Assembly (NCBI GenBank): GCA_963575745.1
Contig: CAUYUJ010000203.1
Span: 62,001-126,000 of the forward strand
Length of the DNA stretch: 64,000 nucleotides
Direction of reading: 5' to 3'
Source: Prorocentrum cordatum
Taxonomy: Eukaryota > Sar > Dinophyceae > Prorocentrales > Prorocentraceae
The notes under the pieces: generated by a model
The model's input: only the letters and a program-made list of their open reading frames with translations
Databases searched by the model: none
Told to the model about the DNA's origin: nothing
Translations under genes and position numbers: made by a program
Shown: positions 1 through 64,000 of the stretch, in pieces
Layout of the letters: each line of letters begins with the position of its first letter
Numbering within the stretch: the first letter of the stretch is position 1

Positions 1-22
1 CCTGAGCCCGCCTCACAGTGGA

Positions 23-186
23 GGCCCATGCCAAGAAATTCCTTGCTTGCATCCAGATTGCCCTGGGTTTCTTGGACTTTCATGGTTTTGCGATGGAAAG
101 CGCGACGCTCCCACACCAAGCATCAATGGAAGTCCTGGGGTCTCAGGGATGGGTTTCTTGTGGAAGGTTTCTTGTGGTCCAGCCCC
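23..186 (+). repeat. Foldback repeat family A, copy 1
   Basis: About 165 bp matching 7440-7604 in the same orientation. The ends are roughly inverted: GGCCCATGCCAAGAAA on the left, and the complement of TTTCTTGTGGTCCAGCCCC on the right. This suggests a small non-autonomous terminal-inverted-repeat element. No target duplication was resolved. Confidence 0.65.
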
Positions 187-507
187 TATTGTAATTAGGC
201 CCAGGACGTGGGACAACTTCCTTCCTCGAGAAACCGCGAACCTCGGTCCTCGAGGGCCCAGGAAAGGGTGAGGATCCCTTCCCCCGTCACCTCCCGACGT
301 GCAGCAGCCCCCCCCCCCCGCGCGAGCAGGCCTCATTTGGGCCGTGCTGATGCTCTGGTTCTTCTGCATGGGCGCGTTCTCGCACATGAGGCGGGCCCCG
401 CCGGCCGGCCTGCCCGTGTTGCCGTCGGCGCTCCGCATGGTCGTCCGCCGGGGGTGCTGGGCACCTCCTCCAGCCCATCGCCATGGACAATGCAACGTCT
501 TGTCGGG
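187..507. other. No gene seen
   Basis: GC-rich sequence between two foldback copies. The open frames overlap on both strands and show no recognisable domain. Confidence 0.5.
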
Positions 508-668
508 GGTGGACAGACCTTCTGCCCTGGCGCGTCGATTGAGGAATTGGCCGTTTTCGGTTCGCGAGAGGGCGCCGCGGCCGTCCTGTTTGCGGGTCCA
601 GGTCCATCGGTTTCGGTCCCAGGCCGTTTTCACTAAGGGGAGGTCTACTCAAGGGAGGTTTGTCCACC
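508..668 (+). repeat. Foldback repeat family B, copy 1
   Basis: 161 bp bounded by GGTGGACAGACCT and its near inverse AGGTTTGTCCACC. Copies of 161-163 bp with the same ends and interior (ACACGTCGATT then GGTTCGCGAGAGGGCG) lie at 30530-30690 and 60088-60250. The constant length and inverted ends indicate a MITE-like element. Confidence 0.8.
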
Positions 669-910
669 ATTGATCTTGGACTGGGACGATCGAAATGGGT
701 ACGGAAAGAACGGATACAATGCCCCACAGCGGTGCCCGTTCATTTTGCACAGGGCTCGCGGCTCGCTGTCCGCGCCGCCGCAGGCGTTGTTCCTCGAAGA
801 CAAAGGGCCGCCTGCCAAACAGTGCCCGCTGTCGGTTTTGGACAACCTTGCGGTGTTCGGCATCGTACCCATGCTTGCTGTACCCACTTCGGATGTACAA
901 GTGGGTGGGC

Positions 911-1243
911 AGAGGGGTCCTCGAGGTGCTGCGCCTCTGGGCCTCTTGATATAGAGCTCCTCAGCATGAGAGGCCGTGCCTGTCGGGCCGGACGAGAGGG
1001 GGGATTGGGAAAGGGGGAGTTACGACATTTGCTGCATGCAGCTGGTTTCGGCCCCACCGAGGGGCCCATTCCTCAAACATGGGCGGCTCCTGGCGCCGGG
1101 AGGCGCCGGGAAAAGCAGCAATGTGAGCTGATTCTCAGACCCCCCTTTGCTATCCCCCCTTCCGCCCGACCCGAGAGGGGTCCTCGAGGTGCTGCGCCTC
1201 TGGGCCTCTTGATGCAGAGCTTCTCAGCATGAGAGGCCGTGCC
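911..1243 (+). repeat. 70-bp direct repeats flanking a foldback element
   Basis: Positions 911-980 and 1174-1243 are 70-bp direct repeats differing at about three bases; they contain GGGTCCTCGAGGTGCTGCGC. They sit directly against the family C foldback at 981-1173. Seventy bases is too long for a normal transposon target duplication, so a recombination or local-duplication origin is possible. Confidence 0.8.
981..1173 (+). repeat. Foldback repeat family C, copy 1
   Basis: About 190 bp closely matching 27952-28148. It runs from GTCGGGCCGGACGAGAGG to CCTTCCGCCCGACCCG, which are near-inverse ends. An inner palindromic segment, GGCGCCGGGAGGCGCC, lies near 1093-1110. The left end lacks the outer CTCG found in copy 2. 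Confidence 0.75.
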
Positions 1244-1515
1244 CGGAGAAGGGGCCCCGGGGTCCACGGGGCCAAGTGTCCTCAGCGCCCGCTCCCCCAG
1301 GCCAGTCGTCCTCTTCCGCCCCCGCTCGTCCCGCCCTCGAACGTCGATGCTCGAGCCCCGAATATGTCCATGGGGTCCCCAAAACACATTAGCCAACTCT
1401 CGCCCAAAGCATCGGACAGCGATGGCCGCCCCCCCTCCCCCGTCCTGGAGGATGGGGCAGAGGAGGAGAAGGGGAAGGAGGAGGAGGAGGAGGAGTCGGA
1501 GAAGAAGTAGGAGTA

Positions 1516-1557
1516 GGAGGATGATGATGTTGATGACGGTGACAATGATACTGCAGT

Positions 1558-1601
<44 letters not shown>

Positions 1602-1865
1602 GTGATCTCCATGATCATGATGATCATCATGACGATGATGATCATGAGGAGGAAAATGCTGATGATTATGCTGATGCTGCTGTGGATGATGATGATGCAG
1701 ATGCTGATGCTGATGCTGCTGATGATAATGATGATGCTGATAAGGATGCTGATGATGATGATGATGATGAGCATGATGATGCTGATGCTGCTGCTGATGA
1801 TGATGATGCTGATGATGATGATGATGCTAATGCTGATGATGATGATGATGATGATGATGCTGAAC

Positions 1866-1915
<50 letters not shown>

Positions 1916-1943
1916 GGTGGTGATGATGATGATGATGATGATT

Positions 1944-1979
<36 letters not shown>

Positions 1980-2085
1980 GTGATGATGATGCTGATGGTG
2001 ATGCTGCTGATGATGATGATGATGATGATGCTGATGCTGATGCTGATGCTGATGCTGATGATGATAATGCTGTAGGGTCCAGGAC
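1516..2085. repeat. (GAT)n microsatellite array
   Basis: About 570 bp of GAT/ATG triplets with GCT, GGT and GAC interruptions, including a (GGT)n patch near 1901-1920. It makes long meaningless frames of Asp, Met, His or Ile on both strands. A similar array lies at 58621-59090. Confidence 0.95.
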
Positions 2086-2256
2086 GCGTTTCCCTCGTTG
2101 ACCCGCCCCCCCCCACGCTGAGCCCTCCCCGGGCCTCGCACCAGCTCGCAGGAGCTCCGTGCCGGACTCCGAGCCTAGAGGTCTCGGGCGGGGGTTGGCA
2201 ACGGATGGGGCGACCTGGATTCAAAGGCAGTGGCGGAGCATCCTGGCTTGCCTCAC

Positions 2257-2433
2257 GTGGGCCCATCAACGAATGTTCTAGTGAGAGTCTTCTCTAGCCT
2301 GCACTGAGTTTTTTTAGAACACTTCTAGCGGAGACCGTGCTGTTGTAATACGTCGGGCCTATGTTCCACGAATTTGATGTTCTGTTTCTGGAGCATTAGT
2401 TGGTTCTGAGAACATGTCGTGGTAGGCCTATAC
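2257..2433 (+). repeat. Foldback repeat family D, copy 1
   Basis: About 177 bp. The left end is GTGGGCCCATCAACGAATG. The right end, read in complement, is GTATAGGCCTACCACGACAT. Copies lie at 53116-53296 and 57819-57992. All three are followed by a shared tail resembling GCCGGGACGGTCGGYCCCTG, which may be part of the element. Confidence 0.65.
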
Positions 2434-2487
2434 GGCTGCCGGGACGGTCGTTGCCCCTGCTCAATTCATTGGGGACGGGGAGCAGGG

Positions 2488-2706
2488 CCTCGAATCGGGG
2501 GAGCGTAAGACCCGGGTTTGCCAGGACTCGGGTTCGCCATCGTTTTTTGACGACCGCGCCTCGGATTTTGACGAGTAGGAGTTTCGTGGGATGTCTGCAG
2601 CGGGAGGCCTCGTCAAAATGCAGGCTCGGCCTCGTCATTTTTTGACGACCTCGTCGGGGATTTCCGAGTCCCTTGTACCCAGGTCTTACGTCCCCCTGAT
2701 TGAAGG
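2488..2706. repeat. Single-copy foldback element
   Basis: Imperfect inverted ends of about 25 bp: GGGGGAGCGTAAGACCCGGG near 2496 and, in complement, GGGGGACGTAAGACCTGGG near 2680-2700. The interior has two TTTTTTGACGACC motifs (about 2545 and 2638). No second copy was seen in the window. Confidence 0.5.
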
Positions 2707-3495
2707 GGTCCATTCGGTTCCCTGTTGGAGCCAGCACGGGTCCTAAATGGCCCCATTTAGTTTGATGTGGTTGACGCATAGAAGGTCCATCGAAAAGAGG
2801 GTGGTGCAATAGATCTGGTGCAAGATGTTTGTGGGATTGCAATACATGTGGGGCGTGCAATAATACATTATCGTGCGCAGATGTATTGTTGGATTCGGGC
2901 GTGCAATCATTAGATGCAACACGATGCAATCTTATTCTCCTGCGTAATAAATTCGCAACACAATTGCCCAAGTCTATAGCACCACCCCCATTTCAGCTGG
3001 ACTCCCCTCTGTGTCAACCAAGGTGAGGGCCTTTTTTTCTGCACCCCCCCATTTAGGCAAGCTCCCATCACCACCCGCCCGAAGGTTTGGCTCATAACCC
3101 TGGCGGCGCAGGAGAGAAAGAGAGAGAAAGAGAGAGAGGTTGTCGACTGGCGTGTTGGCATTCGCGCGCAAATGAAGAGGGAACATTCGGCACGCACACA
3201 AATGAAGATCGATGCCCAGGACAGCAGCATGGGACACATTCGGGAAGCGGCGGGGTAGACGAAACTCCAGAACATGTGGACAAACATCTAGGGAGTCCTT
3301 CAAGGTGTGTATGTTTGGCCGTGCCTCCCTGGGCTCCTTTCGGCCGCCTGCGTAGACTGCTCGGGTGCTGCTGGGAGTGGTCCGGGCCCACGGTGCCCCC
3401 GGCCTGCCCCGCCCGAGCGGCGCAAGAGAGAGATGGCCGACCGCCGCGGGCTCTCGCACGCAGATCGGAGGAGCAAGAAGCTTGGAGTCGTCTGA
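2707..3495. other. No gene seen
   Basis: Less GC-rich stretch with repeated GTGCAAT motifs (2830-2930) and a short GAGA tract (3113-3140). No supported coding region. Confidence 0.5.
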
Positions 3496-3625
3496 GGATT
3501 TCTGAAGCGGCCCAGCACTGGTCCTGGGCAGCAAGAAGGGCGGGCAGGTTCAAGGTTCTGGGTTCGCAACGGTTTTGTGCCTCTGTCGGCCTCTGGGGGC
3601 AGTTTTAGGGCGCGGGGACAGTCAA
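3496..3625 (+). repeat. Dispersed repeat family E, copy 1
   Basis: About 130 bp that matches the complement of 8065-8190. Shared segments include GGCCCAGCACTG, AGAAGGGCGGGCA and AGGTTCTGGG. The two copies are in opposite orientation; no terminal inverted repeat was seen. Confidence 0.6.
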
Positions 3626-4254
3626 AAACGAATGCTGGGTGAACAACTACACCAGATGGACGCCGGGAGGGGTCCAGGGACCGATTTTGAACGGAATTGG
3701 CGTCATCCCCCCTCCTGACCGATGTTCTGTGGTCCTAATCAGTTCAGATCCCCAGCTCAGATCCCTGGCCGCCTCCAACCAGAAGCCATGACCATGATGG
3801 TGCGTTCCGGGACCCCCCAGGTTTCCTGTTCTTCCCGCTGCCTCCGGTCATGGGGGCCTCTGGATGCCCCAGAGCTCCTGGGTCATATCCTGAGCTCATC
3901 GCTCGATGTCATCGTTCTCGCCCCAGGTCAGGGCTCGTTTCGATTCCTCCGATGCGATTCGATTCGGTTTCGATGGGCTCCGATTCCGATTCGATTCGAC
4001 TTGGGATTCCAATTTGGGTTCCGATTTCTTGTTGGAGGCATACTGGCCTGCCCATGTCCGCCGATCCGATGCTGGGCTCTCCTGCCAGGTGGAGGCTGCC
4101 AGCGCAGACGGCGTCGGCGGCGCGCAAAATCGCCCTCTGCCCCGCGCGGGGTGCCGCCCAGAGGGAGGGCTGCGAGAGCCGCCGCGCGGGGGTCGGCGTG
4201 CCCCCCGGCGCGTGGGCTGGGCGCCCTTCTCTCGGCGACCCGTGCTCGTATCTA
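3626..4254. other. No gene seen; degenerate CGATT pentamers
   Basis: Positions 3935-4030 hold degenerate GATTC/CGATT pentamer repeats. The rest is GC-rich with no supported gene. Confidence 0.5.
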
Positions 4255-4458
4255 CCCTCCTCCTCCTCCTCCTCCACCTTCTCCTCCTCCTTCTCCTCCT
4301 CCTTCTCCTCCCTCCTCCTCCTCCTCCTCCTCCTTCTCCTCCTCCTCCTCCTCCTCCTCCTCCTCCTCCTCCCTCCTTCTCCTTCTCCTTCTCCTTCTCC
4401 TTCTCCTTCTCCTTCTCCTCCTCCTCCTCCTCCTCCTCCTCCTCCTCCTCCTCCTCCT
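4255..4458. repeat. (TCC)n/(TTCTCC)n microsatellite, one side of the SL retrogene
   Basis: About 200 bp of CTC/TTC triplets directly abutting the 3' side of the minus-strand SL retrogene. The same repeat type resumes at 6828 beyond the SL, so the retrogene interrupts a TCC array. Confidence 0.9.
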
Positions 4459-4476
4459 TCCTCTTTCAAGACCCTT

Positions 4477-5220
4477 TCAATAAGGGCTCCGCAGCGCCCC
4501 ACGGCGGGGCGCTGTAGCCGAACGCGACGAACTTGTCCCCCCCTCGGTGGCCGCCAGCCTCCTCCACCTGAGGAGGGCGGCACGCTCACCACCCGAGGGG
4601 GCGATGGCGATGAGGAAGCCGCTGTTCAGGTTGGTTACCTCCGTGAAGCCCTGCTGGTGCCCGATGCTCTGCTGGTGCCGGGTGCTCTGCTGGTTCCCGT
4701 TGGTGTGCTGCTGGTTCTCGGGGGTGTGCTGGTTCCCGTAGGTGTGCTGCTGGTTCCCGTCGGCGCGGGGTGGAGGCTTGGCCGCCAGACTGGTGTTGGG
4801 GCACGCCGTCGGAGACGCTCTCCTGGGGCGTGGTGTTTCTGGTGGCGTCGCCGTGGTCGGCTGGGCCATCAGGGTCATCGGGATCGATCTCGTCCTCTCG
4901 GGGGTCGGGCACGGCCTCGAGGATGAAGCGCACCTTCTTGGTCGTAGGGGTTGGTGTGGTGGCAGCCGTCGGAGTCCTCCTCGTGGGAGTAGTCCTGGGG
5001 CTGCTGGTCTTCCTTCTGCGTACTCCAGCGTCCTCCTGCACGATCTTCTCCTCGTTCTCGCCGTCAGCTCGCACGTCGACGCCGGCCAGGATCGCCTCGA
5101 TTCGGGCGGAGATGGGAGGCGAATGCTCCATGGCGGCCTTGGAGGCGGCCATGGAGGCGAAGGCGGCGGCGTTGGGGAGAACGATTCCCGCCGCCTGGAG
5201 TGGTGCAGTGGCTGCGGCAT
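4477..5220 (-). pseudogene. Downstream part of the SL retrogene in other frames
   Basis: Beyond the stop near 5064, protein-like sequence continues on the minus strand in two other frames. One contains an alanine-rich helical stretch followed by ARIEAILAGVDVRADGENEE (about 5150-5050). Another contains Gln/Asn-rich repeats (NQQHT, NQQSTRHQQS) and ends at a stop at 4477. A motif resembling ATPQ-x-SVSDGVPQ occurs once in this part and once upstream (ATPQDTMSDGVPQ), so the gene may hold an internal duplication. The frame changes suggest frameshift decay; unrecognised introns would be unusual in a retrocopy. Confidence 0.45.
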
Positions 5221-6770
5221 GCCATTGGGGTGTCGTTCGGAGGTCGGGGGTCGTGGGGCCTCTTGGTCGTTGGGCGGGGTCGTCGGGGAAGGATCGTCGG
5301 GGGAGGGGCGTCGAAGGGCGTCGTGGGGTCGTCGAAGGGAGCCGCGTGTCGTGAGGCTTGGGGCGTCGAGGGGGGGGGCGGGGGTCTTCGAGGGTCACGG
5401 GTCTCCTGGGGCACGCCGTCGGACATGGTGTCCTGAGGCGTGGCGTCGTGGTCGGCGTCGCTGTCAGAGTCCTCCTGGTCGGAGTCGTCGTCGGCTGGGC
5501 CGTCTGAGTCCTTCTCGTCCGTCGTCGTCGGCAACAACTGGGTCCTCCTATTGGTACTCTCCTCCTCGTGCTCGGGATCGTCATCCTGATCGTCCGTATC
5601 GCCCTCCTCGGACTCGCTCCCGTAGCTCCCGTAGCTCTTCTCGCAGCTCCCGAGGGCAGCCTCGGAGACGCTCCCGTTGCGCCCGTAGCTCTTCTCGTAG
5701 CCCTCCTCGAAGTCGCTCCCGTAGCTCTCGTTGCCCCCGTAGCTCTTCCCGTAGCTCTTCTCGTAGCCCTTCTCGTAGCTCTCGTTGCTCCCGTAGTTCT
5801 CGTTGCTCCCGTAGCTCCTCCCGTAGTTATCGTAGCTCTTCCCGTAGCTCTCGTTGCTCCCGTAGCTCTTCCCGTAGCTCTTCTCGTAGCCCTTCTCGTG
5901 GCCGTTGATCCGCAGGGCCTCGTGCGTGTCGACGTGGTCGCCGATCCGCTGGGCCTCGAACGCGTCGACGTGTTCGCTGATCCTCTGGGCCTCGTACGTG
6001 TCGACGTGGTCGCCGATCAACTGGGCCTCGTACGTGTCCTGTTTCTTGTGGCCGTTGGTCCGCTGGGCCTCGTACGTGTCGACTTGGTCGCCGATCCGCT
6101 GGGCCTCGTACTGCTTCGCGTGGCCGTCGGTCTTCTGGGCCTCGTAGGTGTCGGTGTGGCCGCCGATCCGCCGGGCCTCGTACGTGTCGATGTGGCCAGC
6201 GTGGCCGGCGCCGCGGCGCGCCGTGGCAGCATGCGCGGCCTCCTCCGCGACCTGTCGGAGGCGGTCGGCCGAGGGACAGGCGACCCCTGGAGATGGGGTG
6301 GTCCAGCAGTGCGCCTGCGGCACCTGGATGGCTATGTACTTGGCGTACTGCTGCTGGTCGTGCTTCGTGTCGGCGCCCGTGCTGTTGGCCTCGGCCCGCG
6401 GCCTGCTGCCGCCGTGGCCCAGCCGAGGTCGACCTGCGGCCAGGGCGATGTCACCTGCGGTGGCGGCCGCGAAGCCCGTCGCGGGCGCGCGTGCCGCGTG
6501 CCGGGCGGCGTTGCGGCGCCTGCGCGCGCCGCCTGGGAGGGGCCGCCCCTCGGCCGGGCACTGCAGGGCCGGGCGCGAGGCGGCCTCGCGATCCCGCCAG
6601 GACCCCGGCGCGCTGTCGCGGCTGCCGAGGGCCCGGCGGAGGCCCGCCTCGCAGGCCAGCCGGCAGCGCATCCGGGCCGCTCGCCGGGCCGCCGAGGCTC
6701 CCTTCTCCTGGGCCTCGCGGGCCCGTGTCCCAGTGGGCCGCCATGCTGGCGGGCAGCCCCCCGCAGCCAT
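5064..6770 (-). CDS. Repeat-rich protein encoded by the SL retrogene (function unknown)
   Basis: 568 codons. The start chosen is the first ATG after the SL, 35 bp downstream; the frame stays open through the SL, which would read SVAILAQ. Residues about 1-185 are Ala/Arg-rich. Residues about 188-288 are eight or more degenerate 12-14 residue repeats of the type TYEAQRIGDHVD. Residues about 288-390 are Tyr/Ser/Gly repeats such as GYEKSYGKSYGSNESYG. An acidic stretch and a Pro-rich tail follow. No signal peptide, membrane segment or known domain was recognised. The antisense strand mimics an RS-rich protein, but the SL fixes the orientation. The C-terminus may be shifted out of frame near 5250. 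Function is not inferred. Confidence 0.5.
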   Translation of the reverse strand: MAAGGCPPAWRPTGTRAREAQEKGASAARRAARMRCRLACEAGLRRALGSRDSAPGSWRDREAASRPALQCPAEGRPLPGGARRRRNAARHAARAPATGFAAATAGDIALAAGRPRLGHGGSRPRAEANSTGADTKHDQQQYAKYIAIQVPQAHCWTTPSPGVACPSADRLRQVAEEAAHAATARRGAGHAGHIDTYEARRIGGHTDTYEAQKTDGHAKQYEAQRIGDQVDTYEAQRTNGHKKQDTYEAQLIGDHVDTYEAQRISEHVDAFEAQRIGDHVDTHEALRINGHEKGYEKSYGKSYGSNESYGKSYDNYGRSYGSNENYGSNESYEKGYEKSYGKSYGGNESYGSDFEEGYEKSYGRNGSVSEAALGSCEKSYGSYGSESEEGDTDDQDDDPEHEEESTNRRTQLLPTTTDEKDSDGPADDDSDQEDSDSDADHDATPQDTMSDGVPQETRDPRRPPPPPSTPQASRHAAPFDDPTTPFDAPPPTILPRRPRPTTKRPHDPRPPNDTPMACRSHCTTPGGGNRSPQRRRLRLHGRLQGRHGAFASHLRPNRGDPGRRRRAS

Positions 6771-6805
6771 GAGAGCACGCCGGGCGGAACCCGCGCGCGA
6801 GCTGG

Positions 6806-6827
6806 CTTGAGCCAAAATGGCTACGGA
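6806..6827 (-). other. Relic dinoflagellate spliced leader (22 nt)
   Basis: The complement of 6806-6827 matches the 22-nt dinoflagellate SL in full, starting TCCGTAGCC and ending GGCTCAAG. No splice donor or SL-RNA body follows, so it is an SL on a copied mRNA, not an SL-RNA gene. GGA repeats precede it on its own strand. Confidence 0.95.
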
Positions 6828-6865
6828 GTCCTCCTCCCTCTCCTCCTCCTCCTCCTTCTTCGCCT
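6828..6865. repeat. (TCC)n microsatellite abutting the SL
   Basis: CTCCTCC triplets immediately beyond the SL, matching in type the array at 4255-4458 on the other side of the retrogene. Confidence 0.85.
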
Positions 6866-7439
6866 CCTCCTCCCCTTGTCCGTCCATTGTTTTGGACTCC
6901 CAGATTCAATCGGTCGTTGAAAGCAGGTCGTTGCAAGTAGGTATTCTTCCGAGGAGGAGAGGGTACCCCTACCTCTACCCTTCCCTCGTCTTCCCCTTTC
7001 TGGGGCCTCCTGGGAGGCCCACGCTGCCACCGCTGGGTTCGCCTCGAAATCCTGGTCAGAACGCACCCCAGGAGAGGTCGAGGGGGTGTGGCGGTATCGG
7101 TACTTTTTGGTTTCCCAGTGAAGTCCGAGCATTTTCTCTGGGTAGAGGGCAAAGGGTGAAATCTGGAATGCCGTTTCGACGGATGTTCGAGGCTTGACTC
7201 TGCAAAAGGTGAATGACAAGTCGGATTGAGTTTCGAGGTGCAGAAGCCCATATGGATTTCACCCTGAGCCCTCCACCCTAAGAAAATGCTCAGGAATTCC
7301 CATATTCCACTCTAATTACTTTAAGCTCTTGCCTACTTCAATGATCGAGTGGCTTCACCGTTTCCCTCCTCTCGGGGGGCGCGCGGAGGCCCAATCTACT
7401 TTCACAGCCTTCCTACTCCATGTTCCTACCTGCAGTGGG
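6866..7439. other. No gene seen
   Basis: Mixed-composition sequence without repeats or frames that I can support as genes. Confidence 0.5.
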
Positions 7440-7604
7440 GGCCCATGCCAAGAAACACCCTGCTTGCCTCCAGGGTGCCCCTGGGTTTCTTGGGTTTCGA
7501 TGGTTTTGCGATGGAAAGCGTGACGTTCCCACACCAAAAATCAATGGACGTCCTGTGGTCTCAGGGTTGGGTTTCTTGTGGAAGGTTTCTTGTGGGCTGG
7601 GCCC
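7440..7604 (+). repeat. Foldback repeat family A, copy 2
   Basis: Same orientation and length as 23-186. Both copies have CAGTGG just outside the left end and contain GGTTTTGCGATGGAAAGCG. Confidence 0.65.
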
Positions 7605-7653
7605 CGCTTTTCGTGCTTTCCGCGTCGAAGGACAGAGCGTAAGCATGCTATCT

Positions 7654-7797
7654 CGGAGGTCCGCGCGGATCTCTTGGACCTGGCTGGGCTCGGCCCCGCT
7701 GGCGGCGCCTCCGGCGCCGCCCCTGCCGCGCTCCGCCGGAGAGGGAGGGGGGGGGTTCAGCGCGTTATCCAAGACATCCGCCTGGACTGTCGAGAAA
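7654..7797. repeat. GC-rich hairpin family F, copy 1
   Basis: Inverted arms: AGGTCCGCGCGGATCTCTTG on the left and, in complement, AGTCCAGGCGGATGTCTTG on the right. They surround a GGCGGCGCCTCCGGCGCCGC core. One of eight copies in the window. Confidence 0.7.
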
Positions 7798-8064
7798 GTA
7801 GGTTTATTATTCGACGTGCTCCTCAAACAGAGGATGCCCCGCGCCTGTGCCCCTCGCCCCGGCGTGACCCTCGGCTGCGGCCCACGGCCTTCCGACCTCG
7901 GCATCAAGCTGGGCCCTGGCGTCCCAGGGGTCTGACACGGTTGGGACCCCAGAGCATCGGGCAGGAAGGGGAGATGAGACCAAATCCGCTCAAATGCGGC
8001 CCCCGCACCTTGGGGTCCGTCTGGTACAGGTTTTTTGCCCAGGTCGATCTCTCACGGGCCCAGG

Positions 8065-8190
8065 GCCCGGGAACGGCCCCCAGCAGCCGAACATGGCAAA
8101 CAACCTCTTCGACCCCAGAACCTCGAGCTTGCCCGCCCTTCGTGCCGGTCGGAAGCAGTGCTGGGCCACCTCAGACCCCCAGGCGGCTCC
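8065..8190 (-). repeat. Dispersed repeat family E, copy 2
   Basis: Inverse-orientation copy of 3496-3625, about 70-75 percent similar by eye. Confidence 0.6.
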
Positions 8191-8420
8191 GCGGCCTTGG
8201 CGTGTTCTTCCGATTTGGTCTCGCTGCAGTTGCCGCGGCACCCACGGCGCACCCGACCGCTCGGCCCGCACCCACGGCTCAGGCTGGAGGAGGCGCACGC
8301 GCAGGAGTTCGCTGTGATCTTCGACATACAGGAGAACGCGAACTTTGCATTCAGCGGTGCCTCGGCCCGAGCTGGATCTGTCACCTCGTGAGAGTTCGTC
8401 GAGGAGGCACAACCCTACAC

Positions 8421-8553
8421 TTTCGGGGCTTCGCCCGGATTTCTTGGATCGGCGCTGAGCCCCACCCCAGCGGCGCCTTCGGAGGCGCCGCTCGGGGGGG
8501 CCCATCGCCGATACGAGACATTTGCGCGGAGCGCCGAGATTTTCGACTTACGC
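8421..8553. repeat. GC-rich hairpin family F, copy 2
   Basis: Left arm CGCCCGGATTTCTTGGATCG. The right arm in complement starts CGGCGCTCCGCGCAAATG. The core is GGCGCCTTCGGAGGCGCC. Confidence 0.7.
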
Positions 8554-9202
8554 AGCTGTGTGTTCTTCGAAGGGATCGTCCAGATGGTCAGCACCCGAAG
8601 GTGCAGGTTCGATTGAATCCGATGGCGGTGGATGAACGTCTCTAAGGGAATGGAACTATTCTTTCGCAGATGGTGGCCGGTTCCACATGGGGCCTCTGCT
8701 CGTTGTGACTGGATGCGTCCAGCGAATTCACGAGCCCATTGGACCAATGAATCTTCAATATGTAACCCCTTACTGGCTCGATTGAAGACCCAGAGGGACT
8801 TTGGGGCTGCTGACTTCTCTCGTGCTCTTCCCACCTCCCCTACCCGCCCCCCGTCTCTCCCAGCGCCCCGCCTTGTCGTGTCTTGCCATCCCAACTCTCG
8901 ATCCTGAACCTCCTCCTCCTCCTCTTCCTGCTCTCTCTCTCTCTCTCTCTCCTCATCCGCTTCCTTGTTTGCTGTACCTCTCCAGTGCGTCCTCCGCTGC
9001 TCCCAGTCCGACGACGAAGGCCTCCGACGAAGGCCTCCAACAGAGGTCCCCGAGCCTAGACCATGTCCTCCGACAAGAGGCCTCGTTGAGGAGGGGGGGG
9101 CCTTCCCCAGAGGGGGGCGGTGGGCTGCAGGAGGTGATGTCCGTCGTCAGTCCACGATTGGAGTTCCGCCAGCTTCCAGACCCTGGATCCCTGATCCAAT
9201 AG
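8554..9202. other. No gene seen
   Basis: Includes a short (TC)n tract at about 8930-8955. No supported gene. Confidence 0.5.
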
Positions 9203-9400
9203 GTCGGCGGCGAGCGCGGGGGGGAAGTGAGAAGGAGAAGGCCTTCTCAGAAGGCGGCGGGGCTTCTCAGGAGCTCTGGCGCCTTCTGAGACGACTTCTG
9301 TGTCTTCGTGGAAGGCTTAGGAGACTTTTCAGGAGACCGGGGGACTCCCGAGCCTTCTGAGAAGGCCCCTCGTCACTCCCCCCTGGGCGCGCCGCCGAAC
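9203..9400. repeat. Foldback repeat family G, copy 1
   Basis: Ends TCGGCGGCGAGCGCGGGGG and, in complement, TCGGCGGCGCGCCCAGGGG. The interior is rich in CCTTCTGAGAAGG palindromes. Related to 58229-58442. Confidence 0.6.
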
Positions 9401-9979
9401 AGTTCCTTATCCAATGCCTTTGTTCATCACATGCACAAGCTATATTCACGTATGGTAGCAAAGACATTCGACCCGCATAGTAAGGATGGGGAACCTTCCC
9501 AAGGGTACCCTTGCATCCTTGTCTCCTAGGCCCATCCTTGGCCGCTTTCGCTGGATGCGCCCCGGCCGCACCGTGTCAACATGGCCTTCCCAGGCCCTTG
9601 CATCCTCATCGTGCATCCTTATGATATGGGTTGGTTGCACATCAACATGTCAGAGTGAGGGGGCCGAACTGTCATTCAATTTCCCTGGGTTGGTGGCTGA
9701 AGTGGGGTTCCTCGGTGCGGATTGTTGTTGCGTTGCGTTGCGTTGTTGTTGTCGTCGTCCCACTCGCGACCCGGCCCGTGACCCACCCGCGATCCGCCCG
9801 CGACCCACCCGTGATTCACCGCGACCCACCCACCCGCGACCCCGCCCCCGACTCGCCCACCCGCGACCCAACCCGCGCCCGCCCTTTCACTCTGATCCGC
9901 GACTGCGGGGTGCTGCCCACACACGGAACGGAACGATGTCCCCTACCAAGGGTTGGCTGAGCGGGTCAGGAGAGTTCTT
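9401..9979. other. No gene seen; degenerate GCGACCC repeats
   Basis: TTG/TTGCG repeats (9720-9752) and degenerate CGCGACCCACC repeats (about 9765-9870). No supported gene. Confidence 0.5.
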
Positions 9980-10259
9980 TGGGTTGTTTTTTGTTGGGGG
10001 GGCTTCTCCCTACAGGGGTGGCTTCCCCTATGCGAAGCTGTGCCACTATTGGAGAGGCCTGACGGCCGGTGCCGCCGACCCTGAGTGAAAGGGCTAGGAG
10101 TGGGGGGAGGAAGCGGAGGAGGAGGAGGAGGAGGAGGAGGCGGAGAAGGAGGAGGAAAAGGAGGAGGAGGAGGATTTTTTGTGGCTGTTTTTTGTTGGGG
10201 GGGCTTCTCCCTCCAGGGGGGGCTTCTCCTGTGCGACGCTGTGCCACTATCTGAGGGCG
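9980..10259 (+). repeat. 72-bp direct repeats flanking a (GGA)n tract
   Basis: Positions about 9980-10056 and 10184-10259 are direct copies sharing TTTTTGTTGGGGGGGCTTCT and CTGTGCCACTAT. They bracket a (GGA)n microsatellite at 10100-10175. Past them, 10299-10375 has degenerate CGATCCT repeats. Confidence 0.75.
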
Positions 10260-10488
10260 CCGTACCTCGGCCCCCATCCCGCGCCCCTCGAGCCACCCTC
10301 GATCGACCCCTCGATCCTCGATCCTCGATCGGCCCTTCGACCTCGATCGATCCTAGATCCTCTGATCCTTCGACCTCGCCTGACCAGCTTGAGACATCTC
10401 CCGGTCCCTGCGTTTGGCACCGCCTCGCCTCGGTGCCGATCTCGAGGACTCCCTCCATTTCTGAGGGCACGTCCCTGAGACTGTCCTC

Positions 10489-10681
10489 ATTTTTGATGCT
10501 CGCCCCTCTAAGGGATAGTCAGAGCCCCGAATCATCAGGGGTAACTCGGGTCAGGGCTAACTCGGGTCAGGGCTAACTCGGGTTCCTTTTTTCGGGAATC
10601 CAAACCCGAGTTACCCCGGACCCGAGTTACCCCGGATAACTCGGGCGCCCAATTTTTGATGCTCGCCCATCTTAGGGATAG
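10489..10681. repeat. Hairpin flanked by 30-bp direct repeats
   Basis: Positions 10489-10518 and 10652-10681 are 30-bp direct repeats (TTTTTGATGCTCGCCC then GGGATAG) with two mismatches. Between them, three copies of GGSTAACTCGGGT face two complementary copies, CCCGAGTTACCCCGG, forming a hairpin with arms of about 35-45 nt. Confidence 0.8.
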
Positions 10682-10854
10682 GGATAGGTTCGAGGCTGGT
10701 TAGGGTCGGCCCCCTCGCGGGCCCCCCGCGCCCCGCCCTTCGGGGCGCAGGCTCCGTGCCGCACGAGAACGGCCGCATGGGCCACAAGGCCTCCGCTCTC
10801 TGCCGCCCGAGGGCCCGGTCCTTGCCTCCCCGCGCGGCTGCATCCCGCTCCTCC

Positions 10855-10899
10855 CTCCTCCTCCTCCCTCCTCCTCCTCCCTCCCTCCTCCTAAGACTC
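10855..10899. repeat. (TCC)n array with left target duplication of element 1
   Basis: CTC-rich microsatellite whose last 16 bases (10884-10899, CCTCCTCCTAAGACTC) recur exactly at 17758-17773, right after element 1. A further copy of the TAAGACTCC interruption occurs near 17890 within the array. Confidence 0.85.
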
Positions 10900-10900
10900 G

Positions 10901-10922
10901 TCCGTAGCCATTTTGGCTCAAG
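10901..10922 (+). other. Spliced leader at the 5' end of element 1
   Basis: Full 22-nt SL match, TCCGTAGCC through GGCTCAAG, beginning one base after the target repeat. The retroposed RNA was therefore a trans-spliced mRNA. Confidence 0.96.
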
Positions 10923-10942
10923 TCCGTAGTGTTTCACTCAAG
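10923..10942 (+). other. Decayed second SL copy
   Basis: TCCGTAGTGTTTCACTCAAG directly follows the intact SL and keeps its start (TCCGTAG) and end (CTCAAG) with a mutated middle. It fits an SL inherited from an earlier round, upstream of which a new SL was spliced. The following 10943-10985 matches element 2 after its SL pair, so this is the conserved element 5' UTR. Confidence 0.8.
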
Positions 10943-11101
10943 GACTGAGTATTTTGGCGTGGGGGAGCAGCGGCCCCCGAAGGCTTCCGTACCTCCTCTC
11001 TGCCTGCCCAGGCTGGAGGTACCTCTTACACGTGCTACATCGGGACCGTAAGTTCCCTTCAGCAGTTACCAGTTACATCACTTTGCAGCCTGCGAGGGCG
11101 G

Positions 11102-12190
11102 ATGTCTCAGGGTGATGGACGGGCCCCGAAGACGAGCAGGCACGCCCAGAAACGTCGTGCTGATGCGACGGATTGGGTATGCCGCTGGTGCGTCCACCCT
11201 GTGTCAGGCGCGGCTTGGTGGAACAGATCGGACAAAGTGTCATGTCAGAAATGTGGTGTCGCCAAGGCCTCTTCCTTCCTGGAGCCTCGGTTCAAGCACA
11301 CGGCGCCGTCGCAGAAGCAGCAGCGTGCCGACCGTGTGGCCTCTGCCGAGCCGCCGCCGCCATGGCATGCACGCAAGCTCGCGGAGCTGGAGAAGCAGCT
11401 GGCGGCGGCGCGGCAGCAGCTGGCCACCGGTGGGAAGACAGAGAGCAACGCAATGGAGGTCGACGTGGAGAGCGGTGAGCTGCCGCCGCAGACTACCGCT
11501 CAGATCCGAGTTCGCCTTGACGAGATCGATGAGGCCATGCGGGCTATCAAAGATCTCAAGGACCCCTGCTTCGAGAAGGCCAGAGAGGACTTTGAGGCGG
11601 AGCGTAAGCGGCTGCGGGTGGACTTGGAGGCGTCCAAGCCAGTGCCTGCGCAGCTGCGATCGTTGTCATTCCAGTCGGCTAAGTGGAATTCCAAGAAGGT
11701 CAAACACGAGGGCCTGTTGGCAGCCGCCAAGCAGGAGTTGCAGAAGCTGCAGGAGACCATCCGCGAGCAGGAGCAGTTGGTGGTCGAGGCCGAGCAGGCC
11801 ATCTTGCAGATTGCAGAGGAACAAACTAGGCTGGCGTCTACGGTGCCGAGGCCTCCACCGTCCTCCACTGAGGCGGGCGAGCTTGTGGCCGCCCTTGGCA
11901 TCACGGTCGACACGCTTGGAGGCATCTTGGCAGGACTCGGAGACGACGGTCAATTGCAAGCGAAATTGGACTCGGCCTTGGAAGAGGTGCGGGTACTTGA
12001 GGAACGTAAGCGACAGGGGCGGGCGGTACCCGAGGCAGCACAGCAGGAGAAGACTGAGCCGCAGCGGGGGGCCGCCCCACCTGACGATGCCAGGTCTGAG
12101 CCTGGGGGAGTCGACGTACCAACACCAGACGACACGGACCTGGAGGAGCTGCGAGCTTTTCTGGGGCGCTGGTGTCGCGGTGCAGCCTGA
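11102..12190 (+). CDS. Element 1 ORF1: zinc-finger, coiled-coil protein
   Basis: 362 codons from the ATG at 11102, 160 bp after the SL pair. A four-cysteine finger (CRWC near residue 28, CQKC near 49) has a Trp-rich loop, which suggests nucleic-acid binding. Residues about 90-120 and 150-330 are charged, heptad-rich coiled coil (for example LAELEKQLAAARQQL). The tail ends acidic, DDTDLEELRAFLGRW, as in element 3. LINE ORF1 proteins typically bind the element RNA; that role is inferred here. The frame is intact. Confidence 0.75.
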   Translation: MSQGDGRAPKTSRHAQKRRADATDWVCRWCVHPVSGAAWWNRSDKVSCQKCGVAKASSFLEPRFKHTAPSQKQQRADRVASAEPPPPWHARKLAELEKQLAAARQQLATGGKTESNAMEVDVESGELPPQTTAQIRVRLDEIDEAMRAIKDLKDPCFEKAREDFEAERKRLRVDLEASKPVPAQLRSLSFQSAKWNSKKVKHEGLLAAAKQELQKLQETIREQEQLVVEAEQAILQIAEEQTRLASTVPRPPPSSTEAGELVAALGITVDTLGGILAGLGDDGQLQAKLDSALEEVRVLEERKRQGRAVPEAAQQEKTEPQRGAAPPDDARSEPGGVDVPTPDDTDLEELRAFLGRWCRGAA

Positions 12191-12379
12191 GGCCGATGAG
12201 GCAGCGATCCGTGGGAGCGTTCGCAAGTTGGCCGAAGGGCTCAATGAATGGTCCAAGGTCCAGGGCCTGAACCGAGAAGCGAGCCAAGGTCCAGGTCCCC
12301 GCCTAGGGAGGGACGGCCTTCGGCACACACACGTTGTTGCTCTGCGCACTTCTCGGCACGTACTCTGTTTGTATGGTTG

Positions 12380-13475
12380 ATGGCTCTGGTTCGAACAGTG
12401 GGTGCCATGACGTCGCTGGGCACGGTAGCAGGGTCGCTTGCTGCGAATCCACTGTTCCAGGAGCCTGGCGGCAGTGGAGCTGCTGATGTGGTGGCCAGGG
12501 CGCGCTGCCTGGGTCGGAGCGGCGGCGGCAGAGCCAAGGGCCGTGGCAAGGGACTGGGAGGACGAGCCGCGGACGCGCGGGTGGCCGACGCCTCGTCCCA
12601 CGTCCGACCTCCTGCTCGAGACGTCGACGGACGTAGCGCCCCGAGCGGGAGGGCTGCCGCGGCCCAGGCGGGTCCGCGGCCGCTTGACTCCAGGCCCCGA
12701 CATGGTGCTGAGCTGGACGGGCCAAGCCATGGCGCTGGAGGCCTAGTGGCCAAAGGCCGTGGCAAGGGGCGAGCTAGGCGAGCCGCGGACGCGCGGGTGG
12801 TCGATGCCTCGCCTCTCGCCCCTGGGCCCACTCGGGCCGTCGACGGACGGAGCGCAGCCCCGAGTGGGGCCTTGGCCACAGAGCAGGCTGGTAGCAAGGG
12901 CAGCATCGCGACGTTGAATTGTTCGTCCGGGAAGCAGCTGCTCGAGTACATGGTGCACTGCAGTCACACAGTGGTCGCGGTGCAAGAACACCATGTTGCT
13001 CCTAATGATCTGGCTGATGCGCAGCACCGTTTGCTGGGCGCGGGCTGGCAAGGCATGTGGGCAGCAGCTAACCCCACTGGGCAATGGCGGCACGCAGGCA
13101 GGGCTAGCTGTATTGGCGAGGCCGAACGTCCTGATAACGCGTGGGCCGCGCCTGAACGGGCAGACCGAGCTGGCTGGTGGTCGAGCGTTGCCTGCCCAAG
13201 TCCACTGGGGAGTTCCTGGAGGAGTGGTGCTGGTCTCAGTGTATATGTGCGTCAATGAGGGTTGGTCAGACAATAACCTACACATCATGCAAGAGGTTAG
13301 CAGTTATTTGGAAAAATTGAATCATGCTGGCTACGATTGGATTGTGGCAGGAGATTTCAATATTGAAGCGTCGCAGTTTGGTGATATGCGGTGGCTGCAC
13401 GGGCTTGGCGGTATGCTTCGGGCTCCAGTTGCGACCGCATGTCGACAAGCTATGCCTGGTAGTTGCATCGACTAG
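12380..13475 (+). pseudogene. Element 1 ORF2 start: basic linker and EEP endonuclease (broken)
   Basis: A likely ORF2 ATG at 12380 (MALVRTVGAM) opens a Gly/Arg-rich linker, then an EEP-family endonuclease that would nick target DNA. Visible motifs: ATLNCSSG (Asn), VQEHH (catalytic Glu), VSVYM (Tyr) and AGDFNIE (Asp, Asn). The frame slips near 13080, where NGGTQAGLAVLA continues one frame over. A TAG at 13473-13475 follows GSCID, exactly where element 3 has Tyr (TIIDYF). After it comes FPHLPV, equivalent to the usual SDHxPV but without the Asp. Confidence 0.75.
12531..12900 (+). repeat. 215-bp internal tandem duplication in ORF2 linker
   Basis: 12531-12746 and 12747-12900 are tandem copies encoding KGRGKG then RAADARV and DGRSA twice. 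It lengthens the linker before the EEP nuclease; element 3 lacks it. Confidence 0.7.
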
Positions 13476-15892
13476 TTCCTCACATCGTCTAACTTGGTGA
13501 CACGTGTTGGGCAGCCGTGCGTACAGGAAGCGACTACCACTTTCCCACACTTGCCTGTGTACATGCCTATCAGTGGTAAGGACATCCAGTTGTATCATCG
13601 TGAACTTCGTGGGCCGCGTTCTGTGCCCAAGCAGCCGAGACCAGGATGTTCGAGGTTCCCATTATGTTGGCATGGAGTGGCACGTCTTATAGATGCCGCG
13701 TGTGACGATAGCAGTTTGCAAGTGGCATGGGATGCAGTGTTGAGCCACATCGAACTGGAGCTGCTTGCCAGGCATGACATCGCTGGTGCCAAGGTCGAGC
13801 CGTTCGTCGGAGCATGTGGCCCCGTCGAGTTCGAGAAGGTCAAGCTGCAGTGGCAACCGCAACAGAAACGTTCATACTTGTCGAAAGCAGCCAATGCGTG
13901 GAGTGTCGCGGCCAGGTGGGCACGACATATGCGTGGGGCGAAGGAAGCGATCACCAACGTCACGGCGTTGGTGAGTCACCAGCAAGAGACAGGCACGTTG
14001 GACACACCCCTTTATCACAAGCTGTCGAACTTGATGATTGAGCTTGGCCGTTTCGTGGCGAAGGTGTTGTCCGAGACGGCCGTGCTTAGCGAGCTCGACA
14101 GCTGGGCGTCTGACGTTTTTCTTTCAGGAATGGAGTTCCTTGTCTATCCAGAATTCGATGCAGTGCTAGATGCGATCGAAGCCAAAGCAGCGGAGCTTGC
14201 TGAGGCACGCAGCCAGAAGACCGCCAAAGCCTGGAGGGACTGGGCGGCAGCTAGCTTCATTAATGGTGCGCGTTTCGCGCATAGGCACACGAGGGGGAGG
14301 GCGTTGCAGGAGGTGGTTAATGCAAATGTGACTGCTCGCACGCCGGCCCAGCCGCATCAGTTAGCCGATAAGGCCATGCGGGAGTGGGACAATATCTGGA
14401 CGATGCATGATGTTGCCGCCCCACAGTTGCCAGCAGAAGCGCAGGACTGGGAAGAGCTCCCACCTTTGACTGTGCTAGACGTGCAGCGCGCCATTCTTCA
14501 GTTTCCATGGGCGACGGGAGTCGGCCAGTTTAGCTTCGCACCCCGCAGTCTTATTTTCCTGAGCAATTCAGGCCTGGCGGCCGTTGCCAAGCTATTCATG
14601 AAGTGTGAAAGTCTCTTGATCTGGCCATCTTGTAGACTGCTGACGCAGCCAGTTCGCCTCCCCAAGGCGTCAGGGGGATGCAGATTGATAGCGCTCTTGA
14701 ACACGCTTCTGAGAGTCTGGGGTAGAGCCCGCAGGCCCATGGCGGCCGCCTGGGAGGTCGAGCATGACCTCGAATGTTTCTGGGGGGCGGGAGCTGGTAG
14801 GTCGAGCTCGGACAGCGCGTTTTCTTTGAATCTTGATGCTGAGATAGCGCGCGGGATAGGAGAGGACAGCCTCACAGTCTTTATCGATATGCTGAAATGC
14901 TATGAGACTGTCATTTTGCAGAGCCTGCTTCACGAGGCTAGGCTGAATCAGTTCCCGATGAGATTAGCATGGATGACGATCCAGACATACTTGCAACCTC
15001 GCTGCCTGCGTGCCTTTGCTTCGCTGCCTGTGCCAGTGCATTCCAATCAGGGAATCCTAGCAGGCTGTTCTTTGGCCACTACAATGCTTCGGGTCCTTTT
15101 GCATAGAAGCCTGCAGGATAGCATGACTATATGCCCCACGGTCAAGCCACGATCTCTGATCGATGACGTGAGCTTCCACTGGACTGGTGAACGGGCCAGG
15201 GTGGGAGAGCACGACGGTCAGGCCAGAGACTTGGCCAATGCAGTTCACAGCTTTTGCCTTAGCGTGAGGCCGCTAGGGTTAGTAGTCCAGCCGAGCAAGT
15301 CAGGGTTCGTTGCGAACACGACTCGAGGTCGATATAGATTCGCTCGATTAGTCAAGCTTCTTCGTATGAGAGCGAAGCGAGCGATGCGCAATTTAGGGCA
15401 CGAGATGCACGGCACTAGGGTCTTGCGTGTGCAAGAAAAGACGCGTCTTAAGAATCTCACGGCTCGTAGGCGCAAAGTGTGGGGATTGAAGCACGCCGCG
15501 GGGGAGGCCGTGAAATCTTTGTGGAGGGCGGGGCTCCTCCCAGCTGGCGGCCATGGCGCTGGAGTGTCTGGGATATCCGGCACGGCTATTCGAAAGCTTC
15601 GAACGTTCGCTGGAGGCATGTGCGGGGCCAAGCCCAAGGCGTCGCTCACTCTGTTTTTAGCAACGCAGCGAGACGACAGGTTCGATTCCATTTTTGATGC
15701 GACGGTTCCTCTGGTGGTTAGGTTTGCTTCGTTCATCTGGGACAATAGGGTCGCGCCTGGGCGGCTCCGTAGAGCATGGGATGCGGTCAAGGCCAAGCTC
15801 GACCATCGCACCTCGTGGACCAGAGCTCGTGGCCCCATCGGCTCTGTTTGGGTCACGCTTCTGCGAGTGGGTTGGACGATGTTTTTCTCCAA
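13476..15892 (+). pseudogene. Element 1 ORF2 reverse transcriptase
   Basis: About 800 codons open after the TAG, in the same frame as the end of the EEP domain. A long linker (to about 14580) precedes the RT core. Finger motif LPKASGGCRLI is near 14655. Motif A is FIDMLKCYETV, with the catalytic Asp at 14886. Motif B is NQGILAGCSLAT. Motif C is SLIDDV, with the Asp pair at 15162-15167, so the usual F/YxDD is LIDD. Motif D is LVVQPSKSG. It would copy element RNA by target-primed synthesis. The frame slips at the T run near 15890 and continues in the next frame. Homologous to the RT of element 2. Confidence 0.85.
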
Positions 15893-17190
15893 CAGTGCTT
15901 GTGGACGATCGAGGTCGCCACGTCGATTTAGTGAGGAATTGCCCAGGTGATGTGAAAGCCTTCTTGGAGGAAGGCCTTCGCCGCTGGCAGGTATATAGGA
16001 TCCTTCAGCACCTTCCCAACAGCCTTGGAGAGAGCTGCTGGAGGAGGGGAATGCGGAAAGCAGTTCTTGCAGTGAGAGACGTTGCGAGGCGAGGCGCCTT
16101 GCGAACGCTCTGGTCGTCAGGAGTTTGGACCCCCGAGCGGTTGCACAGCATAGGTCTTCGCAGTTCCCCGCAGTGTTTCGTGTGCAAGCAGGCGATTGGC
16201 AACGAGTCCCATCAATGGTTCGAGTGCGAAGCCATGTTAGAAGGATTGGACGTGACAGTTCCTGATCGTGTCCTCGAGCTTAGGACGGCCATCAAGGCCA
16301 AGCATAATTCGCAGTCTGGAGCGGATCAATTTTATCTCAGCTTCGGTTTGCCGCCTGAGCCGCCAGCGCTGTCGCCCCCGAGCGACGTGTACCCTGTGAT
16401 GGGATGGGGGGACTGGCGTGGGCGATGGGGGCGGAGGGTGTTCGCGGACGGAAGCGGCCAAGCGTCGTCGATCCCAGAGCTGGCCCGCTGCGGCTGGTCA
16501 GTGGTAGAAGTCGACGATGCGGGCAATGTTTTGCGTGCAATTTTTGGCGCGCCCCCAGGAGCGGTACAGACGGTGCCGCGAGCGGAGCACTACGCAGCGC
16601 TCAAGGCAGTAGAAGTTGCGCAGCAGCCAGCGATTGTCGTTTCAGATCACCTGAATCTGGTGCGAGAGGGGTGTGCTTGGTCGGAGGCAGCTGCCTCGTC
16701 TAGTGGCCGTCGCGCTGCGGTGTGGGAAAACATTCGTCGGATCTGTTCGGAGGCTCCTCCTACCTTCGAGTGGGTCCCAGCCCACGGAGATCTCTCGGCG
16801 GTCTTGGAGGCCCCTGATTGCGATTTTGTCCGTTTCGTTGCGCACGAGTGGGCAGACTTCTTCGCCGAGCGTGGGGCTCTGGTGCACTCTACAGGCCAGA
16901 CCATGCAGGACTATTATATGCAAGCCATGAAGGCGGCCAAGGACCATTCCCATGTGTTTGCATGGATGGCCCAAGCAGCCGCCAAAAAGAAGGTGGAGCT
17001 CCAGCCCAGGGAAGTTGTGCCGTCTCAGGTCTGTCGTGTCGTCACCACCCCCCTGGTTGTGCTGGACTCGCATGAACTTCGATATTGCGAGAGCCTGTCA
17101 GAAAACAGGTGCCTGAATTGTAACAGGTTCGCGAGGACTCCCGACTCCTTAAGGCCCTTCGAGCGAGGCGATGCGAGCCCACGGATCTCC
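15893..17190 (+). pseudogene. Element 1 ORF2 zinc knuckle and RNase H
   Basis: Continues the RT one frame over. A zinc knuckle CFVCKQ...SHQWFEC (about 16176-16235) is of the kind found after LINE RTs. RNase H follows: FADGSG (first Asp, about 16443), PRAEHYAAL (Glu), VVSDHLN (Asp), WVPAHGD (His) and HEWADFFAERGA (final Asp). All catalytic acids are present. RNase H would remove the RNA strand during cDNA synthesis. The frame is lost again near 17190. Confidence 0.82.
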
Positions 17191-17591
17191 TGCGAGCGAT
17201 GGCGACGCGTTATTTCGCCCTCACCCCCGAGCGCTATCGGCACGCCTCGCTTGCGGCGGACGCCGCCGTGCGCGCTGCAGGCCTTGATGAAGGCCCAGGG
17301 CCCCCTGGAGGCCCGCCTGCGGGAGGGGGAGTGGGGGCTAACGTCGTCGCCGTCGGGGTCGATCGGGAGGTGGAATTGTATTCGGAACTTGGCCACGGTG
17401 TGGAGCGTTTCGGTTCCACGGTCATCTGCCTCTGCTGTGGGGCTTTCAGTGTGGCTGGAGGCCGCATCCGCAAGCTGCGTGCCCAGTGCAAGGGGCACTC
17501 GGACGTAGCTTCCACGCGTGCGAACGAGGAGATGCAGATCTCCCGTGCGTTGCGCGGGCTGCACCCCCGATCGGGGGACCCTTGCCCATGA
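17191..17591 (+). pseudogene. Element 1 ORF2 C-terminal paired-Cys module
   Basis: After RNase H, the upstream frame carries a first Cys cluster (RYCESLSENRCLNC, 17090-17125, then ISCERW). The next frame carries CLCCGAF, a distant Cys (QCKGH) and the ending RALRGLHP. Element 2 has the same arrangement (CRVC; CMSC; RKC; RGLHP). This looks like a conserved double zinc-binding module ending in L-R-G-L-H-P. It resembles nothing I can name; its role is unknown. Confidence 0.65.
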
Positions 17592-17757
17592 TGCCCTCGA
17601 CGCCAGGTCTCCTCCGTCGGCCTTCCGACGCGGCGGGGACGGCGCTGTCGAGGACTAGCGGCACGGTGCGATGGCTCGTGGCCTCGCCGTGTTGCTTCCA
17701 ACTTCCTTCCCGCTGAAGCGGGTCCGCACGCTCGGACTCGCTCTTCATCGCTCGCTG

Positions 17758-17973
17758 CCTCCTCCTAAGACTCCTTCCTCCTCCTCCTCCTCCCCCCTCC
17801 TCCTCCTCCTCCTCCTCCTCCTTCTCCTTCTTTTCCTCCATCTCAGACCTCCTTCCTCCTCCCTCCCTCCTCCTCCCTCCTCCTCCTCCTAAGACTCCTT
17901 CCTCCTCCCTCCCTCCCTCCCTCCCTCCCTCCCCTCCCTCCCTCCCTCCCTCTCTCCCCCCCTCCTCCCCCAG
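17758..17973. repeat. (TCC)n microsatellite with right target duplication
   Basis: Starts with CCTCCTCCTAAGACTC (17758-17773), the exact match of 10884-10899, then runs as TCC/TCCC repeats. The TAAGACTCC interruption recurs at about 17890. Confidence 0.9.
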
Positions 17974-18215
17974 AGACGAACCGAAAGCAAACTGCCAGAA
18001 ACATATGGACACACACACACAGACACCGATATAAATGCACACGCACACACATCCCAGGATTCCGTTCTATATCCCCCCATTTGTTCTTGACGTTCGTCTT
18101 CCCCCCAGTCCCCATCATGATTCCCAGGCCTTCCCCGGGAATCGACGATCATTTGTGACTGCGTCCTTTCCTCTTCCCTCCGAATTTGCGTTGAAGAAAA
18201 TACAAGGAAAATAAA

Positions 18216-18361
18216 CGTTTGGCGCTCCGCGCGGACTCTTTTGGATCTGCGCTGGGCCCCCTCGGCGGCGCCTCCAGCTCCGCCCCTGGCGCGCTCCGCG
18301 CGCCAGAGAGGGGGGGGGGTGTCCGGCGCAGATCCAAGAAATCCGCGCAGAACGCCACAAG
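18216..18361. repeat. GC-rich hairpin family F, copy 3
   Basis: The clearest copy. Left arm GGCGCTCCGCGCGGACTC then TTGGATCTGCGCTGG. The right arm is its inverse, CCGGCGCAGATCCAAGAAAT then CCGCGC. The core holds the palindrome TGGCGCGCTCCGCGCGCCA. Confidence 0.85.
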
Positions 18362-18959
18362 TTTTTGTTTATTGTTTTTGATTCGTCTTCTACGCGAGCG
18401 GGGAAGGAGGAAGAAAGCACACAGATAATGATCGTCGATTCCCGGAGAAGGTATGTGAACAATCATTGGTTGTGGGGGGAGGAGGGAGCGAGAGGTGTGA
18501 GACACGGGGTGCTGTCTCTTCAAAACGTGAGAGTGCAAGCGCAGCCCTGGTAAAAGGGGTGGGGCTGACAGGCGCCCCGTATTGGAGCACAAACCAGAAA
18601 TCGGAGCTTTGGGAATCAAGCGCTCAAACGCTCCTCCTGCTCCTCCCGAGTCCAGGATCGATCGGTGTACTTACACTGTTGCTGGGCTCAGGTTGGGCCC
18701 TACCAGAGGCGAGGGAACTCTGCAGATCTCGCCGCCCTACGGCAGGCCGAAGAGGGGACATCTTCCGATGCCGACACGCCCCTCCCCCGTGCTCGCCCTG
18801 CCCGGCCTCCCTTGTCTCCACGGCTTGGTCCGCCTCGGCGTCCTGGTCGGAGCACGCCGCGTGAGAGGTCTAGGGAGCAGCGGCATCGGCAGATGCATGG
18901 ACATAGACAGGTAGATATGTGTATATAAGACGTGTATATATATACATACATACTCACAT
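18362..18959. other. No gene seen
   Basis: Ends in a TATA/CATA-rich stretch (18905-18960). No supported gene. Confidence 0.5.
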
Positions 18960-19895
18960 ATTGAATCGCTTCGCTCATTCCGCCGGCCCGTGATATGGCA
19001 TCGCTGGTTTTTGTCTGTGTGTTCGTTGCCCATGTTGCGCTCTTGGGGGCGGGTGTCGTTCGGACGCGTTGCGTGGGGAGTTTTGATGGTGAAGCAGTTC
19101 CCTGGGGGTCGTCTCTCGATGGGGCGAAATAGAGTCGTCGTCAAGATGCTTCTTTGGGGGGCCTCTTGGGGTCTGTTGAGAGGCCGTTCGGGGGCGCCTG
19201 GGAGACATGTTTGAAGCCTTCTGGGGCTTCTTTTGGGCCTCCTGGGAGTCTCCTGGGGCCTCTTGGCGACATCTTGGGGCCTCTTGGAGGCCTCTTGGGG
19301 CCTCTTTGGGACCTCCTGGGCGCCTTCTGGGACGGAGGGCTCCATTTTTGAGTTCTCGGTATCCCTCCTGAGTCCCTCTTGGGCCCGTCTTGGGGCCTCT
19401 TGGTCCGTCTTGGGCGGCACTTGGGCCGTCTTGAGGGCTCTCTTGGGTCGTTTCGGCGCCGTCTTGGGAGCTTCGTGGGCCGTCTTGGAGCGGTCTTGGG
19501 GGCCTCTTGGGCCGTCTTGGAGCGTCCGGAAGCCGAAAAAGCCAGAACACAAAAAACATAGAAAAAACCAATGAAAATCAACGATTTTGGCCTCTTGGGG
19601 CTCTCTTCGGAGGCCTCTTGGAAGGCTCTTGGGGCGTCTTGGAGGCCTCTTGGGCTGTCTTGGGGGCCTTTTGGGCCGTCTTGGGGTCATCTTCGGCGTC
19701 TTCGAGCGCTCTTTGGGCGTCTCGGGGGCCTCTTGGGCAGTCTTGGGGGCCTCTTGGGGCACTCTGAGCGCGCTCTGGGGAGCCTGAGAGGCCGCACCCA
19801 GAAGGAAAACCATCTCTGAGTAGACTTGGTCGGGCGGCGGTCGGGTCGGGCGGCGGGCGGCGACCGGGCGTTGGTCGGGGTACTTTTCGCCGGGG
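18960..19895. repeat. CTTGG/GGCC degenerate array 1
   Basis: Degenerate repeats around CTTGGGGCCTCTTGGAGGCC with one A-rich spacer (19540-19585). The left end TTCGCTCATTCCGCCGGCCC and the right motif GGGGTACTTTTCGC recur at the ends of the array at 28845-29560, so these arrays are defined repeat units. The minus strand gives a long Arg/Pro/Lys frame that I do not consider coding. Confidence 0.75.
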
Positions 19896-21224
19896 GACCC
19901 CCAGGGGCCGCCCCGCGCGCGCGAACTAGAAATACTGTTAATACTGTTAACCAGTTACCGGAGATCTTAGCACGCCCTGGCCCGTTGGGCCGGCGAATTT
20001 ATAGACTCATATCTATACACATATACACACATATATAGATATACTCTCAAGGAGGGCAGGTGAGGCAGGATCGGATCGGACCGCCCGTCCACGAAGGAGG
20101 GGTCAAGCCCCTGCTGCTGGGCGTGCGCCGAGCTCAAGTGAGCTCGACGGTCGGGGCTGACCCTCGGAGAGGCCAGGGACGGTCCCGGGATCAAAGCCCC
20201 GAGGACAGAGCTCGGGAGCGGGGGAGGGAGGATTCAGCGCGCCCGGTCCAGCGCGCCCCTGGAGCGGGCCCCCGAGCGGGCCCCTGGGCACGAGTGGGCT
20301 TCGCGGGGAGCTCGCTACGAATGCCATGGCGGCGCGTCAGCCAGCAGCCGCTGCGCGCTTCTACCCAGGGCGGACACCAGGAGCGACGCCTCGCCCGACC
20401 CCTCCTGTGGGGCGCATGTCCTCGAGCGGACCCCCCGGGATACGGCGGACGAGCCCGGCCGACGTCCGCCGCTTCCCCAGCCCGGGGCGCGGGCGGAGCG
20501 AGCAGCCCGTCGCCCCCCCCCCCCGCTGCTGCATGTTCGAGGCGCCGGGCTCGGGGAGGTGCTGTGCCCGCTGCGGCCTCTGGGGGCCGCTGGCTGCAGG
20601 GTCGGAGACCGCAGCAGATGGGACCCTGGAGGGGTCCGGGGGCAGATTTCGTGCGGATTTGGGCCTCGTCCCCCCCTTTTCCTGGCTGATTTGGTCTGGA
20701 GCCCCAACCACTTCGGACCACCCAGGCGCCTGCATACATCTCCCACCCGGAGGCTTCAAGTGCCCGCGATACATCTCCCACCCGGAGGCTTCAAGTGCCC
20801 GCGATCGTGGGCATGGTCGGGAGGGAAACAAACCGTCTCGATGGCACGCGCCGCCGGCGGGAGCCCGTTCGCGTGACGCTCCTTTCGTCTTCTGCCCGAA
20901 GGCAGTGTGCTTCTGCAGCAGTGGAGCGCTGATGGGCTCCCCACGACGTCGTGTCCGCGATGCTGTTTTTGCTCCCCCGAGTGGGCCTGCTTCGCGCACG
21001 TGTTTCCGCTCACGCTCGCGGGATGCTGTAGGAGGCGGCCCTGGCGAACAGGGGGCTATGGAGCGCCCGACAAGATTCCCAGAGCTGCCTTGCGAGTTAC
21101 GGGGAGTCGTGGCCCCTGCGTTCTATCCATATCGAAGACGCCTACGGCGAGTCACCGTCGCCCCCTGCCTTTGTGGAAGCGCCTATGTGGCCGAACGTTG
21201 AGGCCAGACCTGCCAAGCTATCGG
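19896..21224. other. No gene seen
   Basis: GC-rich with overlapping open frames on both strands. A perfect 35-bp tandem duplication (contains CATCTCCCACCCGGAGGC) lies at 20733-20802. A GTGTTCCCCGAA...TTCGGGGAACAC hairpin spans 21229-21270. Confidence 0.5.
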
Positions 21225-22400
21225 ACCATGTGTTCCCCGAATCGGTTTGGAAAGCCTTCGGGGAACACGTGGGCATCTTGAAGGTCCTCTTGGCCGCATC
21301 GAGGTCATTTTGACCCTTTTGGGCTTCTTGGAGGACGTCTTGGAGGGCTCTTGAGCCGTCTTGGAGGCCATCTTGCGTCTTGGAGGCCTCTTGGGCCGTC
21401 TTGGGGGCCTCGTGGGGCAGTCTTGGGCCTCTTGGGCGATCTTTGGGGGCACTTGGGTCGTCTCGGGCCGTCGGAAGACCGAACAACAAGCAAATGCCAC
21501 AATCCTTCAAAAACTCGCTGGAAATCCATAATTTTGGCCTCTTCGGGCCTTCCTGGAGCCCTCTTGGAGGGCTCTTGGGCCATCTTAGGGCCATATTCGG
21601 CCGTTTTGGTGGGCCCTGGCCCGTCCGACGCCGTCGAAAGCCGTTTGGGGGGCCTCTCTGAGCCGACTTGGGGCCCTCTTGGAATGCTCCCGTCTTGGAG
21701 GCCATCTTGGGCGTCTTAAAAGGCCTCCTGGGCCGTCTTGGGGGCCTCTCGGGGCCGTCTTTGGGGCCTCGAGGGCCGTTCTGGGGCCATCTTGGAGGCC
21801 TCTTGGGCGATTCGGGTCGTCGGAAGACCGGAACGAAGCAAATGTCAACATCCTTCAAACACTTATGGAAAATAAGTGTTTTTGGTCTTTTCGGGCCTTC
21901 CTGGAGGCCCTCTTAGAGGCCTCTTGGGCCGTCTTGGGCCATCTTAGGGCCATATTCGGCCATCTTGGTGGGCTCCTGGCCCGTCTGACGCCGTCGGAAT
22001 CCGTTCGGGGAGCCTTTCTGGGCCGACTTGGAGCCCTCTTGGGGTGCTCCAGGGCCGTCTGAGGCCATCTTGGAGGCCTCTTGGGCGCTGTGGGGGCGAT
22101 CTTGGGGGCTTCTTGGGCCGTCTTGGGTCGTCGGAAAGCCGAGAAGAAGCGAATGCCAAAGTCGTTCAACAACCTAAAGAAAATCAATGATTTGGGCCTC
22201 TTCGGGCCCTCCTGGAGGAGCTCTTGGAGGCATCTTGGGCCGTCTTGGAGGCCTCTGGGGGGCCTCTTGGGCCGTCTTGGACTCTTGGGCCGTCTTGGAC
22301 CATCTTGGGCGAACTTGGAGGCCATCTTGGGCCATCTTGGAGGCCATCTTGGGCCGACATGGCAATCTTGGAGGCCATATTGAGCCGTCTTGGAGAATTT
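21225..22400. repeat. CTTGG/GGCC higher-order array 2
   Basis: About 1.2 kb of CTTGGGCC-type repeats with three A-rich spacers of 80-90 bp, starting near 21465, 21812 and 22125. Each spacer runs from GTCGGAAGACCGAA to a core such as GAAAATCAATGATTT followed by GGCCTCTTCGGGCC. The period is about 315-345 bp. Confidence 0.8.
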
Positions 22401-23145
22401 TGTGTGGACGCTGAGGTAGTTTACGCGGCCTTCAGGGACCCCGGCGGAACGGGCCGAAGCCCCAGGGGGAGTTCTATTTGGAAAAAGAACCAGCACCAAA
22501 ACCGAGAGGATCCAGCACGCCAGGCACCCCTGCGAGGAATCGACAGGGGGCGACGGATCCGAATGGCCTTCGGCCCATCCCGCCACCGTGCCTGGACTGT
22601 GGGTCAGAGACCTTTTGAGTGTTTGTTGTGGTCTCGTGGTAGGTCCCTTGGGGGGTCTCTTGGAAGCAGTTTTTGACGACTCTCGTGTTGTCCAGCAAGC
22701 ACCCGTTGAGTCAGATCCTCTGCTTGGATGAAGACGTGTTGCAACTGATTGCGATGTGGACGTGTTTTTGGTCGACTTGGGGCCCCGTTGGGGCTGTTGG
22801 AGGTTCTCTTGGCCTGTATCGGGTCTTTTGGCAGCGTTGGGTCAGAATGGAGGCTTCTTTGGATATAATGGAAGGTTCCTGGGTGCCGTTTGGGCAACGT
22901 GGCCTTTCCTGGTGAGGGGATGAGATCGAAGTGAAAATGATCCTGCGTTTCCCAGAATCAAGTCTTGCGTCGTACAGATGCGCGGTGGATGAGGATGGCC
23001 ACGTCGGACTTCTGCCGAAGCGAGGAGAATCGAGAATCCGGGTTCTCGCACTTCTTCCGCGCCCAGCGCATGGAAGAGCAGATCGAACGAGATTGGTGCC
23101 GCGCGAGTGGCATCTGAGTCATGATGTCTTGGAAGTCTGTATGCC
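22401..23145. other. No gene seen
   Basis: Mixed sequence between a CTTGG array and a minisatellite; no supported gene. Confidence 0.5.
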
Positions 23146-23755
23146 CCAGGTAGTACCATCCAGACACTTGGAGCATCTTGTCTCTATGCCTCCTCAAGTG
23201 GTACCAGGTACGTACAACTTGAGGCGTGCCGCCCGCATGCCTCAAGTTGTACATGTCTTGCTTCAGTTGAGGCATATCGTTTGTACGCTCGATACATGTC
23301 GTTTGTATGCCCCAAGTCGCACCAGCCATGTACCACTTCAGGCATACCATCTGCGTGCTTCAAGTTGTACCGAGCCATTCCCGCTTGAGGCAGTTTGTCT
23401 TTATCCCTTCAGTGGTACAGGGCAACTACAGCTTGAGACATGCTCTCTGTATGCTTCAAGCGGTACCTGACATGTTCCACTTGAATCATGTCGTTTGGAT
23501 TCTGCAGTTGGCATCGGCCAACTACCACTTGAGCCATGCCGTCTGTATGCCTCAACTGGTACACGATAAGTGCCGCTTGATGTATTGCGTCTGTATGCTT
23601 CAAGTGCCTCAACTGGTACCGACGATTTACCAATTGAGGCATGTCGCCTATATGCTTGACGTGGGACCGACCCAGTACCACTTGAGGCCTGTCGCCTGTA
23701 AGCTTCAAATTGCACAGGACAAGTGTACATCGCTTATGTGCCTCTTGTGGTACCA
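23146..23755. repeat. Palindromic minisatellite, about 48-bp units
   Basis: About 12 degenerate units. Each holds ATGCYTCAAGTNGTACC and, inverted, GGTACNACTTGARGCAT, so every unit can fold on itself. Both strands stay open and translate as 16-residue repeats. No CRISPR-like constant repeat is present. Confidence 0.8.
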
Positions 23756-24324
23756 ATCATTCGGGGGGTCTCTTGGAGACACTGTTTGGGGCTCTGGGGA
23801 ACCGTCTAGGGGCCTCTTGATGCCTCTTAGGGGCCTCTTGGGGCTTCTTCGTGGCCTCTTCGGGGTCTCTTGGGGGCTCTTGGGGGCCTGTCGGGCCACA
23901 TGGGCATTTTGAGGCGGAAGGCTCGAATGTTCGGTTCGTGATCCCCCTCCTGGGCCCCTCTCCTGGGTGTTTTCTTGGAGCCCTCTTGCGCCGACTTCGG
24001 GGGGGGGGAGGGAGGAGGAGGAGGAGGAGGAGGAGGAGGAGGAGGAGGAGGCGGAGGAGGCGGAGGAAGAGGAGAACTAGGGGATGGGGTCGCAGGAGAC
24101 GACGACGACGACGATGACGATGACGATGACGACGACGAAAACGACGACGACAGGGGGGTCTCGGGTTTCTGTTGTGCGTTCGTGGGAGGCCTTTTAGTCG
24201 TCTCTTGGAAGCAGTTTGTCGGCCTCTGGGAGGCCGTCTGGTGATCTCTTGGGGCCTAGTCTGGGCCTCTTGGGGCCTCTTGGGCGTTTCTTGGGGCCTC
24301 TTGGAGGCCTCTTGGAGCCTTCTA
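23756..24324. repeat. CTTGG repeats with (GGA)n and (GAC)n tracts
   Basis: CTTGGGGCC-type repeats at both ends. (GGA)n at 23998-24075 and (GAC)n/(GAT)n at 24093-24150 lie inside. 23912-23960 shares CGGAARGCT and TTCGGTTCGTGRTC with 24504-24555. Confidence 0.75.
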
Positions 24325-24488
24325 TCAGAGCGTGAATTACCTACCCCGCTTTCGCTTCCAGGCAAAACCAAGCCATACCACGAGTCGCCTCGTCAGGCGG
24401 CCTGACCAGTACAGGTTGCAATTTGGCATCGTTTGGTATCTCTTGGAAGCGAGGGTGGTCAAAAGCGAGGTAGGTTTGTTTTCCCCCT
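24325..24488. repeat. Hairpin family H, copy 1
   Basis: About 164 bp, TCAGAGCGTGAATTACC to GGTAGGTTTGTTTTCCCC, nearly identical to 60611-60775. Sub-terminal inverted repeats: ACCTACCCCGCTTT faces, in complement, ACCTACCTCGCTTT; and CGCTTCCA with ATACCA also pair. Confidence 0.85.
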
Positions 24489-24720
24489 ATTCTAGGGCCC
24501 TCTTGCGGCGGAAAGCTGACATTTTCGGTTCGTGGTCTCCGTCTCGGGCCCCTCATGGGACCGTCTAGGGGGCCTCTTGGGCCGTCTCGCGCTCCTCTGG
24601 GGCCGTCTTGGTGCTCTCTTGAGCCATCTTGGCGCCCTCTTGGGGCCCTCTTGGGCCGTCATGGGGCGGTGTTGGAGCCCTCGTGGGCCGCCTTGGAGCG
24701 GCGGAACACCGAAAAGGAGA
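24489..24720. repeat. CTTGG/GGCC degenerate repeats
   Basis: Further units of the same family, ending with an A-rich spacer start (GGCGGAACACCGAAAAGG). Confidence 0.7.
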
Positions 24721-25364
24721 GAATTGGGCTTCAACATGTGCGTGAAGTTTGCTATTCATTCATTTTTCTACAAAAGACCTGGATCTTGGTCAAGCTCATA
24801 CGCTGATGGGTTGTCCACCTGGCATGATATTGATATTGTTTGTACCCCCCGACCGACAGTTACACCCAGTGCCTCGCGGTACGGTGGCGGATACCGCAAA
24901 TCACCCACGGCGCAAATGTATGGCGCAACCTTTAATTATGGAATTTTCGCGTAATTCCATCAGCCCAATTAGGAGAGCCGCCTTGATCAGGAATGTGTAG
25001 CGGCATGCAGTGGAACAACACGAGGACAGTCGTCACTTCTGGAAAGTGAGGAAGAAGGGAGGCTGGTAAACGGAGGAGGCAGGAAACGGTTGGGTGGAAA
25101 GGGAGTTACAGTAGGACGGACCGGCGAGAGGAGGGGGGGGAGGGGGAACGGTGAGTTCAGATTCCGAGATAATTTGGAGCTGCTTCTCTGGAGATCCTCG
25201 CTCTTTGGGAACTTTGGAGGGGGGGGAATGGGGGGTCTAGAAAGGTTGCGGAGGGATGGGTGGTTGATGGGAGGGTTTGAGGGGGTATGAGAGGGATGGG
25301 CGCCTTCTTGGAGGCAATCGGTTGAAACGGGCGGCGCTAACGCATGCCTCCCGTCGGTTAGCAC
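24721..25364. other. No gene seen
   Basis: Mixed and G-rich sequence; no supported gene. Confidence 0.5.
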
Positions 25365-25745
25365 CCAAAACCGCTTTGGTCGCTTTGGGGGCGCTCTTGT
25401 GCGCTCTTGAGGCCGCATTGCGTCCCTCTTGGGGCCGTCTTGGGCAATCTTGGAGCCACCGTGAGACCTCCAGAGCCCATTTGAAACGAAATGGCGAGGA
25501 GGTAAACAGCATTGAAACACTCATCGGTGTTGAAGGATTTTTGGCCTACTGGCGGCCTCCTCGGGAGGCTCGTGTTGGAGGCTATCTTGAATCATCTTGG
25601 GACATCGTGAGCGACCTTGGAGGCCGTCCTGGGCGGTGGAGCCGTTTTGGAGCCATCTTGGGCCACACAGGATCCTCTGACACCTCGCGGGGCGCCCTCC
25701 AGGTCTAGGGAGGGGGAATCCCCCCCCAAGGGGAAGACGGGGGGT
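25365..25745. repeat. CTTGG array and G-rich motif family K, copy 1
   Basis: CTTGG repeats with an A-rich spacer (25480-25530), ending in a CCAGGTCTAGGGAGGGGG...AAGGGGAAGA block also seen at 36415-36505 and 43195-43290. At the latter two sites it contains GGGGTAAACCCCTCCCC, a short palindrome. Confidence 0.65.
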
Positions 25746-26619
25746 TATCACGCCGTGAACGGCTGGTGGGATTGCAGGGGGGTGGGGCGTCATGGAGAAG
25801 GCCTTTGGCGATGGGGTGAGGGCGGCGAAGCAGGAGGGAGGAAGGAGGAGGAGTTCGGATGGAGAATTGAGGATGCGCAGCAGGAGAAGGACGGCGACGA
25901 CGACGACGACGACGGGGCCCTCGCAGAGAAGGCACATCAACTGAGAAGGTATCGGCCTGCCAGCAGGTGCCAAAGGGAAGTATCTTACACCCCGATGGCC
26001 CAAGGGACCCGCAGAAGTTCTGTGGTACCTTGGGACCCTCAGAGGTCGACAAAACCACGTGCTCCAAGATGTCCACAACTGTGTGTCTGCTGTAGCTGTA
26101 TTCGCTCGTGGTTTTTTGCTGGGCAAGCCCTCCCGAACTGTGCCCGACACGCGGCGATCTGTTGTATGGCCTCGTTCGGCGAGAGGTCTGGGAAGCGGGC
26201 TGGTCCGCTGTGCCGCCTTCTGCCGCCCGCTCGCTCAGACCATGAACGACATCAACAGCATCCCCGACTTTTGGTCCGCACGCGCGGGCGGGAGGGGCTC
26301 CGATCTCTTGCGTCGGCAGTGCGGTCGGCCAGGTTCATGGACGGTTCTCGTGAAGCGTTTCCATACCGTACCCATGGCGTCGCTCTTTGAGGCCTCAGCT
26401 TGCAAGGCTATGGATACACAAGGGCATGGATGCAGCGTCTTGGATGCATCTGGCTGTGGTATACCTCCACCCATGCCATGGCAGCCTTGACCTGCAATCT
26501 GATATTTACATTTCTCCCCCATGATTCTCTCTCCCCTCCCCTGACCCCCGGGAAGTTCGGCTCCACATCATATGGTTCCCCTTCTGCCCACGTTTCTTCA
26601 CAGTTATTCTGGTTGGTCA
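25746..26619. other. No gene seen
   Basis: Contains a short (GAC)n at about 25895-25913. No supported gene. Confidence 0.5.
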
Positions 26620-27330
26620 GTTGTTGTGCGTCTGTGTGTGCCAGCGTGTGTCCCAGCAGTGAGTAAGACGTGTAGTCTATGTGGTGCGATCGTTGTGTTA
26701 CAATCTGTGTGTTGCAACCGATGTGGTGCAATCTAGGTGGGGGCAAGCTACGTGGTGAACGTTACAGCATGCAACCCATAGGTTGTAGCATGTGTGGCCG
26801 CAACGTTTGTGGTGCAGTCCTTGCGGTGCCGTGCATGTCGTGCAGTCCATGGATTGTTGCGCGCAGGTGCGTTTTGCAACAGAAGCGATGCAGTCTACTC
26901 GGTGCACGTAATGTTGAAACTGTCGAAGTCGTCAACTCCACGATCGAGCACACATCCAACCAACCCGCCCGTAATTTCTTGAAAAAGTATGAAATGGCGC
27001 AATGGTGCCAGGACCCGTCTAATGCAGACCCATGCCTCGGGCTGGCGAGTGATGATAGTGACGTCGGCATCGGCGACGGCGACGTTGATGATGTTGCAAG
27101 TGACGACGATGACCAGGGCGACGACAACGACGATGACGATTGTGATGGCGATGATGACAAGCATGATGGGATCATGATCCTGATCATGATTATGATGAAT
27201 CTGACCATGGCGCCGACGACGATTGTGATTGCGATGAGGATGATGGTGATTTGTGGTGACGATAACAATGATGACGCTGCTGGTGTTGATGACGATTGTG
27301 TGTTGATGAGGATAGTGAGCGGCTGTGCGC
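26620..27330. repeat. Degenerate GTGGTGCAA and GAT repeats
   Basis: Degenerate short repeats of TGTGGTGCAAT/TTGCAA type (26660-26900), then a degenerate GAT/GAC array (27040-27310). Not coding. Confidence 0.6.
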
Positions 27331-27426
27331 GCAGGAACGGGGGCAGACTTGTTGCAAATGCATTGCTTTCATGTGCGCTCAACACTTCGATGCTGAAATG
27401 CTCATGCACCGAATGGTCTTGCAATG

Positions 27427-27570
27427 CAGGGCTGGACCTAAACGGTGTTTCTGGCGATTTCGTGGGCCGTTTTCGTTTCGACGTCGTTTTGCGGTAAAGA
27501 TGGATTGAAGACAAAACGAGGGACAACGAAAACAACACGAAAACGAAACACACCGTTAGGTTCAGCCCTG
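27427..27570. mobile_element. hAT-like non-autonomous element, copy 1
   Basis: 144 bp with perfect 8-bp terminal inverses CAGGGCTG...CAGCCCTG that continue imperfectly (ACCTAAACGGTGT facing ACACACCGTTAGGT). Flanked by TGCAATG at 27420-27426 and 27572-27578. CAGGG-type ends and 7-8 bp duplications are hallmarks of hAT elements. No transposase is encoded. Confidence 0.75.
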
Positions 27571-27951
27571 CTGCAATGCGGAGGAGTCTTGCGCGGGCTC
27601 GCACGCTCCTGCTCACTGCCGTGCCTGAGCTGGCGCGGGTCCTCAGCGCCTCTGGCTCAACGCCCCCTCCTCGTCCGCAGCCTCGTCCTCCGCCTCGCTC
27701 CTTCCTGCCCTTCGCCCCTCCTCCCGCTCGAGGGCGTCTTGGAGTCTTCTCTGGGCGTCCTGACGCGTCCCCTTGGCGCCCGCTTGGCATCCCTTCGAGA
27801 GGGCCCCCGGGGGGCCCTCTGCTGGCCTCTGTTGGGGCGAGCGGCGCCGGGCCTCGGGGGCCCCGGTGCTGCAGGGGCACCCCCGAGGCGGCTCTGCAGA
27901 GGCTCTGCGGCTTTGTTGTTCCACCGCACAGCCGCCGGCCCACCCGCGCAT

Positions 27952-28148
27952 CTCGGGTCGGGCGAAAGGGGGGGATTGGGAAAGGGGGGGTTACGAAATT
28001 TGCTGCATGCAGCTGGTTTCGGCCTCACCGAGGGGCCCATTCCTCGGTACATCGCCGCCTCCGGCGCCGGGAGGCGCCGGGAAAATCAGCTACGTGAGCT
28101 GATTCTCAAACCCCCCCTTTGCTATCCCCCCCTTTCGCCCGACCCGAG
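27952..28148. repeat. Foldback repeat family C, copy 2
   Basis: 197 bp. CTCGGGTCGGGCG on the left is exactly inverted as CGCCCGACCCGAG on the right, and pairing continues for about 45 bp. CAT lies on each side as a possible 3-bp target duplication. Copy 1 is at 981-1173. Confidence 0.85.
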
Positions 28149-28183
28149 CATCCGGGACGGTCGGTCCCTGCTCCAGTGGAGGA

Positions 28184-28327
28184 CAGGGGTCGATCTAAAC
28201 GGTGTTTTGGCGATCTCGTGGGCCGGTTTCGTTTCGGTGTCGTTTTGCGGCAAGGGCGGATGGGCGGCAAAACGAGGGACAACGAACACAGCACGGAACC
28301 GAAAAACACAGTGTAGGGCGACCCCTT
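28184..28327. mobile_element. hAT-like non-autonomous element, copy 2
   Basis: 144 bp related to 27427-27570 along its length. Ends CAGGGGTCG and CGACCCCTT. GTGGAGGA (8 bp) is duplicated at 28176-28183 and 28328-28335. No coding capacity. Confidence 0.8.
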
Positions 28328-28844
28328 GTGGAGGAGGGAGGGGGGAGGACGAGCGTCGAGGGGCGAGGAGGAAGGGGTCGAATAAGGAAGCACGGGTGCG
28401 CAGGCTTGTCCTGATCGTTTGACTCTTTTTTTTTGTGATCCCGTTTCTTCGTTCCTTGTTGCAGTCATTTTGTTTTGGAGGAGGCTGCCCAGGAATTGGG
28501 CACTTGATTTCAATTCCTCAATAGACAACATCCCGCCCCTACATCCACCAGGACGGTGTTTACATGTTTTTGTTCGGAACGCCTGTCGATGTAGTCGACC
28601 CAATCGGATGGCGATAGTTCAGGTCGCCTCTTTGTTGTGCCAAACGTCGTTTTATACCACAGTTGTTCCTTTACATACATATATATAGATAGTTCTAACC
28701 GCTTCTACTTTTCATTACGCTCGTGAGTACATTAAGAAACAAAAACATGCGACGGTGCATGTGCGCGAAAACGCTATTTGAGGAATGTTCCAGGGATCCT
28801 CACGCATGGCAAATTTTATTATGAAGGGGTTTGGGGCCTTCTTA
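28328..28844. other. No gene seen
   Basis: AT-richer sequence with a T run (28424-28434). No supported gene. Confidence 0.5.
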
Positions 28845-29560
28845 TTGATTGCTTCGCTCATTCCGCCGGCCCATATTGTCGCATAAGCGGGCGATGAGGA
28901 GAAGGAGGTGGCTTGTCGATGGTTTCTTGGGGAACTCGTTTGACGAAACTAGGTCGTCGGCAACACGGGTCTCTTGGAGACGCCGTGGGGTTTCTTGGGA
29001 GGCCTCTTCGGAGCCTCTTCGGGGCTTCTTGGGCTAGTGTATTTTGGAACTTCTGGGAGCTTCTTGGGGCCCTGCTGGTGGTCTCGTGAGGGATCTCGCG
29101 GAAGAGGGCCGGACGTGGCAGCTCGGAGTGCCGCTCTTGGGGTCTTCTGGGAGCCTCTGGAGCGGTCTTGAGGAGCCTTTGGGGTTGTCTTTCAGCGCTC
29201 ATGGGCTGTCTTGGGCTCATCTTGGAGGCATGTATGGCCGTGTTGGGGCGGTTTTGAGGGCCTCCTGGGCAGTTCTACGTCGTGAAACTTCAAAGTCGCT
29301 TATGCGGAAAACGTACGCAATCCTACGGGAATGGGAGGATCTATGCTTCTTGGGGACCTCTGGGAGGGCCTCTTGCAGCTCTCTCGATGCTTCTTGGCGG
29401 CCGGTTTTCTAGAGGCCATCTTGGGCGTCTTGGACCGACCTTTCGGCGACGCGGTGCCTCTTGGACCATCTGGGGAGCATCTGGAGCGCTGTGGGGGACC
29501 TTGCGGGGACCTTGCCAGAAGTCTCCCAGGTTTCAACCGGGGTACTTTTCGCTCCGGGTC
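28845..29560. repeat. CTTGG/GGCC array 3
   Basis: Left end TTCGCTCATTCCGCCGGCCC and right motif GGGGTACTTTTCGC match array 1, with CTTGGGAGCC-type repeats between and an A-rich spacer near 29280-29335. Confidence 0.7.
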
Positions 29561-30392
29561 TTGCCCGCCGCGCGGCGTCTGCGTTGTCGGCAAACAGGAG
29601 ACGTCCAAGGCCCCGATAGCGGAGCAGTCCAAAGCGCTTGCAAGCCTGTGGGAGAGGCTTGCAAGGACGGTGGGAAGGCTCTGTGGGGAGCTTGTAAGCT
29701 TCAGACTGGAGCTTCGCAGGAGCTCCCGAAGCTCCGTATCGTTTATCCGATCCCCATCCCCATCCCCATCCCCTTCAAGACACCACCAAATTGCCACCCC
29801 AGTTGGGGATACACCCCTCGAAATCCGCAGGGAACAACCTATATCCCCATCTAGGGGGGTCAATCGGCCAGCGGGGCCCAGGCCACGCCGCTGGGGATGG
29901 GGATCGGTAAAACGATACTCACGCAAGCTCCAGAATGGAGCTTCGCAGGAGCTCCAGGAGCGCTGCGAAGGAGCCGCGGCAAAAGCCTGCGGCAAACGTG
30001 ATTTATGGGGAGCGCGGGACACGCCGGAGGGTCAAGCAGCTCGCTGCGAGAGGCTGCCTGCCCAGCGCCAGAGAGAGATCCGGGACTACCCCTCAGTCGG
30101 GCCTGTCCCTCTACAGGGGGAGCATTGAGACACTGCAAAACTAGTCGGGGGACGCTTCTGGGAGTCATTTTACGAGTCTTCTTTGAAAACGATATGTTTG
30201 GATCTTTCGTCCGAACCCCGTCTGTATGGGGGGCACGCCCGACCTAAGACTACCCTGCGCCGCCAGCTTCTAGTCCGGAGCCCTCCTAGCCCTCGGAGAG
30301 AGCTGCCCGGGGAAACATCCGGGGGCCCCGCTCGGGGCACGATGAGGCCAACGGCGGGCGTCGGGCAACGCAGGCCCCCGAGCGTCGTCGAA
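29561..30392. other. No gene seen
   Basis: Includes repeated AAGCTTGCAAG-like and GGAGCTTCGCAGGAGCTCC motifs (29690-29960) and (CCCCAT)n at 29752-29775. Confidence 0.5.
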
Positions 30393-30396
30393 TATC

Positions 30397-30437
<41 letters not shown>

Positions 30438-30441
30438 ATAC
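30393..30441. repeat. (TA)n microsatellite
   Basis: About 49 bp of TA dinucleotides with one TTT interruption. Confidence 0.95.
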
Positions 30442-30529
30442 TCTGTGGCGCGGCGGGTGTGGGTGGCCCGGGCTGCCTTCGAGTCTCGGGCGATCGCAGG
30501 CACGGATCAGGGAGGCGTGGATTATCGGG

Positions 30530-30690
30530 GGTGGATAGACCTCCTACCCTGACACGTCGATTGAGGAATTGGCCGTTTTCGGTTCGCGAGAGGGCGTCGC
30601 GGCCGTCATTCTTGCGGGTCCAGGTCTGTCGGTTTCGGTCCTAGGCCGTTCTCACTATAGGGAGGTTTACTAAAGGGAGGTTTGTCCACC
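30530..30690 (+). repeat. Foldback repeat family B, copy 2
   Basis: 161 bp, GGTGGATAGACCT to AGGTTTGTCCACC; same length and orientation as 508-668. Confidence 0.8.
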
Positions 30691-30930
30691 GCCGAGATTT
30701 GCGACAGGTCCCGCTTCCATGGAAAGGCGCGGATTTCCGCCGCCGAGCGAGGCGGCACGAGCCGCGTTTTGGGGAGAGCGCCTCCCCCGATCCGTGGAAT
30801 TGGCGACCGCGCGCCACGTCCATGGGTCGCTGATCCATGTCTGCGCGCCCCCGAAATTTGGTGCGCGGCCGTTGCCTTAGTGACTTTGGCTCTTGGGAAA
30901 GAAAGCAACAGCATAAACATAAGCTACATG

Positions 30931-31056
30931 TTTGGAGCTCCGCGCTGATTTCTTGCTTCGGCGCCAGCCCCCCCTGGCGCCGCCCCTGGCGCGCTCCGCG
31001 CACCAGGGAGGGGCCTCCAGCGTGGATCCAACAGATCGGCGCGGACATCCAAAAAT
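30931..31056. repeat. GC-rich hairpin family F, copy 4
   Basis: TTTGGAGCTCCGCGCTGATT arm with a diverged inverse at the right. The core CTGGCGCGCTCCGCGCACCAG is present. CATAAAC outside the left end is inverted outside the right end. Confidence 0.65.
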
Positions 31057-31131
31057 TCACGTTTATGTAATTCTGTCGTTCCTCTACGGTAGGATGGCGG
31101 TGCAAAACGAGGAGTCGGGGGCGAGGGAGAT

Positions 31132-31265
31132 GTCTGTGGGGGGGCATATCATGGCCGGGGACGGGGCCATGATATCTCCCCTGACTTCATGGCGTCCCTT
31201 GGTTCCCCACTTCCGCGCACATGATTCGTGCCATGCTTTGCGAACCTCCCTCCTGGACGCCGCGG
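31132..31265 (+). repeat. Palindrome-bearing repeat family J, copy 1
   Basis: Contains ATATCATGGCCGGGGAC then GGGGCCATGATAT, a hairpin, followed by CTTCATGGCGTCCCTTGG and CGCGCACATG. Related copies are at 57719-57779 and 59614-59770. Confidence 0.65.
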
Positions 31266-31267
31266 CC

Positions 31268-31273
<6 letters not shown>

Positions 31274-31303
<30 letters not shown>
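31274..31303. repeat. (TC)n microsatellite
   Basis: About 30 bp of TC dinucleotides. Confidence 0.95.
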
Positions 31304-31308
<5 letters not shown>

Positions 31309-31326
31309 AAGAAGAAGAAACAAGGT

Positions 31327-31488
31327 CACAAACAAAACTTTTCGCGCTCAGCGCGGATTTCTTGGAGCCGCGCTGGGCCCCCCCGGCGGCGCCTCTGGCG
31401 CTGCCCCTGGCGCGCTCCGCGCGCCACGGAATGGAGTCCAGCGCAGATCCCAGGAATCCGCGCGGAGCGCCAAAAGTGTATGCTTGTG
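31327..31488. repeat. GC-rich hairpin family F, copy 5
   Basis: Arms GCGCTCAGCGCGGATTTCTT and inverse GGAATCCGCGCGGAGCGC. Outer CACAAACAAAACTTTT faces, in complement, CACAAGCATACACTTTT, so the element is about 160 bp including sub-arms. Confidence 0.8.
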
Positions 31489-31869
31489 CCGCCTGATTTT
31501 CTTCTTCTATCCTCGCTGTCGGGTTCACGCCCCGTGCTCGCTGGAACGCACGCCCACGCGTGCGCGCGGGCATGTCCGGGCGCTCTGCGCGTGATCATCT
31601 GCGGGTGGCTCGTGCGCCCCTGCGCGTGGCCCCGCACGGGTGCCAGCCGGCGAGCACGGGGAGGCGAGGTTCGAGGTCTCTCCTGGGTTCGAGGAGAGTG
31701 CAGTGCTCTCTATCTGGCCTCCAGGAGCCGTTGTCGATCCCGGGGGGCCTCGCAAACGGATCCGAGGGGATGCAACCAGAGCTGTCCTGGCGGAGGACCT
31801 GGCCAGGTGCAGTTGCAAGTGCCTTCGTTGCGGGTGTCCGCTTCGCGGGACCTCCTCAACGGGCCGTGA
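31489..31869. other. No gene seen
   Basis: GC-rich; no supported gene or repeat. Confidence 0.45.
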
Positions 31870-32800
31870 AGCATGCCAAGGGTGTGCCGATATGGGGCGG
31901 GGCCGCCATGTGGGCGCTGCCACTGGGGCATTCTGTGGAACGCATGATGGGGCCGCGAAACGTGTTCGGGGTACACCGCAATGGGGCGGGGCCGCCACTG
32001 GGGCATTCGGTGGAGCTCCCTCTGGGGCCACGAAACGCTGTACACCGCCACTGAGGCCTTCGGTGTGGAGCTACCTACGGGGCCACGAAGCGCTGTACTG
32101 GGTGGGGGAACCGCATGCGGACACCGCCACTGAGGCCTTCGGTGGAGTCCTCCATGGGGCCACGAAGCGCTGTACTGCTTGGGGGAACCGCATGCGGACA
32201 GCGCTGCTGAGGCCTTCGGTGGAGCTCCCTATGGGGCCACGCAGCGCTGCACTGAGTGGAGGATCCGCATGAGGAAACCGCTGCTGAGGCCTTCGGTGGA
32301 GCTCTCTAAGTGGCGACGAAACTCTGAATTGGGTGGGGAACCAGATGCGGCCACCGCCACTGAGGCCTTCGGTGGAGCTCCCTATGGGGCCACGAAACGA
32401 TGTACTGGATGGGGGAACTGCATGCGGAAACCGCTGCTGAGGCCTTCGGAAGAGCTCCCTCTGGGGCCAGGAAGAGATGTACTAGGTGGAGGATCCGCAT
32501 GCGGACAGCGCTGCTTAGGCCTTCGGTGGAGCTCCCTCTGGGGCCACGAAACGCTGTACTGGGTGAGGGAACCAGATGCGGTCACCGCCACTGAGGCCTT
32601 CGGTGGAGTCCTCTATGGGGCCACGGAACACTGTGCTGGGCGGGGGAACCGCATGCGGACACCATTCAGGCCTTCGGTGGAGCTCCCTATGAGACTACGA
32701 CGCGCTGTACTGGTTGGGGGAACCGGATGCGGTCACTGGCCGACATTGAGGCCTTCGGTGGAGCTCCTTGAGGGGTCACGGAACTGGGAGGGTTGTGCCG
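31870..32800. repeat. 77-bp minisatellite
   Basis: About 12 degenerate units of 77 bp containing GAGGCCTTCGGTGGAGCTCC, TGGGGCCACGAA and GGGGGAACCGCATGCGGAC. As 77 is not a multiple of three, no single repeated protein is encoded. Confidence 0.9.
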
Positions 32801-33627
32801 ACATGAGATGCGGAGGGCAGATGCAGGGATGGGAGGAGGGGCAGGAGGGGGAGTAGAGGAGATGCGGGGCGTTGTCTCTTCAAGACGAGGACCAAACACC
32901 AGAGGATGGCTGGGAATTGGCAGATGGACCCCCAGACCGGTTTTGAGCGGGTGTGTTCTGATCCCCACCGTTTTTGACCGATTGTCTTCAGGTCCGTCCA
33001 GTTCAGACCCCCAGGCTGCCTGCAGTGTGCGCGCGTGCGGTTGCAGAGCACGCACTGTGGCGTAGATGCGTCGCCGTCGCCCTTCTCCACCGGCAAGGTC
33101 GTGGATGAATTTGGGCTTCGTTCCGTTGCTGTTCCCCGCCGAGGGCTCCTGGGATACCGACGAGATGCGAGCCAACGTGGGGACCATGTGCAATAGTTAC
33201 AAGGAGGGCCGCGTAGTGGCAAATGCATCTGATCATTTCTTCCCTCAGCATAGCATTGCGCTGTATTGGATATGTGCTGCTACCACTTGGCATAGCTATC
33301 GTAGTCGTCGCAACAGTCGTTCTGGCAGCCGCAGTCTTGGTGAGCCCATTATTTCGCCCGCTATGTCGCAATTGTTGGCGAATGGCTTTGCTTGCATTGC
33401 CAGGCCGCTAGTACCCGACACATGTAGGGTCGCAGAAGTACCAGCACTAGCAGTTGCATTAGAAGCAGTAGCATGCATAGTTGCATTCGCACTTGAATCG
33501 CATTAGTAGTATCAGTAGTGCCCAACGGTTGGGGCTCTCGTGCTGTTTCAGGATATAAGCGTTGGTGTAGATGTGGATGAAGACGCGGACGAACATGTTG
33601 ATGTAGACGTACATGTTGCCCCCCCGA
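32801..33627. other. No gene seen
   Basis: Degenerate GTAG/TAGCAG motifs toward 33400-33500; no supported gene. Confidence 0.5.
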
Positions 33628-33680
33628 TATATATCTATATATATATATATATATGTAGAGAGAGAGAGAGAAAAAGACAA
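33628..33680. repeat. (AT)n followed by (GA)n
   Basis: About 25 bp of TA repeats then about 18 bp of GA repeats. Confidence 0.9.
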
Positions 33681-35044
33681 AAAAACAGAGATACAGAGAC
33701 ATTCGAGGAGGATGACCTGCCCGCCGCACGGAGCACTTGCTTTCTTGGGGGGAGAACCACAGGGAGATTGTTTTCCCTTTTGGGTTTGAGTTGTTGGCGC
33801 AACTAAGAACAAGCAGACACTGTTTTGTGTCCAAGAGTCTTGGGTGGGAATCAAAGCACAGCAACACAAGCTCCGATCAGGGTAGCACATCAATAATCAT
33901 CTAATGTGGTCGATCCTTTTGGGCTTCCCCAGGGCCCATCCAACCCAGATTCTGCCAAGCAGTCCGAAGGCCCAGCATCCGATGACTCTTATGTGTGTTC
34001 ATGGCCAAATAACCTCGCAGAGTTGTTGTAGACCCAAGATGTTGCCTTATGAGCGAAACGAATGCTTCGCACCAGTCTCTCTCTTTCTCTCTCGCTCTTC
34101 CTCCTTCGTTTTTCTTGACGTGTCTCCCACACACCTCTCTTCCACCAACAGAGACTGAAGCCATATTACATTCCCCTACGCCAGCATCTGCACGTTCGTC
34201 AGCAACTGCATCCTTGAATACGGTTTCCGCCAGATGGATCCTTGTCGTAAGAATTCATTCAGTAAGGATTTGTGATCGTACGGGTTGCTTGGTCGGAATT
34301 CGTCCAGCCACGGCTCCTTGCTGAGGACGCTTTTCATTCTTTCGTACGGATGGCTTGTGGATGGAGTCCTTGGGCCACGTTGTTTTTTGTTGTTTTCAAC
34401 GGATGTCTGTAAGAAGCATGTCTTTCGCATTCCTGCAATAAGGCTTCCTGTAGTAATGATATTTGTTTGTGGGGTGAGGGATCTTTTCTGAAGGTGTCCG
34501 TCAGTATTGATTCATTCAGGATTTCATCAGTACGCATTCTGGCAGAGGGTTCTTTAAGCGGGTTCCATGAGTATTGATTCCTTCCGTAGAGCGAGACTTC
34601 TATTTGGGAATACTGTGCAAAGGATTCTCAAAAGGGTTACAGAGTCGGCATCTCTTTAGAGCAAGGGGTCCTTGGACAATGAGTGGGCAAGGGTTCCTTG
34701 AGTATGCATTTCTTTAGGGATGCCCCCTCTTGCAAGAAATTGTCTTGCCATCACCCCGTAAGGACGGATCCGTGTCGTAATGGATCCTCTGGTATGGACC
34801 TCTCGGCGGACGCCCCGAGCGCAGTGGAAACGGGCGGCACCGTGGCGAGACCTCGCTCCGGACCTCCCAGGGCGCTGTGGGCGTTCTGCAGGGCGGCAGC
34901 GAGGCGGCTGTGGACGGGGCGGGCGCGGCGGCACAGAAGGCGGCAGGCGCGGGCGGCCGCGGGCGGTTCGGCGTGGCGGAGCTCTGGCGGGCCGACATGG
35001 CGCGGTGGGCGGCGGCAACGAGGAGGCAGCGTTCGAAGAATAAT
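33681..35044. other. No gene seen; AT-richer stretch
   Basis: The least GC-rich part of the window (33900-34700). Loosely repeated TCCTTGAG/TAAGGATT motifs; no coding evidence. Confidence 0.5.
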
Positions 35045-35205
35045 AGCGCCATAGACATACATGTTTGGCGGCTCGGCGCGTATTTCGATCCGCGCTGGCA
35101 TCGCCCTGGCGGCGCCGGAGGCGCCGCCCCTGGCGCGCTCCGCGCGCCAGGGGGGGATCCAGCGCAGATCCAAAAAACCCAGGCGGAGCGCCAAAAGTCT
35201 ACGTT
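35045..35205. repeat. GC-rich hairpin family F, copy 6
   Basis: Left TTTGGCGGCTCGGCGCG, right GGCGGAGCGCCAAAAG, with GATCCAGCGCAGATCC and the CTGGCGCGCTCCGCGCGCCAG core. Confidence 0.8.
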
Positions 35206-35816
35206 TTTGCAGTTTTTTAGTTGTTTTCTTTTTTCCATCTTCTAGAGGAGGCAGCGTGTGCCGGGGGTTCAAAGACGGGGGGTCCTGAGGGTTGGGGTCC
35301 TAAGGACGAGGTGCCTCAAAGAGCGCGCAGATCCACCCTTGGAGCCCTTCCTGTCCTGAGGGCCCCAGCACTCAGGACCCCGTCTTTGAACCACCGAGCG
35401 TGGCGAAGTCTCCGCGGAGCCCCCTAAGCGCGGCAGCAACGGGGCGGCACCGTGTGGCAGCAGGCGGCAAAACCTCGGCGGAGCCATTCGATGCCTCAGC
35501 AACGCAAGTTGGAACGCCGAAGGGCAAGCACTGCCTGGGAATCGCCAGAAGCACTACGAGCATCGGTCAGCGTTGGCAGCACTAGCAGATGTTGTGGCAC
35601 CCTTGTCATTATCCAGTTGCGTTGCTGCGAATGCTAGCCAACAAAAATGGGGAAAGCAGCGCAGCAGCGCTCAAGCACGTCATGTGGTCTCTGCGCACAG
35701 TGGGGCCGTTAGGGGGCGGGGGCCTTGTTGCCATCGGGGGGCAGTTTCTGGCAGGGGCCGTCCCGAGTCGACGAGCGCGTTCCACTACTCGCAAAGTAAC
35801 TACTCGCAAGTGGCCT
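35206..35816. other. No gene seen
   Basis: CGCAAAGTAACTACTCGC region: 35779-35803 is the inverse of 36509-36533 (TTTGCGAGTAGTGGAACGCG). No supported gene. Confidence 0.5.
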
Positions 35817-35860
35817 GGATCCCCCGCGGGGGATCTACCTGGATCCCCCGCGGGGGATCT
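35817..35860. repeat. Twin perfect palindromes
   Basis: GATCCCCCGCGGGGGATC occurs twice in tandem within 44 bp (unit TACCTG/TGGATC spaced 24 bp). Confidence 0.95.
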
Positions 35861-36036
35861 ACAATAAATGTTCGGCGCTTCGCGAATCCCCACCAGCCCA
35901 TCCAGAAACGATGCCCAGAGGAATTGCCTCGATCAGGGAAGTGGGCAGCACACAGAGGAAGCCAGTATGAGACATCTTGGGATATCTTGAGACATCTAGG
36001 AGGTCTGGGCTCTCCCAGGCGCTCTTGGAGTCATCT

Positions 36037-36505
36037 TAATCAGTGCCCCCCCCCCAAGAGGCCAACATGTGGCTAACACCTTCGTAACATCAATGATTTG
36101 GCATTCTCGCCGAGGCCTCTTGGAGCACCTTGGGTGCCTCTGCGGGGTCGCTTGGGGCCTGTTGGGGGTCTCTTGGGAGTCTCTTGGGGGCATCCTGGGG
36201 GCCTCTTGGGGCTTCCTGGCCCCCTCTTGGGGCCATCTTGGGGCACCCTTGGGAGCCGTGGCGCCATCTTTGGGCCATCTTGGGTGAGATCGGTCACAGG
36301 AGGGGGGGTGTTCGATTAGTGTCCCCCCCCCCCCCCAAGAGGCCAAAATGGTGCCAAAACCATAGTAAAACAAATGATGTTGGCTTCCTCGCCGAAGCCG
36401 TTTTGGACGCCCTGACACCTCGCGACCCCCTCCGTCCAGGTCTAGGGGAGGGGGTAGGGGGAGGGGTAAACCCCTCCCCGAAGGGGAAGAAGGAGGGGTG
36501 GAAGA
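36037..36505. repeat. CTTGG array 4 with two A-rich spacers and G-rich block K, copy 2
   Basis: Poly(C) then AAGAGGCCAA and an ATGATTTGG core at about 36045-36110, CTTGGGGGC repeats, a second CCCC-AAGAGGCCAA spacer at about 36325-36390, then the CCAGGTCTAGGGGAGGGGG block (36415-36505). Confidence 0.7.
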
Positions 36506-38937
36506 GCACTTTGCGAGTAGTGGAACGCGCTCGGCGACTGAGGGTTTTTGTTGGGCAGTCTCCTCGGGAGGTGGGGCCGTAACGGGCTCGCCTTTGGGCT
36601 GTGATTGGGCCGTCTCGGACTGGGTCTGGCCCGTTCTCCTGGGCCGCAGTTGCGCTGCTCAAGAGCGGTCCGAAGGCCGTCCAGTGACCATCCAGAGGCA
36701 GAGCCCTCTGAGGCGTGGGCACATTGTCCAATAGGGTTGAACGCGTACATGGCCATTGCAGTCAATGCGCTTGTTAGGGATGCGCGCCTGCTCTGGGGTA
36801 CCCTCGTGTCCTTGCCTCTGTCCTCTGCGGACCGTTCTTTGCCGTCCGTTTCCAATGGCCATTCTCTCAGGGTATATTTGTGGTTTGGTCACCCGCAGCC
36901 CAAGACATCTTGACTTCGGCATGGAAGGGTCTTGCGTTCCTACCCCGTCCTTATTATACGGTTTCACGATACGCCATTACGCTTACGTTAGACAGCAGTA
37001 TTTTCACATTCCATTGCAGAGTCAGGTTCGCGGAAGCCCCCAAATGCTCACCGTCAGTGCTAACGGAGCAGGGTCCACGTGCACGTGTACGCCAGCGAGA
37101 AGACAGAGTCATTATTGTCATAGTAACCGGTGTGATCTCGCACTGCATTATTTCGACCGTTTCTGCCTGGATGTGCTGGAATATGTCGGTGTACTGCCTC
37201 GATGTGCTGGTGTCCGTGTGCTGGGATCGGTGGTGTAAGATGTGTCGGACGTACTGGGGTGTGCGTTGGGGGCTAGGATGCATGCTGTGATGTGTTGGAA
37301 CACGTGCTGGCCGTGCCCCCTGGCACGTGTCGGTGCGCGCTGGGGGTGCTGGGATGCTTGGGTGTTGGCTCCCCCCCCGCCCCTGTCCTATTGTTCCCGC
37401 TCGATGCCAACGCAACCGGGATACGAATCGTCATTATTGGGTGGGTGCTGGATGGCACGTGTTTCATCAGTACGACAAGAAGGTGGCAGTGGTAGAGCAT
37501 GCGTCATTACAACCAATGGTTTCTACTTTCACGATTACAATTGGAATTGGATCTCAAAGCGCAAAGGCAACGGAAACGGGTCATATAACCACGTGCACTT
37601 CGGAAAATGGTTGTCGAATGGAGATGACCTCACAGACTGCCGATTGATGAAGGAATGTGCGGCTTAGCCGCACGTTGCCTTGGACTTGATGATGGATTGG
37701 GTCATTAACTTTACCGTGTCCTTGACCATGAGCGGAATGTGCAACTCAGGCGCATGTATCCCTCCCTGTATTTACCTGTTCTAGAAGATCAACATAACGC
37801 TGTTGACCAAGAACGTGGGTATGAGCTGGCGTTGCGGGATACGTCAGTCTGCTTCGCCCCGCTCTACCAGGACAAGATGCCATCCCGTCGCATGCGCTGT
37901 AAAACGTTTTGGATCTTGGCGCCGTGGGCGCCCAGTGTCCCTGGGGATGGCATGAAGTCTGGCAGCTCCGAAGGAAGCATCATGTCGGGCCTATTCATCC
38001 TGCCGCGGATGGGGATTCATACGACTCCTTCCTCGCCGTCTCCCGCCGCCGACGCCCCACACCGCCGGTGGTCATCGCGTATACCGCAGTTGCATTGGGC
38101 TGAGAGTCGGTGGAAGAGGGGCGCGCCCTCGGCTGGCTGGCTCCCCTCCCTACGCATGCCTCTCTGCACGCCTCCGCTTCACAGAACCATAGTGTAGCCA
38201 TGTCGAACACAATAGCCTACTGAGGTGATGAGCGCATTGACGACTCCAGAGCAAGTTGATACGCGGATCATTATGCCAGCATTTTCCGAGCCCACGGCAA
38301 ATAAGTAGCAATGATTGATTATGTTCCGACCCTGTGGCGTAATTAATTGAGATTTGCGACGCTCCAGTGGTTCTATCACGATTGCTCCCCAGACCATTCT
38401 CGATGTCGACATTGGCATTTTCCCCGCGCCGCGTCCAGCCGTGGCGACGAGGGGGCCCTTCCTCTCCCCCCCTTCAGCTGGACAGAACTAGCGCGGGGCC
38501 ATCTCAGCCTCCCAGCCGGCTCCAAGCATCTATCCGTGTTTCCGAAGTACGCGATTCTTCTCCCATCTGCCAACCACCACTCGAGGCAGCGCTCGAGGGG
38601 TTCGGTGGCTACGACGACGACATGCTCAGCGGCACGACGGACACTACCGGCATTCACGGCAACATGAACACCGATTCTGGATCTTACCGCCCCCGCGGAG
38701 TGGCAGTGGGAGTAAGGACCGGTTGTGTCGCGACAGCGTGCGCACACGTGGCAGCCTTAGAGTTGTCTCGGAGCGTGCCTGATGCAGTGTATGTCTTAAG
38801 CAGTGTTTGCACTCGGGGGCTCGTGCATCCCTCTTCTAACGAGTTGGGCCCGTCTGGTGGCCCGGCGGCCCCGTTCCCTTCCGTCGCCGCTGTATCATTC
38901 CCCGTACAATGCCCGTCTGTTGGCCCGGCTCGCCCCG
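36506..38937. other. Long anonymous stretch, no gene seen
   Basis: About 2.4 kb of lower-GC sequence. Frames are short and overlapping; no domain, SL, RNA gene or strong repeat was recognised. It could be unique intergenic or intronic DNA. Confidence 0.5.
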
Positions 38938-39160
38938 TTGCACCCCCTTTCTCGCATCGCAAGTGCTGCGTTGCGTTGCGTTGTGTTGCGTTGTTGCGCG
39001 TTGCGGTGCATTGTTTTGCTTTGCATCGCATTGCGTTGCATTGCGTTGCATCGTTTTGCATTGCTTCGCGTTGGCTAGCATTGCATCGCATTGTTCGCAT
39101 CGGTGATGGTGCATTGCGTGGCGTTGCTTCGCATTGGTTGGTTTGCATTGTTTTGCGTAC
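38938..39160. repeat. Degenerate TTGCG/TTGCA pentamer array
   Basis: Repeats of GCATTGCGTTGCATTGCG type over about 220 bp. A similar word set in the other orientation occurs at 51295-51620. Confidence 0.8.
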
Positions 39161-39206
39161 CTGTGCCCCGCATGGATTCTCCTTTCTGAAAAGAGAACCG
39201 ACTACC

Positions 39207-40756
39207 CCCCCCGCGTTATCCGCCCCCCTTTCGGGTATGTAAGTCATATCTGGTTCTGACCACACGTCTATCCTAAATATGAATTTGCACTATCCCAGAG
39301 GGGCCGGGATCGGCCCCCCTGAGGTTCCCTTGTAAAAAAACGATACGCGGGGACATCTTTTGTTCTAACATAACACTGTTTCACGAATCCCTTGCAAGAA
39401 ATGGGACGAAGTGCACACGCGCGCGTCGTCGCGCGCGCATGTCGAAATCCTTCAAAAACCTTCGGTGTCGGAAGGGTTTCGCAAACGAGGTCCCAAAACA
39501 CATACAAAAACACAGGGTTTTGCAACACTGATTTGCTAAAAAAGCTTCCCCGCGAGCTCTTGCGGAATCTTAAGAAAACCATAGATTTTTCAAGATTTCC
39601 ACAAACTGCTACCAAGCGAGCTTCGCGCGCACGCATGCCGAAATCTGTCGAACGCCCTTGCGCGTGTGCCGTCGCGAGAATCCTCTGTAAAAAACGGGAC
39701 GAAGTGCAGACGCGCGTGTCGTCGCGCGCGTATGCCGAAATCCTTCAGAACCCATCGGCTTCGGAAGGATTTCAACATCGTGTGTCCAAAAAACCTACAA
39801 CAACACAAGGTTTCGCAACACGGATTTTCAACAAAAGCGTGCGCGCGCGTTCTTGCGTCGTCGTCGTCGTCGTCGCTGTCCTCCCTCTTGCCGCGTCGTC
39901 GTCGTCGTCGCCTACGTCGTCCTCTGTCTTTCCTCGTGTTCGTCGTCGTCGTCCTCTTTTGCGTCGTGGTCGTTTCCGTCGTCGTTGTCGCCGTGGTCGT
40001 CCTTCCTCCTCCTCCCTCGTCGTCGTCGTCGTCCGTCGTCGGCGTCTCGTCGTCGTTCCCCGTATTTCGTCGCCGTCGTCGTCGTCGTTGTCGTCGTCGT
40101 CTTCCCTCCTCCCTCGTCGTTGTCGTCGTCGGCGTCGCCGTCCTTCCTCCTTCGTCGTTCGCGTCGTGGCCGTCCTCCCTCCTCCCTCGTCGTTGTCGTC
40201 GTTGTCGTCGTTGTCGCCGCCGTCGTCGTCCTCCCTCCTCCCTCGTCGTCGTCTTCGTTGGCGACGTCGTCGTCGTCTTCGTCGTCGTCGTTGGGTGTCG
40301 TCGTCGTCCTCGTCGTCGTCGACGTCTGCGTCGCCGTCGTCGCCGCCGTCGTCGTCGTCGTCGTCGTCGTCATCGTTGTCGTCGTCGTTGTCGTCGTCGT
40401 CGTCGGTGTCGTCGTTGTCGTCGTTGTCGGCGTCGTCATCGTCGTCGTCGTTGTCATCGTCGTCGTCGCCGTCGTCGTCGGCGTCGGCGCCGTCGTCGTC
40501 GTCGGTATCGTCGTCGTCGTCGTTGTCGGCGTCGTCGAAGTCGTTGGAGGCGTCGTCGGTGTCGTCGTAGTCGTCGGCGTCTCGTCGTCGTCGTCGTTGT
40601 TGCTGTCGTCGTCGGCGTCGCTGTCTTTGCCAAGTACCATTTGGTACCCACCGTCACGGTCTTAAGAGATTTTGCAAACCAAGTTGCAGGTGGGTGGGTG
40701 GGATCTTTGCGCGAGCAGTGGAGGTGGTCAAGCGCGGTGCAGGGTAGTCAGTTCTC
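39207..40756 (+). repeat. 1.5-kb tandem duplication, unit 1, with (CGT)n
   Basis: Starts at a poly(C)/GCGTTATC block, carries a 600-bp A-rich part with repeated GACGAAGTGCACACGCGCG and ATGCCGAAATC modules, then (CGT)n at 39845-40620. Unit 2 follows head to tail. CGT triplets give false Val, Ser, Arg and Thr frames. Confidence 0.88.
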
Positions 40757-41616
40757 CCCCCCCCCACCCCGGCGTTATCGGCCCCCCTTTCGGATTCTGA
40801 CCACATGTCCATCCTAAATATGAATTTACACTATCCCTGGCCAGCCGGGTTCCCCCCCCTGAGGTTCCCTTATAAAAAACACTATGCGGTGACATTTGTT
40901 GTTCTAACATAACATTGTTTCACGAATCCCTTGCAAGAAATGGGACGAAGTGCACACGCGCGCGTCGTCGCGCGCGCATGTCGAAATCCGTCAAAAACCT
41001 TCGGGGCCGGAAGGATTTTGCAATCGAGTTTCCAAAACACATACAAAAACACAGGGTTTTGCAACACTGATTTGCTAAAAAAGCTTCCCCGCGAGCTCTT
41101 GCGGAATCTTAAGAAAACCATAGATTTTTCAAGATTTCCACAAACTGCTACCAAACGAGCTTCGCGCGCACGCATGCCGAAATCTGTCGAACGCCCTTGC
41201 GCGTGTGCCGTCGCGAGAATCCTCTGCAACAAATGGGACGAAGTGCAGACGCGCGCGTCGTCGCGCGCGTATGCCGAAATCCTTCAGAACCCATCGGTTT
41301 CGGAAGGATTTCAAAATCGTGTGAAAGAAAAAACCTTCAAAACCACAAGGTTTCGCAACACGGATTTTGAACAAAAGCGTGCGCGCGCGCTCTTGCGTCG
41401 TCGTCGTCGTTGTCGCCGTCTTCCCTCCTCCCGCGTCGTCGTCGTTGTCGTCGCCTACGTCGTCCTCTGTCTTTCCTCGTGTTCGTCGTCGTCGTCCTCT
41501 TTTGCGTCGTGATCGTTTCCGTCGTCGTTGTCGCCGTGGTCGTCCTTCCTCCTCCTCCCTCGTCGTCGTCGTCGTCCGTCGTCGGCGTCTCGTCGTCGTC
41601 CCCCGTATTTCGTCGC

Positions 41617-41647
<31 letters not shown>

Positions 41648-42092
41648 TTCCCTCCTCCCTCGTCGTTGTCGTCGTCGGCGTCGCCGTCCTTCCTCCTTCT
41701 TCGTCGTTCGCGTCGTCGCCGTCCTCCCTCCTCCCTCGTCGTTGTCGTCGTTGTCGTCGTTGTCGCCGTCGTCGTCCTTCCTCCTCCCTTGTCGTCGTCT
41801 TCCCTGGTGACGTCGTCGTCGTCTTCGTCGTCGTCGGCGTCGGCGTCGTTGTCGTCGTCGAAGTCGTCGGAGACGTCGTCGGTGTCGTCGTAGTCGCCGT
41901 CGTCGTCGTCGGTGTCGTCGCAATCGGTGTCGGCGGCGCCGTCGTCGTCGTTGTCGCTGACGTCGTCGGCGTCGGTGTCGTGGCCAAGTGTCATGTGGTA
42001 CCTACCGTCACGGTCTTGTTTTAAGAGGTCTTGCGACCAAGTTGCGGGAGGGAGGGTGGGATGTTTGCACGAGCAGTGGAGAGGACAGTTTC
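40757..42092 (+). repeat. 1.5-kb tandem duplication, unit 2, with (CGT)n
   Basis: About 95 percent similar by eye to unit 1 in its first 600 bp. Its (CGT)n (41395-41985) is about 200 bp shorter. Both end with a CACGGTCTT motif and a GAGCAGTGGAG stretch. Confidence 0.88.
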
Positions 42093-42375
42093 TAGACGGT
42101 CAAATATTAATTGCACCACCTAGACTGCACCACGTCGATTGCATCATAGATGACACTGCGTACAGTACAAGAACTCACTGTTCGGGGACCACGCTGGTTC
42201 ACATGTTCATAGAATTCTTGACGCTTCGCGTATCCCCACCAGCCCATCCTACACCAGGCACTCGAACGAAGAGCGCCGATGATCGGCAGCTGTTCTTCTC
42301 CCCCTCTTCCTCCTTCTCCTCCGCCTTCTTCCTCCTCCTCCTCTCCTCCTCCCTCTCCTCCTCCTCTTCCTCCAT
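42093..42375. other. No gene seen
   Basis: TCC-rich at 42300-42372; no supported gene. Confidence 0.5.
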
Positions 42376-42715
42376 CACGAGTAAGATTCGAATTGGAAGC
42401 CAAGGTAACCCCAAAATGGCTCCAAGATGGCCCCAAGATGGCCCCAAGATGGCCCAACATGGCCCAAAAATGGCCCAATGGCCCCAGGATGGCCCTAGCT
42501 GGCCCCAACATGGCTCCTTAGGGGAAGCTTGGAGGTGGAACATGCTCTTACTCTTGACTTTGGAAAACCATTGACTTTACACCATTCTGAAAAGTCAAGA
42601 GTAAGAGCCGAATTGGAAGCCAAGGTAACCCCAACATGGCTCCAAGATGGCCCAAGATGGCCCCAAGATGGCCCCAAAGGCTCAAAGATAGCCCAACATG
42701 GGCGTCTGGGGTCCT
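42376..42715. repeat. CCAAGATGG array (inverse of the CTTGG family)
   Basis: CCAAGATGGCCC repeats in two blocks. Each starts with GAATTGGAAGCCAAGGTAAC (42390-42410 and 42610-42633). Between them, CTTGACTTTGG...AAGTCAAGAG forms a hairpin (42550-42602). Confidence 0.8.
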
Positions 42716-43290
42716 TTTAGACGCCATCGGGGCGCTCTGGGGGGGCATCTTGGAGCAAATGTATCAAAGAAGAGCAGAGCTTTAATTAGCGTTGCCCCTC
42801 CAGACTGTCTAAAATCGCTTCCTGGACCCCTCTTGGATCGCTCTTGGAGCGCTCTTGGACGCTGTTGAGGCAGTCTTGAGGCTCTCTTGGGCCCCTGTTG
42901 GGGCCCAGTTGGGACATCTTGGCGCCATCTTGAGGCCTCGGATGGGCTTCGGAAGCGAAAAAGTGAGAACACCAAAAACATTGATTTTCCCTAGGGTTTT
43001 GAAGCATTTCTGCCTTTTGAGGGCACTCTAATGATGCTCTTGTGGGCACTTGGAACCATCTTGGAGCGGTCTTGGAGCGTGTTGGAGCGTCTTCTGAACC
43101 ATCTTCAGGCATCTTGCGCTATCTTGAGCCATTTTGGAGGCGATCTTGGGCTCTCTGAGGCCCTCTTGGAGCCGTCCTGGGCCATCTTGGACGCTCTGAC
43201 CGCTCCCCGCCCCTCCTGTCCAGGTCAGTGGGGAGGCGGTAGGAGGAGGGGTAAACCCCTCCCCGAAGGGGAAGAGGGAGGGGTGGAAGA
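42716..43290. repeat. CTTGG array 5 and G-rich block K, copy 3
   Basis: CTTGGAGC-type repeats in the opposite sense to 42376-42715, with an A-rich spacer (42950-43020) and the GGGGTAAACCCCTCCCC block at 43195-43290. Confidence 0.75.
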
Positions 43291-44140
43291 GGAAACGCCC
43301 TAAACCACCGACGCCCAGAGGGCTGGTGGGATTCTATATTGTTTCTAAAAGGTGGTACAGGACGTATGGGGGAAGAGCAGGGAGGAGGAGGAGGAGGAGG
43401 AGAAGGGAGGGAGAGGAGGACGAGGGAGAGGAAGGCAGGGAAGAAGGTAGAGGCCGCAAACAACGGCTGCCTTGAACTTCCCAAAGCCTTTCCTGCCATT
43501 CGAAGACACTCTCAATCTACAGCCTCCTCTCCCTGGGAGGAGAATGGTGAGGAAGGAGGCTGGATGACGATGAGGGTAAGGAGGACGCAGAGGAGGAGAG
43601 AGGAACGATGAGGGAGGACGGAGTGGTTCAAGTACTGGAGAGGGGACCGCTCGCTCCATGGACTTCGCGCCCCACTGATCCCGATGAGGGTAGGTCCATT
43701 CTCGCACCGCTGGACCAGCTCTGGCGATGGCTGCGCTGCGCTGCGCTCGCATGTGTCGCAGGTGGCGTGTGCTTCTCCCGCTCCCCCTTGGACTACGTAA
43801 GTCGGGCCCGTCCCTCTCCAGGAGGAGTTCTCAAGCATAGTAACAACATGTCCTGTGGACGACTGTTGATGATTCTTTGTTGTGATGTTTGAGCATCTTT
43901 GGGTTATGTTTTGCTTGTCGTTAGAAATCTGCCTGTAGGGGTGCCGACGCCTGTGAGGCTGTGTGAACGCGAACCTCCCGATGGATGAAAGAATGAGGCA
44001 GAGGCACTTGTTTTGAGCCTGAAGATTTGGCTGAACTCTCCGCGTCGCGGCCGCCGTTTCGCGAGTTTTGTGATCCCGTATTGGACACGCCCTTTTTTTT
44101 CTCCTGCAAACTCACTCAAGCAATCCTCGCGGCCATGCTT
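43291..44140. other. No gene seen
   Basis: Short (GGA)n at 43381-43420; otherwise anonymous sequence. Confidence 0.5.

Positions 44141-44211
<71 letters not shown>
44141..44211. repeat. Poly(T) about 40 nt followed by (AT)n
   Basis: A run of about 40 T, then about 15 AT units and AAAACAAAAAAA. It could be the reversed poly(A) of a minus-strand retroinsertion, but no body was identified. Confidence 0.85.
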
Positions 44212-44216
<5 letters not shown>

Positions 44217-44415
44217 AAAAAATGTACTGGACACGCCCGACCTGACCACGCCCTCGACGGCCGCGGCCCCCGCAGCGAACCCCCCCGGGGGACCCGCGCC
44301 CCCCCCCGTGCCCCCTGCTCGCGGGCCTCCCCGGGAGCGGGGCGCGCCCCCGCCCGCGGCGGCGCCCTGCCCCGGCTCACGCGTGGGCGAGCGCGTGCGC
44401 CCAGCCATGGGCATG

Positions 44416-44480
44416 GAGGCGGAGGAGGAGGAGGAGGATGGAGGAGGAGGATGGAGGCGGAGGAGGAGGATGGAGGAGGA
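44416..44480. repeat. (GGA)n array with left target duplication of element 2
   Basis: GGA repeats with ATGG interruptions. The last 20 bases (44461-44480, ending GGATGGAGGAGGA) recur at 51009-51028 just after element 2. Confidence 0.85.
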
Positions 44481-44482
44481 TG

Positions 44483-44504
44483 TCCGTAGCCATTTTGGCT
44501 CAAG
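44483..44504 (+). other. Spliced leader at the 5' end of element 2
   Basis: Full 22-nt SL match preceded by TG, after the GGA array. Confidence 0.96.
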
Positions 44505-44523
44505 TCCGTAGCGGTTGCTCAAG
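44505..44523 (+). other. Decayed second SL copy
   Basis: TCCGTAGCGGTTGCTCAAG keeps both ends of the SL with a changed and shortened middle, as in element 1 (10923-10942). Confidence 0.8.
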
Positions 44524-44646
44524 GATTTGAGATCTGGCAGGGGGGATCGCGCGGCCCCCGACAGCTTTCCCTTGCGTTCGCCCGCCAGGCATCTTCCACA
44601 TCACGTTCAGGCTATCGAAGCGCCACTTTCACTGCCCACATCCTCG

Positions 44647-45963
44647 ATGGCTCCTTCTTCGTCTCGCTTCACTTATAACCCGTGGGCGCAAGCATCTGAG
44701 GGTGATGACGGGGAAGGGGAGTGGCAGGTCAAAGGCGGTGGCAAGTGGTACAACAAATTCAAGTCGCCCATCAAGTGCCCAGGTTGTGGGTGTCGTAAGA
44801 ACGCTCCCTCGGCGAAGTGGTGCAAAAACTGTCATGGTCCTCTCCCTCAGGTTCCAACTACTCCTGGTCGCTCTGGCCCTCTTGCTCTGTCCTACTGGTC
44901 GAGACCGCCTGGGTGGTTCGGCGCTGCCTCTGGGAATAAAGGAGGGCCTGGTGGTAAAGGCGTCGGCAAAGGCAAAGGCAAGGGTTTCAATGATGCGTTT
45001 CGGTTCGAGTGGCATGGTTCAACCCCAGGAGGCCAGCTGCAGCCCGCAGGGATGGGAGGGGGTGCCCCGCCGCTCCCCGCTGGACTTGTTCCTGCGCTGT
45101 CCGTCGATGAAGCTAAGCAGATGGCCTCCCTGTCGTACAAGGCGGGGGATGCTACGAGGGCTACGAGGGGCAAGTACTATACCGACGTGGCGGCCAGCCT
45201 GGAGGCCGCCAGCAAGCCTACGGAGATCAATGTCCACCAGCAGGTTCAACAGCAGCATGCCGCAGTCCGTCGCCTGGAGAAGCAGCTCGAGGGACAGCTC
45301 ACTCGCTTGCTCAAGTGGAAGCAGGAGACTGCAGAGCTGGAGGAGCAGGTTCGCCAGTCGCGGGACCAGCTCGGCAAGGCCGATGAGGAGTACAAAGCGG
45401 CGGTCGAACGGCTTCGTGACAGCAGTGGCGCAGGCGCGACAGGCGCTGGAGAGACCTCGGCTCCGCGCAGCACTCCAGCCATCCCGCTGCGGGACATCAT
45501 GGAGGGCAAGTTCGATCTCACGAGCATTATCAAGTTTGACATTATGGAGGAGTTCGAGAGCAGCGAGTACGATGTCACGATGGAGATCGCAAGGAGTACC
45601 AGACTCGGCTGGAGAAGTTGCAGTCTGGCGTGCAGGACCTGTCCAAGTCATTGTTCGAGCAGCTCACCTCTACGGCCGCGGAGGTCAAGGCAGCCCATCT
45701 GGCTCACAAGGCACGGCTTCAGCGCAAGCGACGTAAAGGTGACGATGGCGAAGGACTTCCTGTTCAGGACGATGACGATGCAGGTCGCGGTGCCGCGGCA
45801 GGTGGAGGAGAGGCTGCTGCGCCTTCTGAGCCAGGCGCCGCGTCTCAGCCTGCTGCGAGGCCTGCCGCTGCTGCTGCAGCCGCTGACATTCGAGCTCGGG
45901 TTGACCAACATTTGTCAGGTGTTCCCCCCCCCTCGCTTGAGGGGGGGCGGCCTAGTGGTGTAA
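44647..45963 (+). pseudogene. Element 2 ORF1: zinc finger and coiled coil (frameshifted)
   Basis: The first good ATG (44647, MAPSSSRFTYNPW) lies 123 bp after the SL pair. A CPGC...CKNC finger at about residues 41-59 is followed by a Gly/Lys-rich KGVGKGKGKG stretch and a long coiled coil (RLEKQLEGQLTRLLKWKQET). Near 45590 the frame slips; the coiled coil continues one frame over (EYQTRLEKLQSGVQDLSKSL) through an Ala-rich tail. The displaced frame runs out at 45963. The role is presumably RNA binding, as for other LINE ORF1 proteins. Confidence 0.7.
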
Positions 45964-46389
45964 ATTGTGGCACTCCGAGCTCGGGTGACTTGTCCTCTTT
46001 TTTTCAACTTTTTGGCAGGCCGAGTCTCTTCTGTTGGCTCTCAGTACAGAAGTCAGGCTTGCGCTTGGCGCGCAAGCTACACTCGATGTCCCAGGGCGTC
46101 TCCGAGTTTTTTCCTGCTCCAATTTTTCCTTGGGACCCTCATCCTGTGCCCCCAGGTGACCGTGAAATCCCTGATCCTCGTCCCTCTTCTCCCTGGTCTG
46201 GCAGATCAGACGTTGAGCGATGGTCCCGCAGCCATGGTGTCGCGCGCTTGCCGCCATCCGATCTTTTTTGCTGGAGCAAGTACGGTCAGGGCCTCCAGTC
46301 GGGGAGGGGCTATGGACTGGTCAGCCCCCGCCCCTGCGCCTCCAGCGACGTCTGGTCCAGCCAGGCCACAGAGTTGCGGGCTCGACGAA

Positions 46390-47083
46390 GGCCTGCCGGT
46401 GTCCACCGTGAACGCCAACTGCTGGGGCACACTGAAAAAAACTACCTTACGAGCAGTGTATCGCATATCGTTATCGCGCAGGAGCATCGCCTACGAGGTG
46501 ACGACGATATTGCAACGGCCGCGAAAGGGACCAAGTTTTTGGGTTGGGAGTCGCTCTGGGCTCCTGGTATAGTTGGCGAGGGCGGGGACACCTCCTCTGG
46601 GGTCGGCGTCATTGTGCGTGACGCGCTCGGCATGTTCGAGCACCAGGACGAGATCGTGCTGGCCGAGGGCCGCGCGATAGCAGCCATGGTGCACGTGCCA
46701 GGGTGCGCCACCTTCTGCGTCTTCTCCCTCTACCTCCGCCACAGCGAAGGTCTGTCAGAGGCCAACTTGTCTATCTTAAAATCAGTGGGGGGAATTTACC
46801 GGGGGTTTAGAATGCGATTTCATCATTGGGGCTGACTGGAATTTCCCCCCCGAGGCTTTGGCTGCGTCTGGCTTCCATGCTAAGGCTAATGGGGTGATTG
46901 TCAGTTCCTAAGGGCACGCTCACTTCCCCAGGGTCGGCACCCCCGAACGTTTTGATTTGTTCGTTGTGTCGCGCGCCCTCTCCCTCGGTCTCAAGCAGAT
47001 CGATGTGCAGGGGGACTCGCCCATCCACCCTCATAGACCTGTGTCTCTGCGTTTCCACGCGTCTGTTGGTGATCTCAAGGCTC
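46390..47083 (+). pseudogene. Element 2 ORF2 EEP endonuclease (broken)
   Basis: The EEP nuclease is spread over frames. STVNANCWGTLK lies before an A run near 46435, where the frame shifts. Then IVIAQEHRL (Glu), GVGVIVRDA and FSLYLRH (Tyr). A second shift falls near 46800, then IIGADWN (Asp, Asn). A TAA stop lies at 46909-46911, then RFDLFVVSRAL and HPHRPVSL. The final His is present, but the usual SDH is PH. Confidence 0.72.
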
Positions 47084-49320
47084 TCGCCTTCCGACGCCCG
47101 CATGACCTTCCTGTGGGGCCACCGGTTGGCCCGCAGCCTGAGCCTGGGTCGTGGGAGGTCCCCCTTGGGCTGGCGCGCGAGGCTTTTCGGGCGGTGCAAG
47201 AGGGCGAAGGTGATCGTGCTCGTGCTATGCTGGCCCCTGGATACCGTGCGTGGGCCAACTCGGCCGAGCGGGACCTCAGCGCCATCATGGGGGTGATGGT
47301 TCCTAGGGGGGCCAGGGGTAAGCGGCCGCAGATGCATTGGAAGAGCATTCCGGAAGAAGGGGGCCGTGAGCCTAATCCTACCCTCAGGTCGGTGCTTTGG
47401 TTGAGCAGCCAACTTCGTGCTCCCAGGTGCTACTTAAGCTCTGAGGGCCTTCTAGATGGAGGTCGTCAGGTGCTGGCGGCGCTCGCGGAGCCGCCGACGA
47501 CGGTGGCGGTGGCAGAGAACTCAGACTATGCGCCTCTTTTTCGCACTGCCGCTGGCTTAGCGCGTAGTCTGCTGCGCTCGGTGGACGATCCCGAGGTGGC
47601 CGCCGACCTCGATCGGCACATCTGCGAAGTTTCTGAAGCTTGTGTCACTGCTAAGGCATCCGCGGCCAAGTCCTCTCGGATGGCATGGTGCGAATGGGTG
47701 CGTCAAGGGCTCGAGAAAGGGACGCGTAATGCGCAGAGGGCTATTCGGGACCCTGTGGCCTGGGCTCCCACCACAACTCTCTGTCGCTCAGGCATTGCGG
47801 TGTCAGATCCCATGAGCTTGCTCAAGGCTGAATCGGCCAAGTTTATTTCTATCTGGGGGGAAGGTGCTGGCCAGGGTCTTTGCGGTAAGGAATTGTTGTC
47901 ATGCCCCCCCCCCTTCTCGAGCCCGACATCATCAGGGCCATGTCCAAGAAATATCGGCCTGCCTCTGCTGTCAGCTTGGACGGCTTCCACTGCCGTCATT
48001 TCAGCCTGCTCCCTGACGAGGCTCTGATGGCTCTTTTTCTGTGGTTCTCGGTCATGGAGGCCACGGGGTCCTTGCCTGTCCAGCTCTCTTGGGTGCTGGT
48101 CGCCTTGTTGGCCAAGCCCTGCGGGGGCTTCCGGCCCATCGGGATTTTTCCGAGCTGGTACCGTGTCTGGGGCAGGTGCCGTCGTTTCGAAGCTCTTCGT
48201 TGGGAAATCCAGCACAGCCGCCATTACTGGGCGGCGGGGGCTCACCGTGGTGCGGGGGGCGTGGTCTGGAGGCAGGCTTTCAGAGCGGAGTCGGGGACGG
48301 TCAGAGGTCAGGTCAGCGCGTCTATGTTTTGGGATTTGCGTAAGTACTACGATCACATAGACCTCGGCTTTCTTTGGGCCACGTGTAAGCATCATCAGTT
48401 TCCTTTGGAAATCGCGCGCCTCGCGATTCACGCCTACTCCTGCGCGAGGTTCATGACCCTGGGGGGAAGTGTCGACGGCCCCTTCTATGCCCTGAGAGGG
48501 ATCGTCGCGGGTTGCACCTTCGCGACGAGCCTTATTCGGGCGTTTGCCTTAGAGGCTTTCGACTCCATCCCGAGGGGACCTGATTTTGACGTTTATGTTG
48601 ACGATTTGAGCCTCAGCGCGACAGGCAAGCCCAGCTGTGTTTCGAAGCTTCTTGTTTCAGGCGCTAGAGCTCTGCACTCTGCGATCACGACGAATATCAA
48701 GTGCAAGCTGGCTATGGACAAAGTTGGCATGGTCTCCAGCAGCAAGCACATTTCTGCTGCGCTCTCGGCTGAGCTCGGGGACTTAGTTGGCGATCCAGCT
48801 TGCACTCGGGTGACCAACTTAGGTGTGGATTTCACGGCTGGCAGAGCGGTCAGAGCTCCTGGAAAGAATCGGAGTTCCAAGGCTAAGCAGAGGGCGGCAG
48901 CGGCCCTCAGGAAAGCTCGCCGTCTCGGGAGATTGGGCCCCACTCTGGGGCGCAAGGTGGTTAACATCTTCACCTCTGGACCCTTAGCTGGGACTGTGTA
49001 TGGTTCGGACTTGCATGGGGTCTCTGACCGTGAGCTGCTGTCGCTTCGACGATTGGCCATGTCTTGCGTTAAACCCTCTGTCCAGGGTAGGTCCCTTGCC
49101 GTTTTGTGTCTTTTAGAAAGGACCCCACGTGGAGGGCCAGCTGCGCCCCTATCATCCGCTGGGCCAAGGAGGTGTGGATCCGTCAGGCGAGGGCCTTTGA
49201 GTGGGCCCTGAGCTGGGCCGAGCTTCGGACTGGGTGGAGTTCGGTTTTTCAAAAAAGACGACTGGACCTGGGCCAAAGTTTCGGGACCTATCTCAGGGCT
49301 TCGAATGTCGCTGTACAGGC
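47084..49320 (+). pseudogene. Element 2 ORF2 reverse transcriptase (broken)
   Basis: An upstream linker is open to a poly(C) run at 47901-47911, where the frame slips into the RT core. The finger motif contains KPCGGFRPIGIFPSWYRVWG. Motif A is MFWDLRKYYDHID (Asp at 48333). Motif B is RGIVAGCTFAT. Motif C is VYVDDLSLS, a canonical YVDD at 48594-48605. Then KLAMDKVGMVSSS (motif D). Two more shifts near 49110 and 49300 follow. The two catalytic Asp of motif C and that of motif A are intact. Confidence 0.83.
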
Positions 49321-50500
49321 TTGGGTGGACCATGCCCAATTTTACTACCCTCGTGGACGATTTTGGTCACGAGATATCTCTCACCTTGTCGCCGCCCAAA
49401 CTGGTGAAGCTTTTTTGTTGCAAGGCGGCTGTATTTCGGAGCCTTGAGCGGGATTCCGGGGACAAGTTTCAGGCTGGTGCCCGTCTCTGTTGGGACGTCC
49501 CACAGAGACTTCTTGCGTCCAAGAAAATCCATGGGGTTCAGAAGGGTATGATCCGTGCTCTGGCCACCAATGCCTGCTGGACTGCAGGCGATGCAGCCGA
49601 CTTAGGCTACCCCATCTCCAGTTTGTGCCCGCTGGGCTGCGGCGCCAAGGACACCCTGTTTCACCGCCTCTGGGCGTGCCCGTGCGCGCAGGCCGAGCGG
49701 GACGAGTGCATGCCGAAGTGGATCCAGGAAGCGGCGCTTGAAGTGCCTGAGAGCGACCCCGAGAGAAAAGCTATGTGGCTTCATGGTGCGTTCAGACATC
49801 CTGGGGACTGGGCTCCGAAGCCGGCTATCTCGCCCGACGGCGTCACTGTCGACTGGCATGTTGACCCGCTCCCTGATCCTGCCAGGCCAGGCTCGCCCCC
49901 CTCCATTGTTCCCAGGGGCGGCGTCTGGGGGCACCTTTTCATGGATGGGTCCTGCTCTAGGCACCAGGTTAGGGAGTTGTCTAGGGCGGGGTGGTCTGTT
50001 GTTATGGTCTCGGAGTCGGGGGAGAAGCTTGGGGTCATAAAAGGTCCCCTCTGGGCTCCGTGGCCTCAGACCCCCCAGGGAGCCGCATTTGGCGCCCTAG
50101 CCTGGACTGCGTTGTGCACGGAGGTCCCTGCTCAGTGTTAGTCAGATTGTGCTAATGTGGTGATGTTGCAGAATCTTGGCGGAGCCGAGGCGTCTGGCCC
50201 AGCCCGTCAGTACGCTGGCTTCGTCATGCAAGCTCGCCACCATTTTGGCCGCTTTTGCGAGGGCATCCACAAAGTGGCTGCCCACAAAGATCTGGAGGAG
50301 GAGGGTTCGTCGGCGGAAGGGGCGCTTTCGGAGGTTGGGTAATGCGTATGCCGACGTCGAGACGAAGGAAGGTGCGACGCGGCATCCGACTATGACGCCA
50401 ACGGAGGCCGATGCTTTAAGTCGTACTTTAAAGATTGCTAGGGCTGTGTTGCTGGGCGGAGCAGCGTTGCCCCCGCTTTGGCCCAAAGTCGAGTTCCGTG
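49305..50500 (+). pseudogene. Element 2 ORF2 zinc knuckle and RNase H (broken)
   Basis: GWTMPNFTTLVDDFGHEISL aligns with the same region of element 1. The knuckle is CPLGCGAKDTLFHRLWAC (about 49626-49680). RNase H has FMDGSCS (first Asp, about 49940), then QGAAFGALAW, where the catalytic Glu expected at the second Ala is missing. A TAG at 50139-50141 is followed by SDCANVV (Asp) and VAAHKD (His). After a shift near 50340 comes GNAYADVETKEGA (final Asp). RNase H could not be active as read. Confidence 0.75.
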
Positions 50501-50913
50501 GCTTGGAGCGAGTCCAGCCGCCGAAGCCACCACGCCCTCCTCGGCTTGTGCTGGAGCACGATTGGGACCGCCAAGGTAGCTTTTGGAGGTGCCGCGTGTG
50601 TTTGCGAGGCTCCAGAGCGTCATCCCTGCCGAACAGCGGGTCGGAATGTGCGGGCCGCAGCAGGCTCGACAGGTGCGTTCTGGAGCGTCTCGGGCATCGC
50701 GTGGTAGCGTTCCCTTGCACTGATAATGCTAACCTGTTCCTTTGCATGTCGTGCAAGTTTTATAGCAGTGGTGGAGTTGTGTTAGGCCTGGGGCGTAAGT
50801 GCGCCCCACCTGCGGAGTCTGGCGTGAAGAACATGCGTAAGCTCCGTAGAGGCCTGCATCCTGATAAGAAGGGTGTTTACGTCGACATCGACGAATTCAT
50901 CCCGCTGTTATAA
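50501..50913 (+). CDS. Element 2 ORF2 C-terminal paired-Cys module (partial)
   Basis: The frame running through the end of RNase H continues to a TAA at 50911. It holds WRCRVC, a later Cys pair (SECAGRSRLDRC), LCMSCKF, GRKCA and then RKLRRGLHPDKKG. The order matches element 1 and defines a shared double metal-binding C-terminus. The last exonic text is VYVDIDEFIPLL. An 87-bp 3' UTR precedes the A run. Confidence 0.7.
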
Positions 50914-51009
50914 GGTACAGGTTCAGTGCCGCACCAGTTGCGCCTCTGGGCTGGTCGTGCAGACACTGTTCTCATAACAGAGGCCGCGGCGTTGCTGCTC
51001 AAAAAAAAA

Positions 51010-51178
51010 GGAGGAGGATGGAGGAGGAGGAGGAGGCGGAGGAGGAGGGGGCGGAGGAGGAGGAGGATGGAGGAGGAGGAGGAGGCGGAGGAGGAGGAGG
51101 AGGAGGAGGAGGATGGAGGAGGAGATGGCAAGCTAGGCGGAAGAGGAGGAGGAGGATGAGGAGGAGGAGGAGGAGGAG
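51010..51178. repeat. (GGA)n microsatellite with right target duplication
   Basis: Begins with the same 20 bases that end the array left of element 2, then runs as GGA repeats. Confidence 0.9.
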
Positions 51179-51294
51179 GCAAACTAGGTGCGCTGGCGTC
51201 ATATCTGGCGTCCTTCCCCTCCCTCCCATCCCTTACCATGTTGCAGACCTCCTCCCTATTCGCACAGTCGGAGGTCGAGGCAGGGCAATGATCC

Positions 51295-51815
51295 CGACAG
51301 GGTGCGCGATGCATCGTAGAGCACGGCATAGCAGGGCGTAGAAGAGCACGGCAGAACGTAGTATGTCATAGCATGGCGCGGCGGTGCGCAGTGAAGAATT
51401 GCATCACAAAGCATTGCAACGCACATATTGGCATCGCACAGCGGCACAGAACAGAGCATGGCATAGCATGGCGTTGAATATCAAAGCGTAGCATGGCATA
51501 GCATGGCGTGGCAATGCGTAGTCAAGCATTGCATATCCTAGCATTGCAGCTGAAGGCATGGCACCGCATAGCAGAACACCACATAACGTTGCATTGCATG
51601 CCGTGGCATGGCACTGGAAATAATGACGCCAGCGCTGCAGCGGGAGCGCGATTCGGAACGAGCGGAGGCACGAACATGAGACCGACGCTGCTGCGGGAGC
51701 ACGATTCGGAACGAGCGAGAGCGCGGTCATGAGGCCAACGTTGCAGCGGGAGCACGATTCGGAACGAGCGGAAGCCCGAACATGAGGCCAGCGATTCAGC
51801 GGGAGCAGCATTTTG
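51295..51815. repeat. Degenerate GCATAGC words and 53-bp tandem repeat
   Basis: 51295-51620 is degenerate GCATAGCATGGC-type sequence. 51622-51815 has 3.7 units of 53 bp containing GGGAGCACGATTCGGAACGA. Confidence 0.85.
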
Positions 51816-51949
51816 AAACACACAACCCAAACGAGAACCCAACTCCGGGGAATCCTGTGTGAAATGCGAAGGGGGGCCAAGCCTCTTACGTACGTAATCA
51901 GAGGAGAGAGGAGAGTAGTATCCATATTGTGCAATGGTGGAGTGGGGGG

Positions 51950-52165
51950 TGAAGAAGGAGAAAGAGAAGGAGGAACAGAGGAGGAAGAGGAGGAAAAGGA
52001 GGAGGAGGAGACGGAAACGGAGGAGGAGGAAGTGGAGGAGGAGGTGGAGGAGGAGGAGGAGGTGGAGGAGTTGGAGTAGGAGGAGGAAGGAGGAGCAGAG
52101 GAGGAGGAGGAGGAGAGGAGGAGGAGGAGGAGGAGAGGAGGAGGAGGAGGAGGAGGAGGAGGGGG
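51950..52165. repeat. (GGA)n microsatellite
   Basis: GGA/GAA triplets over about 215 bp. Confidence 0.9.
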
Positions 52166-52448
52166 GAGGAGGACGCCTCATTCCAGCGTCCTTTGCCATG
52201 CTGCGGCCATCCTTCCGCCGCCAGAGGCGGCGAGGCCAGCCCATAGTCTGGAGGCCCTGGTCCAGACGCCTGGGATGCAGGCTTTCCTATCACGCATTCA
52301 GGCTAGAGAGGCAGCCCAGCGCAACGCTTCTGCTGTTAAAGCAAACCCTCTTTGTATGTCCGCCATGCTGGGTGGAGGCTGTAGCTGTTGTGGTGGAGTG
52401 GGGTGATTCCGCTGCCATAGTTCGACCCTGGGGTGACTCCGCTGCCAT

Positions 52449-52479
<31 letters not shown>

Positions 52480-52761
52480 AACAAAACGAGTAGGAGGGGG
52501 AGGAGGAGGACAGGGTGGAGGAGGACGAGGAGGACGAGGAGGAGGAGGAGGAGGAGGACGACGACGACGACGAGGAAGGGCGCGCGGGGAGACTGGCCAG
52601 CACGGGCGCCACAGGCGGCCCGCCTGCAGGCCTGGGCCTTCCCTCGGGGCGCCTCTCCGCCCAGCGCGGGCCCACGGGGGGTGGCCCCCGCACCCGCCCT
52701 GCGCACTCGGCTCCGGCCCGCCGCAGCACCCCGAGGTGGAGGGTTTCTCCGAATGGCTTAG
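52166..52761. other. No gene seen
   Basis: A tandem repeat of GGGTGAYTCCGCTGCCATAG lies at 52408-52456, and (GGAC)/(GAC) repeats at 52460-52577. No supported gene. Confidence 0.5.
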
Positions 52762-53020
52762 GTGACCCGTCCTCCTCCGCCTCCTCCTCCTCCGCCTCCT
52801 CCTCCTCCTCCTCATCACCATCCTCCTTCTCCTCCCCCTCCCTCCTCCTCCTCGTCCTCCTCCTCCTCCTCCTTCTCCTCCTCCTCCTCGTCCTCCTCCA
52901 CCTCCTCCTCCTCCTCCTCTCCTCCTCCTCCTCCTCCTCCTCCTCTCCTCCCCCTCCCCCTCCTCCCCTCTCCCTCCCCTCCCCCTCCCCCTCCACCTCC
53001 TCCTCCTCCTTCTCCTCGGG
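52762..53020. repeat. (TCC)n microsatellite
   Basis: CTC/CCT triplets over about 250 bp; no SL adjoins this one. Confidence 0.9.
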
Positions 53021-53066
53021 TCGCCTACGGTCCGGGTGGGCAGCACCCCGAGGGTCACTCTTTGCT

Positions 53067-53368
53067 CGTTGGCGATCGGGCAGGCGCAGGTTCGAGTAGT
53101 GGCAACGCGCCGTGGCCCTACAAGCCCACCGAAGACTGTTCGAATAACCTTTGTGGACTGCGCGTGATGTGTAATGTGCTTGGAACGTTTCTGACTGAGA
53201 CTCGTGTTTGGACGCATCGGGTTGATGCTATAATAACATTGTTTTCGTTCTTAGAACACGTTCGGGTTCTAGGATATCTCGTGGTAGGCCCATAGGAGTG
53301 CCGAGACGGTCGGTCCCTGCTCACACCGAGTGCCCGTCCTGCGCGTTGGCGATCGGGCAGACGCAGGT
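53067..53368. repeat. Foldback repeat family D, copy 2 (53116-53296) between 25-bp direct repeats
   Basis: The element starts CCTACAAGCCCACCGAAG and ends, in complement, TCCTATGGGCCTACCACGAG. 53067-53091 and 53344-53368 are 25-bp direct repeats (GTTGGCGATCGGGCAG) with one mismatch, not touching the element ends. Confidence 0.65.
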
Positions 53369-53434
53369 GGAGCACCCCCCCCCCCGACGGACGGAGCGTC
53401 GCGGAATGAAGCGAGGCACAGACACACCAACTCG

Positions 53435-53550
53435 GTGGTCCGCGCGGATGTCTTGGATCGGGGCCGGGCACCCCTCACTGGCGCGAGGAACGCGCGAGGG
53501 GCGGCGCTGGAGGCGCCTTCAGGGGGGTCAGAAACAGACCCTTCGTCTCT
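53435..53550. repeat. GC-rich hairpin family F, copy 7 (diverged)
   Basis: The left arm GGTCCGCGCGGATGTCTTGG is clear; the right arm is diverged. The core CTGGCGCGAGGAACGCGCGAG is retained. Confidence 0.55.
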
Positions 53551-53689
53551 TGCTGTGCGATGCTGATGCCAGCACGATGGCTGCATGTTTGCGTCATCGT
53601 CCGGTTCTCCAGAGCGGCCGACAGTGCGAGCGGGCGCAGATTGGCCAAGCGGCGCCGCCCCCGGGGAGAACCGGGGGCCGGCCGTCCGG

Positions 53690-54120
53690 GCAGGGGGGGC
53701 GAAGACGCCGCCGCCACCGCCGCCGCCGCCGCCGACGCCGCCGCCGACGACGACGATAACGACGTCACCGACGACGGGCACGACGACGGCGAGCACGAGC
53801 ACGACCACGAGAGCGGAGGCGTCGTCGACGTCGGCGGAGACGTCGACGACGACGGCGGCGGCGGCAGCGCCTGCAGCGGTGCCCGCGGCGCCCGCGGCGG
53901 CGCTGGCGGCGGGCCCCCCTCCCGCCCGCGGAGGCTGCCCCGAGGCCGAGGCGCCCGGGCCCGCGTGGCCCGAGGGCTTCCTGGGGGCCGAGGGGCAGCA
54001 GGGGCACACGTGCCCCGCGCCCCGCCGGCTAGGAGGAGGAGGAGAAGGAGGAGGAGGAGGAGGAGGAGGAGAATTAGGAGGAGGAGGAGAAGGAGGAGGA
54101 GGAGGAGGAGGAGGAAAAGG
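53690..54120. repeat. GC-rich triplet repeats
   Basis: GCC/GAC/GCG triplets (53700-53870) and (GGA)n (54040-54120). Confidence 0.75.
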
Positions 54121-54231
54121 AGCCAGAGCGTGGCGGCCTCGCCCTGGCGGCAGAGCGGGCGGCCTCGGGCGTTTGGTGCCCAGGCAAAAGCCGCCGATCT
54201 CCGAACGGTCCAGACACGCGGAGGTCCACGC

Positions 54232-54370
54232 ACTCGGAGGTCCGCGCAGATTTCTCGAGGATCGCCGCTGGAGCCCCCATCTCCCTGGCTCGCGGGGCGC
54301 GCCAGGGGCGGCGCCGGAGGCGCTGCCAGTTGGCCCCAGCGCCGACCCGACATCGCGCGGACCTCCGAGC
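54232..54370. repeat. GC-rich hairpin family F, copy 8
   Basis: CTCGGAGGTCCGCGC on the left is exactly inverted as GCGCGGACCTCCGAG on the right. The core is GGCGCGCCAGGGGCGGCGCC. Confidence 0.8.
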
Positions 54371-54430
54371 TGTTATTTCCCAAACAGCGTTTGCTTTCAC
54401 GTCGGGTCTTAAATCTGTTCGAAGGAATCG

Positions 54431-54605
54431 GGCCTGTCTGTCGGTCTGGCGGCTATGCAGCCACCGTCGCCGCCCCGTCGTCGCCTCGTCGGCGCCCGTC
54501 GTCTGGGCCTGTCTGTCGGTCTGGCGGCTATGTAGCCGCCGCCGCCGCTTCTGCCCCGTATCAGCCTCGTTGCCGCCCGTCGTCTTTGTCGCCGCCGTCG
54601 CCGCC
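54431..54605. repeat. About 75-bp tandem repeat
   Basis: GGCCTGTCTGTCGGTCTGGC occurs at 54431 and 54506, each followed by GGCTATG and GCC/GTC triplets. Confidence 0.8.
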
Positions 54606-55144
54606 CCGCCTCCCATGGATTTTTTCCTTCTGTTGCAGGAATATTAGGATAGACTCCCCCCCCGAGCGTATCGTTTTCGTATGGCGATGGGCAATTTGAC
54701 ATACGATTCTGCCCAAGCGTCGATCTCAAAATATGAGCTCGTGCCATCCCAGGCAGGCCCGCAGGGCCCGAGACGGGGAGCCCGGACCAACAAAAAAAAC
54801 CGAGCCCCTTCCGCCCCAACAAAAAAACTCCTTGGAGGCCCGAAGAGGCCCCGCCCGCGGCGCCTTGCAGGGGCCTGCTTCGCGCATGCACGTGCGCCCG
54901 CCGCCTGATCCGCGGCCCCCGCGCGCGCTCGGCAATTTAGTCGCGGCCGTAGCCCGCCCGCGACCTCCCGCCGCTGGCGCTTCCGCCTGCGGCTGTCAAA
55001 AAAAAACATGCACGTGCGCGAGAGGAGCAGGAGAGCACCCAGTCGCCTTCGAGCAAGGCGCGGGCCTGCCCCCGCAGAGGGCGCGAACGCGGCGCGCCGG
55101 GCGAAGCGTGGAAGGGGGCCTCCGTCTGCCCTTTGCTCCCTCCG
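54606..55144. other. No gene seen
   Basis: GC-rich; no supported gene. Confidence 0.5.
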
Positions 55145-55275
55145 CCCTCTCCTTTTCCTCCTCCTCGTTCTCCTCCTCCTTTTCCTCCTCCTCGTCCTCC
55201 TCCTCCTCCTCCTCCTCCTCCTCCTCCTCCTCCTCCTCCTCCCCCTCCTCCTCCTCCCCGCTTCTCCTCCTCCCT
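55145..55275. repeat. (TCC)n microsatellite
   Basis: About 130 bp of CTC triplets, not associated with an SL. Confidence 0.9.
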
Positions 55276-56385
55276 GCTCCTCTCATGAGGGGGCCCCCGG
55301 CCCCCTCATGGCGCCCTCCGCCGGCCAGGGTGGTCGGTCCACCCAGGCCGCGGGGGGGGATAGAGGGGGTCGGTGCTTTCGTTTCCCCAAGCAGCCTGTA
55401 CCTCGTCGCCGCCACTGGGGGCAGGGATGGGGGACGCACCGCTCCCTCGGATGGCCCCCCCTTCCAGGAGCTCTCGGCCCCATCCCGCGCCCTTCTCCGT
55501 CCTTCCCCTCCGCCCCTCTACCGTATTCCAGTGCCTTCGACATGCTCGCCGTCGGCCGCGCTGCCGAACGCACACTGTGCATCCGAGGTTCCGGCGCACA
55601 TCGGCACAGTGGGATCTGGCGAGTTTCGCACCAATCGTCCTTTTTACGATGCCGAGGGCGCAACCGATGGCGCGGTCCTGGACGAGGACGACGAGGAGGA
55701 GTTGGCGCAATAGGACGACGAGGAGGACGAGGAAGCTGACGAGGGGAGGACGACGACGACGACGATCAGGACGGGGAGGAGGACGGGGAATAAGTCGAGT
55801 GGTACGGTGACGAAATGTAGGGATTTGAATGTGCGCGGGGTTACGCCCGATGTATGCTCGCCGTTTGGGCTGGCGGCGGGGCCCAAACGGCGAGCTGTCT
55901 TGTGATTGAGAATGCTGTTTCTCTAGCGGGCTCGGCGCCCCTGTTACCCTTACGGCCGCACATGGTCGTATGTGTTCCCTCGCTTGTCGCTGTGAGGATC
56001 TGGAATATGATCCCAGGACGACGGGCGAGGGAGTACATCGCGGGTCGTGTGCATCAGACTGACGCGCCTGTTCGCACGTAGCCAGGAGGACGAGCAGGCG
56101 GACGAGGAGGAGGAGGATGAGGAGCAGCAGCAGCAGGTCGAGGAGGAGGATTTTTTCCACCGCGCAGATTCAGCCCACAGGACATCACACGCGGCCCCGC
56201 CGCGGTGCCCCGCGCGCTCAGCCGGCGGGCGAGTCCGACCGAACCACACGGGGAAAAAGCCCCGCCCCACGGGCAGGCGGGAGGCCCCAACCGAACGGAG
56301 CCGACCCCACAAAGGGGGAGGCCGAACGGAACGGCCTCCCGCACGCCCAAGAGGCAGGGCAAAAAAGGACCCGGACCCCGGGACC

Positions 56386-56388
<3 letters not shown>
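55276..56388. other. No gene seen
   Basis: A short GGGGGCCCCCGGCCCCCTCA palindrome lies near 55290, and GAC/GAG triplets at 55680-55790. No supported gene. Confidence 0.5.
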
Positions 56389-56444
<56 letters not shown>

Positions 56445-56872
56445 AACGACACGACACGACGGGGGGACGGACCGCCAGTCCCGCCCCAAGGCGGCGACCG
56501 CAGGGGAGGGAACCCTGCGCCGCCCTGGGGGAGGCCCCGGGACCTGGCAGCCCCCCCTGGGAAGGGGACCCCGCTTACGGGGGCCATCCCAGGGGAGCGG
56601 GGGCTTTTCGCCCCTCGGGCCCGGCGCTCCCCGCCTGCGCCAGGAGGGCCCTGGGGTCCCGACCCCTCCCCTACGGGAGGGGCCCCCAGGTCGAGGAGGA
56701 GGAGGAGGAGGAGGAGGAGGAGGAGGAGGAGGAGGGAGAGGGAGGAAGAGGAGGAGGATGAGGAGGAGGATGAGGGAGGAGGAGGAGGAGGAGGAGGAGG
56801 AGGAGGGAGGAGGAGGAGGAGGAGGAGGAGGAGGAGGAAGGAGGAGGAGGGAGGAGGAGGAGGAGGAGGAGA
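56389..56872. repeat. (GAC)n and (GGA)n microsatellites
   Basis: (GAC)n at 56389-56445 and (GGA)n at 56693-56872, with GC-rich sequence between. Confidence 0.9.
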
Positions 56873-57529
56873 GGCAGCGCTCTCCGATTTCCGCGTGAGG
56901 TACCTCTACTACCATTCCATCGTCGGTGGGGCCCGTATGCAGCAGGACTCCGGCTCCCGTTCCGCCCTCATTTCCACGTGCGGTCGTTTCTGTTGCCGTC
57001 CGTGGGCGTAACACATATCCGTATCCGCGGCCCCGCGGGCCTGAGCAATGGGCCGCGACCTCGCAGATAAGAGTCGGTTTTTTTCATGGGTATTCGAAGA
57101 TGTTTTGCGCGGGGCGTATCCGTTTTACCGGTATCCGCAACGCGCCCAGGAAGTTAGACCGCGAGGGCGTGGGCATGGATGTGTTCGCCGCTCGTTATTT
57201 GCAATTGTTGTCGTCGTCGATTCTACCCCTCTGCGTGACGCTTCGCTGTAATGTATAGTGTCCTTGTGAAAAATGTATGATGTCCCTCCTCCCCTCCCTC
57301 CCCCCTCTCCCCTCCCCCTCCCCCTCCCCCATGCCACGCGTGCGCGCCGCGTGCCACAGAGCCGCCCCATGGCGGCGGATGACCCGCCGCCGCTCTTCTC
57401 CACCCCTCGGCTGAATGTGGCTCCTCGAAGCCCGCCCGCGCGTTTGGGCGAGCCTCCTGGCTCTGCATCAACCCAGGGGTGCTTCGGCAGCAAGTCGTGG
57501 GAGCGTGGTATACACTTTTAAGTTTGCCT
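56873..57529. other. No gene seen
   Basis: Short CCCTCC tract at 57284-57330; no supported gene. Confidence 0.5.
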
Positions 57530-57652
57530 TGAGCGTCGACTAGCGCCGATGAGCGTCTGGGAATGGATGACATGGCGCCGAATTAGCGTCGAGTCGTATC
57601 GATTTAGCGTCGAGTTGCGTCGATTTAGCGTCGACTAGCGTCGATTCGCAAG
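57530..57652. repeat. Degenerate TTAGCGTCGA repeats
   Basis: Five or six units around GATTTAGCGTCGAGTTGCGTC. Confidence 0.8.
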
Positions 57653-57718
57653 AGCCGGCAAGATGGTGTGGGAACCTCCCATGAGTTGCCACCGAAGTGT
57701 GGCTGAGAGGGGGGCAAT

Positions 57719-57779
57719 GACTAGGGGGATTTATCATGGCCGGGGCCATGCCATCTTCCCAAATTTCATGGACCACTTT
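57719..57779 (+). repeat. Palindrome-bearing repeat family J, copy 2
   Basis: GACTAGGGGGATTTATCATG, then GCCGGGGCCATG, then CTTCCCAAATTTCATGG. Confidence 0.7.
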
Positions 57780-57818
57780 TTACCTTCAATGCAGCGATGG
57801 CGAAGCGTCCTCGTTTGC

Positions 57819-57992
57819 GTATAGGCCCACCACAAAGTGTTCTAAGAACTTTGTGTGGTCTGCACGCAATGTTCCTAGAACATTTCTGGCTGAGGCTGCC
57901 TTGTTTTATCACATGAGGTGTACGTTCTAAGACATTTTTGGGTTTCTCAGAAAACGCTTGGGTTTCTAAGAGCATTTGTGGTGGGCGTGTAG
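57819..57992. repeat. Foldback repeat family D, copy 3
   Basis: GCCCACCACAAAGTGTTC on the left faces, in complement, GCCCACCACAAATGCTC on the right. The best-preserved ends of the family. Confidence 0.8.
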
Positions 57993-58228
57993 GACTGCCG
58001 GGACGGTCGGCCCCTGCTCAATTCAATGCGTCTCTTTGTCCCCCCCTCGTCCGCGCACGCGCCTCGGGCCACGAGTTGCGACCCCCCTCCTCGAACGCCC
58101 CGCCCCCGATCAAGGGTGTAGGCCGATCTTGAAGCCAGCGCGTCTCTTTTCGGCGCCAGCGGTTATGCAATGCAGGCCAGTGTCCCCTCTTCCTCCTCCT
58201 TCCTACGGGAGGCGACTCCTTTCCTCCT

Positions 58229-58442
58229 TTCGGCGACGAGCCCAGGGGGTAGGGGAGAGGAGGTTGGCCTTCTCAGAAGGCGGCGGGGCTGCTTAGAAGC
58301 CCTCAAGCCTTCTGAGGAGCCGCCTCGGTCTTCGGAGAAGGCTCAGCAAACTGCTCAGAAGGCGCGAGGGCTTCTGAGGAGCCTGGCCGCCTTTGAGACG
58401 ACCCAGCTCCTCTGACTTTCCCCCCCGGGGCTCGCCCCCGAT
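58229..58442. repeat. Foldback repeat family G, copy 2
   Basis: Ends CGACGAGCCCAGGGGG and, in complement, GGCGAGCCCCGGGGGG. CCTTCTCAGAAGG palindromes lie inside. Confidence 0.6.
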
Positions 58443-58620
58443 CTGTCCTCCTGCAAGCAGCGCTTGGGGGCGGGCCTGGCTCGTGAGCACTTCAAGGTTT
58501 TGCCACGCCATCGCCATGGCAAAGGCGAGCGCCCCGGACCTCTCCCCAGCGCGTTCTGGCCAGGGTCTCGGGCCAGATCCAGCCGCGGCGGGCAAGTCAG
58601 GGAGGCTAAACTTCGAATCG

Positions 58621-58888
58621 ACGGTGACGCTGACGATGACGAGGACGATGACGATGCTGCTGGTGGTGATGATGATGACGATGACGATGATGACGACGAT
58701 AACGATTACGATGATGATGCGGATGGTGATGATGGTGATGATGATGATGATGATGACGGTGATGCTAATGATGATGATGCTGCTGATGCTGATGATGATG
58801 TTGATGCTGATGCTGATGCTCATGCTCATGCTGATGCTGATGCTGATGATGGTGATGATGATGGCGATGGTGATGGTGATGGTGATGG

Positions 58889-58955
<67 letters not shown>

Positions 58956-59090
58956 AATGATGATGAGGATGATGATGATGAGGATGATGATGAGGTTGCT
59001 GATGCTGATGCTGATGCTGATGATTATTCTGATGATGACGGCGACGACGACGACGATGATTATGATGAAGAAGATGACGATGGTCATCAT
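58621..59090. repeat. (GAT)n microsatellite array
   Basis: About 470 bp of GAT/GAC/GCT triplets. Confidence 0.95.
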
Positions 59091-59613
59091 CGTCGATCCT
59101 TTGTGAGCTCTGGTCCCAAATCCTCTCAGGACAGGCCTCCTGGACCCCTTCCAGTGTTCATCCCGGCCCTTTCTGCACCACGGTCAGATTTCTGACGGTC
59201 CTTGGGCACGAAGCGGGCCTCCTGGGTAGATTCCAAACGCTCATTGAAAGTTGGGAGGGGAGAAGATCAGGAGGGGAAGAAACACACAGACACAATTAAT
59301 CGTCGATCCCCAGGAAAATACGGGAAAATATGGGAAGTGGTGGGGAAGACAAAAACTCAGAAAATATGGGAAAATATGGGGAATATTGTTATTTGTGTGT
59401 ATTTATGTGTGTGTTTGTGGGCCTCTTCAGAAGAGTATCAATGGCACGCCGCGCTGGGAGCTTGTCAGCAGGTTACGTCTTCGCTCCTGCGCGAAGTCCC
59501 GGCGTTTCCTCCACAGTGACACGCTGAGAGGTTCCCCACGTCGGCATGCCATGGATATTCGTTTTGTCCCCCCAGGAAAAATCGGGGGCGGAAAAGAGGG
59601 GGGTGATGACTAG
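59091..59613. other. No gene seen
   Basis: AAAATATGGG repeats at 59312-59385; no supported gene. Confidence 0.5.
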
Positions 59614-59770
59614 GGGGGGTGGATATCATGGCGGGGGCCATGATATTTCCCCAGATCTCGTGGCGCCTCTTCTTATTTCATTACGTCCCTGGCTCCCCCG
59701 CTGGGCCGCGCACATGCCGCCTGTCATGATTTGCACCCCCCCCTCTTGGACACCCCCCTCTTGGCCGCTC
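59614..59770 (+). repeat. Palindrome-bearing repeat family J, copy 3
   Basis: GGATATCATGGCGGGGGCC then ATGATATTTCCCC, followed by CGCGCACATG as in copy 1. Confidence 0.7.
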
Positions 59771-60087
59771 CCGAGGATACTTGTTTTGTCCCCCCAGGAA
59801 AAATGAATTGCTGGGTTCCCAATCTACTTGATGCGCCTCCCCGATGCAGTCGTCGAGCGGCGTCCCATCGGCCTTCCTGTTTTGGGGGACGGGCGGCACA
59901 CCCGATCTGTTTTCAACGCCTGCCTCCCCGCTTCTCTCTGGGGGCGGGCAAACGGCACGGCGTCCGCACCATGCGGCGAGTCGGTGGGCAGTCGGGGCCA
60001 CCGCACGATTGCGGGAGCTGGGTCGTTCGCCGCCGACGCCCCGGGACTGGGGCCCCCGAGGGTCCCCCAAGGGCCGTGTGGTTCGGG
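59771..60087. other. No gene seen
   Basis: GTTTTGTCCCCCCAGGAAAA at about 59783 repeats the motif at 59563. No supported gene. Confidence 0.45.
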
Positions 60088-60250
60088 GGTGGACAGAACC
60101 CCCAACAGTGACACGTCGATTAGTGAAGTGTCCGTCTTCGGTTCTCGAGAGGGCGCCGTGGCCGCTATTTTCCAGGCTTGCGCCCGCCAGGTTTGGGCCC
60201 GAGGTCGTTTTCACTAAACCACGTTTTGCTAAAGGGAGGTCTGTCCATCC
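60088..60250 (+). repeat. Foldback repeat family B, copy 3
   Basis: GGTGGACAGAACC to AGGTCTGTCCATCC, 163 bp; more diverged than the other two copies. Confidence 0.75.
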
Positions 60251-60375
60251 CAGAGTGGTGGCGCACCGTGCAGCAAGGTTTTGGGGGATGTCGAGGTCAC
60301 CGCACGGCCCGTCACTGCATGTTTTTGTAGGACCCCCCCTTCTTTCTAGGCCTCCTTGGATGGGGCCCGAGCACA

Positions 60376-60579
60376 TGAGGTCGGAGGATCGCGCCGCATC
60401 GCCGACACCTCGGCGATGCGGCTCGATGTGGAACCCCATTGTCTCCACGCCAGCGTCGCGGATGCATTACCGACGTCGACGATGCATCGCCGATACATCG
60501 GCGAGGCATTGGCAATGCGGCGCGATCCTTCGACCCCATCTGCTCGGACCCCATCCAGGAGCGACAGATGTGTGCAGTC
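60376..60579. repeat. Degenerate GATGCATCGCCGA repeats
   Basis: Repeated GATCGCGCCGCAT, GATGCATCGCCGATACATCG and related partly palindromic words. Confidence 0.55.
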
Positions 60580-60806
60580 AAGACGCTGAAGCCAGGGCCA
60601 CCTCTGTCTGTCAGAGCGTGAATTACCTACCCCGGTTTCGCTTCCAGGCAAAACCAAGCCATACCACGCGCCCCCTCGTCAAGCGGCGAGAGCAGTACAG
60701 GCTGCAGTTTGGCATCGCTTGGTATCTCTTGGAAGCGAGGGTGGTCAAAAGCGAGGTAGGTTTGTTTTCCCCCGAAAGACGCTGAAGCCAGGGCCACCTC
60801 TGTCTG
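60580..60806. repeat. Hairpin family H, copy 2, between exact 31-bp direct repeats
   Basis: 60580-60610 and 60776-60806 are identical over 31 bp (contain GACGCTGAAGCCAGGGCCAC). They flank the 165-bp hairpin 60611-60775, nearly identical to 24325-24488. The right repeat leads directly into element 3. Confidence 0.9.
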
Positions 60807-61753
60807 AGGAGGGGCTCAAGTTTTCTGGCGCTGCCAGCGAGGCCACGGGTGGCGGCAGCGGCACCAGGGACGTCCACGGCGAGGGCGCCTCCGTCGAACC
60901 GAGCGGCCAGGGCAAGTTGCACGAGGAGCTGGAGGCCCTGGGCGGCATGGTCTCAGTTATGGCCGCGTCTGCTAAGTCCAAAGAGATCGGCCCGACCACG
61001 CAGCACGTCGACCGCATACGCACCACGCTCCACGGCGACCCGCAGCACGTCGACCGCCGACCAGGTCGGCCCGACAACGCACCACGCTCCACGGATACCC
61101 GCAGCACGTCGACCGCACCGCGCAGATCCGCGCGGAGCTGGCCGCTGCTCGCCCTCTCCTCGTCCAAGGCGCATGGCTGCGTCGATGAAGTCACAGCTGT
61201 GGGCAAGGCCATCGATCAATGGGAGGCCGGCTTCGCAGCAGAGCAAGCAGATAGCGTTGCGAGGCAGGCTCGGGCTGCCGAGATCCAGGAGCTGATCAAT
61301 GCTAAGCAGGCCGCGGAGCTGGAGCTGGAGCTGGAGCGCCAACGCTCGGAGCTGCTGCAGAGTCGCGTGCCGGCCGAGGAGACCGAGAGCTCCGCCGGCA
61401 CGGCGCTCGAAGGTTTCGCCGCGCACCTGGCCAAGCTCCAGTCGGTCATGCCACAGTTGGGCGCAGGCCAGGAGCTGTTCGAGCTATGCGCGCAGCACGC
61501 GGTGCCCTTCGTCGAGCGCACGCGCAAGGCGCGCGCGGACAAAACCGCCGAGGCGCAGGCGCAAGGAGCAGCGCCCGCCCCGGCGCCATCTGCTCCTGCT
61601 GATGACGGCGGGCACTGCGCTGTATCTGATCTTGACATGGATGATATGGACATGGAGGGGGTCAAGGCTTTCATGGCTGACTGCGAAGTGGAGGTTCCCC
61701 AGGAGGAGCCAGAGATCCGAACTCGGGCCAAGCGCCTCGCCAAGACGTTCTAG
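60807..61753 (+). pseudogene. Element 3 ORF1, N-terminally incomplete
   Basis: Open to a TAG at 61751-61753; the first internal ATG is at 60947. A 57-bp near-tandem repeat (THVDR-like text, 60990-61110) precedes a strong coiled coil (AAELELELERQRSELLQSRV). Then comes an acidic tail with DLDMDDMDMEGVKAF, comparable to DTDLEELRAFL in element 1. No Cys finger remains. Inferred role: RNA-binding ORF1 protein. Confidence 0.65.
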
Positions 61754-61925
61754 GACTTCGCCCCGAGAGCCAAGAAGAAGGCGAAGCCCAGCGACCAGGC
61801 ATGAGCTGAGCCTGGTGGGCCCTTTCGCTCTCTGTCCCCATGACGGGACCGCCATCGCTGCATGCCGCTCGGAGCCCCTGGGCGCCGTGGGGCGCGGGCA
61901 CACGCGGTCTGGGAGTGGCCTGAAG

Positions 61926-62998
61926 ATGGCATGTTCTGTTCTTCGGGTTTTGTCCCGCACGCTTCATGCTGATGACTGGGGTGCGCTCTGTGCGTGGCGC
62001 CTCCGCAGGCGCGTGGGCTCACGGAGGCCTCGGCGCGCCGCCTGCTGCGGCGGCCTCGGTGGCGCGCCGCTCGTGCCCCCCGCCTCGCCAGACGCCATCG
62101 GGGAGGTCGCCCTGCCCTCGTCTGACGGTTGGCCAGTGCGACAGCGGCGGCGACTTGCTCGGAAACGCGGGAGCGGGCCGGGGCGAGCGGCGGCGCGACG
62201 CGATGGAGGGTCGCCTGCTGGCGGCACCGACGGGGCCACCGCCCCCATCCAAGGGTTCATCGCAACGGTGAACGACACTTCCCACAGCTGCCTTCTCGAC
62301 TATCTGCCTGGAGCGGTGGCCACGGTGCTGCTCGCGCAGGAGCACCACCTGCTGGCTGACAGGATCCCGCGGGCCCAAGCCAGGGCTCGCGACATGGGCC
62401 GGCATGGCCACTGGGCCCTTGCCCTCCCCAGCGACACGACCGAGAGCGGCACGGTCGCGGGCGTGGCGATCCTGGTGCGCGCGGACACCATGATCACGGC
62501 GCCCGAGCTCGACGAGGCGAACCTGCGCCTGGTCGGCCCCTTTGCACACGCGCGCTGGGGCGTGCCAGGAGGCTTCGTGGCGGGCAGCCTCTACTTGGAC
62601 AAGGGCGGTATGGGCCCCGGCAACTCGGCGCACGTCTGGAACATGGTCAAGACGGTTTGCCGCCTCAACGCCTTCGGCCATGATTGGGTGATCGGAGGTG
62701 ATTGGGACAGCGAGCCCTCGGCCGCCCTCGCCTATCCTTGGGCGCAGTCCGCGGCCGCTGCTGCCTTTGTGCTTGCGCTGCCGACTTGCAAGCAATCTGC
62801 TCCAGGCACCATCATCGACTACTTCGTTGCGTCGGCCAACTTGTCGGCTCGGTTACACCATCACGTGGAGGTGGACGAGGGCGCCGACCTTTACCCGCAA
62901 CGCCCCGTCTTGCTGCAGGTGATGGTACAAGACACGCCGACGTGGAGACTGGTACCCGACGTGCCGAAGCCACTGCCTCGGCAGGTGCCCGTTGGTTG
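61926..62998 (+). CDS. Element 3 ORF2 N-terminus: EEP endonuclease
   Basis: The likely ORF2 ATG is at 61926 (MACSVLRVLSRTLH). An Arg/Gly-rich linker leads to the EEP nuclease: FIATVNDTSHS (Asn), LLAQEHHL (Glu), GVAILVRAD, GSLYLDKGG (Tyr), VIGGDWDSE (Asp), TIIDYFVAS and finally LYPQRPVLL. The C-terminal catalytic His expected in SDHxPV is Gln here and the Asp is Pro. The frame loses coherence at about 62990-63000, where the RT linker continues one frame over. It would nick target DNA if active. Confidence 0.75.
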
Positions 62999-63000
62999 CG

Positions 63001-64000
63001 CGCTTCCCCGTGGACTGGGGCCCGCGGCCGATCGAGTGCGCTGGCGACTCGAGCGAGCTGGCGCACGCCTGGGACTACGCGGTGCAAGGCGTCGAGCGGG
63101 AGCCAACCAATCGCTGCGACTTCATCGGGCCAAGCGCCCTTGTCAACTCTGGCCGGGTAGGGGGGCCGCAGTTTGCGCGGCGGCAAGCCCGCTGGAAGCC
63201 CTCCTGCAAGCGAGCGGCCAAGAGGCCTGCCACCCTGGCTTGGAGGACGGCTGTTCGGTCGCTCGCCCGCAGTAGGCGCGAACGGCGCAGGCTGCGAGAC
63301 TTGGTGACCACGTCGCAGCTGGCCTTCATCACGGCGGCTTTCTCGCCTGAGCAGCGCACGGTGCTCCTCGCGGCCTTCTCCGACGTGCTGAGGTCTCTTG
63401 CCGGCGCACTGCGCGGCCGCATGGTCCTTGCCAGCCCCCCGATGCAGTTGGATTCCTTCCTTCAGTCCGGCCTGGGCGCGCTGGTCGCGCCGACCTTCGA
63501 CGGCCTGTGCGAGTCGGCGCAGGAGGAGTCCCTGCTCCGCGCCATGCTCGACCAGCAGGCGAGCCGACGCGCCTGGGGTGTGGCCTCCGCTGCACGCAAG
63601 GCTTCCAAGGCGCCCTCTGTCGACGAGGTGGTCTCTTGGCTACGGTTGCGCGACAGGGCCCAGCCCTGCGCGTTGATCGACGGGGACTTGGCCTCGTGGA
63701 GAGGGATCGGGTCGCACCATGCCTGCGTCGAGCTGGAGCGACCCGCCGAGTCGGACGAATGGCCCGCACTCCCCCCCACCCCAGGACTCGAGGTGCTGGC
63801 GGTCATCCTGTCCCTACCAGGGGCCACTTCCACGGGGCCGACTGAACTCCACCCGCGTTCCCCGCGGCGCCTTCCGGACCAGGCGCTCGGGGCGATGGCG
63901 AGGTTATCCGTGCAATGCGAGTCGGTCTTGGACTGGCCGAGGGACCACCTCTGGGCAATGATGCGCCGCGTCCCGAAGCCCGAGTCAGGCCACCGCCTCG
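63001..64000 (+). CDS. Element 3 ORF2 RT linker and start of RT (partial, open at the edge)
   Basis: A frame without a stop from 62923 to the last base; the protein-like part starts about 63001 (RFPVDWGPRPIECAG). It contains ARRQARWKPSCKRAAKRP, helical segments (LLAAFSDVLRSLAG) and, at the very end, MRRVPKPESGHRL, the RT finger motif equivalent to LPKASGGCRLI of element 1. The catalytic motifs lie beyond the window. One base of frame shift separates it from the EEP frame. Confidence 0.72.

Follow-up and report, generated by a model that had tools for sequence, protein, structure and literature searches.

Six LINEs of Prorocentrum cordatum begin at the host spliced leader, as would copies of a trans-spliced mRNA

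The window, a 64-kb stretch of Prorocentrum cordatum DNA, holds the loci that we term A, B, C and D, and an additional 290-kb sample of the 4.13-Gb host assembly holds E, F, G and H. A reading of the window from sequence alone had described A as a LINE headed by the dinoflagellate spliced leader (SL) and bracketed by 16-bp direct repeats. Both features are as described: an exact 22-nt SL follows a single G, and the repeats are exact and flush with the element at both ends. The 16-mer differs from plain tract sequence; its third occurrence, in the flank, is explained by the target, a pyrimidine microsatellite. The features of A are:

10900-17757, + strand: LINE A, 6.86 kb, a G and then the exact SL, flanked by 16-bp direct repeats
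10884-10899, + strand: upstream target-site duplication, exact 16-mer CCTCCTCCTAAGACTC
10900-10900, + strand: single G between duplication and SL, which may be a copied cap
10901-10922, + strand: SL, the element's first bases, exact 22-nt dinoflagellate SL TCCGTAGCCATTTTGGCTCAAG
10923-10942, + strand: eroded SL-like unit, the second in A, TCCGTAGTGTTTCACTCAAG (p=0.003 when aligned to the SL; copies in the genome)
10900-10986, + strand: 5' module common to A and B, SL plus about 65 nt (81% identity, 89 columns)
11102-12190, + strand: ORF1, CxxC zinc-finger-like start and coiled-coil-like part (by eye), weak Pfam zinc finger match (0.015)
12918-13475, + strand: ORF2, endonuclease part (Exo_endo_phos 2.6e-4), ending at an in-frame TAG
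13476-15950, + strand: ORF2, reverse transcriptase part (RVT_1 2.4e-4)
15661-17508, + strand: ORF2, zf-RVT and RNase H part in another frame (4.3e-4 and 6.2e-3)
17758-17773, + strand: downstream target-site duplication, exact 16-mer CCTCCTCCTAAGACTC
17882-17897, + strand: third copy of the 16-mer, in the flank (exact search)

The Pfam matches of A (Exo_endo_phos, RVT_1, zf-RVT and RNase H) are weak, all below gathering scores, and consistent with the LINE identity first proposed for it. ORF2 is interrupted by one stop and by frame breaks, and a protein search of A at E up to 1e-5 returned a single protein, from Prorocentrum cordatum itself (3.5e-92). The window holds a second LINE headed by the SL, B, a third LINE, D, and a comparison site, C:

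44483-51009, + strand: LINE B
44462-44480, + strand: B, upstream target-site duplication, 19 nt, followed by TG; lies in a GGA tract, with five occurrences of the 19-mer across the window
44483-44504, + strand: B, SL, the element's first bases, exact
44505-44523, + strand: B, second SL-like unit TCCGTAGCGGTTGCTCAAG (alignment to SL, p=0.001)
44482-44567, + strand: B, 5' module (alignment with A)
44647-45963, + strand: B, ORF1, CxxC zinc-finger-like start (by eye), weak coiled-coil matches
47889-49211, + strand: B, reverse transcriptase part (RVT_1 7.3e-6)
51001-51009, + strand: B, poly(A) tail, A9
51010-51028, + strand: B, downstream target-site duplication (sequence comparison)
6806-6827, - strand: C, SL heading a retrocopy without a LINE match
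60821-64000, + strand: D, LINE cut by the window end, start approximate, ORF1 start outside view

LINEs that begin at the SL were also found in the 290-kb sample (E, F, G and H), so that six of seven LINE loci start there; the seventh, D, shows no visible ORF1 start, and no SL was found for it in a window search allowing up to three mismatches. A search with a reverse transcriptase (RT) profile derived in part from loci that it later recovered returned six LINE loci (A, B, D, E, F and G), five of them with an SL start, and H was identified from its SL and long ORF. At the insertion boundary the SL is exact in A, B, E, G and H and has one mismatch in F. Matches to RVT_1 in A, B, E and F, and to Exo_endo_phos in A and D (0.021 in D), are every one under the Pfam gathering score; Exo_endo_phos was not detected in the two B frames scanned, and a Symbiodinium relative of H matches it at 2.9e-11. 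A PDB sequence search with 1567 residues of H gave no match at E 0.01. APE-type LINEs encode an endonuclease, a reverse transcriptase and an RNase H, make target duplications and sometimes carry poly(A), and the RT, the apurinic-type endonuclease and the target-site duplications suggest that the elements belong to this type, with weak but consistent Pfam matches in the case of A.

Full-length copies of APE-type LINEs usually begin with a 5' UTR of their own, whereas these six begin with a host leader. A search of the window for the 21-nt SL core, allowing up to three mismatches, yielded three sites, each a perfect match, and 100 shuffles gave no site; in a 329-kb sample, seven SL sites have no more than one mismatch, and a LINE starts at six of them. 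We considered whether most full-length copies start upstream of the SL, or whether the SL lies inside a longer conserved 5' end. In this small sample the SL itself forms the start of six LINE loci out of seven, and blastn (E 1e-3, low complexity masked) detects nothing in common among the 600-nt stretches that precede seven SL sites. The RT sequences of A, B, E, F and G are only 24.7-45.7% identical, indicating that the SL start spans deep lineages; because it is found in such different LINEs, the copied RNA was very probably a mature trans-spliced mRNA, as the sequence-only reading had proposed for A. Attachment of the SL during integration, by a template switch onto SL RNA or the end of a cellular mRNA, is extremely unlikely: LINE-1 is able to form chimaeras with other RNAs (PMC13174262, in the portion available), but varied junctions or SL-RNA intron would then be expected, and in all six LINEs the body directly follows the last SL letter.

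Further evidence of retroposition comes from target duplications and tails. Duplications outside plain tract sequence are those of A (16 bp) and F (15 bp, a 15-mer that occurs only twice in the sample), and poly(A) tails are present in B (A9) and F (A8). The 19-bp duplications of B and E lie inside tracts and that of H is also of low complexity; in such tracts chance repeats are common, a 15-nt repeat 5-7.5 kb downstream being found at 110/914 tract sites compared to 14/2208 random sites. The 15-mer of H recurs 10.8 kb downstream, beyond the range of this control, and an exact target duplication was not found for G.

Two features overlooked in the sequence-only reading are the second SL-like unit of A and the roughly 65 nt shared by A and B. 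These elements are alike for this distance after the SL (81% identity over 89 columns including the SL, E 1e-14; score without the SL reached in 0 of 5000 shuffles), while their remaining DNA is not alignable. In both, the module opens with an eroded second SL adjoining an intact first one. No older SL was found behind the first in E, F and G (p 0.71-0.87), and the module itself is restricted to A and B and missing from the other four LINEs: among 15 LINE pairs only A-B beats all shuffles, followed by B-G at 17/300. Across the genome, 40 second units immediately follow an SL 3' end and fall into families, 13 being of A type and 16 of B type, with LINE identity known for A and B alone among them. 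The SL 3' end stands directly before the module in 16 of 17 copies, among the matches listed in two genome listings, and of the nine copies located on contigs up to C2637, eight carry the 21-nt SL core without a mismatch.

These arrangements bear on whether the SL is simply inherited, as an encoded first part of the element that is not added anew every time. Its presence in six LINEs and its direct joining to the module would fit such inheritance, but an intact first SL beside an eroded unit in A and B, and unrelated sequence directly behind an intact or nearly intact SL in E, F, G and H, make it improbable. They also bear on whether SL-headed copies can be parents. An SL start alone is no proof of this, E, F and G being without an older SL, but the old SL behind a fresh one in A and B implies that an SL-headed copy was a parent at least once. 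We therefore regard it as somewhat unlikely that all such copies are dead on arrival, with the SL added to LINE mRNAs as to other nuclear mRNAs but RNA made only by a small number of master loci that have an upstream promoter and acceptor of their own. Stops or frame breaks in A, B, F and G, the single SL of E, F and G and the frequency of SL-like sites genome-wide (33,832) agree with that account, while the nested SLs, the families of SL-joined units and the long, open ORF2 of H do not.

The conserved module lies where one would expect a promoter in the 5' UTR, which is roughly 140-330 nt long (by eye). Such a promoter behind the SL could drive starts in the flanking DNA just upstream, with trans-splicing trimming the transcript; comparable is Pr77, an internal promoter of 77 nt common to trypanosomatid elements (PMC4748587 and PMC8190864, in the parts accessible). 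The absence of the module from four LINEs counts against this arrangement, though weakly, since those LINEs may have promoters of their own; overall we consider it unlikely. It nonetheless tempers the claim of the sequence-only reading that the copy carries no promoter and that the RNA must arise by read-through or by release from polycistronic RNA, where "must" was too strong.

Other candidates for the 5' end were rejected. The module does not derive from SL RNA, as reported SL genes continue with GU or GC after the SL (PMC6616646) and here TCCGTAG follows it, with GA behind the second unit. For an HDV-like ribozyme, an Rfam scan of the window, which includes A and B, gave nothing at gathering score, and a 5' P1 partner was not apparent by eye; an unusually stable fold of the whole 5' end was unsupported (z -1.25 and -0.78). 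When the SL was kept and 48 nt of the body were shuffled, the proportion of shuffled sequences that folded as stably was 0.02 for A, 0.20 for B, 0.40 for E, 0.06 for F, 0.55 for G, 0.003 for H and 0.01 for the non-LINE C; given the low values of H and C, fold stability is no mark of the module. A helix between SL and body, in seven tests of which none survives correction, gave p 0.0125 for B, 0.0095 for G and 0.19-0.72 for A, C, E, F and H, the helix of A having a bulge disallowed by the test; for B and G it is a lead only. A start codon directly behind the SL of E was dropped because ORF1 is in a different frame. Three contigs of viral_contigs and genome_contigs carry an SL, and the module was not found in the stretches around it; in viral_contigs, neither the 19-nt SL-module junction nor, in protein-guided scans, a relative was found.

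The sequences show that six LINEs start at the SL, that several have duplications or tails, and that an older SL follows a newer one in the A/B module. From this we propose that these are probably APE-type LINEs that move as mature mRNA after host SL trans-splicing and renew the SL on each cycle. Target-primed reverse transcription would continue to the 5' end of the RNA, including the SL and sometimes perhaps the cap, so that full-length copies begin at the SL beside the target duplication. The new copy, presumably lacking the needed promoter, would be transcribed along with surrounding DNA by read-through, and trans-splicing at or near its own SL, perhaps near the 3' AG, would restore a fresh SL and the correct 5' end. 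Trans-splicing would thus fill the role of the 5' promoter or 5' self-cleaving ribozyme of other LINEs, and the point at which a new copy begins appears to be set by host RNA splicing and not by a promoter in the element's front part; a life cycle unlike that of ordinary LINEs, as first suggested for A, is plausible. More tentatively, 5'-end definition may have been ceded to host trans-splicing altogether, with a new SL added every cycle, the resident SL serving as the next acceptor and the SL acting as a self-regenerating, removable 5' cassette, and in A and B selection may have turned the older SL into a structured 5' RNA element, with paired changes preserving its hairpin and with its neighbour able to base-pair with the new SL.

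SL-tagged retrocopies and relict SLs of dinoflagellates were reportedly described by Slamovits and Keeling in 2008. As in those retrocopies, the SL here forms the genomic 5' end of an mRNA copy inserted by retroposition, with an older SL behind a fresh one in A and B, but the copied RNA is a LINE that encodes the machinery. According to the sections available of two reports (PMC3229502, PMC6050394), dinoflagellate retrocopies carry the SL at their 5' end with older SLs behind the fresh one, and an SL on LINE mRNA is therefore expected too. The relict SL as published, in the portions accessible, is cut after nt 7 (CCATTTTGGCTCAAG), a form absent from A, B, E, F and G, whereas the second unit of A and B retains TCCGTAG; both forms occur genome-wide (up to two mismatches, 1,701 for SL+TCCGTAG and 3,927 for SL+CCATTTTG). 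SymbioLINE of Symbiodinium (PMC5890265, from the available part of the text) is likewise a dinoflagellate LINE with ORF1 and ORF2, but its ORF1 carries a DNA methyltransferase, for which no Pfam match up to E 0.1 was found in ORF1 of A, B, E, G and H. In that same part, "spliced leader" is absent and "trans-splicing" occurs once, unrelated to LINE 5' ends. The trypanosomatid L1Tc/ingi elements (PMC4035085, PMC4748587, PMC8190864, as far as accessible) also combine a trans-splicing host, a short shared 5' stretch and a means of fixing the 5' end of the RNA. In L1Tc/ingi that end is set by the Pr77 promoter and an HDV-like ribozyme, and transcripts are called unspliced (PMC4035085, in the passages available), whereas here the SL is the first sequence; the Pr77-like layout, a 5' stretch common to the divergent A and B only, implies no homology. 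SL-tagged retrocopies are known, but we found no publication that states an SL start for LINEs themselves.

A central question about LINEs is how the promoter passes to each new copy, and as the mobile RNA here looks like a processed mRNA, its inheritance has to be achieved by some other means. Since six of the seven SL sites in the 329-kb sample are LINE starts, counts of retrogenes based on genomic SLs may include many LINEs. Nested SLs would count rounds of transposition, leaving a record that may be read cycle by cycle.

The sequence-only reading had described a LINE bracketed by exact 16-bp repeats, with one G between the repeat and the 22-nt trans-splicing leader (SL), and the coordinates of this element (A) agree with that description. 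The features of the window and of the sampled contig C1 discussed here are as follows.

10900-17757, + strand: element A, a LINE that starts with one G and then the SL
10901-10922, + strand: SL of A, exact over 22 nt
10884-10899 and 17758-17773, + strand: 16-bp duplication flanking both ends of A
17882-17897, + strand: exact third copy of this 16-mer
44483-51009, + strand: element B, a LINE with an exact SL first and nine A's last
6806-6827, - strand: third SL of the window, heading retrocopy C, which has no LINE match
Cut by the window end: element D, the third LINE, with no SL within three mismatches
C1:63461-about 74100: element H, a LINE starting at the SL, with an open frame of about 2380 residues and reverse transcriptase (RT) motifs recognized by eye
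Window 10860-10899, 44430-44482 and 6828-6880; C1:600-637, 63400-63460 and 130110-130169: GGA/TCC tracts at SL-headed insertions

The open frames of A match the endonuclease, reverse transcriptase, zf-RVT and RNase H families of Pfam weakly, all below gathering scores; ORF2 is interrupted by an in-frame TAG that ends at 13475 and changes frame several times, so A is a broken copy, and its 3' end has no poly(A) tail. Element B, whose RT shares about 27% identity with that of A, is flanked by 19-bp repeats that fall within a GGA tract and leave TG between repeat and SL; because this 19-mer is found five times in the window, it is weaker evidence than the repeat of A. In the visible frames of D the zinc-finger-like ORF1 start is absent by eye and Pfam gave no match; the eight final SL letters at 60813-60820, in front of D, may be a truncated SL or chance.

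The window (C203:62001-126000 of an assembly of 4,128,499,153 bases in 21,875 contigs; Prorocentrum cordatum proteins were among the nearest matches in protein searches) was combined with continuous stretches of two other contigs, C1:1-210000 and C2:1-80000, yielding 329 kb without N. An RT profile built from A, B, three LINEs of the added contigs (E, F and G) and six database relatives identified six LINE loci (A, B, D, E, F and G), five of which start at an SL, although a profile built partly from loci it found favors them. With H included, six of seven LINE loci in this small sample start at the SL and not upstream of it, supporting the earlier proposal that the mobile RNA was an SL-spliced mRNA. 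Conversely, a limit of three mismatches gave ten SL-like sites. Seven of them have at most one, and of these seven, six mark the start of a LINE; the remaining three, each with three mismatches, showed no link to a LINE in the searches run. Genome-wide, with two mismatches allowed, the SL-like sites number 33,832 (backwards control, 9). This amounts to a very heavy burden of SL-tagged sequence, part of which may represent SL RNA genes.

Element H was picked out by its SL and was seen only weakly by the RT profile (E 0.14), so LINEs that are as divergent and lack an SL may have been missed. Its RT region has 11 protein matches at E ≤1e-5, those with an organism name being from Symbiodinium, and one Symbiodinium relative has RNase H and endonuclease domains. 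An RNase H-like stretch (Pfam 0.063) lies ahead of the endonuclease and RT in the frame of H, and RNase H also precedes the endonuclease in the Symbiodinium relative P0013, an order that seems unusual.

We then considered the insertion boundaries. The earlier reading had named an SL lying inside a longer conserved 5' end as evidence against it; blastn (low complexity masked, E 1e-3) found nothing in common among the 600-nt stretches in front of these seven sites, so no extended conserved start is seen around the SL. Between duplication and SL lie G in A, TG in B, AG in E and GTC in F; a copied cap would explain the G adjoining the SL in A, B and E, but the GTC of F is at odds with this. In the sample, the 15-bp duplication of F has just two occurrences, and F ends in eight A's. 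The duplications of B, E and H sit in GGA/TCC tracts, where chance repeats are common: a 15-nt repeat was found 5-7.5 kb downstream of 110/914 tract sites compared to 14/2208 random sites. The 15-mer of H lies 10.8 kb downstream, and G has only an 18-mer with two mismatches as a candidate duplication. Of the seven sites with no more than one mismatch to the SL, six (all but F) are set in GGA/TCC tracts whose density exceeds that at 97% of sampled positions, which suggests an endonuclease preference for such microsatellites. A tandem repeat of about 77 bp occupies 31917-32784 of the window, and the flank of F in C1 looks related by eye.

Elements A and B share a 5' module, the SL plus about 65 nt (81% identity over the first 89 alignment columns, E 1e-14; next best DNA match, E 0.46). 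With the SL removed, the likeness of the stretch behind it exceeded all 5000 shuffles at two gap costs, and among 15 pairs of six LINEs only A-B exceeded all its shuffles (next, B-G, 17/300); the pair was not among the hits of a plain blastn (E 1e-3) run on 600-nt pieces lacking the SL. In the RT comparison A falls with E (45.7% identity; support 1.0 for A, E and protein P0001) and not with B, yet E has no module, so either the module passed from one lineage to another or E has lost it.

Directly behind the SL, the module has another SL-like unit made of TCCGTAG, 6-7 nt and CTCAAG (p 0.003 in A, 0.001 in B). Genome-wide, the pattern TCCGTAGN{5,9}CTCAAGGA has 355 matches compared to 42 for a backwards control, many being decayed SLs of other kinds, and 40 second units stand directly behind GGCTCAAG (control, 0): 16 CGGTTG, 13 TGTTTCA, 4 GCGTTTCG, 2 CGTTTCG, single TGTTTCG, TGCTTCG and CGATTG, and 2 nearly intact SLs. 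Among the first 100 matches listed for the 355-match pattern, 16 of 17 module-type ones are SL-joined (exception on C4448), and 8 of 9 module copies on contigs up to C2637 are among the matches to an exact full SL core plus TCCGTAG, all but that on contig C16; only the two window copies, A and B, were checked to be LINEs. Other decayed forms, such as TCCGTAGTCTTTGTGGCTCAAGGA on C630, C1152 and C1459, are found in identical form at many loci, which suggests that additional families expanded with an already decayed SL.

A fresh SL ahead of an older one indicates that an SL-headed copy was once a template. The published relict SL is cut after nt 7 of the SL (passage in PMC3229502). Across all sequence, LINE or not, this form (SL+CCATTTTG) has 3,927 matches at up to two mismatches, and SL followed by TCCGTAG has 1,701, each with at least 100 exact; by arithmetic, chance alone would give about two exact SL+TCCGTAG in a set of 33,832 SL-like sites, whereas allowing two mismatches could let several hundred chance matches into the 1,701. 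Neither relict form was found in E, F and G (p 0.71-0.87). A LINE lineage splicing at nt 7 over many cycles would pile up relicts. For a single clean SL, the best account would be renewed splicing at the 3' AG of the SL itself, or parents whose acceptor lay at precisely that position.

In the second unit the inner hairpin is retained, six of seven module variants having T-A, T-G or C-G as its third pair (TGCTTCG and CGATTG by eye) and GCGTTTCG needing a bulge; the outer two pairs are fixed by the search pattern itself. In the A type, two pairs are changed at both positions compared with the canonical SL. Most non-module decayed SLs also keep the third pair, mainly since their letters are still those of the SL. 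Only double changes would count toward a conserved hairpin, and these are few. Joint folding of A and B predicts pairing between the SL and the body (CUCAAGUCC with GGAUUUGAG in B; in A the helix is bulged), and short hairpins as stable arise in 2/1000 (A) and 0/1000 (B) plain shuffles. A 9-bp helix is comparable in G (p 0.0095; B, p 0.0125), neither value surviving correction over seven sites; E, F, H and C showed no SL-body helix. Neither A nor B has an unusually stable long 5' end, while H and C, which is no LINE, gave better folds than their shuffles. Predicted SL-body pairing is taken as a lead.

The SL was also observed in other database contigs. L001, filed as viral (IMG/VR, 22% GC), carries two SL cores 147 nt apart (2746-2913), the second in front of coding-looking sequence, and is probably dinoflagellate-type DNA. 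Two contigs filed under Dehalococcoidia (L002, 32-52; L003, 4334-4354) look like bin contamination, since they contain the dinoflagellate SL.

Passages of the dinoflagellate literature report SL-tagged retrogenes, relict SLs and LINEs (PMC3229502, PMC6050394 and PMC5890265 among the sources; relict SLs, Slamovits and Keeling, 2008, through passages in the first two), as well as LINE-linked viral insertions with nearby SLs; further background appears in parts of PMC12014239, PMC11453091, PMC7245778, PMC8045281, PMC10235124, PMC10666404, PMC7789003, PMC3942190, PMC6616646 and PMC4035085. In this coverage, which excludes most subscription papers, we came across no claim that a LINE itself starts at the SL.

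Taken together, the element starts make it very probable that the mobile RNA is a trans-spliced mRNA, and SL-headed copies were likely parents at least once in the A/B lineage. More tentatively, and with the odds slightly against it, trans-splicing may replace the 5' promoter as the regular life cycle of these LINEs.
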